From Gemmatimonadota bacterium (lineage in GTDB: Bacteria; Gemmatimonadota; Gemmatimonadetes; Longimicrobiales; RSA9): a stretch of DNA of 64,000 nucleotides. Positions 1 through 64,000 of the stretch are shown piece by piece. The position numbers were made by a program, and so were the translations under genes. Numbering within the stretch: position 1 is the stretch's first letter; every line of letters begins with the position of its first letter. The notes under the pieces are model-generated. The model saw only the letters and a program-made list of their open reading frames with translations, searched no databases and had not been told where the DNA came from. Location of the stretch: positions 1 to 64,000 of the forward strand of contig JBDLIA010000007.1 of the NCBI GenBank assembly GCA_039715185.1, given 5' to 3'.

Positions 1-135
1 CTGCCGCTGCACAGAAGCGGCGCGGCGCGCTGGACGCGCGACTCGCTCGTGCCCTGGCCCGTCGAGGCACGGGCGCGCGAAGCGCTCGAGGCCGACGCCG
101 AGACAGCCGAACAAGCGGCGGCCGGCGCGGGGTAG
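1..135 (+). CDS. C-terminal end of an unidentified protein (partial)
   Basis: An open frame enters from the left edge and ends at a TAG at 133-135, giving 44 residues. The tail is rich in Ala, Arg and Glu and ends in an Ala/Gly run. It contains no motif I recognise, so no function is proposed. The composition fits a coding C-terminus in a GC-rich genome, and the next gene lies on the opposite strand, so this is probably the end of a plus-strand gene. Confidence 0.4.
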   Translation: MPLHRSGAARWTRDSLVPWPVEARAREALEADAETAEQAAAGAG

Positions 136-249
136 GCCGCGCCCGGGCATGGCTGCGTGGGCGACGCGCGCCGAAGTGAGAAGCCGCCTGCGCCTGGGCC
201 GCCCTGGGCATGGCCGAGCGCGGGTACGCCCAGCCGAGCGAGTCCTACC

Positions 250-1185
250 TCACAGCGCCAGGTCCCAGTGCTGGCTCACGAGGTCGTGGCCGAAGGCGCG
301 GTCCTCTTCTTCGCTCATCAGCTCGTAGCCTTCGGCTTGGTAGATGCGGCGCGCCGAGGCGAGGACGCTGTACGTCCAGAGGGTGATCGTCGAGTAGCCG
401 GCCTGCCGGGCGAAGCGCGTGCACTCGTGCACCAGTCGAGCTCCGATCCCCAGGCCACGTGCCTTGGGGTCGACCAGGAGCAGGCGCAGGCGAGCCACTC
501 CCTCGCGCTCCGGGTGCTTGACCAGGAAGACCGAGCCGACGTTCTCGCCTGCCTTCTCGGCGATCCAGCAGCGCTCGCGCTTGTGGTCGAAGTCGCGCAG
601 GAACGCCGCCGCGATCTCCGCGCAGAGCGCCTCGAAGGATTCGTCCCAGCGGTACTCGCGGTTGTAAAGGGCACCGTGGCGCTGTACGACCCAGCCCATG
701 TCGCCGGCCTGGTGCGGGCGCAGGATGTAGGGCACGCGGTGCTCGGAGCCGGCCCCGAGCAGATCCTCGATGCTGGCCATCGCATCGGTCAGCTTGCGCT
801 GCTCGGCCTCCTCGAGCTCCCGAAGCAAGGCCTCGATCGAGTCGCGAGAGGAGGCGTTGAGCCTGGCGAAAGCTTCCTGACCGGCTCGGGTGAGCGACAG
901 GAGTTGCCTGCGACGGTCCTCCTCCGAGGGTTGTTTGCTGATCAGACCCTTGCGCCCGAACGCGCTCAGGATCCGGCTCAGATAGCCGGCGTCGAGCCCC
1001 AGCTCGTCGGCCAGGTGCGTAGCGGTCGTGTGCTCGTGGTGGGCCAGTTCGTACAGGACGCGCCCCTCGGAAAGCGAGAACTCCGTCCGCAGAAGCCGTT
1101 CCTCTAGCAGCCCGATCTGGCGGGTATAGAAACGATTGAATCGCCGTACCGACTCGACCCTCTGAGGGAGTTGAACCTGGTCCAT
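250..1185 (-). CDS. MarR-type regulator fused to a GNAT acetyltransferase
   Basis: Predicted 311-residue two-domain protein. Residues about 10-110 form a MarR winged helix; the helix-turn-helix lies near 55-86, where a LADELGLDAGYLSRIL-type recognition helix is visible. Residues about 150-305 are a GNAT fold with the acetyl-CoA loop ARGLGIG at 242-247. The start at 1185 (MDQVQL) is preferred over an upstream in-frame ATG because it begins just before the conserved MarR core. MarR-GNAT fusions are a known bacterial architecture; they probably couple ligand-sensing or DNA binding with acetylation of a small molecule or protein, but the substrate cannot be read from sequence. It stands alone, with a convergent partial gene on its left. 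Confidence 0.85.
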   Translation of the reverse strand: MDQVQLPQRVESVRRFNRFYTRQIGLLEERLLRTEFSLSEGRVLYELAHHEHTTATHLADELGLDAGYLSRILSAFGRKGLISKQPSEEDRRRQLLSLTRAGQEAFARLNASSRDSIEALLRELEEAEQRKLTDAMASIEDLLGAGSEHRVPYILRPHQAGDMGWVVQRHGALYNREYRWDESFEALCAEIAAAFLRDFDHKRERCWIAEKAGENVGSVFLVKHPEREGVARLRLLLVDPKARGLGIGARLVHECTRFARQAGYSTITLWTYSVLASARRIYQAEGYELMSEEEDRAFGHDLVSQHWDLAL

Positions 1186-1219
1186 GAAGCCTCCGACGCA
1201 TCGTAAGGTCCATTGCTTG

Positions 1220-1234
1220 AATAATACGATTAGT
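1220..1234 (-). promoter_or_regulatory. AT-rich imperfect dyad upstream of the MarR-GNAT gene
   Basis: AATAAT (1220-1225) and ATTAGT (1229-1234) form an imperfect inverted repeat around ACG, about 35-50 bp upstream of the MarR-GNAT start. It sits in an unusually AT-rich island. Position and symmetry suit a MarR autoregulatory operator or the core promoter. This rests on position and composition only. Confidence 0.3.
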
Positions 1235-1335
1235 TGCTCTTGGCAACCATCTGCCCAAGGGGCGATGCGCACTGCTCATGGTGCAGGGGAGACTCAGGGA
1301 CCTGCCATCGAGCTTCCCGATGAGAACTCGACCAT

Positions 1336-2184
1336 CTACCCCCCGAAGACCTCGTCGAGGAACGCCTCCAGCTCGGCCCAGCTCTGCTGGTCCGCGGCCT
1401 CGTTGTAGGCCAGCGGCAAGCCGAACTCCTCGCCCTTCGCCGTAGCAACCGGATTGGTGAAGGCGTGGACGGCGCCGGGGTAGGCGACGAAGCGCAGGTC
1501 GGCGCCGGCGGCCTCCATCTCGGCTTGGAAGGCCTCGACTTCCGCGGGCGGCACGAAGGGGTCGTCGGCGCCGTGGGCGACGAACAGGCGGGCGGTGATG
1601 TCGGCCATGCCCGCCGGCGACTCGGTGGCCAGCGAGCCGTGGAAGCTCGCCACCGCGTCCAGGTCGCGGCCGCGCCGCGCCATGTCCAGCGCCACGCCGC
1701 CGCCGAAACAGTAGCCGATCGCCGCCATCGCCGACGGATCCGTGGTGGCGTGGTCCTGGAGCAGGGCCAGGGCCGCGTCGAAGCGCGCCGCGCCCGCCTC
1801 CATGTCGTTCAGCACCTCCATCATGAAGGTCTGCGCGTCGCCGGGGTGTTCAGCCTGCTTGCCGTCGCCGTACATGTCCAGCGCCAGCGCGGTGTAGCCC
1901 ATCTCGGCGAGCATGCGCGCTCGCTCGCGCACGTAGTCGTTGTGTCCCCACCACTCGTGCACCACCAGCACGCCCGGGCGCTCGCCGGTGCGGTTGGCGT
2001 CGTAGGCGATGTAGCCGGTGAGCGCCACGCCGTCGACCTCGTAGGCGACCTCTTCGCCGACGACGTCGGGCGCGGCCTGGGCCTCGACGGCTTCTCCCGC
2101 CGGCGCGTCCGCGGCCTGCTGGTCCGCGGTATCCGCGCAGCCGACCAGCGCGAGAGTCAGGAGGGACACGAGGAGTTTTCTCAT
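1336..2184 (-). CDS. Dienelactone hydrolase family lipoprotein
   Basis: Predicted 282-residue exported alpha/beta hydrolase. The N-terminus is a lipoprotein signal (MRKLL, hydrophobic core, LVGC with Cys16). The family triad is visible: nucleophile Cys159 in GYCFGG, an Asp near 207-208 in HGADDPF, and His240 in GAVHAF. Glu77 in the HEWWG loop matches the glutamate that activates the cysteine in dienelactone hydrolases. The ATG at 2184 is chosen; a GTG three codons upstream is also possible and lies closer to the AGGA. Lipid anchoring suggests periplasmic hydrolysis of lactones or esters rather than a classical chlorocatechol pathway, and no catabolic genes surround it. Confidence 0.85.
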   Translation of the reverse strand: MRKLLVSLLTLALVGCADTADQQAADAPAGEAVEAQAAPDVVGEEVAYEVDGVALTGYIAYDANRTGERPGVLVVHEWWGHNDYVRERARMLAEMGYTALALDMYGDGKQAEHPGDAQTFMMEVLNDMEAGAARFDAALALLQDHATTDPSAMAAIGYCFGGGVALDMARRGRDLDAVASFHGSLATESPAGMADITARLFVAHGADDPFVPPAEVEAFQAEMEAAGADLRFVAYPGAVHAFTNPVATAKGEEFGLPLAYNEAADQQSWAELEAFLDEVFGG

Positions 2185-2307
2185 GGGATCCACGATTCCT
2201 GGTTGCGCGTTCCGCCGGCTACCCGGCGCGAGACACCGAGCCTAGCGACCATCGCACCAACGGGCGAGGGGCTTGGCGAGTTCCTGACGGCGATTGGCCG
2301 AGTCATG

Positions 2308-2347
2308 AAAAGGCCCGACAGCTCCTCTCTAGCGGCCGGGCCTTTCC
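2308..2347 (-). terminator. Rho-independent terminator after the 2378-2866 gene
   Basis: AAAGGCCCG (2309-2317) and CGGGCCTTT (2337-2345) are perfectly complementary around a 19-nt loop. Read on the minus strand, the stem is followed by a short T run. It lies about 30 bp past the stop of the minus-strand gene at 2378. Confidence 0.75.
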
Positions 2348-2377
2348 GTATTGGGTGCGCTACCTGCGCGCCGTCAG

Positions 2378-2866
2378 TCAGTCGTCCATCGCGCCCATCG
2401 TCCAGCTGCCCTCCCAGCGGATCGTGAAGCGCCCGTCATCGCCCATCGCTACGACCTGCGTCGTGCCGCCGCCTTCCATGCCCTCGAACGTACCTGTACC
2501 GCCCAGGATCGTCCACGTGCCCCCCTCGGCGTCGTTCCAGTAGGCCAGCCACCACATGTTGCCCTCGCCGTCGCGGCCGGCGCAGTAGCCGGCTGTGCGA
2601 ATCGGCATGCCATCGGCGGTCGCCAAGCCGGTGCCGGCGCAGTCCTGCGACATCAGGTGGAAGGGGTTCTCGGGATCGTCGGCGATGACGACCCCTTTGA
2701 GCGCGTCGCTGGTCCGGAGCCTACCGTCGGGCAGCTCCGTGGCCTGATCGTGGGACGGGACGTAAACGACGTAGCCGCCCCCATCCATCTGCTGTGCGAT
2801 GCCGCTCGCCGGTTGAGCAAAGACGAGCGCGGCCGCCGCGAACGCGGCGAATGTGAAGCGCGTCAT
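2378..2866 (-). CDS. Small secreted protein of unknown function
   Basis: Predicted 162-residue exported protein with a clear signal peptide (MTRFTF, Ala-rich core, cleavage near SGIAQ). The mature part is acidic and rich in Gly and Trp, and has paired cysteines (QDCAGTG, GYCAGRD) that could form a disulfide. I do not recognise the family. The C-terminal half alternates short beta-like segments, hinting at a small beta-sandwich or lipocalin-like fold. The start at 2866 is supported by an AGGAGG motif immediately upstream. It is divergent from the ArsR operon and has its own terminator. Confidence 0.75.
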   Translation of the reverse strand: MTRFTFAAFAAAALVFAQPASGIAQQMDGGGYVVYVPSHDQATELPDGRLRTSDALKGVVIADDPENPFHLMSQDCAGTGLATADGMPIRTAGYCAGRDGEGNMWWLAYWNDAEGGTWTILGGTGTFEGMEGGGTTQVVAMGDDGRFTIRWEGSWTMGAMDD

Positions 2867-2998
2867 GGGTTCCTCCTGAGGTCCCCGGGGATCGTGGGTG
2901 TCCCTTCCTCCAGGATGACCCAGGTGCAACCGCGCCGCAATCGTCCTGGTCGCGACCAAAGCCGGCCGTCGCCCACCTACTACGGCCCTCCGGCTCAG

Positions 2999-3026
2999 TT
3001 GACATATGCCCGATTCAGCATATGTT
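2999..3026 (+). promoter_or_regulatory. Promoter with dyad operator for the ArsR operon
   Basis: TTGACA (2999-3004) and TATGTT (3021-3026) are separated by 16 bp. A 7-10-7 inverted repeat (ACATATG at 3002-3008, CATATGT at 3019-3025) overlaps both boxes. An autorepressed ArsR promoter would look like this. The ATG at 3034 would sit almost at the predicted transcription start. Confidence 0.55.
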
Positions 3027-3033
3027 GAAAACC

Positions 3034-3411
3034 ATGCCACGGACCGCCGCCGCAACCGACGTCTATAGCGCCATCGCCGAGCCGCGGCGACGCGCGATCT
3101 TCGCGTTCGTGTGCGCTGAGGAGCGCTCCGTGAACGAGGTCGTGGAGGGACTGCGCATGGATCAGCCCTCCGTTTCGAAGCATCTGCGTATCCTGCGGGA
3201 GGTGGACCTGGTGCACGTTCGGCAGGAGGGACGGCGGCGATTCTACTCCGCCAACCGGGACGCGCTCGACCCCGTGCAAAGCTGGATAAGCGAGTGTGAG
3301 CGCCTGTGGCACCGGCACCTGGACGCGATCCAGGAGCGCGCCGAATCAGGCCGAGCTTCTCGGCCGCACTCGCACCCGTCTAATACCGACCAACCCCTGG
3401 AGGATGGATGA
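3034..3411 (+). CDS. ArsR-family transcriptional regulator
   Basis: Predicted 125-residue winged-helix regulator. The core reads YSAIAEPRRRAIF, then SVNEVVEGLRMDQPSVSKHLRILREVDLV, the typical ArsR recognition helix, then a beta wing (VRQEGRRRFYSA). It has no metal-binding ELCVCDL motif, so it belongs to the non-metal ArsR group usually paired with SRPBCC genes. The start at 3034 is chosen because the alternative ATG at 3022 lies inside the putative operator dyad. It shares an ATGA overlap with the SRPBCC gene. Likely represses its own operon. Confidence 0.85.
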   Translation: MPRTAAATDVYSAIAEPRRRAIFAFVCAEERSVNEVVEGLRMDQPSVSKHLRILREVDLVHVRQEGRRRFYSANRDALDPVQSWISECERLWHRHLDAIQERAESGRASRPHSHPSNTDQPLEDG

Positions 3412-3860
3412 CTACCCAGATTACCGAGACGAAGCCGATGAGCGGAGAGTTCACGATCGAGTTGGAGCGCCTGATCGACGCACCGATCGGCGCGGTATGG
3501 GAGGCGGTGCTGACCGAAGTGGGGCCGGGCTTCCTCGGGCGGGATTCGACCCCTTTGGGCCTGAAACTGGAGACCTTCCCCGGAGGGCGATGGTACCGTG
3601 ATCTGTCCAACGACACCGGCCACCTCTGGGGCCACGTGCAATCGATCAAGCCACCGGCGCTGCTGGAGCTCACCGGGCCGCTCTTCATGTCGCTGCCCGT
3701 GACCAACAACGTCCTGTATCGGCTGACGGAGGAAGGCGGAAAGACGACGCTGCGGTTCGTGCACTCCGCCTTCGGACCCATCCCCGACGACCTCCCCGAC
3801 GGTCTGCGCGAAGGCTGGGGTTCGCACGTGGACGCGATCGAGCGAAGGAGCGCACGATGA
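3408..3860 (+). CDS. SRPBCC/AHSA1-domain protein
   Basis: Predicted 150-residue START-like (AHSA1) domain with the family opening (ERLIDAPIGAVWEAVL) and a closing amphipathic helix (EGWGSHVDAIERR). Such proteins form a hydrophobic cavity that binds small lipophilic ligands. ArsR-SRPBCC gene pairs are widespread, and the SRPBCC partner may sense or handle the ligand that relieves repression. It is translationally coupled on both sides by ATGA overlaps, first to ArsR and then to the DUF899 gene, so the three are clearly one operon. Confidence 0.85.
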   Translation: MTTQITETKPMSGEFTIELERLIDAPIGAVWEAVLTEVGPGFLGRDSTPLGLKLETFPGGRWYRDLSNDTGHLWGHVQSIKPPALLELTGPLFMSLPVTNNVLYRLTEEGGKTTLRFVHSAFGPIPDDLPDGLREGWGSHVDAIERRSAR

Positions 3861-4582
3861 GCGCTCAATCCCTGGTCGAGCTCCGTCCCTTGGTATCGCG
3901 CGTCGACTGGCTGGCCGCGCGCAGGCAGCTACTCGCCGAGGAAAAGGCGATGAGCAAGGCGCTGGACGCGCTGGCCGCGAAGCGCCACGCGCTGCCCTGG
4001 GTGCGCGTCGACGAGGACTACGAGTTCCGGACGACGGAGGGCGTCCAGTCGCTGGCCGACCTGTTCGCCGGCAGAGGCCAACTGGTCGTGTATCACTTCA
4101 TGTTCGGCCCGGACTGGGAGGAGGGCTGCCCGAGTTGCTCGTTCTGGGCCGACAACTTCGACCGCATCGACGTCCACCTGGCGCACCGGGACACGACGTT
4201 GCTCGCCGTATCGAACACGTCGGTGGAGAAGATAGAGGCCTACCGGGAGCGCATGGGCTGGAGCTTCAAGTGGGTGTCGTCGCTGGGCACGGACTTCAAC
4301 CGGGACTTCGCGGTCACCTTCACCCCGCAGGAGCTCGAGGCGGGCGGGGTCGACTACAACTTCACCCTCAGCGCCTTTCCTTCGACCGAAGCTCCGGGGC
4401 TCAGCGTGTTTGCTCGTCTGGCCGGCGGCGGCGTCGCGCACGCGTACTCGGCGTTCGCCCGTGGGCTGGACATTTTCAACGGCGCCTACCAGATCCTCGA
4501 CCTCACGCCCAGCGGACGGGACGAGGGGGATCTGCCATACACGCAGGCGTGGATCCGGCGGCGGGACCAGTACGAGGACTGA
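3857..4582 (+). CDS. DUF899 thioredoxin-like protein
   Basis: Predicted 241-residue DUF899 protein. It shows the family hallmarks: LLAEEKAMSKALDAL near the N-terminus, LVVYHFMFGPDW, GCPSCSFWADNFD, and a C-terminal YQILDLTP segment. The fold is thioredoxin-like; the CPSC is at the redox-site position, but enzymatic activity in the family is unproven. It is the last gene of the ArsR-SRPBCC-DUF899 operon (ATGA overlap with SRPBCC), a combination common in soil bacteria. I infer a detoxification or oxidative-stress role with low certainty. Confidence 0.85.
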   Translation: MSAQSLVELRPLVSRVDWLAARRQLLAEEKAMSKALDALAAKRHALPWVRVDEDYEFRTTEGVQSLADLFAGRGQLVVYHFMFGPDWEEGCPSCSFWADNFDRIDVHLAHRDTTLLAVSNTSVEKIEAYRERMGWSFKWVSSLGTDFNRDFAVTFTPQELEAGGVDYNFTLSAFPSTEAPGLSVFARLAGGGVAHAYSAFARGLDIFNGAYQILDLTPSGRDEGDLPYTQAWIRRRDQYED

Positions 4583-4595
4583 CGCCCGCCCCCTA

Positions 4596-7046
4596 TCAGC
4601 GGGACGACCAGTGGACGTGGCGGATACGCCAGCCATCGGAGGTGCGTACCAGCAGCATGCTCTCCGTGCCTCGTGAGTCGATCTCCCGGTCGCGCCACGC
4701 CCCGGTGGTGTGCGCCTGGCTCGTGTACAGAGCGGCGTCGCCCAGCACCGCGACCGACTCCTCGCTGACCACACGATCGGTGGCGGCCGCGAAGGCCATG
4801 TCGCCCGGCATGTGCCCGGCGCGGTACTCGGCCAGCGTCTCCGCGTGGCCGCTCTCGTAGATCGTCACGTCGGGGTGCATCCGGGCGATGGCTGCCGCGC
4901 TGTCCCCCGCCTCGAGCGCCGCATGGAAGGCGTGGACGACCTCCAGGACCTCCGCCTCGGCGGAGTCGTCCTGGGCGACGGCGGTCACCGGCGCGGCGAG
5001 GACGAACCGGACGTCGCGCGTGCGCCCGTTGGCGGCGTTGAACCCGGTCACCGCGCCGCCATCGCCGCGCTCGAAGTCGAGGGTGGCGAACGGGAAGCCG
5101 CCGCCGAACGAATCCTCCTTGCCCGGGTTGGGGGTGAGCGTCACGTCGTCCATGCGACGGTGCGTCACCACCAGCTCGCCGTCGCGGGCCACGATCTCCC
5201 AGTACGCCTCGACCTCCTCGCCGTAGAAGCGGCCCACGTACTCGGCGAGTTGCTCCTCGGTCAGCGGGTCGCCCTCGACCCGCGTCGCCGGGTGGACGCC
5301 GTTCTGGTTCAGCGTCAGCCGGCCCACCGAGCCGTCGTCCTCGCGGTGGAAGGTCACGTGAGCGTCCACGATCACGATCTTGAAGGTCGAGTCGGAGGTC
5401 GGCGCTATCTCCAGCTCGGGCTGGCCCGTGCCCTGGATGTGGAATGTCGACTCGTCGCGCCGGAACGTGAGCACGAACGCGGGCATCTCCTCCAGCGAAT
5501 AGCGCCCGGCGTAGTCGTCGAAGACCTCCGGGTCGAAGTCGGCAGGGTCGTACGCCTCGTCGGACACCGCCACGGCCTCGGACTCGTCCTCGACGAACCG
5601 GTCGCCGAAGAACGCCTCGGCCACCTGCGCTGAAATCGCACCGGGGAACGACGCGTAGTTGCTCTGCACGATGAGGCCGGCGTCGAGGTCCGGGAACATG
5701 AAGAAGCCCGAACGGTGCGCAACGTCGGCGCCGCCGTGGTGCACGCGCCGCAGGCCGCGGAACTCGTCGACGAACAGGCCCTGCCCGTAGCCCGTCGTGT
5801 CACCGTCGGTGAGCACGTAGCGGGTCATCATCTGCCCGACGATGTCCTCCCCGCCCAACTCCGGCTCGAAGTAGTTGGCCATCCAGATCGCCAGGTCGCC
5901 CACGGTCGAGTAGATACCGCCGGCACCGGCCGCGCCGCTCAGGTCCGACGCCTCCTTGTAGGCGCCGTCTTCGGTCACGTAACCCATGGACGCGCCCGGC
6001 ACGATCGTGCGCGGGTCCGCGCGCACCATGGTGTGCTCCATGCCCAGCGGCAGGAACACGTTCTCGCGCATCCACTCCGGGAACGGCTTGCCGCCCACCT
6101 TCTCCACCACCTGCGCGAGCAGCCCGAAGCCGGTGTTGTTGTAGTTCCACTCGGCGCCCGGGGCGTTCTGCAGCTCGGGCTGACGGTTGACGATGTCGAT
6201 CAACTCGGCGCGATCCACGTAGTCGTAGTTCAGGACCCGGCCACCCATCGCCAGCAGGTTCAGGAACTCGCGGTAGCCGCTCGCGTGCGAGAGCAGGTGC
6301 CGCAGCGTGATCGTCTCGTCGAACTCCTTGAGGTCGGGCAGGTGCGCGCGCACGTCATCGTCCAGCGACAGCTCGCCGCGCTGCGCCAGGAGGTGGATCG
6401 CGAACGCGGTGAACTGCTTGGAGGTGGAGCCGATGTTGGTGCGCGTGTCCACCGTGAACGGCAGCTCGTGCGACAGGTTGGCCAGGCCGTAGCCCTTGGC
6501 GAACACGAGTTCTCCGTCCTGCACGACGCCCACCACGCCGCCCGGAGAGCCGGGCCGCTCGAAGCGCGCCATGAGCTGATCCACGCGCACGCCCGTATCG
6601 GCGGCGATCGGCTCCACCAGCGCCAGCGCGAACTCGTAGCGCCCGGTCTGCTCCTCGAAGGGAGAGACCTCGATGCGGTAGACGCCCGGCTCCTCGGCGT
6701 CGAACGCGAAGAATTCCTCGCCGCGGGCGGGGCCGTCGAAGCGGCCTACGGCTTCGCCGTCCGGGCCCAGAATGGTGACCACCACGTCCAGCGAGATCTG
6801 CTCGACCGCGCCGCGCACGTAGGTGTCCGCGCCCAGGTCGAGCGTGAACGCGTGCGTGGCGTCGCCAGGCAGCGAATCCGCCACGGCGACGCCCACCTCT
6901 GCGCGCCTGGCCGCCGGTTCGGAGACTTCCTGGGCGGCGACTTCCTGGGCAGCCAGCGGGGTGGCCGTCGGTGCGGCTAACGCGGCGACGAGAAGCGACA
7001 GGGCGGTGAATGGCAGAGCTACGGACCTGGGGTTGGTGCGGGTCAT
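4596..7046 (-). CDS. Secreted serine hydrolase (beta-lactamase/DD-peptidase fold) with NTF2-like tail
   Basis: Predicted 816-residue exported protein. A signal peptide is followed by a pre-peptidase beta-sandwich (about 35-150), then a class C beta-lactamase/esterase domain (about 160-490). The nucleophile is S207 with K210 (STSK), then Y302-N-N, then H436-H-G in place of KTG. A beta-rich middle domain (about 500-680) resembles the C-terminal lipocalin-like domains of this family. The last 120 residues are a DUF4440/NTF2-like domain ending in RIRHVHWSSR. The start at 7046 gives a clean signal. Such enzymes are esterases or D-amino peptidases rather than true beta-lactamases. The NTF2 extension is unusual and recurs in the divergent neighbour. 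Confidence 0.85.
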   Translation of the reverse strand: MTRTNPRSVALPFTALSLLVAALAAPTATPLAAQEVAAQEVSEPAARRAEVGVAVADSLPGDATHAFTLDLGADTYVRGAVEQISLDVVVTILGPDGEAVGRFDGPARGEEFFAFDAEEPGVYRIEVSPFEEQTGRYEFALALVEPIAADTGVRVDQLMARFERPGSPGGVVGVVQDGELVFAKGYGLANLSHELPFTVDTRTNIGSTSKQFTAFAIHLLAQRGELSLDDDVRAHLPDLKEFDETITLRHLLSHASGYREFLNLLAMGGRVLNYDYVDRAELIDIVNRQPELQNAPGAEWNYNNTGFGLLAQVVEKVGGKPFPEWMRENVFLPLGMEHTMVRADPRTIVPGASMGYVTEDGAYKEASDLSGAAGAGGIYSTVGDLAIWMANYFEPELGGEDIVGQMMTRYVLTDGDTTGYGQGLFVDEFRGLRRVHHGGADVAHRSGFFMFPDLDAGLIVQSNYASFPGAISAQVAEAFFGDRFVEDESEAVAVSDEAYDPADFDPEVFDDYAGRYSLEEMPAFVLTFRRDESTFHIQGTGQPELEIAPTSDSTFKIVIVDAHVTFHREDDGSVGRLTLNQNGVHPATRVEGDPLTEEQLAEYVGRFYGEEVEAYWEIVARDGELVVTHRRMDDVTLTPNPGKEDSFGGGFPFATLDFERGDGGAVTGFNAANGRTRDVRFVLAAPVTAVAQDDSAEAEVLEVVHAFHAALEAGDSAAAIARMHPDVTIYESGHAETLAEYRAGHMPGDMAFAAATDRVVSEESVAVLGDAALYTSQAHTTGAWRDREIDSRGTESMLLVRTSDGWRIRHVHWSSR

Positions 7047-7172
7047 GGTTCCTCGTGCGTGCACGTGTGCGCGTTTGCTCCCAACGGCCCTCAGTACGAC
7101 GGCCGGGGGCGTTTACTTCACCGGCCGCTTAGGTTGCCCCGGAACCTGGTGCACACCTCCTGGAGGAATTCG

Positions 7173-9338
7173 ATGTCGCTCGATCATCGCCCGTGGCGCG
7201 GCACCGTTCTCGTTGCGTGCGCGGCCCTGCTGGCCGCCTGCGCGGATGCCGGCGATTCCCCCGAAGCACGCGCGCTCGCCGCCGCCGACCGCTACGCCGA
7301 GGCATACTTCGAGCAGTTCCCCGAGGAGGCCTTCGAGGCGGGCTACTCGGGCGCGCCCGCGGACCGCTGGAGCGACCGCTCGGCGGAGGCGCTGGCGGCG
7401 TGGGCCGCCACCGAGGACGGCCTGCTCGCGGAGCTACGCGCGATCGACCCCGCGGAGCTCGCGGGCACCGACGCCGAGATCCCCTACGCCTACGCGCTGG
7501 ACCGGCTGGAGGCCTCGGAAGGCCGACGCGTGTGCCGGCTGGAGCTGTGGAACGTGAGCCCCACGTGGACCGGCTGGCCCGAGGCGTTCCCCACCGTGCT
7601 CGGCCAGCAGCCGGTGGACACCGAAGCCAACCGCGCCGCCGCGCTGGCGCGGGTGCGCGACATCGCGCGCTACCTGGACACCGAGATCGCGAACCTGAGC
7701 GCGGGCGCCGAGGCGGGCTACGTCGCGGCGCGCGCCGACGTCGACGCGGTCATCGAGCAGGCGGGCGCGCTGCTCGCGCTCTCCGCGGACGAATCGCCCT
7801 TCACCGGGCCAGCCTCGCGCGCGGACGACGAGGACTTCGCGGCCGCGCTCGCGGAGGCGGTCGACGACGAGGTGATTCCGGCGATCAGGCGCTACCACGA
7901 CTACCTGGCGGGCATGTACGCGCCGTCCGCGCGCGAAACCGTCGGCGTATCGGCCAACCCCGACGGCGCCGAGTGCTACCGGGCTTCGGTGCGTCACTAC
8001 GTCACGCTGGACATCCCGGCCCAGGAGATCCACCAGACCGGATTGCGCGAGATGGAGCGGATCCAGGGCGAGATGCGCGCCATCGCCCAGCGCATGTTCG
8101 GCACCACCGACGTGAAGGAGGCGCTGCGGCTGGCGCAGGGCCCGGACTTCACCTTCCGCTCCGAGGAGGGGATCCTCGCCTACACGGGCGACGCGGTGGC
8201 GCGCGCCGAGGCCGCCATGCCGCGGGCGTTCGGCTTCGTGCCCGACGCCGAGGTGGAGATCCGACCCTACCCCGCGTTCCAGAAGCGCACCGGCGGCGGC
8301 TTCTACAGCGCCGGCCCGGTCGGCCAGCCAGGCGTCTACCAGCTCGGCACCTACGCCCCCGAGGAGCTGAGCAAGGCGGGGCTGGAGGCCACCGCGTTCC
8401 ACGAGTCCTGGCCGGGTCACCACATGCAGGCGCAGGTGGTGCTGGCGAGCGGCGGCGCGCACCCGGTGCTCAAGTACTTCTACAACTCGGGCATGGGCGA
8501 GGGCTGGGCGCTCTACACCGAGCGGTTGGCCGACGAGCTGGGGCTCTACACGGGCGACATCGACCGCCTGGGGATGCTCTCCAACGAAGCGCTGCGCGCC
8601 GCGCGGCTGGTGGTGGATCCGGGCATGCACGCGCTCGGGTGGACCCGCGAGCAGGCCGTCACGTACATGCTGGAGAACACCGCCGAGGCGCGCTCGTCGA
8701 TCGACTACGAGGTGGACCGCTACATCGCGGTGCCCGGCCAGGCGACGGCGTACCTGATCGGCTCGCTGGAGATCCAGCGGCTGCGCGCGGACGCCGAGGG
8801 GCGACTGGGCGACGGGTTCGACCTGCGCGGATTCCACGACCTGGTCCTGCAGAACGGCACGATTTCGCTGACGATGCTGGGCGAGCAGGTGGAGCGCTGG
8901 ATCGCCGAACAGGAAGTGGAGGCCGACCAGACCGTCGCCGTGGTCGCGGTGCTCGACGAGCTGCACGCGGCCGCGTCGGCCGCCGACTTCGACCGCTACT
9001 TCGGCGTGTACACCGAGGACGCGGTGTTCATGGGCACCGACGCCACCGAGCGCTGGACGATCGGCGAGTTCAGGGACTACGCGCGCGCGCCGTTCTCGGA
9101 GGGCCGCGGCTGGACCTACACGGTCACCGAGCGGCACGTCTTCTTCTCGGCCGATGGCGCCACCGCGTGGTTCGACGAGCGGCTGGACAACGCCAACCTG
9201 GGCGAAACGCGCGGCACCGGCGTGCTGGTGCGCGCGGACGGGGACTGGAAGGTGGCGCACTACAACCTGACGATTCCCGTGCCGAACGAGCTGGCGCGGG
9301 ATCTCGTCGAGAGGATCAGGGGGCTGGACGGGTCGTGA
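7173..9338 (+). CDS. DUF885 lipoprotein with SnoaL/NTF2-like C-terminal domain
   Basis: Predicted 721-residue lipoprotein (lipobox LLAAC). Residues about 30-580 are a DUF885 domain, a helical metallopeptidase-like fold. The conserved HESWPGHH motif lies at 410-417, a putative zinc site, followed by a GEGWALYTERLADE helix. Residues about 586-710 form a SnoaL-like/NTF2 domain (AASAADFDRYFGVYTEDAVFM). The start at 7173 has a strong GGAGGAATTCG ribosome site; an earlier ATG lacks a signal peptide. The stop overlaps the GTG of the DsbA gene, so the two are co-translated. DUF885 proteins are thought to be peptidases, but the substrate is unknown. Confidence 0.85.
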   Translation: MSLDHRPWRGTVLVACAALLAACADAGDSPEARALAAADRYAEAYFEQFPEEAFEAGYSGAPADRWSDRSAEALAAWAATEDGLLAELRAIDPAELAGTDAEIPYAYALDRLEASEGRRVCRLELWNVSPTWTGWPEAFPTVLGQQPVDTEANRAAALARVRDIARYLDTEIANLSAGAEAGYVAARADVDAVIEQAGALLALSADESPFTGPASRADDEDFAAALAEAVDDEVIPAIRRYHDYLAGMYAPSARETVGVSANPDGAECYRASVRHYVTLDIPAQEIHQTGLREMERIQGEMRAIAQRMFGTTDVKEALRLAQGPDFTFRSEEGILAYTGDAVARAEAAMPRAFGFVPDAEVEIRPYPAFQKRTGGGFYSAGPVGQPGVYQLGTYAPEELSKAGLEATAFHESWPGHHMQAQVVLASGGAHPVLKYFYNSGMGEGWALYTERLADELGLYTGDIDRLGMLSNEALRAARLVVDPGMHALGWTREQAVTYMLENTAEARSSIDYEVDRYIAVPGQATAYLIGSLEIQRLRADAEGRLGDGFDLRGFHDLVLQNGTISLTMLGEQVERWIAEQEVEADQTVAVVAVLDELHAAASAADFDRYFGVYTEDAVFMGTDATERWTIGEFRDYARAPFSEGRGWTYTVTERHVFFSADGATAWFDERLDNANLGETRGTGVLVRADGDWKVAHYNLTIPVPNELARDLVERIRGLDGS

Positions 9339-9988
9339 GGTCGCTCGAGGTCGAGGTCTACAGCGATTACACGTGCCCGTGGTGCTACGTGGGCTGGGCG
9401 CGGCTGGAGAAGCTGCGCGCGGAGCTGGCGGAAGAGGTGACGCTGGAGGTCCGCTGGCGGCCCTTCGAGATCCACCCCGAGGTGCCCGCCGAGGGCATGC
9501 CGGTGGAGGATCTGCACTACACCCCGGAGGTCTGGGCGGCGATGATGGAGAGCCTGCGTCACAACGCCGCCGCCGAGGGGCTCGAGGTGGCGCAGAGGCC
9601 GCTGGTGGCCAACACCCATGAGGCGCTCGCCGCCGGCACTTGGGCGCAGACCGAGCACCCCGACGCCTTCCCAGCCGTCCACGCCGCGCTCTTCCGCGCC
9701 TACTTCGCGGAGGGCCGCAACATCGGCGACCGCGCGGTGCTGCGCGAAGTCGTGGAGGGCGCCGGCCTGGACGGCGCGGAGCTGGACGCGGCGCTCGACA
9801 GCGGCCGCTACGACCGCGCGATAGCGGACACGTTCGCCGACGCCATGCGGCTGGGCATCAACGGCACGCCCACCTTCGTGTTCGGCGGCCGCTACGGCAC
9901 GGCGGGCGCGCAACCGGTGGAGGTGCTGCGGCGCGGCGCCGAGCGAGCTCTCGCCGAGGAAGTCTCGGAGGCTACTCCAGAGGGGTGA
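9335..9988 (+). CDS. DsbA-family oxidoreductase (FrnE-like)
   Basis: Predicted 217-residue thioredoxin-fold protein. CPWC is at residues 14-17, a helical insertion follows, and the cis-Pro loop reads INGTPTFVFGGRY. There is no signal peptide, so it is cytoplasmic like FrnE/2-hydroxychromene isomerase-type DsbA proteins. FrnE of Deinococcus is a disulfide isomerase linked to oxidative stress. The start is a GTG at 9335 overlapping the DUF885 stop (GTGA). The 3' end overlaps the convergent gene at 9972 by 17 bp. Confidence 0.85.
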   Translation: MRSLEVEVYSDYTCPWCYVGWARLEKLRAELAEEVTLEVRWRPFEIHPEVPAEGMPVEDLHYTPEVWAAMMESLRHNAAAEGLEVAQRPLVANTHEALAAGTWAQTEHPDAFPAVHAALFRAYFAEGRNIGDRAVLREVVEGAGLDGAELDAALDSGRYDRAIADTFADAMRLGINGTPTFVFGGRYGTAGAQPVEVLRRGAERALAEEVSEATPEG

Positions 9989-11174
9989 TCTCCAGCCCCT
10001 CCCGGTCCGCTATCCTGCCGTACAGGCCCCAGCCCCCGAAGATCTCGCCCACCGCTATCACCAGCGTGTTGTCCCCCGCGTCCAGCGGCAGGTAGACCGC
10101 CGCCTGCTCCTGCAGCAGCAGCCCCTGGCGCCGCGGAAAGTTGGTGCTGAACGCGTTGCGCATGGTGGCTATCAGGCGCCCGTTCAGGAAGACGCTGGCG
10201 TCGTCGCTGAAGCCGAGGCGCAGGCGCACGGTGCGCGCGTCCGCTGAGCGAATGCGCACGCCAGCGAGCACCGCGCTGATGCCGCCCTGGACGCGCCCGG
10301 CGTGGCGGTCGAGCTCCAGCACGCCGTTCTCCGCTACCCCCACCGCGCGCCACCCCGACGGCACCGGGTCGGGCAGCTCCAGCACGTCGTCGCCGGACCG
10401 CGCGAAGGTGCCGCTCAGCGCCCACCGCCCGATGATGCCGGGCAGCTCCTTCTCGACGGCGGGCGGCTCGAATGCGTAGCTGGTCTCACCGTGGCGGATC
10501 ACGATGTCGCGCACCGCGGCGGTGGGCGGGTCATCCCCGGTGGCGCCGGGGTGGTTGCCCCAGAACGCGATGAAGCCGCGCTCGACGCCGGCGCGCAGGC
10601 GATCGGCGACCAATTGCGGCTCCTCCGCGTCGCCCACGAACAGCGCCGCCTGCGAGCCGCGCACCTCGATGCGAACCCTCTGCCACTCGCGCGCGGCGAA
10701 GCGCGCGGGCGCGGTGGCGTCCGGGCCGTGGTAGATCTGCCACTGCCCGCGGCCGCCGTAGTCGGGGGTGTACTGGGTGGCATCCGCCAGGCCGGTCTTG
10801 TGCAGACGCAGGTAGACGTCCTCGCCGTCTCCGTTCTCCTGCGTCCGGAAGACGACGCCCAGGAACGCGCGCCGGTCCGTCGGGCGCATCTCGAACTCGA
10901 TGGTGCCGTCGCGGAAGTCGATGTCCTCGCGCAACGCCACGCCGGAGCGAAGCACCAGCGCGGGCGCGCCGTCCACGTCGCGGACTTCGGCCTCTCTATC
11001 GAAGGACCACGCCGGGTCGTCGAGGTCGAGCCTGACCTCCTGGCCGGTCACCGGCGCCGCCGCCAGCGCGATCAACGCCAGCGCGGCGGCGAAAGCCGGC
11101 AACGCCGGGCCGCTGGAGTCGACGCGATCCGTGCGCGCGGGCGTTGGGCTAGCGGGCGGAAACGCTGCGTTCAT
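9972..11174 (-). CDS. Secreted LamG/DUF1080-like protein
   Basis: Predicted 400-residue exported protein. A long Ala-rich signal ends near VTGQE. The first half is a concanavalin-like beta-sandwich (FRDGTIEFEMRPTDRRAFLGVVFR, then DVYLRLHKT, then WQRVRIEVRG), as in 3-keto-disaccharide hydrolase or LamG domains. The second half resembles a galactose-binding jelly roll (LGFSDDASVFLNGRLIA, then DAGDNTLVIAVGEIFGGWGLYGR). No catalytic residues are evident; it probably binds carbohydrate or a surface ligand. The start at 11174 is chosen because the signal peptide begins there. Confidence 0.75.
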   Translation of the reverse strand: MNAAFPPASPTPARTDRVDSSGPALPAFAAALALIALAAAPVTGQEVRLDLDDPAWSFDREAEVRDVDGAPALVLRSGVALREDIDFRDGTIEFEMRPTDRRAFLGVVFRTQENGDGEDVYLRLHKTGLADATQYTPDYGGRGQWQIYHGPDATAPARFAAREWQRVRIEVRGSQAALFVGDAEEPQLVADRLRAGVERGFIAFWGNHPGATGDDPPTAAVRDIVIRHGETSYAFEPPAVEKELPGIIGRWALSGTFARSGDDVLELPDPVPSGWRAVGVAENGVLELDRHAGRVQGGISAVLAGVRIRSADARTVRLRLGFSDDASVFLNGRLIATMRNAFSTNFPRRQGLLLQEQAAVYLPLDAGDNTLVIAVGEIFGGWGLYGRIADREGLEITPLE

Positions 11175-11290
11175 GGTCGGTCTCCCGAGGCTTCGTGCTT
11201 GTCTCGCTTCCCCTGTCTGGACAATTTTGGATGCATGGGGGTTGACCAGGGCTCGTGGAAGCGGCCCGGGCCCGAGCAAAGGAGGAACCC

Positions 11291-11722
11291 ATGAAGATCT
11301 CCACGATTCTTCAGCGGAAGGGCGATTCCGTAGTCACCATCCACCCGGACGCCACCGTGCTGGAGGCCATGCGGCTGCTCATGAAGCACCGCATCGGCGG
11401 CGTGGTGGTGGTGCGAGGAGCCGCGCCGGTGGGCATCCTCACCGAGCGCGACGTGCTGCGGGTGGGCGCGGAGGACCCCAGCCACCTCACGACCGAGGTC
11501 GTCGAGGCCGTGATGACGCACGAACTCATCACGGCGAGCCCCGATGACGACATCGACCACGTGATGCACGTGATGACCGAGCACCGGATCCGCCACCTGC
11601 CGATCGTCGTGAACGGCGCGCTGACGGGGATCGTGTCGATCGGGGACGTCGTGAACACCGTGCGACTCGAGGCCCAGAACGAGAACCAGCAGCTCAGGGC
11701 CTACATCCAGGGCGCCAGGTAG
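11291..11722 (+). CDS. Tandem CBS-domain protein
   Basis: Predicted 143-residue protein made of two CBS domains (about 8-60 and 72-130). Typical signatures are VVTIHPDATVLEAMRLLMKHRIGGVVVV and ITASPDDDIDHVMHVMTEHRIRHLPIV. Paired CBS domains bind adenosine nucleotides; stand-alone versions serve as energy or redox sensors for partner enzymes. Preceded by GGAGG at good spacing, which decides the ATG at 11291. Monocistronic, convergent with the FAD oxidase gene. Confidence 0.9.
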   Translation: MKISTILQRKGDSVVTIHPDATVLEAMRLLMKHRIGGVVVVRGAAPVGILTERDVLRVGAEDPSHLTTEVVEAVMTHELITASPDDDIDHVMHVMTEHRIRHLPIVVNGALTGIVSIGDVVNTVRLEAQNENQQLRAYIQGAR

Positions 11723-11737
11723 GCACGACGCGCGCGG

Positions 11738-13165
11738 CTATTCGACCGCGGGCGCGATGTTCTGGTTCATGCGCAGCAGATTGTCGGGGTCGTAGCGCGC
11801 CTTGAGCGCCGCCAGGCGCGCGAAGTGGTCTCCGTAGGCGCGCTGCACCGCGTCCGTTTCGTCCTCGGGCATGAAATTCACGTAGGCGCTGCCGGTCGCG
11901 TGCGGCGCCGTCGCATCGAAGAGCTCCCTCGCCCAACGAACGCACTCATCGTCCACAGCCGGGTCCTGCCAGCGGGCGTGCACGTTCATGATGTAATTCA
12001 CGTCGCGGTTCGGGTACGCCGTGGCGTCCGGGGCAATGCGACCCATCTCGCCGCCCACCTGCGCCAAGAAGAGCTCGCACTCCGGGGTGGGAAGCCTGCC
12101 GGCGGCGCTCACGAACGCGTCCAGGAAGCCGTCGGACAGCTCCAGGAAATCGTGCGACTTCCAGTAGTTGCGCGCGCCCGGGGTCAGTAGCGGGTCGAAA
12201 GCCTGCTGCCAGTCCACGTAGGGCGTGGGGCCGATCACGTCCGCGATGGGGCTGCCGAAATCGCGTAGCGGCTGCAGCGCGCGCTCGCCTTCCGCCATGT
12301 CGCCTCCGTGGAAGGCCGGGACCACGACCACGTTCCGGCCGTGCCACTCCTCCGGCAGGAAGGGCAGCGGCGGCGCCTGGCGCAGCACCACCCAGGCCGA
12401 CGTGTCGTCCCCCAGCGTGGGCGCGAACTTCCGGTAGAAGCGCAGAAAGTCGCCCGCATCGTCGCCCGGGTGCACGATGAGCCCGGCCAGGATCTCCGGG
12501 CCCACCGGATACAGGCGAAATTCGAACGAGCTGACGACGCCGAAATTGCCGCCCCCGCCTCGAATCGCCCAGAACAGGTCGGGCTCGTCCTCCGCGCTGG
12601 CGCGCACGCGGCGGCCGGAGGGCAGGATCACGTCCGCGGACAGCAGATTGTCGATGGTCATGCCGTAGCGGCGGCTCAGCCAGCCGAAGCCCCCACCCAG
12701 CGTGAATCCGGCGATCCCGGTGGTCGAGTTGATCCCCGCGGGGGTGGTCAGGCCGTGAGCCTGCACGGCGGCGTCGAAGTCTCCCAGCGTGGCGCCCGGC
12801 CCCACCCGTGCGGTGCGCGTCTCGGCGTCCACCTCCACGCCGTTCATGTCCTCCAGGCTGATCATCAGGCCGCCGTCACACACCGCGTTGCCGGCGATGT
12901 TGTGGCCGCCTCCGCGCACGGACACGAGCAGCCGATGCCGGGCCGCCAGCGCGAGCGCGGCGGCGACGTCGTCCGCATCCGCGCACCGGGCGATCAGCAC
13001 CGGCCAGCGATCGATCATGGCGTTCCAGATGGCACGCGACTCGTCGTAGTCGTCGTCGGCGGCGCTCAGAAGGCGCCCGGAAAAACCCGCGCCCAGCGCC
13101 TGCACCTCGGCCTCGGCGACGGTGATCTCGCCGCCGTCGATCGTACGAAAAGTGACATCCGGCAT
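11738..13165 (-). CDS. FAD-linked oxidase, berberine-bridge type
   Basis: Predicted 475-residue cytoplasmic flavoprotein with an N-terminal PCMH/VAO FAD-binding domain and a C-terminal BBE segment (VNFMPEDE, then YGDHFARLAALKARYDPDNLLRMNQNI). RGGGHN carries His88, the expected 8-alpha-histidyl FAD attachment. In the loop where bicovalent members have a cysteine, this protein has NSTTGIAGFTLGGGFG with Ser/Thr, so only single covalent attachment is expected. Members oxidise sugars, alkaloids or other alcohols with O2. The substrate is unknown. Confidence 0.9.
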   Translation of the reverse strand: MPDVTFRTIDGGEITVAEAEVQALGAGFSGRLLSAADDDYDESRAIWNAMIDRWPVLIARCADADDVAAALALAARHRLLVSVRGGGHNIAGNAVCDGGLMISLEDMNGVEVDAETRTARVGPGATLGDFDAAVQAHGLTTPAGINSTTGIAGFTLGGGFGWLSRRYGMTIDNLLSADVILPSGRRVRASAEDEPDLFWAIRGGGGNFGVVSSFEFRLYPVGPEILAGLIVHPGDDAGDFLRFYRKFAPTLGDDTSAWVVLRQAPPLPFLPEEWHGRNVVVVPAFHGGDMAEGERALQPLRDFGSPIADVIGPTPYVDWQQAFDPLLTPGARNYWKSHDFLELSDGFLDAFVSAAGRLPTPECELFLAQVGGEMGRIAPDATAYPNRDVNYIMNVHARWQDPAVDDECVRWARELFDATAPHATGSAYVNFMPEDETDAVQRAYGDHFARLAALKARYDPDNLLRMNQNIAPAVE

Positions 13166-13298
13166 GAGGGTCTCCGGTAGGGTTGGCGGCGTTCACGGCG
13201 TCTCCTGAGTGAGCGCCGCGTGGCCGGACCCTCTAAATACGGCTGGCGGTCCGGCCGAGCAACGAAGCGTGAGCCGGGGCTGACTCCGACTCGCGCAC

Positions 13299-15131
13299 CT
13301 ATGGTCTCACCGCGCCCAGCATCGACTCCGTGTCGGCAATCCAGATGTCGCGCCCACCCGGATTGGCGCCGTAGATGAGTCGATCGCCCAGCCAATCGGG
13401 CCACGACTCGCTGCCCGGCGTGTCGGTCACGCGACGCACCTCGCCGCCCAGCATAGCGACGTAGAGGTCGGGCGCCCCGTCCCTGGTCGACAGGAACGCG
13501 ATGCGGGCGCCGTCTGGCGACCAGCGCGCGCCCTCCCCCGCCCCCACGCGCGTCTCCGATTCCAGGCGTCCGGCGACGACCAGCGCGCGTCTGATCACCC
13601 CTTCCACGGCGTAAAGGAGCGCCCCGTCCGCGGCGCAGTCGCTGGTCCTCTTGTCCCCCGGACCGTCGGTGAGGCGCGTGGGGCTCCCGCCCGCGGGGTC
13701 GATCGCCCACAACTGGTCCGGCCCCTCGGCCGCGCGCGAATGCTCGCGCGTGTACACGACGGTCCCGCCGCACCAGACGGGCTGGCGCACGTAGCCGTGC
13801 TCGGTCACGGTGCGGATCTCGCCCGTCGCCAACTCCAGCAGCCCCACCTGGGTGGTGCGCGGGCCGCCCCCCGGGCTGCGCTCGAACGCGATCATGGCGC
13901 CGTCGGGAGACCACGCAGGCCGGGCGTTGTAGGTGATTTCCTCCGTCAGGCGAGTGACGGCGCCGGAGCCGACGTCGAGCACGAAAAGGTCGGCCTCGGT
14001 GCCCACGTCGGTCGACTCGAACGCTATGCGCGAGCCGTCCGGCGAAGCCACCGCCTCCACGGCGTCCCGGCCACCGTCGGTCAGCGGCTCGGGGTCTCCG
14101 CCGTCCGTCGACACCACGAAGATCTGCTCCTTGGAGCGCAGGTAGCTGAACGCCAGCCGGCGGCCGTCCGGCGACCAGGAGTGGAGTCCGCCGGCCCGCC
14201 CGTCGGTCGCGATGGGCACCGCCACGGTCCCGTCCGCGCTGGAAACCCACACGCCCGACTTGGATACGCGGTCCGAGGAGTAGGCGATCCAGGCGCCGTC
14301 GGGCGACCAGGTGGGACGAAAATCCTCGACCGGCAGGTCGGTCACGCGCGTGAGCTCGCCGGTCGCGACGTCGGCGCTCCAAACCTCCGTCATCTCGTCG
14401 TCCCACGTCGTATAGAAGACGACGCGGTCGCCGACGGGCGACCACTGGGGCCACCACTCCTCGCCCGCGTGGGTCGTTATCCGGACCCAGTCGCCACCAT
14501 CGACGGGCACTCCGAACACGTCCTGCTCCTCGCCGTAACGGATCACCAGCACGTGCCTCCCGTCGGGCGACCAGCCGTAGGGGACGTGGTCCGCGCCCGG
14601 GCCGGTGAGTCGGCGCCTGTCCGCGCCGTCCGGGCGCGCGATCCAGGTCTGGTTCCCGTGCTCGGCGCGTCCCGCGAACGCTATCCACTCCCCGTCGGGG
14701 GACCAGCGCGGACGGCCGGCCCGGTCGGCGGGGTCGGTCACGCGGCTCGGAGGGCCGCCTCCCGCCGGTGTGAGCCACACCGCGGATGCGCCCCCGGCGA
14801 TCGATACGAACGCGATCCTGGACCCATCGGGCGACCACGCCGGCTCGCCTTCGTCGGCGTCCGAGACGGCGACCGCCGTGAGCTCTCCGGTGGCCACTTC
14901 CACGACGCGTATGTCCCGGTTGCCGCGCTCGTCGCTGGTGAAGGCGACCCGGTCCCCGTCAGGTGAAAAGACCGGCTGAGTCTCGTCGCCGGGGAGGCTC
15001 GTCAGACGTGCCAAAGAGGATGGATGGTCGGGCAGGGAGGACACTTCGTCGGGCGGAGGACCGCAGGCGGTCACGCCGAGCACACCCACGAGCAGTGATC
15101 TCGGGAGCGCCGGTCGGGGGGTCGGTGGCAT
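13299..15131 (-). CDS. TolB/PD40 beta-propeller lipoprotein
   Basis: Predicted 610-residue exported protein with a lipoprotein signal (GVLGVTACG). The rest is tandem PD40/WD40-like repeats, recognisable by repeated WSPDG and IAF segments (for example PVFSPDGDRVAF, PAWSPDGSRIAF, PRWSPDGEWIAF), at least ten of them. This forms one or two TolB-type beta propellers without an attached catalytic domain. It probably acts as an extracytoplasmic scaffold or binding protein. Full-length propeller lipoproteins of this kind are abundant in Gemmatimonadota-like genomes. Confidence 0.85.
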   Translation of the reverse strand: MPPTPRPALPRSLLVGVLGVTACGPPPDEVSSLPDHPSSLARLTSLPGDETQPVFSPDGDRVAFTSDERGNRDIRVVEVATGELTAVAVSDADEGEPAWSPDGSRIAFVSIAGGASAVWLTPAGGGPPSRVTDPADRAGRPRWSPDGEWIAFAGRAEHGNQTWIARPDGADRRRLTGPGADHVPYGWSPDGRHVLVIRYGEEQDVFGVPVDGGDWVRITTHAGEEWWPQWSPVGDRVVFYTTWDDEMTEVWSADVATGELTRVTDLPVEDFRPTWSPDGAWIAYSSDRVSKSGVWVSSADGTVAVPIATDGRAGGLHSWSPDGRRLAFSYLRSKEQIFVVSTDGGDPEPLTDGGRDAVEAVASPDGSRIAFESTDVGTEADLFVLDVGSGAVTRLTEEITYNARPAWSPDGAMIAFERSPGGGPRTTQVGLLELATGEIRTVTEHGYVRQPVWCGGTVVYTREHSRAAEGPDQLWAIDPAGGSPTRLTDGPGDKRTSDCAADGALLYAVEGVIRRALVVAGRLESETRVGAGEGARWSPDGARIAFLSTRDGAPDLYVAMLGGEVRRVTDTPGSESWPDWLGDRLIYGANPGGRDIWIADTESMLGAVRP

Positions 15132-15279
15132 GGCTTCCTCGAGTCGCGCGGCGGCGGCGGCGCGTCAAACACCCCGTCCGATTCGGTGTTCCCCCCGAAC
15201 CTGCCGCTCTCTTTTCGGTACCAACCAACTCGTTCGAGATTTGAACTGGTTGCCCATCGGCCGCGAAGGACACACCCGC

Positions 15280-15789
15280 ATGTTGCTCGACGCGATCAAA
15301 TCCCTGCTCGGGGGCAAGACGGACCAGGCCGACTCCGCCGCCGACGAGGCGTCTGCCTCCGACGACGCGGCATCAGCCGAGGCCGCGGCATCGCCCGACC
15401 ACCCCGACATCAACCCCGTCCACCTGGCCGCCTGCACGCTGCTGCTCGAGGTCGCGTACGCCGACGGCGAGTTCACCGACGACGAACAGGTCCACCTGGA
15501 GGAGGTGCTCGAGAGGCACTTCCGGCTGCCTCCTTCGGCCGGCCGCAAGCTGCTCGAAGTGGCTGACGTGGAGCGCCGCAGCGCCATCGATCACTACAAG
15601 TTCACTTCGATCCTGAAGGAGAACTACGACCTGGGGCAGAAGATGGTGCTGGCCGAGGTCATGTGGGGGCTGGTGCTGGCCGATGGGGTGGTGGCCGAGC
15701 ACGAGCAGTACCTGACCCGCAAGATCGCCAACCTGCTGGACCTCAAGCCGGGCTACCTGTCGGCGGCGAAGAAGAACGCCGGGGGCTGA
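15280..15789 (+). CDS. TerB-like protein
   Basis: Predicted 169-residue soluble protein. After an Ala/Asp-rich linker (residues 15-45), residues about 50-165 match the TerB/TerB-like helical domain (VHLAACTLLLEVAYADGEFTDDE, then VMWGLVLADGVVAEHEQYLTRKIANLL). The repeated acidic A-x-G-D/E-x-x-x-x-E-x-x motifs resemble the metal-binding sites of TerB. The start at 15280 follows GAAGGA; the longer frame upstream lacks coding character. TerB-like domains occur in stress and envelope systems, but no tellurite cluster is nearby, so the name refers to fold only. Confidence 0.8.
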   Translation: MLLDAIKSLLGGKTDQADSAADEASASDDAASAEAAASPDHPDINPVHLAACTLLLEVAYADGEFTDDEQVHLEEVLERHFRLPPSAGRKLLEVADVERRSAIDHYKFTSILKENYDLGQKMVLAEVMWGLVLADGVVAEHEQYLTRKIANLLDLKPGYLSAAKKNAGG

Positions 15790-15819
15790 TCGGAGCGGGC
15801 GCGCCGCGCGCAGGTAAGC

Positions 15820-17646
15820 CTAGCTACAATTGAAGTCGTTCTCGCCGACGGGGCGGCACGACGACGGGTAGCCGAACTCCTGCCAGAACTCGACGAAGCC
15901 TCCGGCACGCATCCAGTCGTGGAACTCGGGGCTCCGCCTGACGGGCGCAAAGCGTGGGTCATCGAATACCCATGGCAGGTCAAAGGCGGATACATCCCCC
16001 GAGTCCACCCGTGCCGCCAGAAGCTCGACGGCCCTGTCGGCCGCGCCCACGTCCGCGGCGACGATGAGCGTGTGCCTGTCGACCTCCAGCGCGTCGACGA
16101 GACCCCGGGTGAATTCTCCGTGCTCGGCCAGGTGGGCCGTCAAGGTTCGCGCGTTCTCCATATGTGCAGCGGCACGCTCGGGCACCGTGGCCGCAAAGCG
16201 CGCTGCGTATCGGGTGTACCCTTCCACGTCCCCCGCCAGCACGAGGGCGTCGGCCCCGAACCAGAGCACCGGACCGAAGCCGGGGTCCAGGGTCGCGGCG
16301 CGTTCGAACTCCCTGATGGCGGCCGGATAGTCGCCCGCGCCCGTGAGCGCCATGGCGTACGCCAGGATGTTGACCGGCATGGGGTCGAGCGCGACCATGC
16401 GCTCGGCCAGCTCGACCGCCTGCGCGTTGAGGCCGTAGGCGAAAAGCGTCCCGACCATGTCCTCCATTACCAGCGAATTCGATGGGTCGATGTCGAGGGC
16501 GCGGCGGTAGTAGCGCATGACCTCCCGACCGTCGCGGCTGGCCTTGCCCATGGCGTGCAGCGCGGCGGGCAGGTCGGGGGCGAGACGGTGCGCGGTCTCG
16601 GCGGCCACGCGAACCTCGGCGTTGATGCTGTCGCGCTCCGCCCGAGTCACCTCCAGGCCTTCTTGCGAGGCCCAGATGCCGTACTGGTCCAGCGCGCGGG
16701 CCAGCGTCGCCCAGGCGGGGGCGAAATCGGGATCCAACTCGACCGCGACTTTCAGCGAGTCGATCGCCTCGTCGATGCGGGTACGCGCCCGCCACAGGGC
16801 GAGACTCTGCAGGTAGAGATCGTAGGCTCTCCTGTTGTCGGTACGGCTCGCTACGACCGGCGTCTCCGTCAGGTTCAACTCCACGCTGAGCGCCTCGGCG
16901 ATGGAGGTGGATATCTCCTCTTGAACCGCGAAGATGTCGTCCAGGTCGCGGTCGTATTGGTCCGTCCAGAGGTGGAAGCCCGTTTCGGTCTCGATGAGCT
17001 GCGCGGTTATGCGCACGGCCTCGCCCTGCCTCCTGACGCTGCCCTCCAGGATGTGCTGCACCCCCAGGTCACGCCCGACCTCGCGCAGGTCCGGGTTCTG
17101 GCCCTTGTACTGGAAAGCGCTGGTGCGGGCGGCGACGCGCAGCTCGCGGATCTTGGCCAGGGCGTTGAGGATCTCCTCGGTGATGCCGTCGGAGAAGTAC
17201 TCCTGCTCGGGGTCGCTCGACATGTTGGCGAAGGGCAGCACCGCGATGGAGGGCGGAGCCGCCTCGACGGTCGTCGTCGCGGCTTCGGGCGCCGCGCTCG
17301 CCCCCGCGAACCTGCTCTCCCAGACGAAGTAGCCGAGCGCGATGACGAGACCGCCGATGATGAGGCGATTCAGCCGCCGACCGGTGGACGGTACGAGGGA
17401 GGGGCTCGCGTCTACCTCCGCCATCCGCTTCACCCCCTGCGGCGTGATCTCGAAGGCCCAGGCCAGGAACACCGCCACGGGCAGGCCCAAGCCGAGCGCC
17501 ACGATCAGCATGCGCATGACCCAGTCGGGCGCGCCGAAGGACTCCGCCGCCAGGTCCACCACCTGCAACGCCAGCCAGGCGACCACCGCGTAGGCCGCGG
17601 CCACGCGGAAGACGTGCCGGCGCTTGAGCTCCTCGAGGAAGTTCAT
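15820..17646 (-). CDS. Membrane-anchored TolB-like/TPR protein
   Basis: Predicted 608-residue protein. Residues about 10-110 contain three hydrophobic helices (the first AAAYAVVAWLALQVVDLA; the second begins MLIVALGLGLPVAVFLAW). Residues about 130-265 are a TolB-like domain (IAVLPFANMSSDPEQEYFSDG, then VQHILEGSVRR), and the remainder is TPR helices. This architecture usually carries an N-terminal adenylate cyclase or winged-helix output; here only the membrane segment precedes it. It is probably a scaffold or sensor. The stop of the PlsC gene lies 9 bp upstream, so the two are likely co-transcribed. Confidence 0.8.
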   Translation of the reverse strand: MNFLEELKRRHVFRVAAAYAVVAWLALQVVDLAAESFGAPDWVMRMLIVALGLGLPVAVFLAWAFEITPQGVKRMAEVDASPSLVPSTGRRLNRLIIGGLVIALGYFVWESRFAGASAAPEAATTTVEAAPPSIAVLPFANMSSDPEQEYFSDGITEEILNALAKIRELRVAARTSAFQYKGQNPDLREVGRDLGVQHILEGSVRRQGEAVRITAQLIETETGFHLWTDQYDRDLDDIFAVQEEISTSIAEALSVELNLTETPVVASRTDNRRAYDLYLQSLALWRARTRIDEAIDSLKVAVELDPDFAPAWATLARALDQYGIWASQEGLEVTRAERDSINAEVRVAAETAHRLAPDLPAALHAMGKASRDGREVMRYYRRALDIDPSNSLVMEDMVGTLFAYGLNAQAVELAERMVALDPMPVNILAYAMALTGAGDYPAAIREFERAATLDPGFGPVLWFGADALVLAGDVEGYTRYAARFAATVPERAAAHMENARTLTAHLAEHGEFTRGLVDALEVDRHTLIVAADVGAADRAVELLAARVDSGDVSAFDLPWVFDDPRFAPVRRSPEFHDWMRAGGFVEFWQEFGYPSSCRPVGENDFNCS

Positions 17647-17655
17647 GCGGCTATC

Positions 17656-18990
17656 CTACTCCTCCTCCGCCTGCTCCGCGATCCGGTCGAACTCCGCGAC
17701 CAGCGCGGCGCGCTCGGCGGCCAGCCTGGTCACCGTCTCTGGCCGGCCCACGGTTCTCAGGAAAAGCCGCGCGTCCTCATAGGCATGCCGCAGACGCTCC
17801 CGCCAGGCGACCGCGAACGCGCCCAGGAAAGGCAGCGCGACCGCCGCCACGAGGACCGCCGGCCAGCCGCCCAGTCGGAACGCGACCAACAGCCACACCG
17901 CGTACATCGCCGGATAGGCCAGGATCGAGGGCGCGAGCTTCCAGGTGGCCAGCTCGTCCTCGCGTAGCGAAGCGCGCCGGACGATGATCTGCGGCACCAG
18001 GTAGGGGATCGCCCAGGCGATGGCGCCGGCGGCCGCGACCAGCCCGGCCAGAGCCAGCGGCAGCGCGCGCAGGAGCAGGTAGCGGACGACATCGAAGAGC
18101 GCCGTGGCGGGCGGCACGTCGGCGGCCTCGCCCGCGCCAAGGGCGTCGGCCAGGCGCCGGTAGCGCCCGACCCGATCTGCCAGCTCCTGGTGGCGCTCGG
18201 GGTCACTCGCGCGCAGCCAAGCGAGCCCGCGCGCGAACGCCTGCAGGCGCGGCACCCGCGTGCCCAGCGGGGCGCGTTCGCGCCAACGCGCCAGGCCTTT
18301 CTCGCGCGCCCAGATGCGCTCGGCGGTCTCCACCAGCGCGCGCTCTTCGTGGCTGGACAGGTTGACGGTGACCGCGCGCAAGCCCGCGTCGATGCGCTTG
18401 GTGAGCTCGCGCGCGGCGGCGTGGTCGTCCGCCTCGTAGGCCGCGTGCAGGTCGTCCACGCCGATCGGCTCGCCCACCAGCGCCAGCGCGTCGCCCCGGA
18501 AGAAAGGCTTGCGCGCGTAGGTGAGCCCCACCGGAACGATGCGGACCCCCAGGGACCAGCCGTGCGCCGCCTCGGCCTGCAGCGCGATGCGCGCCGCGCC
18601 CGTTTTCAGCGGCGACAGCTCGGACGCCGAGTGGCTCTGGCCCTCCGGGAAGATCTGGATCGCGGCGCCGTCCGCGAGTGCGGCGATGGCCGCCTCGAAG
18701 GTGCGATCGTTCTGCCCCATGAGCGCGGGATCGTCCCGGCGCCGGTACACCGGGAGACCGCCGAGCACGCGCAGTGCGACGCCTACGATCGGGTGCGAGA
18801 ACAGCGGCGCCTTGGCCAGAGGCCGCACCAGGCGACCCGCCGACCGGAGCACGATCAGCGGATCCAGCAGGGCGTTGGGGTGGTTGGCCGCGACCACCAT
18901 CGGCCCGGACGGGTAGTCCGCGCCGCGGCACTCGAGCCTGTAGAAGAGCGCCGCGGTGGCGCCGAGGGCGCGGGCGATGAAGTCGCGCAT
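17656..18990 (-). CDS. PlsC-type glycerolipid acyltransferase
   Basis: Predicted 444-residue membrane protein. The acyltransferase motif I reads NHPNALLD (H37, D43), with one extra residue between His and Asp compared with HX4D, as in the Gpt2/Sct1-like group. Motif III is FPEGQS near 114-119. The C-terminal half has two or three membrane helices (about 310-340 and 360-400) and a long helical linker, which is longer than bacterial PlsC. It probably acylates glycerol phosphate or lysophospholipid at the inner membrane. Spaced 9 bp from the TolB-TPR gene. Confidence 0.85.
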   Translation of the reverse strand: MRDFIARALGATAALFYRLECRGADYPSGPMVVAANHPNALLDPLIVLRSAGRLVRPLAKAPLFSHPIVGVALRVLGGLPVYRRRDDPALMGQNDRTFEAAIAALADGAAIQIFPEGQSHSASELSPLKTGAARIALQAEAAHGWSLGVRIVPVGLTYARKPFFRGDALALVGEPIGVDDLHAAYEADDHAAARELTKRIDAGLRAVTVNLSSHEERALVETAERIWAREKGLARWRERAPLGTRVPRLQAFARGLAWLRASDPERHQELADRVGRYRRLADALGAGEAADVPPATALFDVVRYLLLRALPLALAGLVAAAGAIAWAIPYLVPQIIVRRASLREDELATWKLAPSILAYPAMYAVWLLVAFRLGGWPAVLVAAVALPFLGAFAVAWRERLRHAYEDARLFLRTVGRPETVTRLAAERAALVAEFDRIAEQAEEE

Positions 18991-19015
18991 CAGCCGAGCC
19001 GCCCGGGCCGTCCGC

Positions 19016-19648
19016 CTAGAACCAGAAGGCCCGGCGCAACCTGGTCAGCGCCGTCTCCTCTTCGTGCTCCTCCCCCGAGGTGCAGCCCAGGCCGTCCTGG
19101 TGCGACTCGTTGAACGCCTGCGCGTTGTCGGGGACCTCGTCGAAGCGCGCGTCGATCAAAGCAGGGTCCACATCGGCGGGGCCGTGGTGCACCAGCAGCC
19201 GGTCCAGCGACCGGATTTCCCGGTTGGCGATGGAGGGCACGCCTGAGCCGTTGAGCACGAAGACGAGCTCCTGTCCGTCCCCGTCGACGAAGCGCTCGCC
19301 CTCGTCGTCCACCACCACGTCGTCGCCCACCGTGTAGCCCAGGTTGGAGAAGAAGTGACCCCAGGCGACGCCCGAGTCGTGAGTGTGCACGACGTCGTCG
19401 ATCATCTGGTGGAAGTGCACGCGGTCGTACGTCGACAGCATCGTGGGGTCCAGCCTGCAACTGGCCAGATCCTGCATGTAGAGCTCGTCCTGGAAGCGTA
19501 CGCGCTCGCCGTCCAGGTACACGACCAGGTTCGCGTGATAGTGGATCGGCTCGTCTGTTTCGGCCGGTGGCATGGCCGCGTATCTGGCGGCGCCAAGCCC
19601 GACGATGCCGATCGCCAGGCCGCCGAGGAACATCGTGGTCGATTTCAT
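19016..19648 (-). CDS. Membrane-anchored His-rich protein of unknown function
   Basis: Predicted 210-residue protein with an N-terminal signal anchor (MFLGGLAIGIVGLGA), then a periplasmic domain. Histidines are clustered: HYHAN near residue 37, HFHQ near 79, VHTHDS, WGHFF and VHHGP. Two cysteines (ASCRLD, GLGCTSG) are far apart. The pattern suggests a metal site, but I do not recognise a named family. The closing segment RLRRAFWF is basic-aromatic. It lies 25 bp upstream of the PlsC start on the same strand, so it may share its transcript. Confidence 0.7.
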   Translation of the reverse strand: MKSTTMFLGGLAIGIVGLGAARYAAMPPAETDEPIHYHANLVVYLDGERVRFQDELYMQDLASCRLDPTMLSTYDRVHFHQMIDDVVHTHDSGVAWGHFFSNLGYTVGDDVVVDDEGERFVDGDGQELVFVLNGSGVPSIANREIRSLDRLLVHHGPADVDPALIDARFDEVPDNAQAFNESHQDGLGCTSGEEHEEETALTRLRRAFWF

Positions 19649-19724
19649 GCTCGAAACCTAGCGCCTTGCGCGCGCCCGCGCGCCGGCCCAGCCTGCGCTC
19701 CCCCTACAACCCAGAGGCAGCACC

Positions 19725-21980
19725 ATGCGCACAGCTCCCACGCTCGCCGCAGCAACGATTCTCGCGGCCCTCGCGGCGCCGGCGACGCGCGCCCAGTCCC
19801 TCGACGCTCAGGACGGCGGCCTCATCGTCGGCTTCACGCCCGCGGCCGGAGAGGCGCAGCTAGCCCTGGAGGCCGACTTCGACGCGCTCCTCGACGCGGA
19901 GCACCTCGCGGACTGGATGGAGCGGATGACGGTCGAGCCGTTCTACGTGGGATCCCCGCAGAACCGTGCGAACGCGGAGTTCACCGCGGAGCTGTTCCGA
20001 TCGTGGGGCTATGACGTGGAGATCGAGGAGTACCGGGTGCTGTTCCCCAAGCCGCGGATCCGCGTGCTCGAGATGGTAGCGCCCGAGGCGTTCACGGCGA
20101 GCCTCGAGGAGCCGGTGCTGGAAGGCGAGGCGACCACCGAGATCGGCGACCGATTGCCGACCTACAACGCGTACTCCGCCGACGGCGACGTCACCGCCGA
20201 GCTGGTCTACGTCAACCAGGGCATCCCGCGCGACTACGAGGATCTCGAGCGGCTCGGGATAGACGTCGAGGGCAAGATCGTTATCGCCCGCTACGGCGGT
20301 TCCTGGCGCGGCATTAAGCCCAAGGTCGCCGCCGAGCACGGGGCCATCGGCACGATCCTGTACTCCGACCCCCGCGACGACGGCTACTTCCAGGGCGACA
20401 CGTACCCGGACGGCCCCTTCCGGCGGCGGGACGGCGTGCAGCGCGGCTCGGTCAGCGACATGCCGCTCTATCCGGGCGATCCGCTGACCCCGGGCGTGGG
20501 GGCGACCCCGGACGCCCGCCGGCTTCCGCTCGACGAGGCACCGTCGCTCATGAAGATCCCGGTGCTGCCCATCTCGCACGCGGACGCGCTGCCGCTGCTG
20601 CGCGCGCTGGCAGGACCGGTGGCGCCGGCGTCCTGGCGCGGCGCGCTGCCGCTGACCTACCACGTGGGTCCCGGCCCCACGCGCGTGCGCCTGCACCTGG
20701 AGTTCGACTGGAACCTGGAGCCCGCCTACAACGTGATCGCCCGGCTGGAGGGGTCGGTGCACCCGGACGAGTGGGTGATGCGCGGCAACCACCGCGACGG
20801 CTGGGCGATGGGCGCGCAGGACCCCATCTCCGGCCACGTGGCGATGATGGAGGAGGCGCGCGCGATAGGGGAGCTGGCGCGGCGCGGCCACCGGCCCCGG
20901 CGCTCCCTGGTGTTCGCGTCGTGGGACGCCGAGGAACCCGGACTGCTCGGCTCCACCGAGTGGGTCGAGCACCACGCCGACGAGCTGCGCGAAAAGCTGG
21001 CCATCTACATCAACACCGACGGCAGCGGCCGCGGCTTCCTGCGCATGGGTGGCTCGCACACCCTTCAGAAGATGATGAACCAGGTCGCCAGGGAGGTGGA
21101 TGATCCGCAGACGGGGGTCACCGTGTGGCAGCGCGAGCACGCGCGGCGCGCGGTCAACGGCGACCGCGAGCCGAGCGAGCGGGGCGACCTGCTCCTGTCG
21201 CCCCTCGGGTCGGGGTCCGACTACACGCCGTTCCTGCAGCACCTGGGGATCGCGTCGCTGAACCTCAGCTACGGCGGCGAGAACGCCGGCGGCAGCTACC
21301 ACTCGCAGTTCGACAACTTCGACCACTATACGCGCTTCGGCGACCCCGGCTTCGCTTACGGCGTCGCGCTCGCCCGCACCACTGGGCGTGCCACGCTGAG
21401 GGCGGCGAACGCCGAGATCCTGCCGTTCCTGTTCGGCCCGTTCGTGGACAACGTCAAGACCTACCGCGACGAGGTCATCGAGCTGCTGGAGGAGGTCCGC
21501 GAGGAGACCGAGCGGGACAACGCGCTGGTGGCCATGAACGCGTACGAGCTCGCGGCCGACCCGACCAAGCGGTACGTGCCGCCGGAGGCGGAGGGCGAGG
21601 TGCCGCACCTCAACTTCGCGCCGCTCCAGAACGCCATCGACCGCCTGGAGCCGAGCGCCCGCGCGTACGATTCGGCGCTGCACGCCGCCCTGGCCGCCGG
21701 CGTAGCGCTGCCCGACGACGTGCGCGCGCTGAACGCCCGGCTCATCGCCACCGAGCGCGCCATGACGCGGCCCGACGGCCTGCCCCGCCGCGACTGGTTC
21801 CGGCACCAGATCTACGCGCCCGGCTTCTACACGGGCTACGGCGTGAAGACGCTGCCCGGCATCCGCGAGGCGATCGAGCAGCGGGAGTGGGCCGAGGCGG
21901 ACGCCCAGGTGGCGCGCATCGCGGAAACGCTGGACGCGCTGAGCGCCGAGATCGACCGCGCGGCGGCGCTGCTGCGTTGA
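19725..21980 (+). CDS. Secreted M28 peptidase, glutamate carboxypeptidase II-like
   Basis: Predicted 751-residue exported metallopeptidase with a cleavable signal (ending ATRAQ). A PA-type insertion (about 150-260) precedes the M28 zinc domain, and a C-terminal TFR-dimer-like helical domain follows. The co-catalytic zinc ligands line up with human GCPII: H356 and D366 (GNHRDGWAMGAQDP), catalytic E403 with E404 (DAEEPG), D432 (INTDGSG) and H526 (GSYHSQFDN). Such enzymes release acidic amino acids from peptides. The stop overlaps a TTG start of the next gene (TTGA), so the binding lipoprotein is co-translated. Confidence 0.9.
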   Translation: MRTAPTLAAATILAALAAPATRAQSLDAQDGGLIVGFTPAAGEAQLALEADFDALLDAEHLADWMERMTVEPFYVGSPQNRANAEFTAELFRSWGYDVEIEEYRVLFPKPRIRVLEMVAPEAFTASLEEPVLEGEATTEIGDRLPTYNAYSADGDVTAELVYVNQGIPRDYEDLERLGIDVEGKIVIARYGGSWRGIKPKVAAEHGAIGTILYSDPRDDGYFQGDTYPDGPFRRRDGVQRGSVSDMPLYPGDPLTPGVGATPDARRLPLDEAPSLMKIPVLPISHADALPLLRALAGPVAPASWRGALPLTYHVGPGPTRVRLHLEFDWNLEPAYNVIARLEGSVHPDEWVMRGNHRDGWAMGAQDPISGHVAMMEEARAIGELARRGHRPRRSLVFASWDAEEPGLLGSTEWVEHHADELREKLAIYINTDGSGRGFLRMGGSHTLQKMMNQVAREVDDPQTGVTVWQREHARRAVNGDREPSERGDLLLSPLGSGSDYTPFLQHLGIASLNLSYGGENAGGSYHSQFDNFDHYTRFGDPGFAYGVALARTTGRATLRAANAEILPFLFGPFVDNVKTYRDEVIELLEEVREETERDNALVAMNAYELAADPTKRYVPPEAEGEVPHLNFAPLQNAIDRLEPSARAYDSALHAALAAGVALPDDVRALNARLIATERAMTRPDGLPRRDWFRHQIYAPGFYTGYGVKTLPGIREAIEQREWAEADAQVARIAETLDALSAEIDRAAALLR

Positions 21981-22795
21981 GGCGACGCGCGACGTTCGCT
22001 CTGCTGGCCGGCGCGGCGTGCCTGGTCGCCGCCGGCTGCGCCGAGGCGCCCGCGCGGGTCGTGCTCGCGACCACCACGTCGACCGAGGACTCGGGTCTGC
22101 TGGGCGCGCTGCTGCCGCTCTTTCACGAGGCCCACCCCGGCTACGCGGTGAACGTGGTCGCGGTGGGCACCGGCGCCGCGCTGGACCTGGGCCGCCGCGG
22201 CGACGCAGACGTGCTGCTGGTGCACCACCCGGAGGGCGAGCGGGAGTTTATCGCGGCGGGGCATGGGACCGGGCGATGCGAGCTGATGCTCAACGACTTC
22301 GTCATCGCGGGCCCGCCGGCGGATCCTGCCGCCGTGCGCGACGCGTCGGACACCCGGGAAGCGCTCCGGCGCATCGTCGACAGCGGCGTGGAATGGGTAT
22401 CTCGCGGCGACGACAGCGGCACCCACCGGCGCGAGCGCGTGCTATGGGAGTTGTTCGACACCAGGCCGCGCGGCGACGTCTACGTCGAGGTCGGGCAGGG
22501 CATGGGCTCGACGCTGACGCTGACCGACGAGCGCGGCGCCTACACCCTGTCGGACCGCAGCACCTACCTCTTCATGCGCGACGCGCTGGAGCTCGAGATC
22601 CTGTTCGAACGCGAGCCGCCCCTCGAGAACCGCTACAGCGTGATCCCGGTGGTGGCGGCCGCCGATCCCGAAGGCGGCAGGGCGCTGGCGCGGTGGCTCG
22701 CGTCCGCGCAGGCGCAGGACGCCATCGCCGACTACGGCGTGGACAGATTCGGGACGGGGCTGTTCGTGCCGCTGCGGCCGAGGTGCGAGTTCTGA
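21977..22795 (+). CDS. tupA: Tungstate/molybdate-type ABC substrate-binding lipoprotein (orphan)
   Basis: Predicted 272-residue lipoprotein (lipobox VAAGC). The mature N-terminus has the TupA/ModA-like anion loop ATTTSTEDSGLL, followed by GTGAALDLGRRGDADVLLVH and a SRGDDSGTH segment, all characteristic of TupA tungstate-binding proteins. A TTG at 21977 overlaps the M28 stop and gives the full signal peptide. No permease or ATPase gene follows; the next gene is convergent. Either it lends specificity to a transporter elsewhere or it has another role. Tungstate could matter to the formate dehydrogenase 35 kb away, but this is speculative. Confidence 0.8.
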   Translation: MRRRATFALLAGAACLVAAGCAEAPARVVLATTTSTEDSGLLGALLPLFHEAHPGYAVNVVAVGTGAALDLGRRGDADVLLVHHPEGEREFIAAGHGTGRCELMLNDFVIAGPPADPAAVRDASDTREALRRIVDSGVEWVSRGDDSGTHRRERVLWELFDTRPRGDVYVEVGQGMGSTLTLTDERGAYTLSDRSTYLFMRDALELEILFEREPPLENRYSVIPVVAAADPEGGRALARWLASAQAQDAIADYGVDRFGTGLFVPLRPRCEF

Positions 22796-22821
22796 GGCTG
22801 GGCGCGCGTTGATGCGTTCCG

Positions 22822-22837
22822 CGTTTCCGCGGAAACG
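22822..22837. repeat. 16-bp palindromic repeat, copy 1
   Basis: Perfect palindrome CGTTTCCGCGGAAACG in the gap between convergent genes. It is followed by TTTCGGGTGCC, a flank also seen in copies 2 and 3. Confidence 0.85.
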
Positions 22838-22863
22838 TTTCGGGTGCCAAAGCCGCCCGGGCG

Positions 22864-23568
22864 TTAGTTCCCGTCGGGGATGAACTCCCAGCGGCCTTGA
22901 ACGCGGGCGGAAACGGCTACGTTCTGCGGGTCCAGCATGAAGGTATCGCCGGCCCTCAATGCCTGAATCGCTACAGGGCCAATCCCTGGTGCCGGGTCGA
23001 GCCGATCGGTCGTAAGCAGCAGGAGTGGTCCCAGCCGGCCACCGGCGGCTTCGGCCATCGCGGCCGCGTCCTCGCGCGCGGCGGCCACCGCACTCGCCAG
23101 CGCCAGACGCCTGAGCGCGTGCATCTCTGAGGAGGAGGAGTATCCGACTCCTCCGATCGTCGCTCCGGCGTCGGTCCCCGCGTTCACGAGGCGCCCCGTC
23201 TCGCCGAGAATGTGCGTCCGAGCGCGCACGGTCGTGTTGGCTCGGTAGCCTTTGAATTCCCGGTCGCCGTTTCTCTTGTGTTCCCAGTGCGGAGAGACTG
23301 CCAATCCAATCCGCTCGATCTCCAGGTCCGCCAAGCCCATGGCGCCCAGCGCCGAAATGACTGCCTCCGCCAACTCCGCCGTTCCGTCCACCGCGTCTCC
23401 CGGCGAGTCTTCCACGCGGCTTGCCGAAAACGATACCGTCACCATGTCCGGCGGCACGGTTTGGGTCGACGACCCCGTCACGACGACGGTGGGAGTCTCG
23501 GGCTCCGGCGCTTGAGCGACGCCAACGGCGGGTAGCGCGAATAGCAGGATCGGGGCGGCGTACCTCAT
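22864..23568 (-). CDS. SIMPL-domain (DUF541) exported protein
   Basis: Predicted 234-residue protein with a signal peptide (MRYAAPILLFALPAVGVAQA) and a single SIMPL domain: VVVTGSSTQTVPPDMVTVSFS, then ERIGLAVSPHWEH, FKGYRANTTVRAR, and a closing ALRRLALASAVAAAREDAAAMAEA helix. SIMPL proteins (such as YggE) are periplasmic and linked to oxidative-stress tolerance; their biochemistry is unclear. The start at 23568 is the only one placing the signal peptide at the N-terminus. The stretch between this gene and the flavoprotein upstream holds two copies of the palindromic repeat. Confidence 0.85.
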   Translation of the reverse strand: MRYAAPILLFALPAVGVAQAPEPETPTVVVTGSSTQTVPPDMVTVSFSASRVEDSPGDAVDGTAELAEAVISALGAMGLADLEIERIGLAVSPHWEHKRNGDREFKGYRANTTVRARTHILGETGRLVNAGTDAGATIGGVGYSSSSEMHALRRLALASAVAAAREDAAAMAEAAGGRLGPLLLLTTDRLDPAPGIGPVAIQALRAGDTFMLDPQNVAVSARVQGRWEFIPDGN

Positions 23569-23709
23569 GGGATCTCCCGGATGTGTGACGCGCGGGTTGG
23601 GGACTGCTAATGCTGAAACGCGCATGGAGAGGCAGTGGTGTCTGAAATCGGGGGCGGGCCCGGCGGTTTTGTCACCGCCTCGCGGGCGTACGAGCTGAGA
23701 CGTCCAGGA

Positions 23710-23725
23710 CGTTTCCGCGGAAACG
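23710..23725. repeat. 16-bp palindromic repeat, copy 2
   Basis: CGTTTCCGCGGAAACG followed by TCTCGGGGG, 45 bp before copy 3, between the SIMPL and flavoprotein genes. Confidence 0.85.
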
Positions 23726-23754
23726 TCTCGGGGGACACGCGGCGACGTCTCCCG

Positions 23755-23770
23755 CGTTTCCGCGGAAACG
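23755..23770. repeat. 16-bp palindromic repeat, copy 3
   Basis: CGTTTCCGCGGAAACG followed by TCTCAGGTGCC. It ends 2 bp beyond the stop codon of the minus-strand flavoprotein gene. Confidence 0.85.
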
Positions 23771-23772
23771 TC

Positions 23773-24930
23773 TCAGGTGCCGTCGAAGCGGTCCGGATCC
23801 AGAAACCCAATCGGCAGCTCGGTCGATCCCTCCAGCGCGAGGTCCGCCAGCGCCTCGCCGATCACGGGGGCGAACTTGAAGCCGTGGCCGCTGAAGCCCG
23901 CCGCCACGCTCACGCGCTCGGCGCCAGGCAGCGCGCCAACCAGGAAGTGGCCGTCGGGCGAGTTGGTGTACAGGCAGGTCATGGTGGACAGCACGTCGGT
24001 GCCCGCGCTGGGCAGGTAGCGCGCCACTCCGGGCAGGAAATCCTGGTCTTCGGGCGGGGCCGGCCCCCGATCGACGGTGTCCGGATCGGCCTCGGGTCCG
24101 GGCACGTGGCGACCGACCTTGATGCCGGCGCGCTCCGGCATGGCCGACGAGCCGCCCACGATGGGAAATCCGTAGTAGAGTCCGTCGCTCGGGTCCTCGA
24201 TCGCCCAGGCAGCAAAGCGCGGTGGGGAGAACGCGTCCGGGTCGTCGGGCCGCACCCAGCCCAGCACCTGGCGCGTGGGCGTGAGGAACCCCGCCAAGCT
24301 CGGCGCCAGCGCGCTCGTCCAGGCTCCGGCGGCGAGCACCAGGTGCGCGGCTGTATAGCGGCCCGCGTCGGTGCGCACGACCACGCCGTCGCCGGTCTCC
24401 TCCCAGCCCAGAACGCGCTCCCTTGGCCTAAGCTGCGCCCCCGCGTGCCTGGCGAGCCCCCCGTACGCCCCGATCGCCCAGGCCGACAGCACCAGCCCCC
24501 CGCCCGGCTCGAACAGAGCGCGATAGCCGTCCGGCAGCGCAAACTGGGGGAAGCGGTCCGCCGCGTCGCCCAACTCCTCCAGCGGGATCTCGTACGCCCT
24601 CGCCGACGCCTCGGTATCGCGGATCAAATGGCCATCCGCCGGACCGGCATATAGCACGCCTGTCTCGTAGAACACCGTTACGCCGGTGTCCTCTTCCAGG
24701 CGCGACCACCCGGCGCGCGCGCGGCGCAGGAGCGGGACGTAATCGGTGTGCTCGAAGTAGGAGGTGCGAAACAAGCGCGTGTCGCCGCCGCTGGAACCGA
24801 ACTCGTGCGGATGCGCGTGGCGATCGATGCCCAGCACGCGGGCTCCGCGCGCGGCGAGGTGGGCGCAGACGGAGGAGCCCATCGCGCCAACGCCAACCAC
24901 GATGACGTCGAACGACCCTACGGCGATCAT
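23773..24930 (-). CDS. Monomeric sarcosine oxidase/N-methyltryptophan oxidase-like flavoprotein
   Basis: Predicted 385-residue FAD oxidase. It has the N-terminal dinucleotide motif VIVVGVGAMGSS, the flavin-site segment EFGSSGGDTRLFR, and C319 in TCLYTNSPDGHF, matching the cysteine that covalently binds FAD in monomeric sarcosine oxidase. The C-terminal GFSGHGFKFAPVIGE completes the family signature. It oxidises a secondary amine such as sarcosine or an N-methyl amino acid, producing H2O2 and formaldehyde; formaldehyde oxidation to formate would be a metabolic link to formate dehydrogenase, but this is speculation. Cytoplasmic and monocistronic. Confidence 0.9.
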   Translation of the reverse strand: MIAVGSFDVIVVGVGAMGSSVCAHLAARGARVLGIDRHAHPHEFGSSGGDTRLFRTSYFEHTDYVPLLRRARAGWSRLEEDTGVTVFYETGVLYAGPADGHLIRDTEASARAYEIPLEELGDAADRFPQFALPDGYRALFEPGGGLVLSAWAIGAYGGLARHAGAQLRPRERVLGWEETGDGVVVRTDAGRYTAAHLVLAAGAWTSALAPSLAGFLTPTRQVLGWVRPDDPDAFSPPRFAAWAIEDPSDGLYYGFPIVGGSSAMPERAGIKVGRHVPGPEADPDTVDRGPAPPEDQDFLPGVARYLPSAGTDVLSTMTCLYTNSPDGHFLVGALPGAERVSVAAGFSGHGFKFAPVIGEALADLALEGSTELPIGFLDPDRFDGT

Positions 24931-24961
24931 GCAGGGAGAATAGCCGGCGCCCCGTTTCTCG

Positions 24962-26617
24962 CTACATCGCCTGCAGTGCCAGGCCGAGCAGAACCTGGAT
25001 CAACCGGAAGTGCGACGCCCCGTGGCCCGCTCCGTTCAGGTTGTAGGTGAGCGCGATGGTGATCCCCGTCGTCTCGTCCCACAGCAGGAACGCGCTGCCG
25101 TTGCCCTGGTTGCCGCTGTGCCCCCACGACGTCCGGCCCAGGTAGTTGTACTTGCGGATCCCCACGCCCGCGGCGACCTGGCCCGGAATGCCGCCGTCGT
25201 CGGGAACGTCGGTGAGCATCTCGGCGCGCACCGCGGGCGACAGGAAGTCGCCGAACAACGCGGCGCCCCAGCGCGCCAGCGACTCGGCGTCCATGACGAC
25301 ATCGAGAGGTCCGCCGGACGAGTGGAACGCCGGTCCCACGAACAGGTCCGTGAAGTTGACGATTTGGCCGTTCTGGAAGCTCCAGGTAACCGCGAGCTCG
25401 CCGGGCGGGGTCTGCCAGGCCGGCTGGGCCATACGCAGCGCCAAGGGATCGAACAGGCGCGCGGTGAACAGGTCCGGGACGGTCGACCCGGTCACCGTCT
25501 CGGCGATGATCCCGCCGAGCAGGTAGCCCGTGTTGGACGACTTCCAGGAGGTCCCGGCCTGAAACTCGACGGGGCCCACGAACTGCATGAGCTCCTCCAG
25601 CGTCCACAGGCGCGACAGGTCGGCCACGATGCTGTCGCCGAACCCCACTCCCGAGGTGAAGCTGGCTACGCCGCTGGTGTTCTGGAGTAGCTGCCTGACC
25701 GTGACGTCGCCCGGCACGTTGGCGAAGGAGACCCACGTGCCGACCGAGTCGTCCAGCTCCAGCAGGCCGTCGTCTACCAGGTCGAGCACGAGCCCGCTGA
25801 TCACGGTCTTGGCCACGCTGCCAACGGGCAGCAGCAGGTCGGGGCGCATCACGCTGCTCGAGTCGTTCTGTCCGTAAACGCCCTGCCAGGTCCCCTGCCC
25901 CGGGATGATGATCGCGGCCTGCACCCCGACCACCCCATTCGCCGACGATGTGTCCTCGAGCGCCCACTGGAACGCCTCCGCGGATGCGGCGCTCAGCTCG
26001 AGCGGGATGGCGTCGACCACGGTGTAGGCGCGGCTCGCGCCCATGCCGTCGACCGTCACCGAGATGTCGGCCGTCCCCTCACCCACTGGCGTGACCATGC
26101 CGCTCGCGTCCACGGTGGCGACCGCAGGAGCCGAGCTGGCCCACTCGAGCGCGGTGCGCGTAAAGGGTGCTCCTCCGGCGTCGAAGCCGGACGCCGTGAA
26201 GCGCGAGCGCACGCCCACCGCGAACACCGTGTCGGGCCCGACGATGGCCACCGAGTCGAGCGCCTGCGCGACGGTCAGCTCGAGCGTCTCGGTTTCGCTC
26301 AGCACGGAGGCTCTCACCAGCGCGCTGCCGTTGCCGGTCGCGCTCACCACGCCGGCGTCGTCGACGCGGAAGACGCTGCCGTCGGTGACCGACCAGGTGA
26401 CCGTCCCGTCCGCGCCGGCGGCGAGGCCGGTCACGTTGGCCTCGATCTGGACGGTCTCGCCCAGGAAGGTGAGGGTCGTGGCCGCGGCGGACAGGGTGAT
26501 GACCGGCACCGAACCGCCGCCGGGGCCTCCGGGGCCGGCCGGGTCGTCTCCGCCGCAGGCGGGAGCGGCGGCGGACAGCAGCAGCGTGAGAATCGCGGTC
26601 ATCGGTGGTGCGCGCAT
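24962..26617 (-). CDS. Lipoprotein with Ig-like domains and serine hydrolase domain
   Basis: Predicted 551-residue exported protein with a likely lipobox (AAPACGG). Residues about 35-115 and 118-195 are two BIG2-like Ig domains (VITLSAAATTLTFLGETV; LEWASSAPAVATVDASGMVTPVGEGTA). Residues about 205-550 are a class C beta-lactamase-fold hydrolase. The catalytic S267 and K270 lie in SVAK. The second motif is S360-S-N where Tyr is usual (YxN), and H500 lies in GHSGNQG. The start at 26617 has a GGAG upstream. Loss of the motif-2 tyrosine may alter or abolish the standard mechanism, although SxN occurs in DD-peptidases. Confidence 0.8.
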   Translation of the reverse strand: MRAPPMTAILTLLLSAAAPACGGDDPAGPGGPGGGSVPVITLSAAATTLTFLGETVQIEANVTGLAAGADGTVTWSVTDGSVFRVDDAGVVSATGNGSALVRASVLSETETLELTVAQALDSVAIVGPDTVFAVGVRSRFTASGFDAGGAPFTRTALEWASSAPAVATVDASGMVTPVGEGTADISVTVDGMGASRAYTVVDAIPLELSAASAEAFQWALEDTSSANGVVGVQAAIIIPGQGTWQGVYGQNDSSSVMRPDLLLPVGSVAKTVISGLVLDLVDDGLLELDDSVGTWVSFANVPGDVTVRQLLQNTSGVASFTSGVGFGDSIVADLSRLWTLEELMQFVGPVEFQAGTSWKSSNTGYLLGGIIAETVTGSTVPDLFTARLFDPLALRMAQPAWQTPPGELAVTWSFQNGQIVNFTDLFVGPAFHSSGGPLDVVMDAESLARWGAALFGDFLSPAVRAEMLTDVPDDGGIPGQVAAGVGIRKYNYLGRTSWGHSGNQGNGSAFLLWDETTGITIALTYNLNGAGHGASHFRLIQVLLGLALQAM

Positions 26618-26816
26618 GAAGGCTCCGTCACGGGCAGGTGCGTGATGCTCGCCCCTACCCTCACCCGCGCGCGCCCACGCGTCCATGAACGCGATCTGAG
26701 GAACCGCGGACGCCTTGGGACTGGCCGCGCAAGACCTTTGGCCGTCTAAACTTGTCGGGTTTCTGAGGGCAAACTGAGGAGGCCCGGGAACGTGGCGGAG
26801 CGCCGGCGGCCGCGCC

Positions 26817-28568
26817 TCAGGGCCCGACGCGGGCCATGGTCTCGGCGAGCCGGCCCTCGGCCGGCGCGGCCAGGTACTCACGCAGGGGGGCCCACACCGG
26901 ATCCGAGCGCAGGCCCTTCACGGTGAGCGTCGAAGGCCTGGCAAGCTGCTCGGCCACGAGCGCCGCGGCGCGCTCGAAGTCCCCGATCGAGGTAAAGATC
27001 TCCGCCGCGATGACGCGCAGATAGGACGCGGTCAGCGCGTCGCCTTGCGCGGGGAACTCCTCGAGGATGCGGTTGGCCTGGCGCCGCGCCCTGCGGACGT
27101 CCCCCGCCCCGGCGTACGCCAGGCCCAGGATTCCCTGAACGGTCGGGACACCGTCCCACGCACCGGGCCCGTGCGCCCGGGGCGCCAGCTCCTCTACCAG
27201 CCTCGCGTACTCGGTGCGCGCCTCGTCGGCGCGGCCCGAGGACGCCAGCAGCCACGCCCTGCCGAGCCGGACGATGGTGCTACCCGAGTTCGCGTCGATC
27301 CCCTCCCAATCGCTCGACGGCCCCAGCATCCTGGCCAGTTCGCGGATCGAGAGCGCGAGCTCCGTGGGACTGCCGTGGCCCGCTCGGGCGGCCTCCTCCA
27401 GGATCGCGCGGGCGCCGTTCGGGTCGCCGCCGAGCCGCGCGTGCATCAACGCCCGCCGCAAGTACGCGGGCAGGTGCTCCGGGTCGAGGGCGATGGCCTT
27501 TCGATACAGCGCGTCGGCCCGGTCGAAGTCCCTGAGGCGCTCGTGGTTCAGGGCCAGCGCCCAGGTGGCCGGTACCGAGAAGGGGTCGAGCTCCAGGACG
27601 CGGCCGAACGCGCGATTGGACTCCAGCCAGCGCCCGAGCCGACGGTAGGCGCCGCCCAGCGCCAGGTGCACCCGGGGCTCGCCCGGCAGGAGGTCGCGCG
27701 CCGTCTCCAGCGAGTACAGAGCCTCGTCGAAGCGTCGGTCGAAGTGCTGGGACCGGCCCAGGGCCAGCCACGCCTCCCCCGAGTGCGGGGTCCGCTCGAT
27801 CGCGGCGCGCGCCGCCGTGCCCGCCTCCGCGATCAACGCCGGATCGCGCTCCCTCCAGCCGCGCTCGGCGCGAGTCCCGGCCAGATACGCGCGCGCATTG
27901 GCGAAAGTCGGATCCAACTGAATCGCACGCGTGAGCAGCCTGTCCGCCTCACGCAGCGAGCCCTCTCCCTCCCCCTGGAGGAGCACCGTGGCGCGCACGT
28001 AGGCGGTCCACGCCTCTGGCACGACCGTTCCGGGGTCGACCAGCGGGTCCGCCACGGCGCGCAATCCCGCGCCGCTCCGGAGGCCTTCGTTCGCATCCGC
28101 GTCGGTCAACGTGCCGCGCGCCGTTACGCCCACGAGAAAGGCTCCCGCGATCACCGCGGCCGTGCGCCAGCGGCGGGAGCCGAGCGTCCGCGGCGCCGAC
28201 CGCGCGTGCCGGTCGCGCGCGCTGTCCCACGCGGCCGCCGTGACGTCGCCCACGAAGCGGTACCCGCGCCCGCGCTGGGTAACTATGTAGCCGGGCGACC
28301 TGGCGTCGTCGTCCAGCGCCGTCCGCAGCGCGCGCACGCACGTGTTCAGGCGATCGTCGAACCCGACGCGGTGCCCTCCCCAGCAGGCCTCGCGCAGCTC
28401 CGCCCGGGTCACGATTCTGCCGGGGTGCTCAAGCAGGTGGGAGAGCACCGAGCTGGGCAGCGGGGGCAACGGGACGGGGTTTCCGTCGCGCCACAGGCTC
28501 TGGCTCGCCGGGTGGAACTCGAAGGGACCGAACCGGACCACGTTGCCGGTAGGGAGAGGGCGGCTCAT
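26817..28568 (-). CDS. CadC-like winged-helix membrane regulator with TPR domain
   Basis: Predicted 583-residue protein. Residues about 10-107 are an OmpR/CadC winged helix (VRFGPFEFHPASQSLWRDG, then LNTCVRALRTALDDDARSPGYIVTQRGRGYRFVG). One membrane helix follows at about 135-152. Residues about 175-560 are TPR repeats, so the sensor faces the periplasm. Such one-component regulators transduce envelope signals directly to DNA. It is divergent from the lipocalin-like gene at 28709, an obvious candidate target through the shared 140-bp region. Confidence 0.85.
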   Translation of the reverse strand: MSRPLPTGNVVRFGPFEFHPASQSLWRDGNPVPLPPLPSSVLSHLLEHPGRIVTRAELREACWGGHRVGFDDRLNTCVRALRTALDDDARSPGYIVTQRGRGYRFVGDVTAAAWDSARDRHARSAPRTLGSRRWRTAAVIAGAFLVGVTARGTLTDADANEGLRSGAGLRAVADPLVDPGTVVPEAWTAYVRATVLLQGEGEGSLREADRLLTRAIQLDPTFANARAYLAGTRAERGWRERDPALIAEAGTAARAAIERTPHSGEAWLALGRSQHFDRRFDEALYSLETARDLLPGEPRVHLALGGAYRRLGRWLESNRAFGRVLELDPFSVPATWALALNHERLRDFDRADALYRKAIALDPEHLPAYLRRALMHARLGGDPNGARAILEEAARAGHGSPTELALSIRELARMLGPSSDWEGIDANSGSTIVRLGRAWLLASSGRADEARTEYARLVEELAPRAHGPGAWDGVPTVQGILGLAYAGAGDVRRARRQANRILEEFPAQGDALTASYLRVIAAEIFTSIGDFERAAALVAEQLARPSTLTVKGLRSDPVWAPLREYLAAPAEGRLAETMARVGP

Positions 28569-28708
28569 GTTCCTGCAACGCCCGCCTCGGCGCCGTTATG
28601 ACGCCCCGATCGCCAGGACGCAGCGGTCGGGGGCGTCGACCGCCACGGCGGTCTCCCCGAACCGGTGACCGGACGCACCGTTCGGTCCCCGACCCCAGGA
28701 GGTATGCG

Positions 28709-29230
28709 ATGTCGCTCAGGAACAACGCCGCTCTCCCGTTGGCCGCGCTCGCCGTGTTGGCGCTCGTTGCCGCACCCGGCCAATCGGTCGCCCAGGACGA
28801 CGCCATGGCCGAGGACCAGTCCGTCGAGGGCGCGTGGGTGGTCACGAACTGGGAGGGCCCGGAGGAGTCCTACGAGGCCCAACCGGGGATGTTCATCTTC
28901 ACCGGCACGCACTACGCGATCATGTACGTGAACGCGAGCGAAGCCCGCGGCGGCTACGACGCCGAGGCCGGGATGACCGACGAAGAACGGACCCACGCGT
29001 ATCAGACCCTCGTGGCGAACGCGGGTCGCTACTCGGTGGAAGGCGACCAACTCACGACGATCGCCTATGTGGCGAAGGACATGAACTACATGGGCGACTT
29101 CCCCGGCAACGCGCAGCCCTACACGATCCACTTCGCGGGCGACGTGCTGCACATCTCCTACGGGGAAGACACGTTTCGCGCCGGCTGGACTGCGACGCTG
29201 CAGAAGGTGGAAGGGATGTCGATGGAGTGA
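28709..29230 (+). CDS. Secreted lipocalin-like protein
   Basis: Predicted 173-residue exported protein with a signal peptide (ending QSVAQ). The mature domain starts VEGAWVVTNWEG and contains PGMFIFTGTHYAIMYVN and a closing RAGWTATLQKVE, the pattern of small lipocalin-like (GxW) domains in uncharacterised secreted proteins. The start at 28709 has CAGGAGG nearby. It is transcribed away from the CadC-like regulator and ends with a strong hairpin terminator. Ligand unknown. Confidence 0.75.
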   Translation: MSLRNNAALPLAALAVLALVAAPGQSVAQDDAMAEDQSVEGAWVVTNWEGPEESYEAQPGMFIFTGTHYAIMYVNASEARGGYDAEAGMTDEERTHAYQTLVANAGRYSVEGDQLTTIAYVAKDMNYMGDFPGNAQPYTIHFAGDVLHISYGEDTFRAGWTATLQKVEGMSME

Positions 29231-29255
29231 TCTACGGCTGGCGTAGAAGCGGAAA

Positions 29256-29292
29256 GAGAAAAGGGACGGGGCCGCTACCCCGTCCCTTTCTC
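29256..29292. terminator. Strong bidirectional hairpin terminator
   Basis: GAGAAAAGGGACGGGG (29256-29271) pairs with CCCCGTCCCTTTCTC (29278-29292) around a 6-nt loop, with one bulged A. It lies between convergent genes, with U-rich tails on both strands, and should stop transcripts from both sides. Confidence 0.85.
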
Positions 29293-29333
29293 GTGCCGAG
29301 CGTCGCCGAGAAGGAGCGACGTTGGTCTCGCGC

Positions 29334-29930
29334 TCAGTCCTCCGTCACCGGCCTGGGCGCCACCACCATCGCCTCGTCCAGAACCACTGTCACGACGGTG
29401 CCGGCGTTCAGGTAGGCCTCGTGCTCCTTGGTGGCGAGCGCCACGCCGGTGCCCGCGGCGGCGCCTGCAGCCGCGCCCAGCACCACGTCCTTCGCGTCGC
29501 CGCCCACGATCCCGCCGATGACCGCGCCGGCCGCCGCGCCGCCGCCGATCTTCTTGCCCTTGTCGACCATCTCGGAGCGCTTCATGGCGTTCACCACGAC
29601 CGGCTCCGTGTGGACCTCGAAGGGGGCCCCGTTGATGTCGATGCTGGTCAGGCGAATACCGATCGTCGGCGGGTCCTCGCTGGCCGACGTGACCTCACCC
29701 CGCACCGCCGTCCCGACCGGCAGGATGACCTGTCCGTCGGCCGACAGCGGCTCGGCCAGCACGCCCGCGAACGCGCTTCCGGGCGCGTGCGCGTCGGAGC
29801 TCAGCCGTTGGCCGATCTCGATCGCGAGGGAAGTTTCTGCCGGAATTACCGTTGATGCTTCAGCGGTGCTGCAGGCCGCCAGGAACGCCGCAATCGCCGC
29901 CGTCCCAACGACTTCCGTGATGCTCCTCAT
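29334..29930 (-). CDS. Glycine-zipper lipoprotein
   Basis: Predicted 198-residue protein with a lipobox (FLAACS). An N-terminal beta-rich part (VIPAETSLAIEIGQRLSS, then ILPVGTAVRGEVTSA) precedes a glycine zipper at about 130-165 (KKIGGGAAAGAVIGGIVGGDAKDVV and onward) and a final beta strand. It resembles envelope proteins of the OmpA-associated glycine-zipper 2TM/SLP group. The GGAGG at proper spacing selects the ATG at 29930 rather than the one four codons upstream. Probably an outer-membrane structural lipoprotein. Confidence 0.8.
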   Translation of the reverse strand: MRSITEVVGTAAIAAFLAACSTAEASTVIPAETSLAIEIGQRLSSDAHAPGSAFAGVLAEPLSADGQVILPVGTAVRGEVTSASEDPPTIGIRLTSIDINGAPFEVHTEPVVVNAMKRSEMVDKGKKIGGGAAAGAVIGGIVGGDAKDVVLGAAAGAAAGTGVALATKEHEAYLNAGTVVTVVLDEAMVVAPRPVTED

Positions 29931-29990
29931 GTCCACCTCCATGCCGTGTGCCCCACCCCACGCGGCATGGCCGCAAGTTCTCTGCCGCGG

Positions 29991-32612
29991 CTACTCGCCG
30001 CGCAGCACCCGCGCCGGATCCACGCGGCTGGCCCGAATCGCGGGCGTCAGCGCGGCGACGACCCCCACGGCGAGGAGCGCGCCGGCGCCGGCGGCGAGGC
30101 TCGGCGGATCGACCGGCTGCACACCCCACACCAGCCCGGCCGCGGCGCGCGCGGCGAGCGTTGCCAATCCGACCCCCACCGCGACGCCGATCAGCACCTG
30201 GACGGACTCGCGGCGCATCACCTCGCGCACGAGGCGGCCGCGGTCGGCGCCCAGCGCCATGCGGATGCCGAACTCGCGTGAGCGCCTGGCGACCTCGTAG
30301 GACACGACGCCGTACACGCCGACCGCGCCGATCGCGAGCGCGAGAGCGGCCAGCGCGGCCATGAAGAAGCGCAGCCGGAGGACGTCCGCGATTGAGGCGT
30401 CCAGCGCCCGACGCAGCGTCGTCGGCTGCAGCACCACGGCCGTGGCGTCCAACTCTTCCAGCGTGCGGCGCACCGTCTCGAGCAGGGCGGCTGGGTCGCC
30501 CGAGGTGCGGAAGGTCAGGACCCCACCGGGCCAAAGAGCTGCCCACTGCTCGTAGGGGCGATAGACGACCCGCGGCGCGGGCGCGCGCACTCCCTCGATG
30601 GGCACGTTATCGACTACGCCCACCACGGTGGACCAGTCGTCGTCGAAGTTGCCCATCACCGACTTCCCCAAGGCGCTCTCGCCCGGCCAAACTTCTTCGG
30701 CGAACGCGCGGTTGACGAGCGTCACGGGGGCGGCGCCGGCCCTGTCTTCCGGACCAAATCCCCTTCCCTCCACGACCCGCATCCCCATGGTCGTCAGGTA
30801 CTCGTCGGTGATGGCCCTGTAGTAGGCGGAGAGGGCGTTCGCCCCGTCCAGCTCGGGGCGGTCTCGCACCCCGGTGCTGCCCTGGATGCCGCCGTCGCGG
30901 AGCGGAAGCCGCAGCCCCATGGCCGCGTACTCTACGCCCGGCAGCGCTCGGGCGGCGTCAACGGCGCGGCGCGCGAAGCCGTGGCCGCCGCCGGGCGTCG
31001 CGCGATCCACGCCCACGGTCACCGCGCCCACCCCCGCCGGATCCAGGCCGGTGTCCACGCGGTAGAGCTGCGCGGCGCTACGTGCGAACAGAGTAGCCCC
31101 CGCCACCAGCGTCACGGCGATGACGACCTGCGCCGACACCAGAGCCGCCTGCAGTCGCCCGGACCGTCCCGCGGCCGCCCCGCCCTCGGCGCGGGCGCCC
31201 GGCTGGAGGTTGGTCGGCCGGTCCCTGAGCAGCCTGTGCGCGGGGGCCAGCGCCACCAGGGCGCCGAGCAGCGTCGCGCCGGCGAGTGCCGCCACGAGCA
31301 GCCGCCAGTCCAGGCCGATGGTGGTCTCGAAACCGCCCCCCAGGGGGAGCCGGCTCACCACCGCTCCGAACCCGAGATACGCCAGCGCCACCCCGACGCC
31401 CCCCGCGATCCCCGACAGCAGCACCGACTCGGCAACGATCTGGCGCACCAGTCGCGCGCGGCCCGCGCCCAGCGCGGCGCGCAGCCGCATCTCGTGGGCG
31501 CGATCGATCATGCGTCCGAGTAGCAGCGCGGAGACGTTGGCCAGCGCCATGACGAGCAGCAGCGCGGTGGCCAGCGTCAGGAGGCGCAGCAGCGGCCCCA
31601 CCTCGCCGAACAGATATGTGCGCAGCGGCACGCTGAACGCGCCGCGGGTCTTGTCCCACTCCTCCGAATAGGTGAAGCGCTCACCGAGCCGGGCCGCGAT
31701 GCCCTGGATCTCCGCCTCCACCTGGGCGTTGGACGCGCCGTTCGCGCGGCGGCCGACCAGAATGAGCCAGCCGTTACCGGCGTAGGCGCCGTCGGCAGGG
31801 TCCAGGTCCAGCGGCACCCACGCCCGCTGATCCGGGGACGGGAAGAAGAAGCCGGCGGGCATCACCCCGACGATGGTCCGCTGGACGCCGTCGACGCTGA
31901 CGAGTCGGCCGACGACTCCGGGGTTGCCTCCGTAGCGCTGCTGCCAGAGCCCGTGGCTCAGCACGATTACCGGCTCGGCCCCCGGACGATCCTCGCCCTC
32001 GCGGAAGGTCCGGCCCAGCAGCGGCGCGGCGCCGAGCACGTCGAACAGGCCGGCGGACCCCATCACGGCCGCGACGGGCGCTCGGCCCCGCCCTTCGCCC
32101 AGGGTGACCACCTCGTGCCCGTAGGCCGCCACTTCTTCGAAGGCGACCACGCCCTCGCGTACGTGGTCGAACTCCGAACCGCGCCAGTTCTGGTCCGACC
32201 AGAACACCTCGACACGGTCACCGGCCGGGAACGGGAACGGCCGCACGAGGAGCGCGTGGATGGCGCCGTAGAGGGCGAGCGTCCCGCCTATGCCCAGCCC
32301 CATCGTCGTGACGGCCACGGCCGTGAACCCGCGCGCTCGCCGGAGCCCCCGCGCGCCGATGCGCAGGTCGCGCCACAGGTCGTCCAGCCAGACGAGGCCC
32401 CACGACGCGCGGGCCCGTTCCCTGTGGTGCTGGACGCCCCCGAAGCGCCTCAGCGCCTCGGTGCGGGCCCGGTCGGGGTCAAGGCCTTCGGCGGCGAGCT
32501 TTTCCACCTCGCGCTCCAGGTGGAAGGCCAGCTCCTCGTCCAGCTCGCGCTCCATGCGGCGCCGCCGGAACAGCGCCGAGAGACGAGTGGCCATATCGCT
32601 CGTGATGCCCAT
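29991..32612 (-). CDS. ADOP-type FtsX/MacB-like permease
   Basis: Predicted 873-residue ABC permease without ATPase, of the acidobacterial duplicated orphan permease group. The N-terminal cytoplasmic helix bundle (ELDEELAFHLEREVEKLAAEGL, then EALRRFGG) is typical. Two FtsX/MacB units follow, each with a periplasmic MacB-PCD domain and four membrane helices, ending in the canonical PAIRASRVDPARVLRGE. The ATG at 32612 with GGAAGGA fits, and the PadR gene stops 34 bp upstream. PadR-ADOP pairs are a hallmark of Acidobacteriota and Gemmatimonadota; substrates are unknown. Confidence 0.9.
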   Translation of the reverse strand: MGITSDMATRLSALFRRRRMERELDEELAFHLEREVEKLAAEGLDPDRARTEALRRFGGVQHHRERARASWGLVWLDDLWRDLRIGARGLRRARGFTAVAVTTMGLGIGGTLALYGAIHALLVRPFPFPAGDRVEVFWSDQNWRGSEFDHVREGVVAFEEVAAYGHEVVTLGEGRGRAPVAAVMGSAGLFDVLGAAPLLGRTFREGEDRPGAEPVIVLSHGLWQQRYGGNPGVVGRLVSVDGVQRTIVGVMPAGFFFPSPDQRAWVPLDLDPADGAYAGNGWLILVGRRANGASNAQVEAEIQGIAARLGERFTYSEEWDKTRGAFSVPLRTYLFGEVGPLLRLLTLATALLLVMALANVSALLLGRMIDRAHEMRLRAALGAGRARLVRQIVAESVLLSGIAGGVGVALAYLGFGAVVSRLPLGGGFETTIGLDWRLLVAALAGATLLGALVALAPAHRLLRDRPTNLQPGARAEGGAAAGRSGRLQAALVSAQVVIAVTLVAGATLFARSAAQLYRVDTGLDPAGVGAVTVGVDRATPGGGHGFARRAVDAARALPGVEYAAMGLRLPLRDGGIQGSTGVRDRPELDGANALSAYYRAITDEYLTTMGMRVVEGRGFGPEDRAGAAPVTLVNRAFAEEVWPGESALGKSVMGNFDDDWSTVVGVVDNVPIEGVRAPAPRVVYRPYEQWAALWPGGVLTFRTSGDPAALLETVRRTLEELDATAVVLQPTTLRRALDASIADVLRLRFFMAALAALALAIGAVGVYGVVSYEVARRSREFGIRMALGADRGRLVREVMRRESVQVLIGVAVGVGLATLAARAAAGLVWGVQPVDPPSLAAGAGALLAVGVVAALTPAIRASRVDPARVLRGE

Positions 32613-32646
32613 GTCTATCCTTCCACGCGGAGCCCGAAGCGACCGA

Positions 32647-32994
32647 TCAGGTCGCCGCGACGATCCTGTCGACCGCAGCGGACAGCCGTTGCCAGTGCAC
32701 GACCTCGGCGCCGAGCTGTCTTCGTCCTTCAGCCGTAAGCGCATAGTAGCGCGCGCGTCTGTTGTTCTCGGTCGTCGCCCAGGACGACGTGATCCAGCCC
32801 CGCCGCACGAGCCTGTGGAGCGCCGGATAGAGCGCCCCCTGGTTCACCTCCAGCACGGCGCGGGACATGTCCTGAATGCGCTCGCTGATGCCCCAGCCGT
32901 GCAGGGGCTCCAGCGACAGGACCTTCAGGATCAGCAGATCCAGGGTCCCCTTGATCATGTCGTTGCGGGACTTGTCGTCGTTCACGCCGCCCAT
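32647..32994 (-). CDS. PadR-family transcriptional regulator
   Basis: Predicted 115-residue PadR winged-helix protein. The signature reads KGTLDLLILKVLSLEPLHGWGI, then VNQGALYPALHRLVRRGWI and a basic wing (NNRRARYYALTAEGRRQL). It lies directly upstream of and co-oriented with the ADOP permease, and presumably represses it. AGAGGAAGG precedes the ATG. Confidence 0.9.
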   Translation of the reverse strand: MGGVNDDKSRNDMIKGTLDLLILKVLSLEPLHGWGISERIQDMSRAVLEVNQGALYPALHRLVRRGWITSSWATTENNRRARYYALTAEGRRQLGAEVVHWQRLSAAVDRIVAAT

Positions 32995-33036
32995 ACGAGA
33001 CGCCTTCCTCTAGGTTTCAGAGAGAACATTGAGCGA

Positions 33037-33059
33037 CTCCTCTCTGGAATCAAGAGGAG
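33037..33059. promoter_or_regulatory. Inverted repeat upstream of padR
   Basis: CTCCTCT (33037-33043) and AGAGGAG (33053-33059) flank a 9-nt loop, between the PadR start and the stop of the SDR gene. It could be a PadR operator or a weak terminator for the SDR gene; there is no T run, so the operator reading is slightly favoured. Confidence 0.35.
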
Positions 33060-33080
33060 GTTGCGCTTCGCCGACTATCC

Positions 33081-33944
33081 TCAGGCCGCGACCAGTTGCT
33101 CGAAGTACTCGGCGATCCTGCGGGTGCCGTAACGCGGCGCGATCAGGTCCTCATTGGAGACGCGTGCGTAGAAGGCCGTCAGGTCCGCCACCCGCGGGTT
33201 TATGGGCCGGATGACCGCGCCGACCAGCTTCGCCGCGAGGGAGGGGACGACGCGGATCTTCTGCGGCGCGCCGAGGGCCGCCAACGCGAACTCCGCGATC
33301 TGGCGCCTGGACAACACCTCTGGCCCGCCGACGGCCGCCTCGCCGACTCCGGCCTCTTCGACGGCATCTACGCAGACGCGCGCCAGGTCCGCCTCGTGGA
33401 TCGGGTTCGTGCGCGCCGAGCCGTCCCCGATCAACGGCACCGACCCCTTGCGCGCAAAATCCAGCAACGTCGCGAAGGCCGAGAAAAACCCGACGGGCCT
33501 GATGACGGCGTGGGACAGCTTCGAGGCGCGCAGGACATCGACCACCGCTTCATGGGCGGCGACATATCGCAGATGCCCGAGCGCTTCGTGACCGGCTACA
33601 CCGACATAAACGAAGCGGCGTACGCCCTCGCCCGTCGCGGCCCCTATCAGGTTACGATTTGCCGGCAAATCGACGCGGTGGAAGCTCCGACGACCGCGGC
33701 GCAGATCGGGAAGGACGCTCGCCCCCGCGCAGGAGAACACGACGTCGATACTGGCGCAGGCCCGTCCTAGCCCAGCCGCGCTGAGCGCGTCTCCGCGGTG
33801 CGCCTCGACCCGTTCTACGATATCGTCCGGCAGTGCCCGGTGCCGGACGAGCGCGCGGACCTGGTGGCCTCGCGCGAGCGCCTCACGGACCACGTGGCTG
33901 CCCAGCGCCCCGGTCGCGCCGGCGATCAAAACGCGAAGAGACAT
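33081..33944 (-). CDS. NAD(P)-binding atypical SDR (NmrA-like)
   Basis: Predicted 287-residue Rossmann protein. The dinucleotide motif is VLIAGATGALGSHVV at the N-terminus, followed by VRALVRHR. A mid segment reads GVRRFVYVGVAGHEA, and HAVIRPVGFFSAF matches the atypical SDR/NmrA-like group, which lacks the YxxxK of classical enzymes. The C-terminal part is helical and hydrophobic (AAKLVGAVIRPINPRVADLTAFYA). The start at 33944 is preferred; a longer ATG at 33968 would overlap the divergent GNAT gene. Function: unknown reductase, epimerase or redox sensor. Confidence 0.85.
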   Translation of the reverse strand: MSLRVLIAGATGALGSHVVREALARGHQVRALVRHRALPDDIVERVEAHRGDALSAAGLGRACASIDVVFSCAGASVLPDLRRGRRSFHRVDLPANRNLIGAATGEGVRRFVYVGVAGHEALGHLRYVAAHEAVVDVLRASKLSHAVIRPVGFFSAFATLLDFARKGSVPLIGDGSARTNPIHEADLARVCVDAVEEAGVGEAAVGGPEVLSRRQIAEFALAALGAPQKIRVVPSLAAKLVGAVIRPINPRVADLTAFYARVSNEDLIAPRYGTRRIAEYFEQLVAA

Positions 33945-33966
33945 CGCCCCTCCCGAGTCGAACGAC

Positions 33967-34557
33967 ATGACGAGCGTATCCGCGAGTCCCCGACGCCTCA
34001 AGTTCGAGCCGCTCACGGCAGAGCTGCTCCCAGACCTGGAGCGGCTGTTCGGCGAACGCGGGGCGTGCGGCGGCTGCTGGTGCATGTACTACCGCCTGAT
34101 GAGGCCCGAGTACGAGGCGAGCAAGGGCGAAGGGAACCGGCTGAAGCTGAGGGCGCTCGTGGAAGAGGGGGCTCCCACGGGGGTCCTGGCGTACGCGGAG
34201 GGGGAGCCGGTCGGCTGGTGTTCGGTGGCGCCGCGGGAGCAGTTCGTCCGCCTGGCCCGGACACGCACCATGAAGTCGCTGGACGGGCGCCCGAGTTGGG
34301 TAATCCTGTGCCTGTTCGTCGCGCCCCACGCGCGCGGTCTGGGGGTGTCGAAGCGCCTGCTGGCCGCCGCCGCGCGGCACGCGCTGGACCGGGGCGCTGC
34401 TCTCGTGGAGGCCTACCCCATCATCCCGACCAAGCCGAACGTGCCTCCGGTGTTCGCCTTCAACGGCCTGCTGTCGGCCTATCTGGCCGCGGGTTTCGAG
34501 GAAGTCGGCCGGCCCTCGGAGACGCGCGCCTACGTGCGCTACGAGGGCGGCGGCTGA
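33967..34557 (+). CDS. GNAT-family N-acetyltransferase
   Basis: Predicted 196-residue GNAT. The acetyl-CoA motif is LFVAPHARGLGVSKRLLAAAARHA. An N-terminal GERGACGGCWCMYYR cluster of three cysteines is characteristic of a GNAT subgroup with possible metal or redox sensing. The tail YLAAGFEEVGRPSETRAYVRYE completes the fold. It is divergent from the SDR gene with only 22 bp between the starts, so the two promoters overlap. Substrate unknown. Confidence 0.85.
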   Translation: MTSVSASPRRLKFEPLTAELLPDLERLFGERGACGGCWCMYYRLMRPEYEASKGEGNRLKLRALVEEGAPTGVLAYAEGEPVGWCSVAPREQFVRLARTRTMKSLDGRPSWVILCLFVAPHARGLGVSKRLLAAAARHALDRGAALVEAYPIIPTKPNVPPVFAFNGLLSAYLAAGFEEVGRPSETRAYVRYEGGG

Positions 34558-34584
34558 CCGGCGGCCGGCCGCCCCCTGGCGGCG

Positions 34585-35346
34585 TCAGGGAGTGGCTTCC
34601 TCGGCCGCGTCGATCTCCGCCAGCTTGTCGATGGCGTTCTGGTTCTGCGGGTTCAGTTCCAGGCTCTTGCGGTAGAAGATCCGCGCGGGCCCGTTCATCC
34701 CGGCCGTCATGTAACCCTCGGCCAGGCTGTCCCAGACGTTGGCCGACTCCGGGTTGTGCTCTGTGTTCAGGTGGAAGATCCGGATCGCGCCTTCGTGATC
34801 GCCCTCTCGCAGCAACTGGTAGCCCATGACGTTCAGGCTCCGCTCGGAGAAGTTGTAGGCTCCGCGCCCGTAGTAGCGCTCGCGTAGCGCCCCGTACTTG
34901 GCCACGGCTGCGTCGATGCCCTCGGCGCGGTAGGTCTCCATGAGCGCTTCCTCGAGCACCTGCGGCCGTGCGCGGCCGGCGTGGCAGGTGAAGCACCACA
35001 TGTTCACCTTCTCACCGGTCGGCTCGATGTTGCCCAGATGCTCGTTGACCGAGCCGAGCAGCCTGAGCATTTCGCGCGCGGTGCGCTTCTGCACCTTCTC
35101 GTCCGACGGAAAGTCGTAGGTGCTGAGCGGCTGGCCCTCCTCGCCCACGTGGCAATAGGAGCAGCGCACGCCGAGCGACCGGGTGAAGCCTGTCATGACG
35201 GCGCGTAGCCTGTTCGGCGGAAAGTCCGCGGGAAGGTCCTGCAGGTTCTCCGCGCGCTCGGGCCAGCTCCAGCCCTGGGCTGCGGCGGGCCTCGCCGGAG
35301 CCAGCGTCGCTACGAGCAGCAGGGGGAGGTAGACGTGGCGATGCAT
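34585..35346 (-). CDS. Di-haem reaction-centre-type cytochrome c with TPR tail
   Basis: Predicted 253-residue exported protein with a signal peptide (ending AAAQG). CXXCH motifs at C62-H66 (CSYCH) and C118-H122 (CFTCH) bind two haems; the preceding helix MTGFTRSLGV supplies the usual methionine ligand, as in photosynthetic reaction-centre cytochrome subunits. The C-terminal half (about 155-250) is TPR-like (AIRIFHLNTEHNPESANVWDSLAEGYM). Such short members occur in non-phototrophs and likely carry electrons in the periplasm. No pufLM genes are here. Confidence 0.85.
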   Translation of the reverse strand: MHRHVYLPLLLVATLAPARPAAAQGWSWPERAENLQDLPADFPPNRLRAVMTGFTRSLGVRCSYCHVGEEGQPLSTYDFPSDEKVQKRTAREMLRLLGSVNEHLGNIEPTGEKVNMWCFTCHAGRARPQVLEEALMETYRAEGIDAAVAKYGALRERYYGRGAYNFSERSLNVMGYQLLREGDHEGAIRIFHLNTEHNPESANVWDSLAEGYMTAGMNGPARIFYRKSLELNPQNQNAIDKLAEIDAAEEATP

Positions 35347-35646
35347 CGGCACTCTCGCTTGCGTGCGGTTCACTTCGCGGCGGTCCGGGACCCAGATCCC
35401 GGTTACGGGCCGCGGGCATGGGTGAAATGCAACGCCACAGGCGCGCGAGTGCAACGCCGCCTTGCCAAGGCCGTGCACAGGCCAGGTCAATTCCGTGCAA
35501 AGACGGGTGGGCTGGATCGGCGCGACCCCTTCCGCGAAGGCTTCTTCCTGCGCCAGTCAGTACTCCCATCGCGGGCCGCCGCCGGGTCGTGATAGGTTGC
35601 GGTGAACCTTCTCTGCTGCGATTCGGACATACACCTCGGGAGATCC
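35347..35646. other. 300-bp divergent intergenic region
   Basis: Contains the promoters of the cytochrome gene (minus) and the TPR gene (plus). I see no small gene, RNA structure, dyad or palindromic repeat in it. Confidence 0.5.
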
Positions 35647-37245
35647 ATGTCGCATCGCTCGTTGCCGATCCTCGGCTCCGCATCCCGCGTGCTCTCCGCC
35701 GCCGCCATCTTGCTGGCCACGTCGGTCTCCGGGCTGGACGCACAGCACGTCGAAGAGGGCCCGGTCACCATCGACGGCCTGGGCACCCTACACTTCCCGA
35801 CCTCTGGGTCCCCCCACGCGCGCGGGCACTTCCTGCGGGGGGTGCTGCTCATGCACAGCTTCGAATACGAGGACGCGGCGGAGGCATTCCGCCTGGCGCA
35901 GGAGGCCGACCCGAGCATGGCCATGGCGTACTGGGGCGAGGCGATGACGCACACGCACCCGGTCTGGAACGAACAGGACGTGGACGCCGCCCGAGAGGCT
36001 CTGGGCCGGCTCGCGCCGAGCGCGGAGGAAAGGCTCGCCGCGGCGGCCGACGCCCGCGAGAGGGCGTGGCTGGAGACGGTCGAGACTCTGTACGGCGAGG
36101 GCGAGAAGGCAGCCCGAGACACCGCCTTCAGCCTGGCGATGGGCGCGCTGGCCGACGCCTACCCCGACGACTTCGAGGCACAGGCGTTCTACGCGCTGTC
36201 GCTGCTCGGGCTGAGCCAAGGTGCCCGTGTAGTACCCACTTACATGCGCGCCGGCGCGATCGCCCTCGAGCTCCTCGAGAAGAACGGCGATCACCCCGGC
36301 GCCGCGCACTACGTGATCCACTCCTTCGACGACCCCGCCCACGCGCCCATCGGCCTGCGCGCCGCGCGCGCCTACTCGCGCATCGCCCCGAACGCGGGCC
36401 ACGCGCAGCACATGACCAGCCACATCTTCCTGGCGAGCGGCATGTGGGGGGACGTCGTGGCCGCCAACGAGCGGGCCATGGCGGTGGTCAACGCGGACCT
36501 CGCGGCCCGCGACCTGCCGCCCTCGAGCTGCGGCCACTACAACATCTGGTTGGCGTACGGCTACCAGCAGCAGGGCCGCCTGACGGACGCGGAGACGCTG
36601 GTCGGCGGGTGCCTGGAGAACAGCGGGGACGAGCGCCTGTCCGAAGACCGGCGCGCCAGAAACGGGCGCTCGTTCGCCATCATGCGGACGTTCTATCTAA
36701 CGGACGCGGAGGCCGCCGCGGGCTTCCCGGCCGACGCCGAACTGCCCGCACGGGCCGAGGGCCTGGCCGGCGCCATGTACGCCTTCGGCACCGGCCTGGC
36801 GGCTGCACGCCGGGGCGACATCGACGCGCTGCGGGCGGCGCTGGACGCGGTGTCGTCCGCGGGTGCGGACATCGCCGACTGGACGTCCGGCTACCGGCCG
36901 ATCTGGAAGAGCACGCTCGAGGCGCTCGCGTACGAGCTCGACGGCGACCTGGACGCGGCCATAGCGGTCGCGGAGCGCGGCGCGGACACCGAAGCGGCGA
37001 TGCCGATCGACTTCGGGCCTCCATACTCGTTCAAGCCCCCCAGGGAGCTGGAGGGCGAACTGCTGCTCCGGGCGGGTCGCTCCGAGGAGGCCCTGGCGGC
37101 CTTCGAACTGGCGCTCGGCCGCACCCCCAAGCGGGCGGCTGCGCTGCGCGGGTACGAGGCCGCGGCGGCGGCCGCAGGGCTGATCGCGCGGGCCGAGTGG
37201 GCACGCGCGACGCTCGACGAGATCACCGCCGAGGATGAGGAATAG
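35647..37245 (+). CDS. Exported TPR protein
   Basis: Predicted 532-residue protein with a signal peptide (SGLDAQHVEEG). It is almost entirely TPR-like helices: FLRGVLLMHSFEYEDAAEAFRLAQEADPSMAMAYWGEAM, then a central HYVIHSFDDPAHAPIGLRAARAYSRIAPNAGHAQHMTSH region with six histidines, and C-terminal ALAAFELALGRTPKRAAALRGYEAA. This family is common as secreted TPR proteins in Gemmatimonadota-like bacteria; the histidine cluster may bind metal. The ATG at 35647 follows GGGAGA. The stop is 6 bp before the palindrome array. Confidence 0.8.
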   Translation: MSHRSLPILGSASRVLSAAAILLATSVSGLDAQHVEEGPVTIDGLGTLHFPTSGSPHARGHFLRGVLLMHSFEYEDAAEAFRLAQEADPSMAMAYWGEAMTHTHPVWNEQDVDAAREALGRLAPSAEERLAAAADARERAWLETVETLYGEGEKAARDTAFSLAMGALADAYPDDFEAQAFYALSLLGLSQGARVVPTYMRAGAIALELLEKNGDHPGAAHYVIHSFDDPAHAPIGLRAARAYSRIAPNAGHAQHMTSHIFLASGMWGDVVAANERAMAVVNADLAARDLPPSSCGHYNIWLAYGYQQQGRLTDAETLVGGCLENSGDERLSEDRRARNGRSFAIMRTFYLTDAEAAAGFPADAELPARAEGLAGAMYAFGTGLAAARRGDIDALRAALDAVSSAGADIADWTSGYRPIWKSTLEALAYELDGDLDAAIAVAERGADTEAAMPIDFGPPYSFKPPRELEGELLLRAGRSEEALAAFELALGRTPKRAAALRGYEAAAAAAGLIARAEWARATLDEITAEDEE

Positions 37246-37251
37246 AGGGCG

Positions 37252-37349
37252 CGTTTCCGCGGAAACGTCCCGGCGTGTTTTCGGCCGATCCACGTTTCCG
37301 CGGAGACATCCAAACATGAGCGCGCCCGGAATGCGTTTCCGCGGAAACG
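37252..37349. repeat. Array of three palindromic repeats at 41-bp period (copies 4-6)
   Basis: Copy 4 (37252-37267) and copy 6 (37334-37349) are perfect CGTTTCCGCGGAAACG. Copy 5 (37293-37308) differs at two positions in the right half (AGACA). Starts are exactly 41 bp apart. The array fills the gap between the TPR stop and the GTG start at 37357, so copy 6 occupies the ribosome-binding region. Confidence 0.85.
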
Positions 37350-37356
37350 TCGGCGC

Positions 37357-38295
37357 GTGAGCTCGCCCGCCTTCATCGACGGCGACGAGGTCCGCCGCCG
37401 CCTGCCCATGGCCGCCGCCATCGACCTGATGGCCACCACCCTGCGCGCGTTCTCCGAGGGCCGCGCGGTGCAGCCGCCGCGCGGCTTCTTCCGAGTCCCC
37501 GACGGCTCCGGGGTGGTCGGCCTCATGCCCGCGTTCGTGCCCGACCCCGACGTGGTCGGCGTGAAGGTGATCTCAGCCTTCCACGGCGCCGACCCCGCGC
37601 ACGACGGCGCGGTGCTGCTGTTCGACATGGCGGGCCGGCTGATCGGCGTGGTGGACGCCATCGCCGTCACCGAGATCCGCACGGCGGCCGTCTCGGGGCT
37701 AGCGACCCGGCTACTCGCGCGCGAAGACGCCGGTGATCTGGCGATTCTGGGCAGCGGAGTGCAGGCCCGTTCGCACCTGGAGGCAATGCTGGCCGTGCGA
37801 GACGTGCGGCGCGTGCGCGTGTGGAGCCGCCGCGCCGAAAGGGCGCGCACCTTTGCCGAGTGGGCGGGCCAGGCGCACGGCGTCGCGGTGGAGCCAGTCG
37901 CGTCCGCCGAGGACGCCGCCCGCGAAGCCGACATCCTGTGCACCGTCACGTCATCGCCCGAGCCCGTGCTCCTGGGCGAGTGGGTCTCGCCCGGCGCGCA
38001 CGTGAACGCCGTGGGCGCTTTCAGCGCCGCGACCCGCGAGGTGGACACAGCGCTGGTCGCCGGGTCCGCGTTCTACGTGGACTCGCGGGAATCGGCCGAT
38101 CTGCAGGCCGGCGACTGGCTGCTGGCGCAGGAGGAGGCCGGGCTCGACGCGAGCCACATCCGGGCGGAGTTGGGGGAGGTGGTGGCGGGGGCACAGGGGC
38201 GATCGCGCGACGACGAGATCACGGTGTTCAAGTCGCTGGGGCTAGGGGTGGAGGACGCGGCGGCGGGGCGCGCCGTGCTTGCCCGCGACGCCTAG
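37357..38295 (+). CDS. Ornithine cyclodeaminase/mu-crystallin family protein
   Basis: Predicted 312-residue Rossmann enzyme. Family marks: GVKVISAFHG near 68, then VVDAIAVTEIRTAAVSGLATRLLAR, the NAD(P)-binding loop LAILGSGVQARSHLEAML, GAHVNAVGAF, and a closing DDEITVFKSLGLGVED. Members include ornithine or alanine dehydrogenase-like and ketimine reductases. The start is a GTG at 37357; no Shine-Dalgarno precedes it because copy 6 of the palindrome lies there. Confidence 0.85.
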   Translation: MSSPAFIDGDEVRRRLPMAAAIDLMATTLRAFSEGRAVQPPRGFFRVPDGSGVVGLMPAFVPDPDVVGVKVISAFHGADPAHDGAVLLFDMAGRLIGVVDAIAVTEIRTAAVSGLATRLLAREDAGDLAILGSGVQARSHLEAMLAVRDVRRVRVWSRRAERARTFAEWAGQAHGVAVEPVASAEDAAREADILCTVTSSPEPVLLGEWVSPGAHVNAVGAFSAATREVDTALVAGSAFYVDSRESADLQAGDWLLAQEEAGLDASHIRAELGEVVAGAQGRSRDDEITVFKSLGLGVEDAAAGRAVLARDA

Positions 38296-38301
38296 CCTAG
38301 C

Positions 38302-39813
38302 CTACCCCCGCTCCTCCGCGTCCACCACCCGCCCCACCTCCGCCACCATCTCCGGCAGCGCGTCCACATCCTCGGCCGACGTGTTGTAGTTGACTATGCA
38401 GGATCGAAGCAGGAATGTGCCGTTTGTCCGCGCCAACGACACGAACGCTTTCCCCTCCCGGTCCATGCGGTCCATCACCTTCTCGTTCAGGGAGTCGAGG
38501 TATGCCTCTGCCTCCCCGTCGCCGCGACGATCCCGGAGGTCGATGGGAACGTATCGGAACGTGTTGATGCTCAGACTCTGGGTGAACGGCTCGATCTCGG
38601 GGTGATCAGACAGACGCTGGTGCATCCGACGGGACAAGGCGCAGTCCTCACCGATCATGCGTTGGAACCCGGAGCGCCCGACCTGGCGGAGCGCCAGCCA
38701 GACCTTGAGCGCCCGAAAGCCGCGCGAGTTCTGGAGTCCCAGGTCCACGTAATTGGTGGCCTCGACGCCGAAGTAGAAGTAGGGCGGATGGTACGCGAAT
38801 GCCCTTTCGAGAGCCCCCCTGTCTCGGACCAGGACGCAGCCCGCTTCCAGCGGAGCGTACAGCCATTTGTGCGGATCGATCGCGATCGAATCGGCCAAAC
38901 CAATAGCAGCGAGGCGGGGGTCCACGTCGGGGACACAAGCGGCGAAACCGCCGTAAGCGCCGTCGGCGTGGAACCACACGTCCCTCTCCCGACAGACCTC
39001 GGCGATCGCGGGCAGGTCATCGACCATGCCGAAGCCCACGCTGCCCGATGTGCCGACCACGAGCATCGGCAGGTCACCGGCGTCGATATCGCGATCAACC
39101 GCATCCCGTAGCGCCCCGACGTCCATCCGCCGCTCCGCATCGGTCCCGATCCAACGAATTGAATCGGTGCCCAAACCGAACAGGTCGGCCGCCTTCTCGA
39201 TCCAAGTGTGCGTGTCGGCTGACCCGTATACCCGAAGCTGTCGAGCGTCGGACGCGGCAAGACCGTGCTCCCGAACCGGCCAGTCCGCGACCGCCGCCCG
39301 GGCGGCCAGGAAGGCCGTCAGGTTGGCCATGTTGCCACCACTTACCAGCAGCCCGCTACCGTCTGGGGGGTAGCCGATCAGCTCCGCCAACCAGCGTACG
39401 GTCTGCGCTTCGATCTCGGCGGCCACCGGGGACAGGATCCAGGCCCCGCAGTTGGCGTTCATCCCGGCCGCGAGGAAGTCCCCCAGGATTCCGATCGGCG
39501 CCGCCGGGGCCGTTATATAGCCGAAGAATCGGGGATGGGCGTTGAAGAGCGAATGGTCCATCAGGAGGCCCGTCGCTTCACGCAAAAGCTCCTCGGCCGA
39601 CTCTCCTCGCTCGGGCAGGCCCGCCTCCGAGTTCAGCAGGGCTCTGATTTCTTCCGGTCCTTCGCCCGGCGTCACAGGACGCTCGCGCAATTCGTCGAAG
39701 AATTCGGCGAGCCTCTCAACCAGCTCGTGCCCCGCTCTTCGGAATTCGTCGCCCGTCATGGCGATGTCCGCGCGGCGTCTCTCGGGCGCCTCCACTTCCA
39801 GCGTCGGTTCCAT
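38302..39813 (-). CDS. PLP-dependent aromatic-L-amino-acid decarboxylase family
   Basis: Predicted 503-residue group II decarboxylase. The cofactor lysine is K316 in DPHKW, the PLP-sandwiching HADGAYGG is present, and NAHPRFFGYITAP at the substrate-side N-terminus is typical. Substrates in this group are Trp, Phe, Tyr, DOPA or Glu; specificity is not readable with confidence. Its ATG overlaps the stop of the PIG-L gene (TAATG), so the two are translationally coupled, suggesting a shared pathway making or modifying an amine. Confidence 0.9.
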   Translation of the reverse strand: MEPTLEVEAPERRRADIAMTGDEFRRAGHELVERLAEFFDELRERPVTPGEGPEEIRALLNSEAGLPERGESAEELLREATGLLMDHSLFNAHPRFFGYITAPAAPIGILGDFLAAGMNANCGAWILSPVAAEIEAQTVRWLAELIGYPPDGSGLLVSGGNMANLTAFLAARAAVADWPVREHGLAASDARQLRVYGSADTHTWIEKAADLFGLGTDSIRWIGTDAERRMDVGALRDAVDRDIDAGDLPMLVVGTSGSVGFGMVDDLPAIAEVCRERDVWFHADGAYGGFAACVPDVDPRLAAIGLADSIAIDPHKWLYAPLEAGCVLVRDRGALERAFAYHPPYFYFGVEATNYVDLGLQNSRGFRALKVWLALRQVGRSGFQRMIGEDCALSRRMHQRLSDHPEIEPFTQSLSINTFRYVPIDLRDRRGDGEAEAYLDSLNEKVMDRMDREGKAFVSLARTNGTFLLRSCIVNYNTSAEDVDALPEMVAEVGRVVDAEERG

Positions 39814-40655
39814 TACCTGAGTCCCTCGAAGAGGTCGGTCTCACGCGCGCGCCCGCCGTTGACCAGCGAGTAGACGCGGTAGAATTCCTGTAGGCCCCAG
39901 AGCGCGTGCTGGTGCTCCTCGCCCAGCTCGCCCAGCGCCGCGTAGATCCGGATCTGCGACTGGTGGCACTGGACCGCGCTCCAGACCGTCTCCCAGTGCT
40001 CGCGGGCGTCTACGTGCGTCGTCAGCATCCACTCCGGCCACGGCTGCACCTGCCGCTCCACTCCGTCGACCTTGCTGACCAGCTTCTTGAAGGCCGCTTG
40101 GTACGCGTCCCAGTGGGCCTGCCCCCAGGCCATGTAGTAGAGCTTGGGCGTAGACCAGGGGTCGTGGGCGTCGGCCCCTCCGTCGTCGTAGTCGCCCACC
40201 AGCTCCGCGGGCTCGTACGCCCCGTCCGCCGCGGCCACCAGCGCGGCGGTCGTGAACTGGCAGACGCCGATGTGGTCGGGATGCCCGTAAGCGCCGTCCT
40301 GCGCGAAGGTCAGCACCACCTGCGGGCGCACGCGTCTCACGTGGGTCACGATGCGCGCCACCGCCTCGGCGGGGTCGGCCTTGTCCAGGTCCGCGTCCAG
40401 GTAGTCCAGGAAGCGCACGTCGCCGACGCCCAGCACCTCCGCGGCGGCCCGCTGCTCGGCCTCGCGGATGCGACCCAGCTCCTCTTCGCCGGGGTGCGTC
40501 GAGCCGTCGCCGTAGCGGCCCCGCTCTCCCCGCGTCGCTGTGACGACGTGCGTCTCCACTCCTTCGCTGCCGTACTTCGCGAGCGAGCCTCCGACCCCCA
40601 GGGTCTCGTCGTCCGGGTGGGCCAGGACTGCGAGTAGTCGTAGCGGTTCTGTCAC
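39813..40655 (-). CDS. PIG-L (LmbE) family zinc deacetylase
   Basis: Predicted 280-residue N-acetylglucosaminyl deacetylase-like enzyme. Zinc ligands: H13, D15-D16 in AHPDDE and H128 in HPDH (125-128); the general base is D15 as in MshB/BshB. The GTG at 40655 places AHPDDE at the usual distance from the N-terminus; the longer upstream frame is not coding-like. Family members deacetylate GlcNAc-conjugates (mycothiol, bacillithiol, lipids). Coupled to the decarboxylase by TAATG. I see no thiol-biosynthesis partner in the window. Confidence 0.9.
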   Translation of the reverse strand: MTEPLRLLAVLAHPDDETLGVGGSLAKYGSEGVETHVVTATRGERGRYGDGSTHPGEEELGRIREAEQRAAAEVLGVGDVRFLDYLDADLDKADPAEAVARIVTHVRRVRPQVVLTFAQDGAYGHPDHIGVCQFTTAALVAAADGAYEPAELVGDYDDGGADAHDPWSTPKLYYMAWGQAHWDAYQAAFKKLVSKVDGVERQVQPWPEWMLTTHVDAREHWETVWSAVQCHQSQIRIYAALGELGEEHQHALWGLQEFYRVYSLVNGGRARETDLFEGLR

Positions 40656-40869
40656 GTGTGGTCGCCGTCCAGCGGTCGATGAGATGAGGCGTAGCTCGGG
40701 GCAGCCCGCCCCGGCCAGTCTACCTAACCGCGCCCGAACTGTCGATCCGCACACCTGGCGCAGGCGCCGGTTGATACGAGCTCGACCGTCGGTTGACAGC
40801 GCGCGCGCACGATGGGGCGAGAGGGACGGCACCATTCGGGGAGCCGTCGGGCCGGAAGCGGAGAAAGAG

Positions 40870-41409
40870 ATGTGTGCGCGAAGCGGATGGAACCGTACGA
40901 GGGGGCTGGGCGGCGCGGTCGGCGCCTTGGCGGCCCTGACGATGCTGGCGATTCCGACGTCCGGGGCGGGGCAGCAGGCCGGGGGCCGGGCCGGCCCGGT
41001 CAGAACCGAGCGTTTCGCCATGACGGCGGCCGCTGGGCCGCTGGAGCTCGAGGTCGACGCAGGATCAGGCGGCGACGAAGGTAGATCGACGGCGCTGATC
41101 GCAGGAGCGGCGCTCGCGGCCGGCGCGCTCGGCTGGCTGGTGGGCGCGTACGCGGGGGGCTCGATGACCGAGAGCTCCGGCGACGACGACCTCGCGGTGC
41201 TGACGGGGATCGTCGTCGGAGGAGCGGCGGTGTCGATCCCCGCCTCGGCTTTGGCGCCCCACTACGCCTCAGGTCGAAAGGGCGACCTTTGGTGGTCGAT
41301 CCTGGCCGGATACGGCGTCAGCGCGATAGCGATCGCGGCGTGGAACGAGGGCGGTTGGGTACTGGGGCCGGCGCTGGCGATCCCCATCGCCATCGCGATC
41401 GAGACCTGA
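40870..41409 (+). CDS. Exported glycine-zipper protein, first of tandem pair
   Basis: Predicted 179-residue protein with a signal peptide (ending SGAGQQ). A short linker is followed by a hydrophobic Gly/Ala-rich region with three or four potential helices (LIAGAALAAGALGWLVGAYAGG; VLTGIVVGGAAVSIPASALAPHYASG). No family recognised. The downstream gene has the same plan and shares the element A-x-H-x-ASG-x-x-G-x-LW, so they are probable paralogues; the gap is 5 bp. The ATG at 40870 is preceded by GAGAAAGAG. Confidence 0.7.
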   Translation: MCARSGWNRTRGLGGAVGALAALTMLAIPTSGAGQQAGGRAGPVRTERFAMTAAAGPLELEVDAGSGGDEGRSTALIAGAALAAGALGWLVGAYAGGSMTESSGDDDLAVLTGIVVGGAAVSIPASALAPHYASGRKGDLWWSILAGYGVSAIAIAAWNEGGWVLGPALAIPIAIAIET

Positions 41410-41414
41410 GCATC

Positions 41415-41957
41415 GTGTCCCGGGTGCGCGTCCTGGCCGCCCTGGCAACTCTGGCTCTGCCGGCTCCCGGCGCAGGGCAGTCAGGTGGGTCCGTCCTCAT
41501 GTGCGCCGCGGACGAACTCGCCCGGCCGTTGGCCTGCGCTCCGGTGGATCAATGGTCGGACGTGGCCTCAGCTGTCTCCTCGGAGGGAGCGGCGCCGAGT
41601 ACTCCGTTGATCCTGCCTCCGGACACGACGGTGTCGTGGGAGCGGGTGTTCGTAGCGGCACTCGGCGTGGGCGTCATCCTGTCCATCCCCACGGGCTATG
41701 CGGGTGGCTATCTCGCCGACGCGGTCAGCGAGGACAACTACGCCGGCCTGGTTGGCCTGTTGGTGGGAGGCGCGGTCGGCTTTGGTGCCGGCGGCGCCTT
41801 CGGCGCGCACCACGCGTCCGGAGGGAGGGGCAACCTCTGGCGAACGCTCGGCGTCGCCGTAGCCATTACCCTCCTACCGGCGATCCTCGACCCGGAACTG
41901 GCAACGGCCGGGGCGCTGATCTCCATTCCGGTTTCGGTGTTGCATGAGATCGGCTAG
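41415..41957 (+). CDS. Exported glycine-zipper protein, second of tandem pair
   Basis: Predicted 180-residue protein starting at a GTG, with a signal peptide (ending PGAGQSG). Cysteines at LMCAADE and LACAPVD lie close together. The second half has glycine-zipper-like hydrophobic segments (GYAGGYLADAV; LVGLLVGGAVGFGAGGAFGAHHASG) and ends with an ISIPVSVLHEIG strand, parallel to the first paralogue. Likely an envelope protein; function unknown. Confidence 0.7.
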   Translation: MSRVRVLAALATLALPAPGAGQSGGSVLMCAADELARPLACAPVDQWSDVASAVSSEGAAPSTPLILPPDTTVSWERVFVAALGVGVILSIPTGYAGGYLADAVSEDNYAGLVGLLVGGAVGFGAGGAFGAHHASGGRGNLWRTLGVAVAITLLPAILDPELATAGALISIPVSVLHEIG

Positions 41958-42063
41958 TCGGACTCAGGGCATCGGGCCATCGGCGGCGGCAACGACCAGA
42001 ATGGCCGAATCGGTGTAGGCTCGGAGCGACCGGAAGGATCCTGCCCGAATCAGAGGAGCGAAC

Positions 42064-43200
42064 GTGCCCCAAGTGCCCGGAGACCGGGCGACCTGGTTCT
42101 CTACCCTCGCCACTTTGAGCCTGGCGGCTGCGGCATTGGCCATCGGACCGGCTCCTGCCAGCGTCCAGCAGGCTGACGAGGGTCGCGGGCCCGCGGTAGA
42201 GGTCGAACTCCAGTTCCCACTGGGCCTGGCTCAGCATCCCGACGGCGCGCTTTACGTCTCCGAGCGACGCGCCCACCGCGTCCAGCGCATCGACCTGGAG
42301 CGGGGCACCGCGGAGGTCATTGCCGGCACCGGCGAGCGGGGGTTCTCGGGCGATGGGGGGCCGGCGTCCGAGGCCGAGCTCGGCTGCCCGGACAGCATCG
42401 ACATGGACGGGGCAGGCAACCTGTACATCGCCGATCGCTGCAACGAGCGCATCCGCCGGGTCGACGCCGGCACCGGGATCATCACGACCATCGCGGGGAA
42501 CGGCGTCCGCGGGACAGCGCCCGATGGGCCGGGCCTCACAATGCCCCTTCAGGGCGTCTACTACGTGCGCGTCTTGAACGATCGCGAGTTGCTGTTTGCC
42601 GAGACGGATGCGCACCGGATTCGCGTGCTGGATCTGGAGAGCGGCTTTGTTCGAACAGTCGCCGGCAGCGGCGAAGAAGGCTTCTCGGGCGATGGAGGCG
42701 CCGCCGCGGACGCCGCTTTCAGCCGCCCCCACGTGGCCCTGTATACGGCCAACGGTGATCTGCTCATCGGAGATTCCGGCAACCAAAGGATTCGCCGGGT
42801 CGACGCGGAGACGGGCGTGATCAGCACCGTCGCGGGATCGGGAGCGCAGGGTGTCGCGGAGGACGGAGCAGCCGCCCTCGAGGCTCCGTTCAGCTACTTC
42901 GGCGAGATCCACGAATCAGAGGACGGCGATCTGCTGTTCACCGAGTGGTCGAGCGGGCGCGTGCTGCGCCTGGACCTCGATGCCGGCATCCTGGAGGTGT
43001 TGGCCGGGACCAACGACGAAGCGACGCCCTCGGCCGACGGCGGTGTTCCCCTGTCCACCCGCTTCGGGCCTCTGGCCGACCTGGTCATCGACGAGGAGGG
43101 GCGACTGCTCGTCGTGGCGGCGAACGAGGGCGCAATTCGGCGAATCGACCTTGCGGCGGGGACCGTCGAGACTCTGGCGGGGCGGCCCAACTCGCGCTGA
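42064..43200 (+). CDS. Exported NHL-repeat beta-propeller protein
   Basis: Predicted 378-residue protein: GTG start after AGAGGAG, signal peptide, then at least five NHL repeats with the recurrent pattern VAGSG-x-x-GFSGDGG-x-A-x-A-x-F/L and I-x-RVD-x-x-TG-x-I-x-TVAG. The fold is a six-bladed propeller that often binds protein or sugar ligands; no catalytic domain is attached. Each repeat covers about 55 residues. Confidence 0.85.
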   Translation: MPQVPGDRATWFSTLATLSLAAAALAIGPAPASVQQADEGRGPAVEVELQFPLGLAQHPDGALYVSERRAHRVQRIDLERGTAEVIAGTGERGFSGDGGPASEAELGCPDSIDMDGAGNLYIADRCNERIRRVDAGTGIITTIAGNGVRGTAPDGPGLTMPLQGVYYVRVLNDRELLFAETDAHRIRVLDLESGFVRTVAGSGEEGFSGDGGAAADAAFSRPHVALYTANGDLLIGDSGNQRIRRVDAETGVISTVAGSGAQGVAEDGAAALEAPFSYFGEIHESEDGDLLFTEWSSGRVLRLDLDAGILEVLAGTNDEATPSADGGVPLSTRFGPLADLVIDEEGRLLVVAANEGAIRRIDLAAGTVETLAGRPNSR

Positions 43201-43263
43201 GCTAGGCCGCCACCGCCGAGTCGAGTCCCATCGCCGCGGCCGGCGCCGGACGCAGGACCGGGT

Positions 43264-43752
43264 CTAGCGGCGCGCCCTGGGCCAAAGCTGGACCCATTCC
43301 TTCCTGGCCGAGGCAGCGTCCGCGGCCAGGCCCATGGCCACCCCGAGGGCGCCCCCGAATGCGATCGAAGAGCCCGCAAAGTCCTCTTCCGAGTCGCTAG
43401 ACAAAAAGAACGCCGCGCCAACGCCCATCAACAGCCCCGCTCCCAAACCGTAGAGCATGCCGTCGGTGACCGGGTCGGGATGCTTGATTCGCTCCTCCAC
43501 GAGGCGGATATCCGGCAGCGCGAACCGGGCGGTGCCCAGGCTCACGGTGGAGCTGTCCCGCGAAAGCCTCGGTCGGCCCAAGGCCTCGACCCCGGTGGTC
43601 GTCGTCACGCGGAGGAAACGGTCCTGCATTAGGAGGAACGAAGGAGGGCCCTCCGGAGCCGGATCGGGGGTGCCCTCCTGGGCCAGGACAGGCACCGAAA
43701 GGGTCAGCGACAGGACGAGCGAGGCGAGGGCGTGCATCGGACGTGGGCGCAT
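43264..43752 (-). CDS. Exported glycine-zipper protein
   Basis: Predicted 162-residue protein with a signal peptide (ending VPVLAQEG), a beta-rich middle (FLRVTTTTGVEALGRPRLS), and C-terminal hydrophobic Gly-rich stretches (GMLYGLGAGLLMGVGAAFFLSS and GSSIAFGGALGVAMGLAAD). It has a broadly similar plan to the tandem pair at 40.9-42.0 kb, without enough identity to call it a paralogue. An alternative start lies five codons downstream (43737). Confidence 0.65.
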   Translation of the reverse strand: MRPRPMHALASLVLSLTLSVPVLAQEGTPDPAPEGPPSFLLMQDRFLRVTTTTGVEALGRPRLSRDSSTVSLGTARFALPDIRLVEERIKHPDPVTDGMLYGLGAGLLMGVGAAFFLSSDSEEDFAGSSIAFGGALGVAMGLAADAASARKEWVQLWPRARR

Positions 43753-43954
43753 GGTTGGGTTGATCGAGTGAATCGGAGCACCTGCGTCGGCGCCGGGAAA
43801 GGCGGGTGGTGGACTGCGTACCCAATATAGAACGCCGCGGCTGATTCGAGCCAGGTCGCCGCCGCCGCCCTCCCTCCCTATCTTCCGCGCCGTTCCCGGC
43901 GGCGCCCCTCCTGCCAGCGCCACCTGGCAGGCCCGTTCACACCACAGAATTGCC

Positions 43955-47380
<3,426 letters not shown>

Positions 47381-47406
47381 GGGGATCGCCGCCTGCACGA
47401 CAACCG

Positions 47407-47439
47407 ACGGGGCGTCCATAGTGGCGCCCCGTTCTCTTT
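47407..47439 (+). terminator. Rho-independent terminator after the amidohydrolase gene
   Basis: ACGGGGCG (47407-47414) and CGCCCCGT (47425-47432) form a perfect 8-bp stem with a 10-nt loop, followed by TCTCTTT. Confidence 0.8.
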
Positions 47440-47459
47440 GGAGCGCACGGCTTTGATCC

Positions 47460-47491
47460 TTGACATGAACCTGAATTCATGTTTAGATAAT
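47460..47491 (+). promoter_or_regulatory. Promoter and operator for the TetR operon
   Basis: TTGACA (47460-47465) is followed by GATAAT (47486-47491) at 20-bp spacing, or by TAGATA at 18 bp. Between them lies a perfect 7-6-7 dyad (ACATGAA 47463-47469, TTCATGT 47476-47482), typical of a TetR operator occluding the promoter. The island is strikingly AT-rich. The start ATG at 47495 would be at or near +1. Confidence 0.6.
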
Positions 47492-47494
47492 ATC

Positions 47495-48217
47495 ATGTTT
47501 GCGAAATCGAATGACCGGAGCGGCCTCCTGCCGCCGCTACAGCGCCGGAGCGCCAAGAAGCTCGCCGACATCCTGGCCGCCACCATCGAGCTACTCGAGG
47601 AACGGTCTCTCGAGGAGATAGGCGTCGCCGACATCGCGAGGCGGGCAGGGGTGTCCGTCGGCACCATCTACACGCGTTTCACCGACAAAGAGGCGCTGCT
47701 CTCGTTCCTCATTGTTCAGCTGCTTAGCAAGCAGGTCGAGGGCTTCCGGGCTCTGTTCGACCCGCGGGAGTGGACTGGCGTGGCGCTTGACGCACGGGTG
47801 CTCCACTTCGCGCACCTTGTAGTCGCGTCGGTCCAGCTCCAGCCGGGCTTGCAGCGCGCGATACTACTTCGGGCTCTGGGCGCGGCGCGGGATAGGGGGC
47901 CGGAGGAGGAACGCCTCCAGGGCGAGGCGCTCGACATCGCCGCGGCCTGGCTGCTCGAGTGCAGAGCGGAGATGCGCGTCTCTCACCCCGAGAAGTCGGC
48001 ACCTCTGGCGATCTCCCTCGCGATGTCCCTCGTGCAGAGCCGCCTGCTGTTCGGCGATGCCGGCGACGGCGCCGACCCGGACTCCCTACCTGAAGAGATC
48101 GCCCGGATGATGTTGGCATACCTGACGTGCGAAGCTCCTCTTCCCGAAGAACGTCCACAGCTTGGCTGGCCGGGCGCGGGCTTCTCGGAGTTTCCGGAGC
48201 TCGACGCCAATGAATAG
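47495..48217 (+). CDS. TetR-family transcriptional regulator
   Basis: Predicted 240-residue regulator. Residues about 17-62 form the helix-turn-helix (KKLADILAATIELLEERSLEEIGVADIARRAGVSVGTIYTRFTDKEALL, positions given by these key residues in order). The remaining helices form the ligand domain. The start at 47495 is chosen because the earlier ATG at 47465 sits inside the operator dyad. It overlaps the CPBP gene by 8 bp, so the regulator, protease-like protein and next membrane protein form an operon probably autorepressed by this protein. Confidence 0.85.
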   Translation: MFAKSNDRSGLLPPLQRRSAKKLADILAATIELLEERSLEEIGVADIARRAGVSVGTIYTRFTDKEALLSFLIVQLLSKQVEGFRALFDPREWTGVALDARVLHFAHLVVASVQLQPGLQRAILLRALGAARDRGPEEERLQGEALDIAAAWLLECRAEMRVSHPEKSAPLAISLAMSLVQSRLLFGDAGDGADPDSLPEEIARMMLAYLTCEAPLPEERPQLGWPGAGFSEFPELDANE

Positions 48218-48896
48218 GCCCGTAACCAACGGCGAGGTTGTTGCGGAGGCCGCGCTGGTCCTCGCCGTGATCCTGGGGGGAAGCGCCCTCTCCGCGTGGA
48301 CCGGGTCGATCGGCTTCGGCGTGACCGCCGTGGTGCTCGCCCTTCTGCTCGCGACCTACCTCCTGCGGCGCTCCGGAGAGTCGTGGCGCGACATGGGGCT
48401 GCGCCGGCCATCGGGGTGGGGGAAGGCAATCCTGGCCGCTGTGCTGACGTACATCGCCATGGCCGCTACCGTCGGCGTCGCCGTTCCACTCGCGCTGTCC
48501 GCCTTCGGCCTCGATGGCCCGACGCTAAGCCAGTTCGCCGGGCTCGAAGGCAACCTGCCCCTGCTCCTGTTCTTCCTCGGCCCGATCGCCTGGGGCACCG
48601 CGGCGTTCGGAGAGGAGATGGTCGTGCGGGGATTCCTGCTCGACCGACTCTCCATCGTGTTCGCGCGCGAACACAGGGCTTGGGGCGTGGCGGTCGCCGT
48701 ACAGGCGATCCTGTTCGGCCTGGCCCACGCCTACCAGGGGGTTTCCGGCGTCGTCACGACCGCGACGCTGGGCCTCGTGCTCGGGATCGCCTACCTCAAA
48801 GTCGGGCGCAACCTCTGGCCGGTCATCATCGCCCACGGGGTCGCGGATACGGTGTCACTAATCGCGATCTACCTGGGCGCACTACCAACAAGCTGA
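48210..48896 (+). CDS. CPBP-family intramembrane metalloprotease
   Basis: Predicted 228-residue polytopic membrane protein with about six or seven helices. The CPBP/Abi motifs are present: E135-E136-x3-R140 (GEEMVVRG), H173 in FGLAHAYQG and H209 in IIAHGVAD. Family members are glutamic or metallo intramembrane proteases (Rce1-related), some for bacteriocin self-immunity. The ATG overlaps the TetR stop by 8 bp. Likely under control of the TetR operator upstream. Confidence 0.9.
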   Translation: MNRPVTNGEVVAEAALVLAVILGGSALSAWTGSIGFGVTAVVLALLLATYLLRRSGESWRDMGLRRPSGWGKAILAAVLTYIAMAATVGVAVPLALSAFGLDGPTLSQFAGLEGNLPLLLFFLGPIAWGTAAFGEEMVVRGFLLDRLSIVFAREHRAWGVAVAVQAILFGLAHAYQGVSGVVTTATLGLVLGIAYLKVGRNLWPVIIAHGVADTVSLIAIYLGALPTS

Positions 48897-48913
48897 GTGT
48901 TGAGGAGCCTCCG

Positions 48914-49387
48914 ATGACCTTCGCGGCTGCGTTCGTTCCGGGAACCGTTTTCGGGGCCGCCCTGGTGGGGTACGGCGTGTTCTTCCGCCGCGCTGGGATC
49001 GGCTTCCAACACCCGGCCGCCCTGGTCTTCTACGGACTGGCCGCCCTGTCGGGCGGGCTGCCGGCCTGGCTGGCGGCGGGGTCGGGCTCCGTGGGCTTCC
49101 TCCGGGCGCTTCTCCCCGGAGTCCTGTCCAGCGCTCTTGCCGCGCTCGTGTACGCCCTCTTCGTGTACGTGTACAACGCGCACATCGACGACGGGCTGCT
49201 CCACGAGGTGCGCGCCCACGGACTGGAGAAACGCAGGAGCCAGGGGTCGCTGGACGCGAACGCCGAGGCGCGCCTCACGCGACTCACGCAGCCAGCGCCG
49301 TTCGCTGCGTCGGTGTTCGTGAGCCTCACGGCCGCCGGAGCGCTTGCCAGCCTTCTGTCGGCGCTGCTCCTGCGCTGGACGGCGTAG
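48914..49387 (+). CDS. Small membrane protein, DUF4199-like
   Basis: Predicted 157-residue protein with about four hydrophobic helices: FVPGTVFGAALVGYGVFF, AALVFYGLAALSGGLPAWLA, LPGVLSSALAALVYALFVYVYN and a C-terminal AASVFVSLTAAGALASLLSALLLR. Length and spacing resemble DUF4199 proteins but I am not certain of the family. It starts 17 bp after the CPBP stop with GGAG just upstream, so it is third in the TetR operon. Function unknown. Confidence 0.7.
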   Translation: MTFAAAFVPGTVFGAALVGYGVFFRRAGIGFQHPAALVFYGLAALSGGLPAWLAAGSGSVGFLRALLPGVLSSALAALVYALFVYVYNAHIDDGLLHEVRAHGLEKRRSQGSLDANAEARLTRLTQPAPFAASVFVSLTAAGALASLLSALLLRWTA

Positions 49388-49409
49388 TCGCCCGGCGTCG
49401 GACCGCAGG

Positions 49410-49490
49410 GTCATCCTGAACGGCCGGCTCTACGCCGCCCCGACGCTGGAGGAGATCGGCAACCATTCGTCTCCGGCGCCTGTCAGGTAG
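49410..49490 (+). pseudogene. Decayed C-terminal remnant of a second propeller-amidohydrolase
   Basis: The frame 49410-49490 encodes VILNGRLYAAPTLEEIGNHS, then SPAPVR and a stop. This matches the extreme C-terminus of the amidohydrolase ending at 47380; over a 68-bp block (49417-49484) there are 8 mismatches, most at third positions. Weaker similarity continues past the stop to about 49520. The rest of the gene is absent: the DNA upstream is the DUF4199-like gene. It is too short to be functional. Confidence 0.85.
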
Positions 49491-49530
49491 TGGAAGCGAA
49501 GGAGCGCTTTGACGGCAGGAGGACAACCCT

Positions 49531-50472
49531 TTGTCGAGAATAAGCCGAGCACGGACCCTCTCCCTCGGGGCGTTCCCGGGCCTGCTGGCCGTCGGCGCGT
49601 GCGCCCAGGCTGAGGCGCCGGCGGTCGAAACGGACCGCGTTGCCTCCGCCAGCTTCTCTACGGGCAGCGTCGCCTACTACGTACCGGCGGTTCCGCGGGA
49701 TGTCCTCGTGTTGGTGCACGGCTACCCGTGGCCCGATGACTCGCGGTCGTCCGATCAGCTCATCGAGCACGCCGAGTCGTATGTCGAGCGCTGGCAGCCG
49801 TTCGCGGCCCGGGAGCGGTTCGTCCTGGTGGCGCCGGCGTTCGGCTCTGGGGATTTCGCCGGGTACAGGCAGCTGTTCGGCCGGCGGGTGGACGCCGACG
49901 AATTCGTGAACCTGGTCGTCGACTCGATAGGCGGGAGGTTCGTAGCCGATTTCGATGGTCGATTCTATCTATACGGGCACTCGGCGGGAGGGCAGTTCGC
50001 GAGTCGATACGTCGTGGCTCGCCCACACCGATTGAAAGGCGCGCTTCTGAGCGCTCCCTCGACCTATCCGTTCCCGGACACCACGGTACAGTGGCCGTAC
50101 GGCACGGCGCCCGTGATTCGCACCGAGGAGTTCAGCGGGGGCCCGCAGACCGGGAAGGACCCGGCGAGGAGCGCTGGAACCAGCTACCGACCCGACCCCG
50201 AGCGGTGGGTCGCAGCGGCGGCCGGGGTTCCTATCGGTGTCGTCGTGGGAAGCGCCGACATCGAGCCGAGGACCGAGCGTAGAAGTCAGCCGGGCCTCAC
50301 GCGCGTCGAACGCGCCCGCGCCTGGGTCGACACGATGAGAGCGCTGGCGCTCTCCGTCGACGCGGAGCCCGTCCTCCTGCTGAGATTGGTCGATGGTATC
50401 GCCCATGACCCCGTGGCGCTGACCGAATCATCGCAGGATCTGCTTCTGGAACTGATAGAGGCCAACCGGTAG
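49531..50472 (+). CDS. Alpha/beta hydrolase lipoprotein
   Basis: Predicted 313-residue exported hydrolase: TTG start after AGGAGG, lipobox LLAVGAC, oxyanion-side VLVLVHGYPWPDD, nucleophile serine in YLYGHSAGGQFA, and a His near the C-terminus in DGIAHDPVAL. The fold resembles polyhydroxybutyrate depolymerase/feruloyl-esterase-like enzymes. A short linker with the remnant pseudogene lies upstream. Substrate unknown. Confidence 0.8.
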   Translation: MSRISRARTLSLGAFPGLLAVGACAQAEAPAVETDRVASASFSTGSVAYYVPAVPRDVLVLVHGYPWPDDSRSSDQLIEHAESYVERWQPFAARERFVLVAPAFGSGDFAGYRQLFGRRVDADEFVNLVVDSIGGRFVADFDGRFYLYGHSAGGQFASRYVVARPHRLKGALLSAPSTYPFPDTTVQWPYGTAPVIRTEEFSGGPQTGKDPARSAGTSYRPDPERWVAAAAGVPIGVVVGSADIEPRTERRSQPGLTRVERARAWVDTMRALALSVDAEPVLLLRLVDGIAHDPVALTESSQDLLLELIEANR

Positions 50473-50522
50473 GGTCGCGACTCGACCTCAATTCCGTACA
50501 AACGCAATCGGGTGCAAGACGG

Positions 50523-50559
50523 GCGCCCGGGCCGGGTGCAGGTTACTGGGACCGGGCGC
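50523..50559 (+). terminator. Possible terminator hairpin after the alpha/beta hydrolase
   Basis: GCGCCCGG (50523-50530) and CCGGGCGC (50552-50559) form a perfect 8-bp stem around a 21-nt loop, with only a weak T tract downstream. Confidence 0.35.
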
Positions 50560-50642
50560 TTCGCCTTCGAGAGTCACTCGCCCGGCGCGTCGCTGCCTTT
50601 TTAGAGGGTCGGCGGCCCGACTCGACAACCACGTTTGCCGAG

Positions 50643-52790
50643 ATGAATCGACAGATCCTTACTTCGTACGCGCTCGCCGCCACCGCGCTCGCGCTGTCCA
50701 TCGCCCTCTCCCCACGGCCCCTGGCCGCCCAGGCGTCGACCGGAGCCGCGATCGACACGCTGCACGGCGTGGAAGTCGTGGACGAGTTCCGCTGGCTGGA
50801 GGACCTGGACGACCCCGCCGTTCGCGAGTGGGCCCAACTCCGGGACGGGCTGGCTCGCTCGTTCACCGCGCGCAACCCGCGCAGGTCGGAGTTCCGCAGC
50901 GCGATAGCCGACGTCGGCAGCCGGCAGGTCACGGCGCCCCCGTACCGGCGCGGCGGCCGCCTGCTCTACGCGCGCTTCGACCCGACCGGCCCGGACCGCA
51001 CCGTGTCGATATTCGCGCGCCCCGCGGCCGGCGGCGCGGAGCGAGAGCTGGTGAACGGACCCGCCTTCCGCGCGGCTACGGGGGAGACCCCGCTGCGCTT
51101 CAGCCCCAGCCCGGACGGAAGCCTGATCGCGGTAGGCAGCGCGGAGGCGGGCTCGGCCTGGGAAAACCTCCGCGTCCTGGACGTGGCCAACGGCGCTGTG
51201 GGGGAGGTCGAGCTGCGCGACGTGCACGCCACGCTCTCGGTTGTAGTGTGGTCGGCCGACTCGCGGGGTTTCTACTACCAGGCCTACGACCGGGATCCCG
51301 ACGGCGGCTCGGTCAGCAGGCCCAGGGTCGTGTACCACAGCGTCGACAGCCCGCAGTCCGCCGATGTCGAGGTATACGCGCCCGGAGTGGGCGACGTCTT
51401 TCTCAGCCTGGCATCATCCCCCGAGGCCTCTTTCCTGGTGATCGGCCAGCGCGAGGGCTCGGCGTCGAACAACGACCTCCTGGTCCACCCGCTGGACGAC
51501 CCGACCGGGGAGACGACACGGCTCTCCGGCGCGCCCGAGGCCAGCTATATCTACGCCGGCTCGATCGGCTCGCGGGCGTGGTTCCGCACCGATCACGACG
51601 CGCCCAACGGCAAGGTCGTGGCGTTCGACCTGGAGCGCCCGCGCAGCGGCTACGTGGAGGTGGTCCCCGAGGCCGAGGAGTCGATCAGCACCTGGTTCGG
51701 CTTCGCGCCGGTGGGGGCCGTGGTCACGGGCGAACGCCTGCTCGTGACCTACGCTGCCATGGGCCGGATCGTCCCGCGGCTTTTCTCGCTGGATGGGGAG
51801 CCCGTGATGGACGTGGCGCTGCCCTACGAGGGCTCGGTCTGGTCGGGCTGGGTGGGCAGGGAGGCCGACGGCGTCGTCTACTACTCGCTCAGCGGCCTGG
51901 TCGACCCCGGCACCATCTATGGCCTGGACCTGCGGACCGGTGAGTCGGAGGTCTTCGAGGCGCCGGACCTGCCCTACGACCTGGACGGAATCGCGACCGA
52001 GTACGTGCGCATCCCCGCGCGCGACGGCGCCGAGGTGCCCGCGTTCGTGGTGCGCAGAAAGGACACGCCGCTCGACGGCAGCGCCCCGCTCATCCTGTAC
52101 GGCTACGGCTTCGCCGGCTGGAACGCGGCGCCCTACTTCTACCCGCTCATGGCGTCGTTCGTGGACCGCGGCGGCGTCTGGGTGGTGGCCGTGGTGCGCG
52201 GTGACGGCGGCTTCGGCACGGCTTGGCACACCGCCGGGCGCCGGCGCAACAAGCCGACCGGGATAGGCGACTACGTGGACGTCACGCGCTGGCTGATCGA
52301 TCGCGGCTACACCAGCGCCGACCGCATGATCGCCAACGGCAGCAGCGCGGGCGGGCCGCTGGTCTCGGCGGCGGTCACCTCCAACCCAGACCTCTACCGG
52401 GCGATGATCCTGGACTACCCGCTCGTGGATGTGCTGCGATACGACCGCTTCAGCGTCGCCTCCGCCTGGGTCGCCGAGTACGGGACCGCGAGCGATCCAG
52501 CCGACTTCGAGGTGCTGCGCTCCTACTCTGCGCTGCACAACCTGGAGGACGGACGCTGCTACCCCGCCACCTTCCTGGCGCCGGGAGAAAACGACGGCCG
52601 AACGCCGCCGCTGCACGCGTACAAGCTCGCTGCCGCGCTCGAGACGCGAGCCTGCGACGCACCTGTGTTGCTGCGCACCTCGTGGGGCGCCGGGCACGCC
52701 TCGGGGGCGGACCTGGAGCGCTCGATCGCCAACTGGGCGGACCAACTCGCGTTCCTGGACTCGGTGCTGCCCGAGGGGGCGCTGCGCTAG
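50643..52790 (+). CDS. Prolyl oligopeptidase (S9A family)
   Basis: Predicted 715-residue exported serine peptidase with a signal peptide (LSPRPLAAQAS). The N-terminal segment VEVVDEFRWLEDLDDPAVREWAQ is the family opening and the middle is a seven-bladed propeller. The catalytic domain has S568 in NGSSAGG and H685 in SWGAGHASG, with the Asp in the DGRTPPLHAYKL loop. It resembles protease II/oligopeptidase B more than POP in overall layout. It likely trims peptides in the periplasm, like the M28, DUF885 and amidohydrolase neighbours. Confidence 0.9.
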   Translation: MNRQILTSYALAATALALSIALSPRPLAAQASTGAAIDTLHGVEVVDEFRWLEDLDDPAVREWAQLRDGLARSFTARNPRRSEFRSAIADVGSRQVTAPPYRRGGRLLYARFDPTGPDRTVSIFARPAAGGAERELVNGPAFRAATGETPLRFSPSPDGSLIAVGSAEAGSAWENLRVLDVANGAVGEVELRDVHATLSVVVWSADSRGFYYQAYDRDPDGGSVSRPRVVYHSVDSPQSADVEVYAPGVGDVFLSLASSPEASFLVIGQREGSASNNDLLVHPLDDPTGETTRLSGAPEASYIYAGSIGSRAWFRTDHDAPNGKVVAFDLERPRSGYVEVVPEAEESISTWFGFAPVGAVVTGERLLVTYAAMGRIVPRLFSLDGEPVMDVALPYEGSVWSGWVGREADGVVYYSLSGLVDPGTIYGLDLRTGESEVFEAPDLPYDLDGIATEYVRIPARDGAEVPAFVVRRKDTPLDGSAPLILYGYGFAGWNAAPYFYPLMASFVDRGGVWVVAVVRGDGGFGTAWHTAGRRRNKPTGIGDYVDVTRWLIDRGYTSADRMIANGSSAGGPLVSAAVTSNPDLYRAMILDYPLVDVLRYDRFSVASAWVAEYGTASDPADFEVLRSYSALHNLEDGRCYPATFLAPGENDGRTPPLHAYKLAAALETRACDAPVLLRTSWGAGHASGADLERSIANWADQLAFLDSVLPEGALR

Positions 52791-52887
52791 CGCGGCCCAC
52801 GCGTCCGTGTCGAGGGCTGACCGTAGGCGATGTGTGCGAATCTTGTGCAGTTCGGAGCAACCGGGCGGAGATCGTGTATGCGGGTCG

Positions 52888-53688
52888 ATGAGCGCACAGC
52901 CTTCCTGGAACTGCGGCCATATCGCCGGCCGATCCACCTCGCTGTTCGACGTGGACCTCTACCGCCTGGACGAAGGCTTCTCCGGCCCCGTGCACCAGCA
53001 CGGCCGGCCGGGCATCGCCTGGGGCGTCACGGGCGCCATGCAGGTCGTGGGCGCCGGCCGCACGGACGACATCTTCGCCGCCGCGCCGCTGTTCATCCCC
53101 GCCGACTACCCGCATCGCGAGCGCGTGCCGTTCGGGCTGGCGGTGTGCGTCCTGGCGCGGCCGCGTGGCCCGGCGTTCCCCGGCGGGTTCGAGAGTCGGG
53201 TGGGAGCGCTGCCGGCGGGCGCCGCTCTGCGCACCGGCAGGCGTCTGCTGCGCGAGCTGACCGAGGGCGATGACGTGAGCGACCTGGCGGTCGACGCGGC
53301 GCTGCTCGAGGCGCTCGCGGTGCTGGCCCGCCACGAGGCCCCGCGGGCGAGGAACGGCTCCCGGCTGGCTCCGTGGCTGGAGCGAGTGCGCGACCGCCTG
53401 CACGACGACTTCCGCGATCCGCCGGCGGCGGCGCGGCTGGCCGCCGACGCGGGCGTGAGCGCGTCGCACCTGTCGCGCGCGTTCCGCGACGCCTTCGGCT
53501 GCTCCATTCCGCGTTACCTGCGAGACCTGCGCGTGCGCCGCGCGGCGCTGCTTCTGGCGGAGACGCCCGACCCCGTCTCCGCGGTCGCGTTGGACGCCGG
53601 CTTCTACGACCAGAGCCACCTCACCCGCTCCTTCCGCGCCGCCCTCGGGGTCACGCCCTCCGCGTACCGGCGCATGTCGCGCGACTGA
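52888..53688 (+). CDS. AraC-family transcriptional regulator
   Basis: Predicted 266-residue regulator with an N-terminal cupin-like sensor (GFSGPVHQHGRPGIAWGVTG) and a C-terminal double HTH (LAADAGVSASHLSRAFRDAFGCSIPRYL; VALDAGFYDQSHLTRSFRAALGVTPSAYR). The ligand is unknown. Located 85 bp before the formate dehydrogenase operon in the same direction, it may regulate either neighbour. The ATG at 52888 is chosen by fit to the cupin domain. Confidence 0.85.
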   Translation: MSAQPSWNCGHIAGRSTSLFDVDLYRLDEGFSGPVHQHGRPGIAWGVTGAMQVVGAGRTDDIFAAAPLFIPADYPHRERVPFGLAVCVLARPRGPAFPGGFESRVGALPAGAALRTGRRLLRELTEGDDVSDLAVDAALLEALAVLARHEAPRARNGSRLAPWLERVRDRLHDDFRDPPAAARLAADAGVSASHLSRAFRDAFGCSIPRYLRDLRVRRAALLLAETPDPVSAVALDAGFYDQSHLTRSFRAALGVTPSAYRRMSRD

Positions 53689-53773
53689 TCCTCCCTTTGA
53701 CACCTCCGGCTCCGGGCCGGAAGATTGACCCGACCCTCGCACGCGCGGGGTCGAGCCTTCGAACGGAGTCACA

Positions 53774-55465
53774 ATGGGTCGACGCAAACGTGCCGCTGGC
53801 CTGCCGGTCATGCTCCGGCCGGTCCCCAAGGGCCGCCCGACCGACGAACACGCGCTGGCGGAAGTCCGTGCCGCGCTCGGCGATGCGCCGCGTCGGCGCG
53901 ACCTCCTGATAGAGCACCTGCACGCGGTCCAGGACTCCATCGGCTACCTCACGCTGGACCACCTGAACGCGCTCGCCGAGGACATGCGACTGACCCCGGC
54001 GGAGGTGTACGAGGTCGCCACGTTCTACCACCACTTCGACATCGTGCGAGACGGCGATGCGCCGCCGCCGCCGCTGACCGTGCGCGTGTGCGACTCGATC
54101 GCGTGCGAGATGGCGGGGTCGAGCGAGCTGATCGCCGCGCTGCGCGACGGCCTTGGCGCCGGCGCGCGGGTCGTGTCCGCGCCGTGCATAGGACGGTGCG
54201 CCGGGGCGCCCGCGGCGCTGGTGGGAACCCGGTCGGTCGATCGCGCCTCGGTGGAGGCCGTCCACGCGCTGGTCGAGGCGGGCGACGTGGAGCCGGAGAT
54301 AGCGCCGTACACGGACTACGCGGCCTACCGCTTCGCCGGCGGATACGAGATGCTGCGCGAGTGCGAGGAGGGCGCGCGGACCTTCGAGGACGTGAGCACC
54401 GCGATCCAGGAGTCGGGCCTGCGCGGGCTGGGGGGCGCGGGCTTCCCGTCGGCGCGCAAGTGGGACTTCGTGCGCTCCGAGCCCGCCCCGCGCTACGTCG
54501 CGCTGAACGCGGACGAGGGCGAGCCGGGCACCTTCAAGGACCGCCACTGCATGGAGACCGAGCCGCACCGCGTGCTGGAGGGCCTGCTGATCACGGCGTG
54601 GGCCGTGGACGCCGAGGCGGTGTGGATCTACCTGCGCGACGAGTACCCCGCCTGCCGCGACATCCTGACCCGCGAGCTGGACGCGCTGCGCGCCGACCCG
54701 CCGTGCGCGCTGCCGGAAATCCACCTGCGGCGCGGCGCCGGCGCCTACATCTGCGGCGAGGAGACGTCGCTGATCGAGTCGCTCGAGGGCAAGCGTGGCG
54801 AGCCTAGGCTGCGGCCCCCCTACCCGGCCCAAGTGGGCCTCTTCGGACGGCCCACGCTGGTGCACAACGTGGAGTCGGTCTACTGGATGCCGGAGATCCT
54901 GCGCCGCGGACCCGAGTGGTTCGCCGGCGAGGGGCGCCGGGGACGAAGCGGCGTGCGCTACTTCTCCGTAAGCGGGCGCGTGACCAACCCGGGCGTCTAC
55001 CTGGCGCCCGCGGGCGTGTCGGTGCGCGAGCTGATCGACGAGTACGCGGGGGGCATGGCCGACGGACATGAGTTCTACGCGTACCTCCCCGGGGGCGCCT
55101 CGGGCGGCATCCTGCCCGCCTCCCTGGGCGATGAGCCGCTCGACTTCGACGTGCTCGCCGAGCACGGGGCGTTCATCGGCTCGGCGGCCATCGTGGTGCT
55201 GTCCGACGCCGACAGCGCGTCGGCCGCTGCGCTCAACCTGCTGCGCTTCTTCCGCCACGAGTCGTGCGGCAAGTGCACGCCCTGCCGGGCGGGCACGGAC
55301 AAGGCGGTGGGGCTGATGGCGGGACCCGGGGCCGATTGGGACGCGGCGCTCCTCACCGAGCTCGCGGACGCCATGGCCGATGCCTCGATCTGCGGCCTCG
55401 GCCAGGCCGCCGCGAACCCCATCCAGTCGGTGCTGCGCTTCTTTCCGGGGGAGGTGGGCGGATGA
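53774..55465 (+). CDS. Formate dehydrogenase diaphorase subunit (FdsG-FdsB/NuoEF fusion)
   Basis: Predicted 563-residue fusion. Residues about 25-175 are a NuoE/FdsG-like thioredoxin-fold domain with [2Fe-2S] ligands C106, C111, C138, C142. Residues about 190-560 are NuoF/FdsB: FMN/NAD loops GLGGAGFPSARKW (217-230) and ALNADEGEPGTFKDR (243-257), and [4Fe-4S] ligands C498, C501, C504, C540. It passes electrons between NAD+ and the Fe-S relay of the next two genes. FdsG and FdsB are usually separate proteins. An ATGA overlap couples it to the next gene. Confidence 0.9.
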   Translation: MGRRKRAAGLPVMLRPVPKGRPTDEHALAEVRAALGDAPRRRDLLIEHLHAVQDSIGYLTLDHLNALAEDMRLTPAEVYEVATFYHHFDIVRDGDAPPPPLTVRVCDSIACEMAGSSELIAALRDGLGAGARVVSAPCIGRCAGAPAALVGTRSVDRASVEAVHALVEAGDVEPEIAPYTDYAAYRFAGGYEMLRECEEGARTFEDVSTAIQESGLRGLGGAGFPSARKWDFVRSEPAPRYVALNADEGEPGTFKDRHCMETEPHRVLEGLLITAWAVDAEAVWIYLRDEYPACRDILTRELDALRADPPCALPEIHLRRGAGAYICGEETSLIESLEGKRGEPRLRPPYPAQVGLFGRPTLVHNVESVYWMPEILRRGPEWFAGEGRRGRSGVRYFSVSGRVTNPGVYLAPAGVSVRELIDEYAGGMADGHEFYAYLPGGASGGILPASLGDEPLDFDVLAEHGAFIGSAAIVVLSDADSASAAALNLLRFFRHESCGKCTPCRAGTDKAVGLMAGPGADWDAALLTELADAMADASICGLGQAAANPIQSVLRFFPGEVGG

Positions 55466-56184
55466 GCGAGGTGCGCTTCACTCTGGACGGGCGCGAGGTG
55501 GACGCCGCCCCCGGCGAGACGATCCTCATGGCCGCGCGCCGCGCGGGCGCGCGCATCCCGCACCTGTGCTACGCGGACGGCATGCGACCGGACGGCAACT
55601 GCCGCGCGTGCGTCGTGGAGATCGACGGCGAGCGCGTGCTGGCGCCGTCCTGCTGCCGCGAGCCGGCCGAGGGCATGGCCGTGAGCGCCGAGAGCGAGCG
55701 CGCCCGGAAATCGCAGCGTATGGTGCTGGAGCTGCTCCTGGCCGACGCGCCCGCCGAGCGGTACAGGCACGACTCGGAGCTGGCGCTGTGGGCGGCCGAG
55801 CTGGGCGTTGGCGAGACGCGCTTCGGGGCACGGCGCCAGCCGGCGCCGGACCTTTCCCACCCGGCCATCGCGGTCCGCCTGGACGCCTGCATCCAGTGCA
55901 CGCGCTGCGTGCGAGCGTGCCGCGAGGTGCAGGTCAACGACGTGATCGGCTTCGCGGGCCGCGGCGCGGACGCGCGCATCGTGTTCGACACGGAGCTGCC
56001 CATGGGCGAGTCTACGTGCGTGGCGTGCGGCGAGTGCGTGCAGGCGTGCCCCACCGGCGCGCTCTTGCCGGGAGGGCTGGACGCCGCCGACACGCCGCCG
56101 CTCGGCGCGGCCGAGGTGGGCAAATGGTACGGTCCGCATCGCGCCGAGCTGAGGCCGGGCGAGCCCGAGGGTGCTGCGCCATGA
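55462..56184 (+). CDS. Fe-S relay subunit equivalent to the FdsA N-terminus
   Basis: Predicted 240-residue soluble protein. A plant-type [2Fe-2S] domain has C36, C47, C50 and C64 (NCRAC, SCCRE). A two-cluster ferredoxin domain has C143, C146, C149, C153 and C186, C189, C192, C196. The HxxxCxxCxxxxxC element that binds an extra cluster in NuoG-like N-termini is not seen between them (residues about 95-125 have no Cys). In most NAD-dependent formate dehydrogenases these modules are the N-terminal part of FdsA; here they form a separate protein. Coupled by ATGA to the FdsB-like gene. Confidence 0.85.
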   Translation: MSEVRFTLDGREVDAAPGETILMAARRAGARIPHLCYADGMRPDGNCRACVVEIDGERVLAPSCCREPAEGMAVSAESERARKSQRMVLELLLADAPAERYRHDSELALWAAELGVGETRFGARRQPAPDLSHPAIAVRLDACIQCTRCVRACREVQVNDVIGFAGRGADARIVFDTELPMGESTCVACGECVQACPTGALLPGGLDAADTPPLGAAEVGKWYGPHRAELRPGEPEGAAP

Positions 56185-56218
56185 TATCAGGACCCATACC
56201 GATGATCGGGTGCGCGAA

Positions 56219-58522
56219 ATGAGCGACGAGAACGGCGGCGAGACCGCGACCTGGACGCGCGCGCCGCGGCGCGAGGCGGGCGGAGTCGCCGGCGCGGTGG
56301 CGGCGGGCGCCGGCCAGGCTGCGGCGCGCCTTACGACCCCTGGCCCCGGCCCGAAAGGTGATCCGGTGGTGGCCGACGGCGTGGAGGCGATCCCCTCGCT
56401 GTGTCCGTACTGCGGCGTGGGCTGCCAGCTCACCTACTACACGCGGGACGACCGGGTCCTGTACACGCTCGGGCGCTGGGGCCCCAGTAACCACGGCCGA
56501 CTGTGCGTCAAGGGCCGCTTCGGCTTCGACTACGTGCGCAACGCGCAGCGCCTCACCACGCCGCTGATCCGCAAGGAAGGCGTCCCCAAGGACCCGACGA
56601 AGTTCGTCGACCCGCGCGACCCCGCGGAGGCTTTCCGCGAGGCCACCTGGGAAGAGGCGCTGGACTTCGCCGCGGAGGGCTTCAATCGCATCAAGGCGGA
56701 GCACGGCGGGGACGCGCTGGCGGGCTTCGGGTCGGCCAAGGGCAGCAACGAAGAGGCCTACCTGGTCCAGAAGCTCGTGCGCGCCGGCTTCGGCACAAAC
56801 AACGTCGATCACTGCACGCGGCTGTGCCACGCGTCCTCGGTGGCAGCGCTCATGGAGCTGATCGGCTCCGGCGCGGTGTCCAACCCGGTCGCCGACGTCC
56901 AGTACGCGGACGCGTTCATCATCATCGGCGCCAACCCCGCGGTGAACCACCCGGTCGCCGCGACCTTCATGAAGAACGCCATCGAGGGTGGCGCCAAGCT
57001 GATCCTGTGCGACCCGCGCCGCACCGAGCTGTCGCGGCTGGCCGAGCACATGCTGCAGTTCAAACCGGGCACCGATGTCGCCCTCCTGAACGCCCTACTG
57101 CACGAAGTCGTCTTCGAGGGCCTGACCGACGACGCATTCATCGCCACTCGGACCGAGGGATTCGAGGCGCTGAAGGCCAGCCTGAAGCCGTATTCGCCCG
57201 AGGCGATGGCGGAGGTGTGCGGCATCCCGGCGGAGACCCTGCGCGCCGTTGCGCGGCTGTACGCCACGGCGAAGAACGCGATGATCTTCTGGGGGATGGG
57301 CATCTCGCAGCACACCCACGGCACGGACAACGCGCGCTGCCTGATCAACCTGGCGCTGACCACGGGACACATCGGCACACGCGGCAACGGGCTGCACCCG
57401 CTGCGCGGCCAGAACAACGTGCAGGGTGCATCGGACGTCGGGCTGATCCCCATGGTCTACCCCAACTACAAGGGCGTAACCGACCCGACTCACAAGGCGT
57501 TCTTCGAGGAACTCTGGGGCGCGGAGCTGGATGGCAGCGAGGGCCTCACCGTCGTGGAGATCATGCACGCCGCCAACCGCGGCGAGATCCGCGGCCTGTA
57601 CGTGATGGGCGAGAACCCCGCCATGTCCGACCCCGATCTGGCCCACGCGCGCGCCGGCTTGTGCGCGCTCGAGCACCTCGTGGTGCAGGAGATCTTCCTG
57701 ACCGAGACCGCCTCCTTCGCCGACGTTATCCTGCCGGCCACCGCTTTCGCCGAGAAGTCGGGGACGTTCACCAACACCGACCGGCGCGTGCAGCTCGGCA
57801 GGCAGGCGCTCGAGCCACCGGGTGACGCGCGCCAGGACCTGTGGATCATCCAGGAGTTGGCGCACCGGATCGGGTTGGACTGGAGCTACGGCGGCCCGGC
57901 GGACGTGTTCGAGGAGATCCGCGCGGCGATGCCTTCCTACGCGGGCATCACCTGGGAGCGACTGGAGCGCGAGAGCTCGGTGACCTACCCGTGCCCAGTC
58001 GTGGGCCACCCGGGCACCGAGGTGCTGTTCGAGGAGGCCTTCCCGACCGAGAGCGGCCTGGGCAAGCTGGCCGCCGTGGAGCTGACTCCGGTGGCCGAGC
58101 CGACGGACGACGAGTACCCGATGGTGCTGATCACCGGGCGCGTGCTGGAGCACTGGCACACGGGCGCGATGACGCGCCGCTCGAGGGTGCTGGACGCGCT
58201 GGAGCCCGCGCCCATGGTGCAGATACACCCGGCCGACCTGGAGCGGCTCGAGATCGCGGCGGGCGAGGCGGTGACGCTCGAAACCCGCCGCGGCTCGGTC
58301 ACCGCGCTGGCGCGCAAGGACCGCCAGATGCCCGAAGGCGCGGTCTTCCTGCCGTTCTGCTACGTCGAGGCGGCGGCGAACCTCATGACCAACGACGAGC
58401 TCGACCCCGACGGCAAGATCCCGGAGTTCAAGCACTGCGCGGTGCGCGTGGGGCCGGCGGACGGAGCAGTCGAGCCGGCGGTGTTCGCGGCTTCGGGAGA
58501 AGGAGGGGCGGAGCCCGGCTAA
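56219..58522 (+). CDS. Formate dehydrogenase catalytic subunit (Mo/W-bisPGD)
   Basis: Predicted 767-residue molybdopterin oxidoreductase. The proximal [4Fe-4S] ligands are C62, C65, C69 and C96 (CPYCGVGC, LCVKG). The active-site C203-H204 lies in DHCTRLCHASSV, at the position of Sec in E. coli FdhF, so it is a Cys formate dehydrogenase. Pterin-binding loops (IGANPAVNHPVAATF, MGENPAMSDPD, NTDRRVQ) follow. It starts exactly where the Fe-S N-terminus of FdsA would end, plus an Ala/Gly-rich linker (residues 20-50). A GTG at 56171 is an alternative start. No FdhD gene in the window. Confidence 0.9.
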   Translation: MSDENGGETATWTRAPRREAGGVAGAVAAGAGQAAARLTTPGPGPKGDPVVADGVEAIPSLCPYCGVGCQLTYYTRDDRVLYTLGRWGPSNHGRLCVKGRFGFDYVRNAQRLTTPLIRKEGVPKDPTKFVDPRDPAEAFREATWEEALDFAAEGFNRIKAEHGGDALAGFGSAKGSNEEAYLVQKLVRAGFGTNNVDHCTRLCHASSVAALMELIGSGAVSNPVADVQYADAFIIIGANPAVNHPVAATFMKNAIEGGAKLILCDPRRTELSRLAEHMLQFKPGTDVALLNALLHEVVFEGLTDDAFIATRTEGFEALKASLKPYSPEAMAEVCGIPAETLRAVARLYATAKNAMIFWGMGISQHTHGTDNARCLINLALTTGHIGTRGNGLHPLRGQNNVQGASDVGLIPMVYPNYKGVTDPTHKAFFEELWGAELDGSEGLTVVEIMHAANRGEIRGLYVMGENPAMSDPDLAHARAGLCALEHLVVQEIFLTETASFADVILPATAFAEKSGTFTNTDRRVQLGRQALEPPGDARQDLWIIQELAHRIGLDWSYGGPADVFEEIRAAMPSYAGITWERLERESSVTYPCPVVGHPGTEVLFEEAFPTESGLGKLAAVELTPVAEPTDDEYPMVLITGRVLEHWHTGAMTRRSRVLDALEPAPMVQIHPADLERLEIAAGEAVTLETRRGSVTALARKDRQMPEGAVFLPFCYVEAAANLMTNDELDPDGKIPEFKHCAVRVGPADGAVEPAVFAASGEGGAEPG

Positions 58523-59844
58523 GGCTCGCCGAACTTCGTCTCGATCTCGACTCCGCAGTCGCGCAGGAATCGCGTCGGCAGCTCCCCGCCGATGAACACG
58601 AATATCTGGTCGCCGGGGACCTGGATGACCTGGTCCTCGCGGTGCTCCAGGAGCACCTGCCCCGGGCGCACGGCCGTCGGGCGGGTGGACCAGAGCACCT
58701 CGAGCTGGTTGGCGTCCAGCGCCGCCGATATCCGGTCCCGATTGGCGGGCTTGATGCGTGAGAAGGCTTCGCCCCGGTAGGACACGCGCACCTCGTTGCC
58801 GGGCTGGCCGGACAGCGCCAGCGCCGCCTCCACCGCCGAATCGCCCCCTCCCACGACGAGGATCTTGTCGCCGCGGTATGCCTCGGGTTCCCGGAGCGAA
58901 TACTGAACGTTCGCTGCGCCATCCTCGCCGGGGACGCCCAGCTTGCGGGGCACGCCGCGCCGGCCGATCGCGAGGATCACCCTCATGGTGGTGTAGGTGC
59001 CCTTGTCCGTCCGGACCGTCAGCAGCCCGTCTTCGGCGCGGGTGATCGCCTCCACCGTCTCACCGGTGTTGACCTCGAGCCCCGATCGGGCGACCACGCT
59101 CTCCCACAGCTCGATCAGCTCTTCCTTGGCCATCGATCCGGCCGAGACCTTGCCGAATTTCGGTATGTTCACGGGCGAGGTCATTACGAGCTTCTTGCGC
59201 GGATAATGCCTGACGGTGCCGCCGACGTCCTCCTTTTCCAGGGTCACGAAACTCAGGCCCTGGAGCATGCAGTAAAGGGAAGCGGACAGGCCCGCGGGGC
59301 CACAGCCAACGATCACGACGTCGAGCAGGTGGTCGGCCGGCTTCGCGCGGCGCTCGCCCGCGATACCCTCCACGCACTGCCTCCCCTGCTCGAACGCGTT
59401 CCTGATCAGCCCCATGCCTCCGAGCTCCCCGATCACGTATATGCCGGGCACGTTGGTCTCGAAGTTCTCCCGAATCCTGGGCAGGTCGACGCCGCGTTTC
59501 TCGGTGCCGAAGACGAGCGTGATCGCTTCGACGGGGCACACCCTCTCGCACAGCCCGTGGCCCACGCATTTGGCCGGCATAACGGGGCGCGCCTGTCCCG
59601 CCGCCATGCCGAGGACGTCCAGTTCGGGGCACGCGGCGATGCAATTGCCGACGCCGATGCACAGCGCGGGATCGATCACCGGGTGTAGCGAGGCGGGCTC
59701 GTGGAGTCCGTGCCGGAGCGCTTCCGCCTGGGCCTGCCTGGTCGCCGCCTCCTGCCTGCGGGTCTTCCACAGGAAGGGCACCATCACCGCCAGCGCCAGG
59801 GCGGTGCCGAGAACCAGGATCGTGAGGGTGTCGCCCGACGGCAT
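58519..59844 (-). CDS. Membrane-anchored FAD/NAD oxidoreductase with two three-cysteine Fe-S motifs
   Basis: Predicted 441-residue protein. One N-terminal membrane helix (about 6-27) is followed by a ferredoxin-like domain with C62-x5-C68-x3-C72-P and C93-x5-C99-x3-C103-P. In each, the second cysteine of CxxCxxCxxxCP is replaced (V65, H96). Residues about 170-441 are a thioredoxin-reductase-like flavoprotein: FAD loop VIVGCGPAGLSASL and NAD(P) loop ILVVGGGDSAVEAAL, without the CxxC redox pair. GELGGMGLIRNAFEQGRQ joins the domains. It overlaps the barrel gene (TGATG) and converges with the formate dehydrogenase operon by 4 bp. Confidence 0.85.
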   Translation of the reverse strand: MPSGDTLTILVLGTALALAVMVPFLWKTRRQEAATRQAQAEALRHGLHEPASLHPVIDPALCIGVGNCIAACPELDVLGMAAGQARPVMPAKCVGHGLCERVCPVEAITLVFGTEKRGVDLPRIRENFETNVPGIYVIGELGGMGLIRNAFEQGRQCVEGIAGERRAKPADHLLDVVIVGCGPAGLSASLYCMLQGLSFVTLEKEDVGGTVRHYPRKKLVMTSPVNIPKFGKVSAGSMAKEELIELWESVVARSGLEVNTGETVEAITRAEDGLLTVRTDKGTYTTMRVILAIGRRGVPRKLGVPGEDGAANVQYSLREPEAYRGDKILVVGGGDSAVEAALALSGQPGNEVRVSYRGEAFSRIKPANRDRISAALDANQLEVLWSTRPTAVRPGQVLLEHREDQVIQVPGDQIFVFIGGELPTRFLRDCGVEIETKFGEP

Positions 59845-61433
59845 CAGAACGACTTCGTCAGCCCGGCGTGAAGCCGGCCGCTGGTGAGCCCCGAGCCCCA
59901 CTGCCCCGAGCCGCGCAGCCTGTAGCGGAATCCCAGCCCGGCGGGAACGTCCAGCCCGGCCTGCACCGTGTGGGTCGTGAACAGGCGATCGGGGCCGTAC
60001 TCGGACCGGTAGAATCGATACGAGAGATTGGCGCGCATACGCCCGAAGGTGCCCGTCAGGCCCGGCGACAGGGTCACGGCCTCGTACTCGGACCCGGTCC
60101 GGTAGCTCGCGGCGGCGGTCACGCCCAGCGACCCGGAGCCGGGAACGAACAGGTACGTCGAGTACGAATAGCCGAGATCTTCTCGGTCCCGATCGCGGTT
60201 GACCGCGACGTCGCCCGAGACGATGGCGCGGCCGGCCCTTACGCGCAGGCCGCCGTTGAGCTGGTCCCTGGGATGGGAGATGGCGCTCACCGGGTCGAAC
60301 AGCCGGTAGGGACGCTGGCGCGACACCCCCGCTCGCAGCTCGACCCGGCGGTCCACGTCCCCGCGCACGTTGAGCTGGAAGCGGGTGGCCTCCCAGCCCC
60401 CCGCCACCGGATCCTCATCGATCTGAAGCTCCTGATCTACGCGCACGCGTCCCACGCGCAGCCGCTGGGACAGCCCCGCGTAGGTGTGCGTCAGCAGGCC
60501 GTTGCGGGGATCGACGCGGTGCACCGAGACGTCCGCCGCGTAGCGGGTGCGACGGCCGTCGCTGCGGAAGTTCGCGAACGCCGTGGCCTTGGGGAGGTCC
60601 GCGGAGACGGTCTGGTTGGAGCGCTCCGGCTCGAGGCCCAGCAGTACGCCGAATCCCGCCTTCCTGCCGCCGGCTCTGATCAGCAGCCCGTCCCAATAGC
60701 CGCTGTAGCTCTCGTAGCGATTGTAGAAACGCCCGAGCTGAAAGCGCAGCGGCACGCTCCGCAGCGTCTTCTCGAAGCTGGCCTCGTATACGCGTACGCT
60801 GGTCGGGTTGATCTGCGTACCGGTGCTGGCGTAGCGATGCGAGACCTGCGTGCGGAGTCTGAGCGTCCAATCGAGCGGCTGCGTTACGGTGGTGTTCAGT
60901 CGCAGCGATGGCGTCGCGAACGTGCGGTCGATCACCTGACCATCTCCGCCACCGAAGCGGGTGGACGACTGCCGCACGGCGACGTCCAGCGAGAGACTGC
61001 CCCTGGTCACGGGGCCGCCGACGTCGGGTCGCCGGGCCGGGGCTGCCCGCAGCCTCTCCTCCACCCGCGCGCCGGCCGCCGGGTCATCTGCCCCCGGCTC
61101 ACGCGCCGACGCCGTGCCGCGGGGCGTGACGAACAAGACCTGCCCCCGCGTGATGGCGAACGGCTCCTCGGCGAACGTCAGAACCGACCGCGTGGCCGTG
61201 CTGCGCAGCACGACCAAGACGCCCAGCCTCTCGCCGACGCTGTCCCGGGCCACCCAGACCGTGTCGCCGGTCAGGATGCCGCCGTCCCGTCCGACGGTCA
61301 GGTAGAGCGTGGCGCCGGCCACCTGATCGACGACGGCGCGAACCGGCGGAGCCTGCGCGTCCGGCTCCTGCGCCTGCGCGGGACCCACGGCCCCGATGAT
61401 CATGACGATTCCGAGCAGCGGCTGGCGGCGCAT
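59844..61433 (-). CDS. Predicted outer-membrane beta-barrel protein
   Basis: Predicted 529-residue exported protein with a signal (VGPAQAQE). Residues about 30-110 look like a small SH3-like beta domain (GDTVWVARDSVGERLGVLVVL). Residues about 125-529 alternate Ser/Thr/Arg/aromatic beta strands with short turns, as in barrels (RFQLGRFYNRYESYSGYWDGLLIR, read as key residues; YSTYLFVPGSGSLGVTAAASY), enough for perhaps 16-20 strands. It ends in Phe (LTKSF), the usual outer-membrane beta-signal. No family name recognised. Flanked tightly by multihaem cytochrome and Fe-S flavoprotein genes, so I infer a porin partner of the cytochromes. Confidence 0.7.
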   Translation of the reverse strand: MRRQPLLGIVMIIGAVGPAQAQEPDAQAPPVRAVVDQVAGATLYLTVGRDGGILTGDTVWVARDSVGERLGVLVVLRSTATRSVLTFAEEPFAITRGQVLFVTPRGTASAREPGADDPAAGARVEERLRAAPARRPDVGGPVTRGSLSLDVAVRQSSTRFGGGDGQVIDRTFATPSLRLNTTVTQPLDWTLRLRTQVSHRYASTGTQINPTSVRVYEASFEKTLRSVPLRFQLGRFYNRYESYSGYWDGLLIRAGGRKAGFGVLLGLEPERSNQTVSADLPKATAFANFRSDGRRTRYAADVSVHRVDPRNGLLTHTYAGLSQRLRVGRVRVDQELQIDEDPVAGGWEATRFQLNVRGDVDRRVELRAGVSRQRPYRLFDPVSAISHPRDQLNGGLRVRAGRAIVSGDVAVNRDRDREDLGYSYSTYLFVPGSGSLGVTAAASYRTGSEYEAVTLSPGLTGTFGRMRANLSYRFYRSEYGPDRLFTTHTVQAGLDVPAGLGFRYRLRGSGQWGSGLTSGRLHAGLTKSF

Positions 61434-61435
61434 GG

Positions 61436-62743
61436 CTAGGTCAGCCCCTGCGGGTGACACTCGAGGCAAGCGGCGCTGTCGTAGGTGTAGCCGCCTTCGT
61501 TCTCGTGCTGAGCATCGGTGTCCGGCTGGTTGTGCTTGTGGCACGTGAAGCACGTGAAGACGGAGAAGTCACTCGGCGCCGTGTGGCAGTCCTCGCACGT
61601 CTGCCACTGAGGCTGATGCTTGCCCGAGAAGATCGGGAAGAACCGGGCGTCGTGGTCGAAGCTGGCGCCGCCCCAGGTGTCGACCGTGTGGCAGTCCAGG
61701 CACGCCGTGGCGAAACCGGATCCGGTGTGCCGCGCGTCGTAGTCGTCCTGGTGGCACGCCACGCAGTCGTCCTGCGCGGCGGGCGAGGGGAACAGCAGCG
61801 CGTTGTCCACCGGGCCGTGGCAGCTCTCGCAAGACAGCGCGGTGTGGGCGCCGACCAGGTCGAAGCCGGCTTCACGGTGGTCGAACTCGGCGTCCCAGTC
61901 GGACTGCCTGTGGCAGTCCAGACAGGTGGTCGGGAAGGCGTCGCCCGCGTGCTCCTTGTCATAGTCGCTCTGGTGGCACGCGATGCAGTCGTTCTGATCC
62001 GCCGGCGCAAAGCGAAGCCCGGGGCCGGGCCGGAGGTGGCAGCTCTCGCACGCCAGGCGGCCGTGGGCCTCCACGAGCTCGTAGCCGTTCGCCGCGCTGG
62101 GATGATCGAACGCGGGTGCCTCGCGCCAGGCGACCAGGGAGTGGCAATCGGTGCACTGGGTGGAGAAGCCGCCGGCCTGGTGGTCGACGAATGTCGCGCG
62201 GTCGTAGTCCTCCTGGTGGCACGCAGTGCACTCCAGGTCGAGCGGGCCGAACGCGCCGCCCACGTCGTCCACGTGGCAGCTCTCACAGGTGATGACCCGG
62301 TGGGCACCGGTGAGCGGAAACATCGTGCGCGCGTGCGGCTCGCCGCCTACCACCTCCGCGAAGGACGTCGTGCTGTGGCACGAGGTACAGTCGGGCCCCA
62401 GGCTGGCCCGGTGCACATCGACGTGGCACGTGGCGCACTCGGCGCCGGCCAGCTTGGGCTCGGCGAAGCGCAGCGCTATGTGGCAGCGCGCGCACTCCAC
62501 GTCCGCATGCGAGCCCGTTATCGGAAAGATCGTCTGGTCGTCGTGGTCGAAGTCGGGATCGGACCGAGCCGGAGTCCAGGCGTCGGAGGTGTGGCAGGCC
62601 GAGCAGTCAGCGTCTCCCGCGAACTCGCCGTGCGGGTTCACGTCCGCTTGCTGGCCCAGGGCGCCGCGGGCCGAGCCGGCCAGCAACAGCAAGGCGATCG
62701 CGGCTAGCTCGTGCAGCCGTACCGAACTCGGGAGCGGGCTCAT
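61436..62743 (-). CDS. 16-haem cytochrome c
   Basis: Predicted 435-residue exported protein with a signal (SARGALGQQ) and 16 CXXCH motifs from CSACH to CLECH. The sequence is modular: triads of CxxCH motifs alternate with the element FDH-x(4-8)-F-x-L-x-GAH (for example FDHREAGFDLVGAHTALSCESCH). Units of about 73-79 residues, each with CESCH, C(I/V/T)ACHQxDYD and CLDCH/CTDCH, repeat three times. Histidines in FDH and AH are likely distal haem ligands. It overlaps the upstream cytochrome by ATGA and is 2 bp from the barrel gene. Confidence 0.9.
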   Translation of the reverse strand: MSPLPSSVRLHELAAIALLLLAGSARGALGQQADVNPHGEFAGDADCSACHTSDAWTPARSDPDFDHDDQTIFPITGSHADVECARCHIALRFAEPKLAGAECATCHVDVHRASLGPDCTSCHSTTSFAEVVGGEPHARTMFPLTGAHRVITCESCHVDDVGGAFGPLDLECTACHQEDYDRATFVDHQAGGFSTQCTDCHSLVAWREAPAFDHPSAANGYELVEAHGRLACESCHLRPGPGLRFAPADQNDCIACHQSDYDKEHAGDAFPTTCLDCHRQSDWDAEFDHREAGFDLVGAHTALSCESCHGPVDNALLFPSPAAQDDCVACHQDDYDARHTGSGFATACLDCHTVDTWGGASFDHDARFFPIFSGKHQPQWQTCEDCHTAPSDFSVFTCFTCHKHNQPDTDAQHENEGGYTYDSAACLECHPQGLT

Positions 62744-64000
62744 TCGGTCCCTCCGTGGCAGCTTCTGCAACTCGTGTCGATCGGCTTGTAGCGCACGAAC
62801 CGTCGCCCGTCCGCTTGCTCCTCGGCGACGTGGCACGAGGAGCACGCGACGCCGCGGTGCGCGCCGTCCAGCGGGTAGGCGGTCAGGTCGTGGTCGAAGC
62901 CCGGAATGCGAAACGACTCGGTGCCGTGACAGTCCTCGCAGATCCCCGGCGCGAACTGATCCCGATGCGGGTCGTCCTCCGCGTGACACCCCGCGCAGCT
63001 CTGGTCGCTTATCTCCAGCCGCAGCCCGCCGGTCGGGTCGGCGTTGGCGTGGCAGGATTCGCACGGCGCAGCGAGGTGAGCCCCCTCCAGCTCGAAGTCC
63101 GCCTCGTCGTTGTGGCGGAACAGGTCATAGCTGGACGGGTGCCAGGCGCTCTCGGAGTGGCAGCCGGCGCACGCTCCGCCGGTGGGCGACGCCGCGAAAG
63201 CACCCTCGTGGTAGTCCACATGACAGGCTGTGCAGTCGTCGGCGGCGGGAGCGGGATACGCCTTGCCCAGGTCGGCCTGCCGGAAGCTCAGGTCGATCCC
63301 TTCCCGCCGGCTCGCGGCCGGGTCGTGGCAGCCCGCGCACCCCACCGAAGCGTGCGCACCGTTCAGGACGTAGTCGACCGACGTGTGGTCGAAGGCGTCT
63401 TCGAACGCGCCGGCGTCGATGCCCCAGCCGGCGGTGCCGTGGCACGAAGTGCAGGTAGCGCCCATCCGGCCCCGGTGCTCGTCTTCGTGGCAGTTGGTGC
63501 AGCGCGCGAACCGCAGGGGCCGGTAGCGCACGACCTCCGGGCTCTTGCTCCGGTCGCTGGGGTGGCACTCGGCGCAACCGACCTGCCGGTGCAAGCCCCT
63601 GAGCGGGTAGCGCGTCCTATCGTGGTCGAACCCGGGAGCCGGCGACCATTCGACCTGGCCGTGACAGTCCGTACACTCCGCCTGTTTGAACTGGCCCCCG
63701 TGAGGGTCGTCCCGCCGGTGACACGCCACGCACCTCGTGCCGAGCCCCAGGAAGGTGCTACGCAGGACACCGTTTCTGGCCTTGAACAGCCTGGTGTCGG
63801 CGTCGGCGATCAGGTTCGGCGCGTGGCAGTCACGGCACCCCGCATCCGCGTGCGCGCCCTCGAATTCGTAACCGGCGTCGGCGTGGTCGAAGCCCAGGCT
63901 GTCGAAGCGTACCATGTCCAAGTCGCGGCCCCCGTGCTCTTTGTGGCAGCGGGCACACGACCCCTCCAGCGTGGCGTGCAGCCCACGTCCTTCATCGATC
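62740..64000 (-). CDS. Multihaem cytochrome c, at least 15 haems (partial, 5' end outside window)
   Basis: Frame open to the right edge; at least 420 residues are visible and the N-terminus lies beyond. Fifteen CXXCH motifs are in view, starting with CARCH near the edge and ending with CRSCH just before the stop. The same FDH-x-x-x-Y-P-L-x-G-x-H element precedes single CxxCH motifs (FDHDRTRYPLRGLHRQVGCAECH; FDHDLTAYPLDGAHRGVACSSCH), showing common ancestry with the downstream 16-haem protein. The stop overlaps the next ATG (ATGA). Its length suggests a giant periplasmic or surface cytochrome. Confidence 0.9.
   Translation of the reverse strand, partial: IDEGRGLHATLEGSCARCHKEHGGRDLDMVRFDSLGFDHADAGYEFEGAHADAGCRDCHAPNLIADADTRLFKARNGVLRSTFLGLGTRCVACHRRDDPHGGQFKQAECTDCHGQVEWSPAPGFDHDRTRYPLRGLHRQVGCAECHPSDRSKSPEVVRYRPLRFARCTNCHEDEHRGRMGATCTSCHGTAGWGIDAGAFEDAFDHTSVDYVLNGAHASVGCAGCHDPAASRREGIDLSFRQADLGKAYPAPAADDCTACHVDYHEGAFAASPTGGACAGCHSESAWHPSSYDLFRHNDEADFELEGAHLAAPCESCHANADPTGGLRLEISDQSCAGCHAEDDPHRDQFAPGICEDCHGTESFRIPGFDHDLTAYPLDGAHRGVACSSCHVAEEQADGRRFVRYKPIDTSCRSCHGGTE

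Follow-up and report, generated by a model that had tools for sequence, protein, structure and literature searches.

The 16-bp palindrome CGTTTCCGCGGAAACG is probably the DNA site recognised by DUF222-HNH proteins (PF02720 plus PF01844, the '13E12 repeat family'), an assignment based on sequence comparison and a modelled domain structure. Genes of this family occur widely and in multiple copies, in mycobacteria (as REP13E12) and in many uncultured phyla, and have no known function. If the assignment is correct, the palindrome would be the first known DNA site of the family.

In the window, the whole 64-kb stretch of Gemmatimonadota DNA analysed here, CGTTTCCGCGGAAACG has five exact copies, at 22822, 23710, 23755, 37252 and 37334, and one copy with two mismatches at 37293, all where the earlier note had placed them and all between predicted genes. 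With up to 3 mismatches allowed, 0.49 matches would be expected; the window has these 6, a number that none of 100 shuffles reached. Pfam confirmed the adjoining genes as SIMPL, FAD oxidoreductase (DAO), a TPR protein, ornithine cyclodeaminase/mu-crystallin and a PBP-like protein. The features are as follows.

1–135, plus strand: C-terminal tail of a DUF222-HNH gene that is truncated where contig C7 begins (frame-0 translation)
22821–22838: 18-bp site G-CGTTTCCGCGGAAACG-T in the convergent intergenic gap downstream of the SIMPL gene (exact match, R..Y flanks, gene calls and ORFs)
22864–23625, minus strand: SIMPL gene
23709–23726: 18-bp site A-CGTTTCCGCGGAAACG-T between the SIMPL and FAD-oxidoreductase genes (exact match, R..Y flanks)
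23754–23771: 18-bp site G-CGTTTCCGCGGAAACG-T, spaced 45 bp from the site at 23709; the 3′ end of the neighbouring FAD-oxidoreductase gene is 2 bp away
23773–24930, minus strand: FAD-oxidoreductase gene
37251–37268: 18-bp site G-CGTTTCCGCGGAAACG-T, opening the 41-bp array of three sites that lies between the TPR and ornithine-cyclodeaminase genes
37292–37309: degenerate middle site A-CGTTTCCGCGGAGACA-T of the array, with 2 mismatches and R..Y flanks retained
37333–37350: 18-bp site G-CGTTTCCGCGGAAACG-T, third in the array, 7 bp ahead of the ornithine-cyclodeaminase gene
37357–38295, plus strand: ornithine-cyclodeaminase gene

The repeat is present well beyond the window. Across the source genome (3.66 Mb, 252 contigs) there are 40 exact copies against 0.002 expected under a Markov model, bearing out the claim that the recurrence exceeds chance, and only 6 copies with one mismatch and 4 with two; a reversed control pattern gave 0 copies across the same genome. 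Flank alignment identifies the true unit as 18 bp, RCGTTTCCGCGGAAACGY, perfectly symmetric, with a purine before and a pyrimidine after the 16-mer (R..Y; 76 of 76 flanking bases conform) and little conserved further out, which replaces the extended right flank TYTCRGG proposed earlier. Of the 40 sites, 26 are intergenic, against a coding share of 88% in the surveyed DNA (p 3e-15). Within the window the spacings hold as described (41 + 41 bp in the 37.25-kb group, 45 bp in the 23.7-kb pair), but 41 bp is not general, as other site pairs lie 36–108 bp apart. The perfect 18-bp symmetry, the scarcity of degenerate copies and, in two lineages, the gain or loss of sites through point substitution together support reading the palindrome as a protein-binding site.

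Several lines of evidence connect this site to DUF222-HNH genes. First, of 130 exact matches to the 16-mer in cellular sequences, 42 lie within such genes, in Gammaproteobacteria, Rokubacteria, Myxococcota, Acidobacteriota, Actinobacteria and Gemmatimonadota. There are often 2–3 sites per gene, recurring at about −140, −63 and +62 amino acids from the HH motif of HNH, in the linker before the HNH domain, in the VSAET codons next to it and in the C-terminal tail; further copies sit in the gene flanks. The VSAET codons come close to a palindrome by themselves, so that this position is weak evidence on its own; the case is built on the sites in the linker, tail and flanks. Not every member of the family has the site: VSAET is encoded without a palindrome in many DUF222-HNH genes, among them the multicopy set of G022.

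Second, the R..Y flanks, expected by chance in about 25% of cases, accompany 40 of 42 sites inside DUF222 genes, 64 of 88 other cellular sites and 4 of 19 viral ones. A viral origin was rejected, the 19 IMG/VR matches breaking the R..Y rule and looking like chance. PF02720 is carried by 24 of 29 genomes that have an R..Y site outside DUF222 genes, compared with 3 of 20 that have a non-conforming site (two Fisher p values, 5e-6 and 6e-7), and these three exceptions all have several sites. PF02720 was not found in the other 5 of the 29 genomes, including G075 with its 14 sites; incompleteness of these metagenome-assembled genomes may be the cause.

Third, DUF222 loci picked blind to palindromes contained 10 perfect 14-bp palindromes within the gene ± 300 bp, all of the form [CG]NTWC[AC]G, with 0 of this form in the 54 kb outside those regions. 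Plasmid-borne DUF222 genes, as an independent sample, yielded only two weak matches.

Fourth, the source genome itself carries the family. The opening translation of the window, ...ARWTRDSLVPWPVEARAREALEADAETAEQAAAGAG*, agrees with the C-terminal end of L022's DUF222-HNH ORF, and longer or intact PF02720 copies lie on contigs C160, C15, C127 (two), C60 and C50, the C160 protein matching DUF222 (E 1.1e-28) and then HNH (E 1.6e-7).

Fifth, lineages other than that of the source genome use other perfect palindromes. The form GTTACCGCGGTAAC was read from the DUF222 genes of G032 before the genome was counted, making the count a prediction test: the complete G032 genome holds 16 copies, flanked RC..GY, and G036, a congener lacking DUF222, holds 0. 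G059 is likewise a dialect match with DUF222, although the gene found there carries the dialect only with 1–2 mismatches. On this reading palindrome and protein diverge together, giving rise to lineage dialects.

The predicted fold of the protein is in keeping with such a role. In Foldseek searches with the modelled, isolated DUF222 domain, the top ten PDB matches were all ParB or Noc, including Noc–NBS complexes (probability 0.99–1.00, E-values 0.04–0.2). A ParB-HTH profile at E ≤ 10 matched 37 of 89 DUF222 ORFs compared with 34 of 11570 other ORFs, and Pfam HTH_ParB matched 4 of 31 DUF222-HNH members (best E 0.0028). An hhalign comparison with ParB reached only E 0.07, which by itself does not settle the link, and searching the PDB by sequence alone, using the trimmed domain, returned nothing useful. 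Since the single E-values are weak, we describe this as a resemblance at the domain level: the DUF222 part appears to contain a ParB/Noc-type helix-turn-helix DNA-binding domain. The HNH catalytic residues H415, H416, N430, H439 and H443 are invariant in 31 proteins, which indicates that nuclease activity is selected.

We infer that DUF222-HNH binds RCGTTTCCGCGGAAACGY directly as a dimer. Two copies would contact the two halves of the site, as ParB dimers do on parS and Noc dimers on NBS, and the bound dimer would bring the conserved HNH nuclease to the palindrome. With less weight, we suggest that nicking or cutting there could make site-bearing loci recombinogenic and so allow the multicopy family to propagate, or to undergo conversion, in the manner of a selfish system akin to homing. 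Regulation would be another candidate role at the site. If the enzyme is active, its 40 sites in the chromosome that encodes it would call for protection, tight control or a restriction to nicking.

A different use of the same partnership is possible, though we hold it only tentatively: a ParB/Noc-derived nuclease, in effect a 'Noc with a nuclease', might maintain a lineage-specific network of dozens of chromosomal palindromes with co-evolving dialects, serving self-recognition, chromosome marking or controlled nicking and not plain parasitism. Somewhat less likely still is that a ParB/Noc-type DUF222 protein on dispersed sites organises or protects the chromosome, the HNH domain being secondary, regulated or structural. 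The nucleoid-protein site suggested in the earlier note comes close in kind, the best partner having a ParB/Noc-type DNA-binding domain. The resemblance to Noc and Noc–NBS complexes fits chromosome organisation, as do palindromes scattered between ordinary genes and the turnover of sites in a single lipoprotein gene when G054 and G055 are compared. These two genomes also retain exact sites at six orthologous places with flanks 83–95% identical, although the pairs had been picked for exactness in both. NBS avoid the chromosome terminus (PMC7383237), and all 16 sites of the complete 4.22-Mb G032 genome lie at 2.07–4.03 Mb, around parS at 3.117 Mb; however, G012 and G022 show no origin bias by eye with parB taken as the origin, and we rejected a general origin-proximal bias. 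Further, Pseudohongiella G069 has 8 exact copies and one near copy within 28 kb, a Noc-like role leaves the sites inside the nuclease gene without a function, and the invariant HNH residues speak for a selected nuclease activity.

That the palindrome spreads as DNA, as a REP- or MITE-like element mobilised by DUF222-HNH and not by a RAYT, seems improbable as a general account. The REP-like element proposed earlier would better suit two other genomes, where a longer repeat unit exists: the Pseudohongiella site lies within a ~90-bp repeat present in many copies in 28 kb, and about half of the G032 units share the tail GCCGGGCGSCGGCATG, which also occurs in G032 DUF222 genes. It does not fit the source genome, where, as in G054/G055, flanks are unrelated beyond 1–2 bp. 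Moreover, two in-gene copies, from the source genome and its order, align gaplessly to homologues without the site, in a helicase-like protein (DVSAETSERTP/DVPADVAERTP) and an M14 peptidase (VRRVSAETGRP/VRAASAERGLP). Given the unrelated flanks and gapless alignments, we rejected insertion of a mobile 16-mer in the source genome and G054. A gene-cassette model, with palindromes bounding mobile genes such as SIMPL, is a possibility suggested by the geometry, but the genes on contig C16 look, from their sequences, like ordinary chromosomal ones and no empty site was found.

We consider it very unlikely that the palindromes are operators of an unrelated transcription factor, with DUF222-HNH genes merely among its targets. 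Perfect dyad symmetry, tandem arrays (41, 45 and 59–62 bp) and sites ~300–420 bp upstream of some DUF222 genes would suit the operator array suggested at first. By contrast, sites occur in convergent, tandem and divergent gaps, at gene 3′ ends and mid-gene, with no promoter bias by eye; one palindrome recurs in DUF222 genes of unrelated phyla, and within one genus the dialect tracks DUF222 presence. We rejected the operator-array reading because the sites have no consistent relation to promoters. Finally, a by-product of coding for the conserved VSAET, whose codons GTN TCN GCN GAR ACN are palindromic at 10 of 14 positions, accounts for a few single copies, and some copies of GTTTCAGCTGAAAC in G012, G018 and G022 encode a conserved AFQLK instead, but it is refuted as a general explanation by the intergenic excess, by AT-ending codons (GTT, GAA) in a 69% GC genome and by in-gene copies that also read RFRGN in another frame.

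ParB–parS and Noc–NBS are among the known systems most like DUF222-HNH. Published parS, TGTTTCACGTGAAACA, and NBS, TATTTCCCGGGAAATA (PMC7383237), share with the present site a 16-bp palindrome with a TTTC...GAAA core, NBS are similarly dispersed over the chromosome, and the dialects parallel the ParB-to-Noc specificity switch (PMC7383237). The centre is CG in parS and NBS and GC here. ParB has a CTP-binding domain, whereas Pfam matches of the 31 DUF222-HNH members at E up to 10 include no ParBc, and an HNH nuclease follows instead. The present site also lies in the gene of its putative partner, and DUF222-HNH genes are multicopy and patchy. Several site-bearing genomes hold canonical parS and a true ParB separately.

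Like HNH homing endonucleases, DUF222-HNH combines a long, highly specific target, a patchy, multicopy gene and intact HNH catalytic residues (31 sequences). A homing gene, however, interrupts its own target, whereas intact sites lie inside and around DUF222-HNH genes and the dispersed ones hold no such gene. REP/BIME elements with RAYT are likewise dispersed intergenic palindromes with a DNA-cutting partner whose gene they flank; by contrast, the source-genome palindrome is a perfect 18 bp without loop or flanking unit, its candidate partner is an HNH protein and not a Y1 transposase, and the cases examined show sites arising through substitution where they stand. REP13E12 of Mycobacterium (DUF222/13E12), also multicopy, belongs to the same family as the source-genome proteins (PF02720, E 1e-28, plus HNH). 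The family is known to be associated with sequence diversity (DIVE, PMC10589994), and the literature found on DUF222, mostly titles and abstracts, mentions no recognition site, function or relationship to ParB. An 18-bp target, a ParB/Noc-type fold and dialects would make DUF222-HNH testable by simple binding and cleavage assays, and together they offer an example of how a DNA-binding domain of the segregation type may have become fused to a nuclease.

Most dispersed sites are flanked by ordinary-looking chromosomal genes with no sign of mobility, and the contig breaks near sites in the source genome are largely explained by repeated DUF222 genes.

Copies of the 16-bp perfect palindrome in the window match the earlier note's description exactly, and the genome-wide search it had suggested shows that the family is not confined to the window. 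The source genome, G000 (a 3.66 Mb draft, GC 69% in surveyed DNA), holds 40 exact copies, against 0.002 expected under Markov models, plus 6 that differ at one base and 4 that differ at two; a reversed control pattern has no copy in the whole genome. The flanks add one conserved position per side, a purine 5′ and a pyrimidine 3′ (R..Y; 76/76 bases). Intergenic sites make up 26 of the 40, versus 88% coding in surveyed DNA, and lie in gaps of all three orientations. Because decayed copies are few, the set points to selection or recent homogenization.

Where a relative has just one copy of the 16-mer, that copy is usually within a gene of the DUF222-HNH family (PF02720 plus an HNH nuclease), coding V-S-A-E-T of the motif VSAETSRRLACDA. 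The DUF222-HNH genes of G000 carry one or two in-frame copies, with more in the gene flanks. A scan of GTDB genomes gave at least 130 cellular sites; among the matches listed, 42 of 130 fall within DUF222-HNH genes, which belong to unrelated phyla and hold at most three sites each. Three positions recur relative to the HNH HH motif: a disordered linker ~140 aa N-terminal to it, position −63 in the VSAET motif, and the tail near +62. The proteins have no evident likeness in the site-bearing linker and tail, so what is conserved there is the DNA.

R..Y flanks occur, among the matches listed, at 40/42 sites within DUF222 genes and 64/88 other cellular sites, and at 4/19 viral sites. This rule tells real sites from chance matches. 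Where a conforming site lies outside DUF222 genes, 24 of 29 genomes carry PF02720, in a group set by the rule that came from G000; where the site is non-conforming, 3 of 20 do, those three holding 13, 4 and 5 sites. Fisher's test gives P = 5e-6, or 6e-7 if genomes are divided by number of sites, for genomes that are phylogenetically non-independent.

Twenty DUF222 loci, picked by protein alone and then read for palindromes, gave other forms.

Palindromes at protein-chosen DUF222 loci
G046: CTTTCCGCGGAAAG
G032: GTTACCGCGGTAAC
One G054 gene: GATTCCGCGGAATC
G024: GGTTCCGCGGAACC
G020: GTTTCAGCTGAAAC

The 54 kb of DNA neighbouring these loci contain no palindromes of that form. Tested genome-wide, GTTACCGCGGTAAC has 16 exact and several near copies in G032, again with RC..GY flanks; its congener G036, which lacks DUF222, has no copy. 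G059, from the genus of G054 and G055, has no 16-mer and seven copies of CGATTCCGCGGAATCG. In G069, a Pseudohongiella chromosome, four tandem ~102-bp units (L297, 774–780 kb) bear a hybrid half-site form, GTTTCAGCGGAAAC, also found within a DUF222 gene (L301).

AlphaFold models (pLDDT 73.5 for a full DUF222-HNH protein, 86.7 for the isolated DUF222 domain of a second) show a helical domain, then a linker, then HNH. The ten top Foldseek matches of the isolated domain in the PDB are ParB and Noc, including Noc–NBS complexes, with every E-value at or above 0.03. With a ParB helix-turn-helix profile, DUF222 proteins rank right behind true ParBs among 11,659 ORFs; of 31 members, 4 are matched by Pfam HTH_ParB, and the HNH residues are invariant. 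The palindrome has the same TTTC/GAAA frame as parS and NBS, the sites of ParB and Noc (PMC7383237). On these independent lines (fold, profile, site frame and invariant HNH), a dimer of the DUF222 protein would read the palindrome and place the HNH nuclease there. A literature search, thin in its coverage of subscription journals, did not turn up any previous description of a recognition site for DUF222. Separately, in Gemmatimonadetes SS_bin_81 (L216, 103–146), a canonical parS, GTTTCACGTGAAAC, lies 30 bp from a DUF222-type palindrome on a contig with a true ParB gene, with two further GTTTCNNNNGAAAC sites at 218 and 245.

What such a protein does at its sites admits two readings. A homing-like system would explain the multicopy DUF222-HNH genes and the sites carried in the nuclease's own gene; Noc-like marking would account for dispersed sites persisting between ordinary genes. 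On the complete G032 chromosome (4.22 Mb), 16/16 exact dialect sites lie at 2.07–4.03 Mb, around parS at 3.117 Mb, so that the origin-proximal half holds every site and the other half none; this clustering is not repeated in genomes G012 or G022. G022 also has two multicopy DUF222-HNH unit families (~1.5–1.6 kb, 94–99% identity, sharp boundaries; L079, L082, L085, L086 and L087), one without the palindrome.

Comparison with homologs shows sites formed by substitution in two proteins, one helicase-like (G000) and the other an M14 peptidase (G054/G055). One lipoprotein gene has its perfect site at differing places in G054 and G055, each aligning gap-free to a sequence with 2–4 mismatches in the other genome. 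Six orthologous sites, from pairs selected as exact in both genomes, are identical between flanks 83–95% identical. Duplication also occurs, since longer repeats enclose the site in G069 and partly in G032. At 2.506–2.534 Mb of G069 (L295–L296), eight exact copies and one near copy, each inside a ~90-bp repeat, are spread over 28 kb of varied genes; the region seems rich in cassettes or invaded by repeats. Many G054 sites lie within ~650 bp of contig ends (C65, C75, C80, C94, C125 and C146), including ends without a visible DUF222 gene, a hint that the DNA beside sites is locally repeated or varies between strains. In marine Gammaproteobacteria, the palindrome at L187 and L192 has A's 5′ and a T run 3′ and may double as an intrinsic terminator; at L243 a second palindrome is followed by T's.
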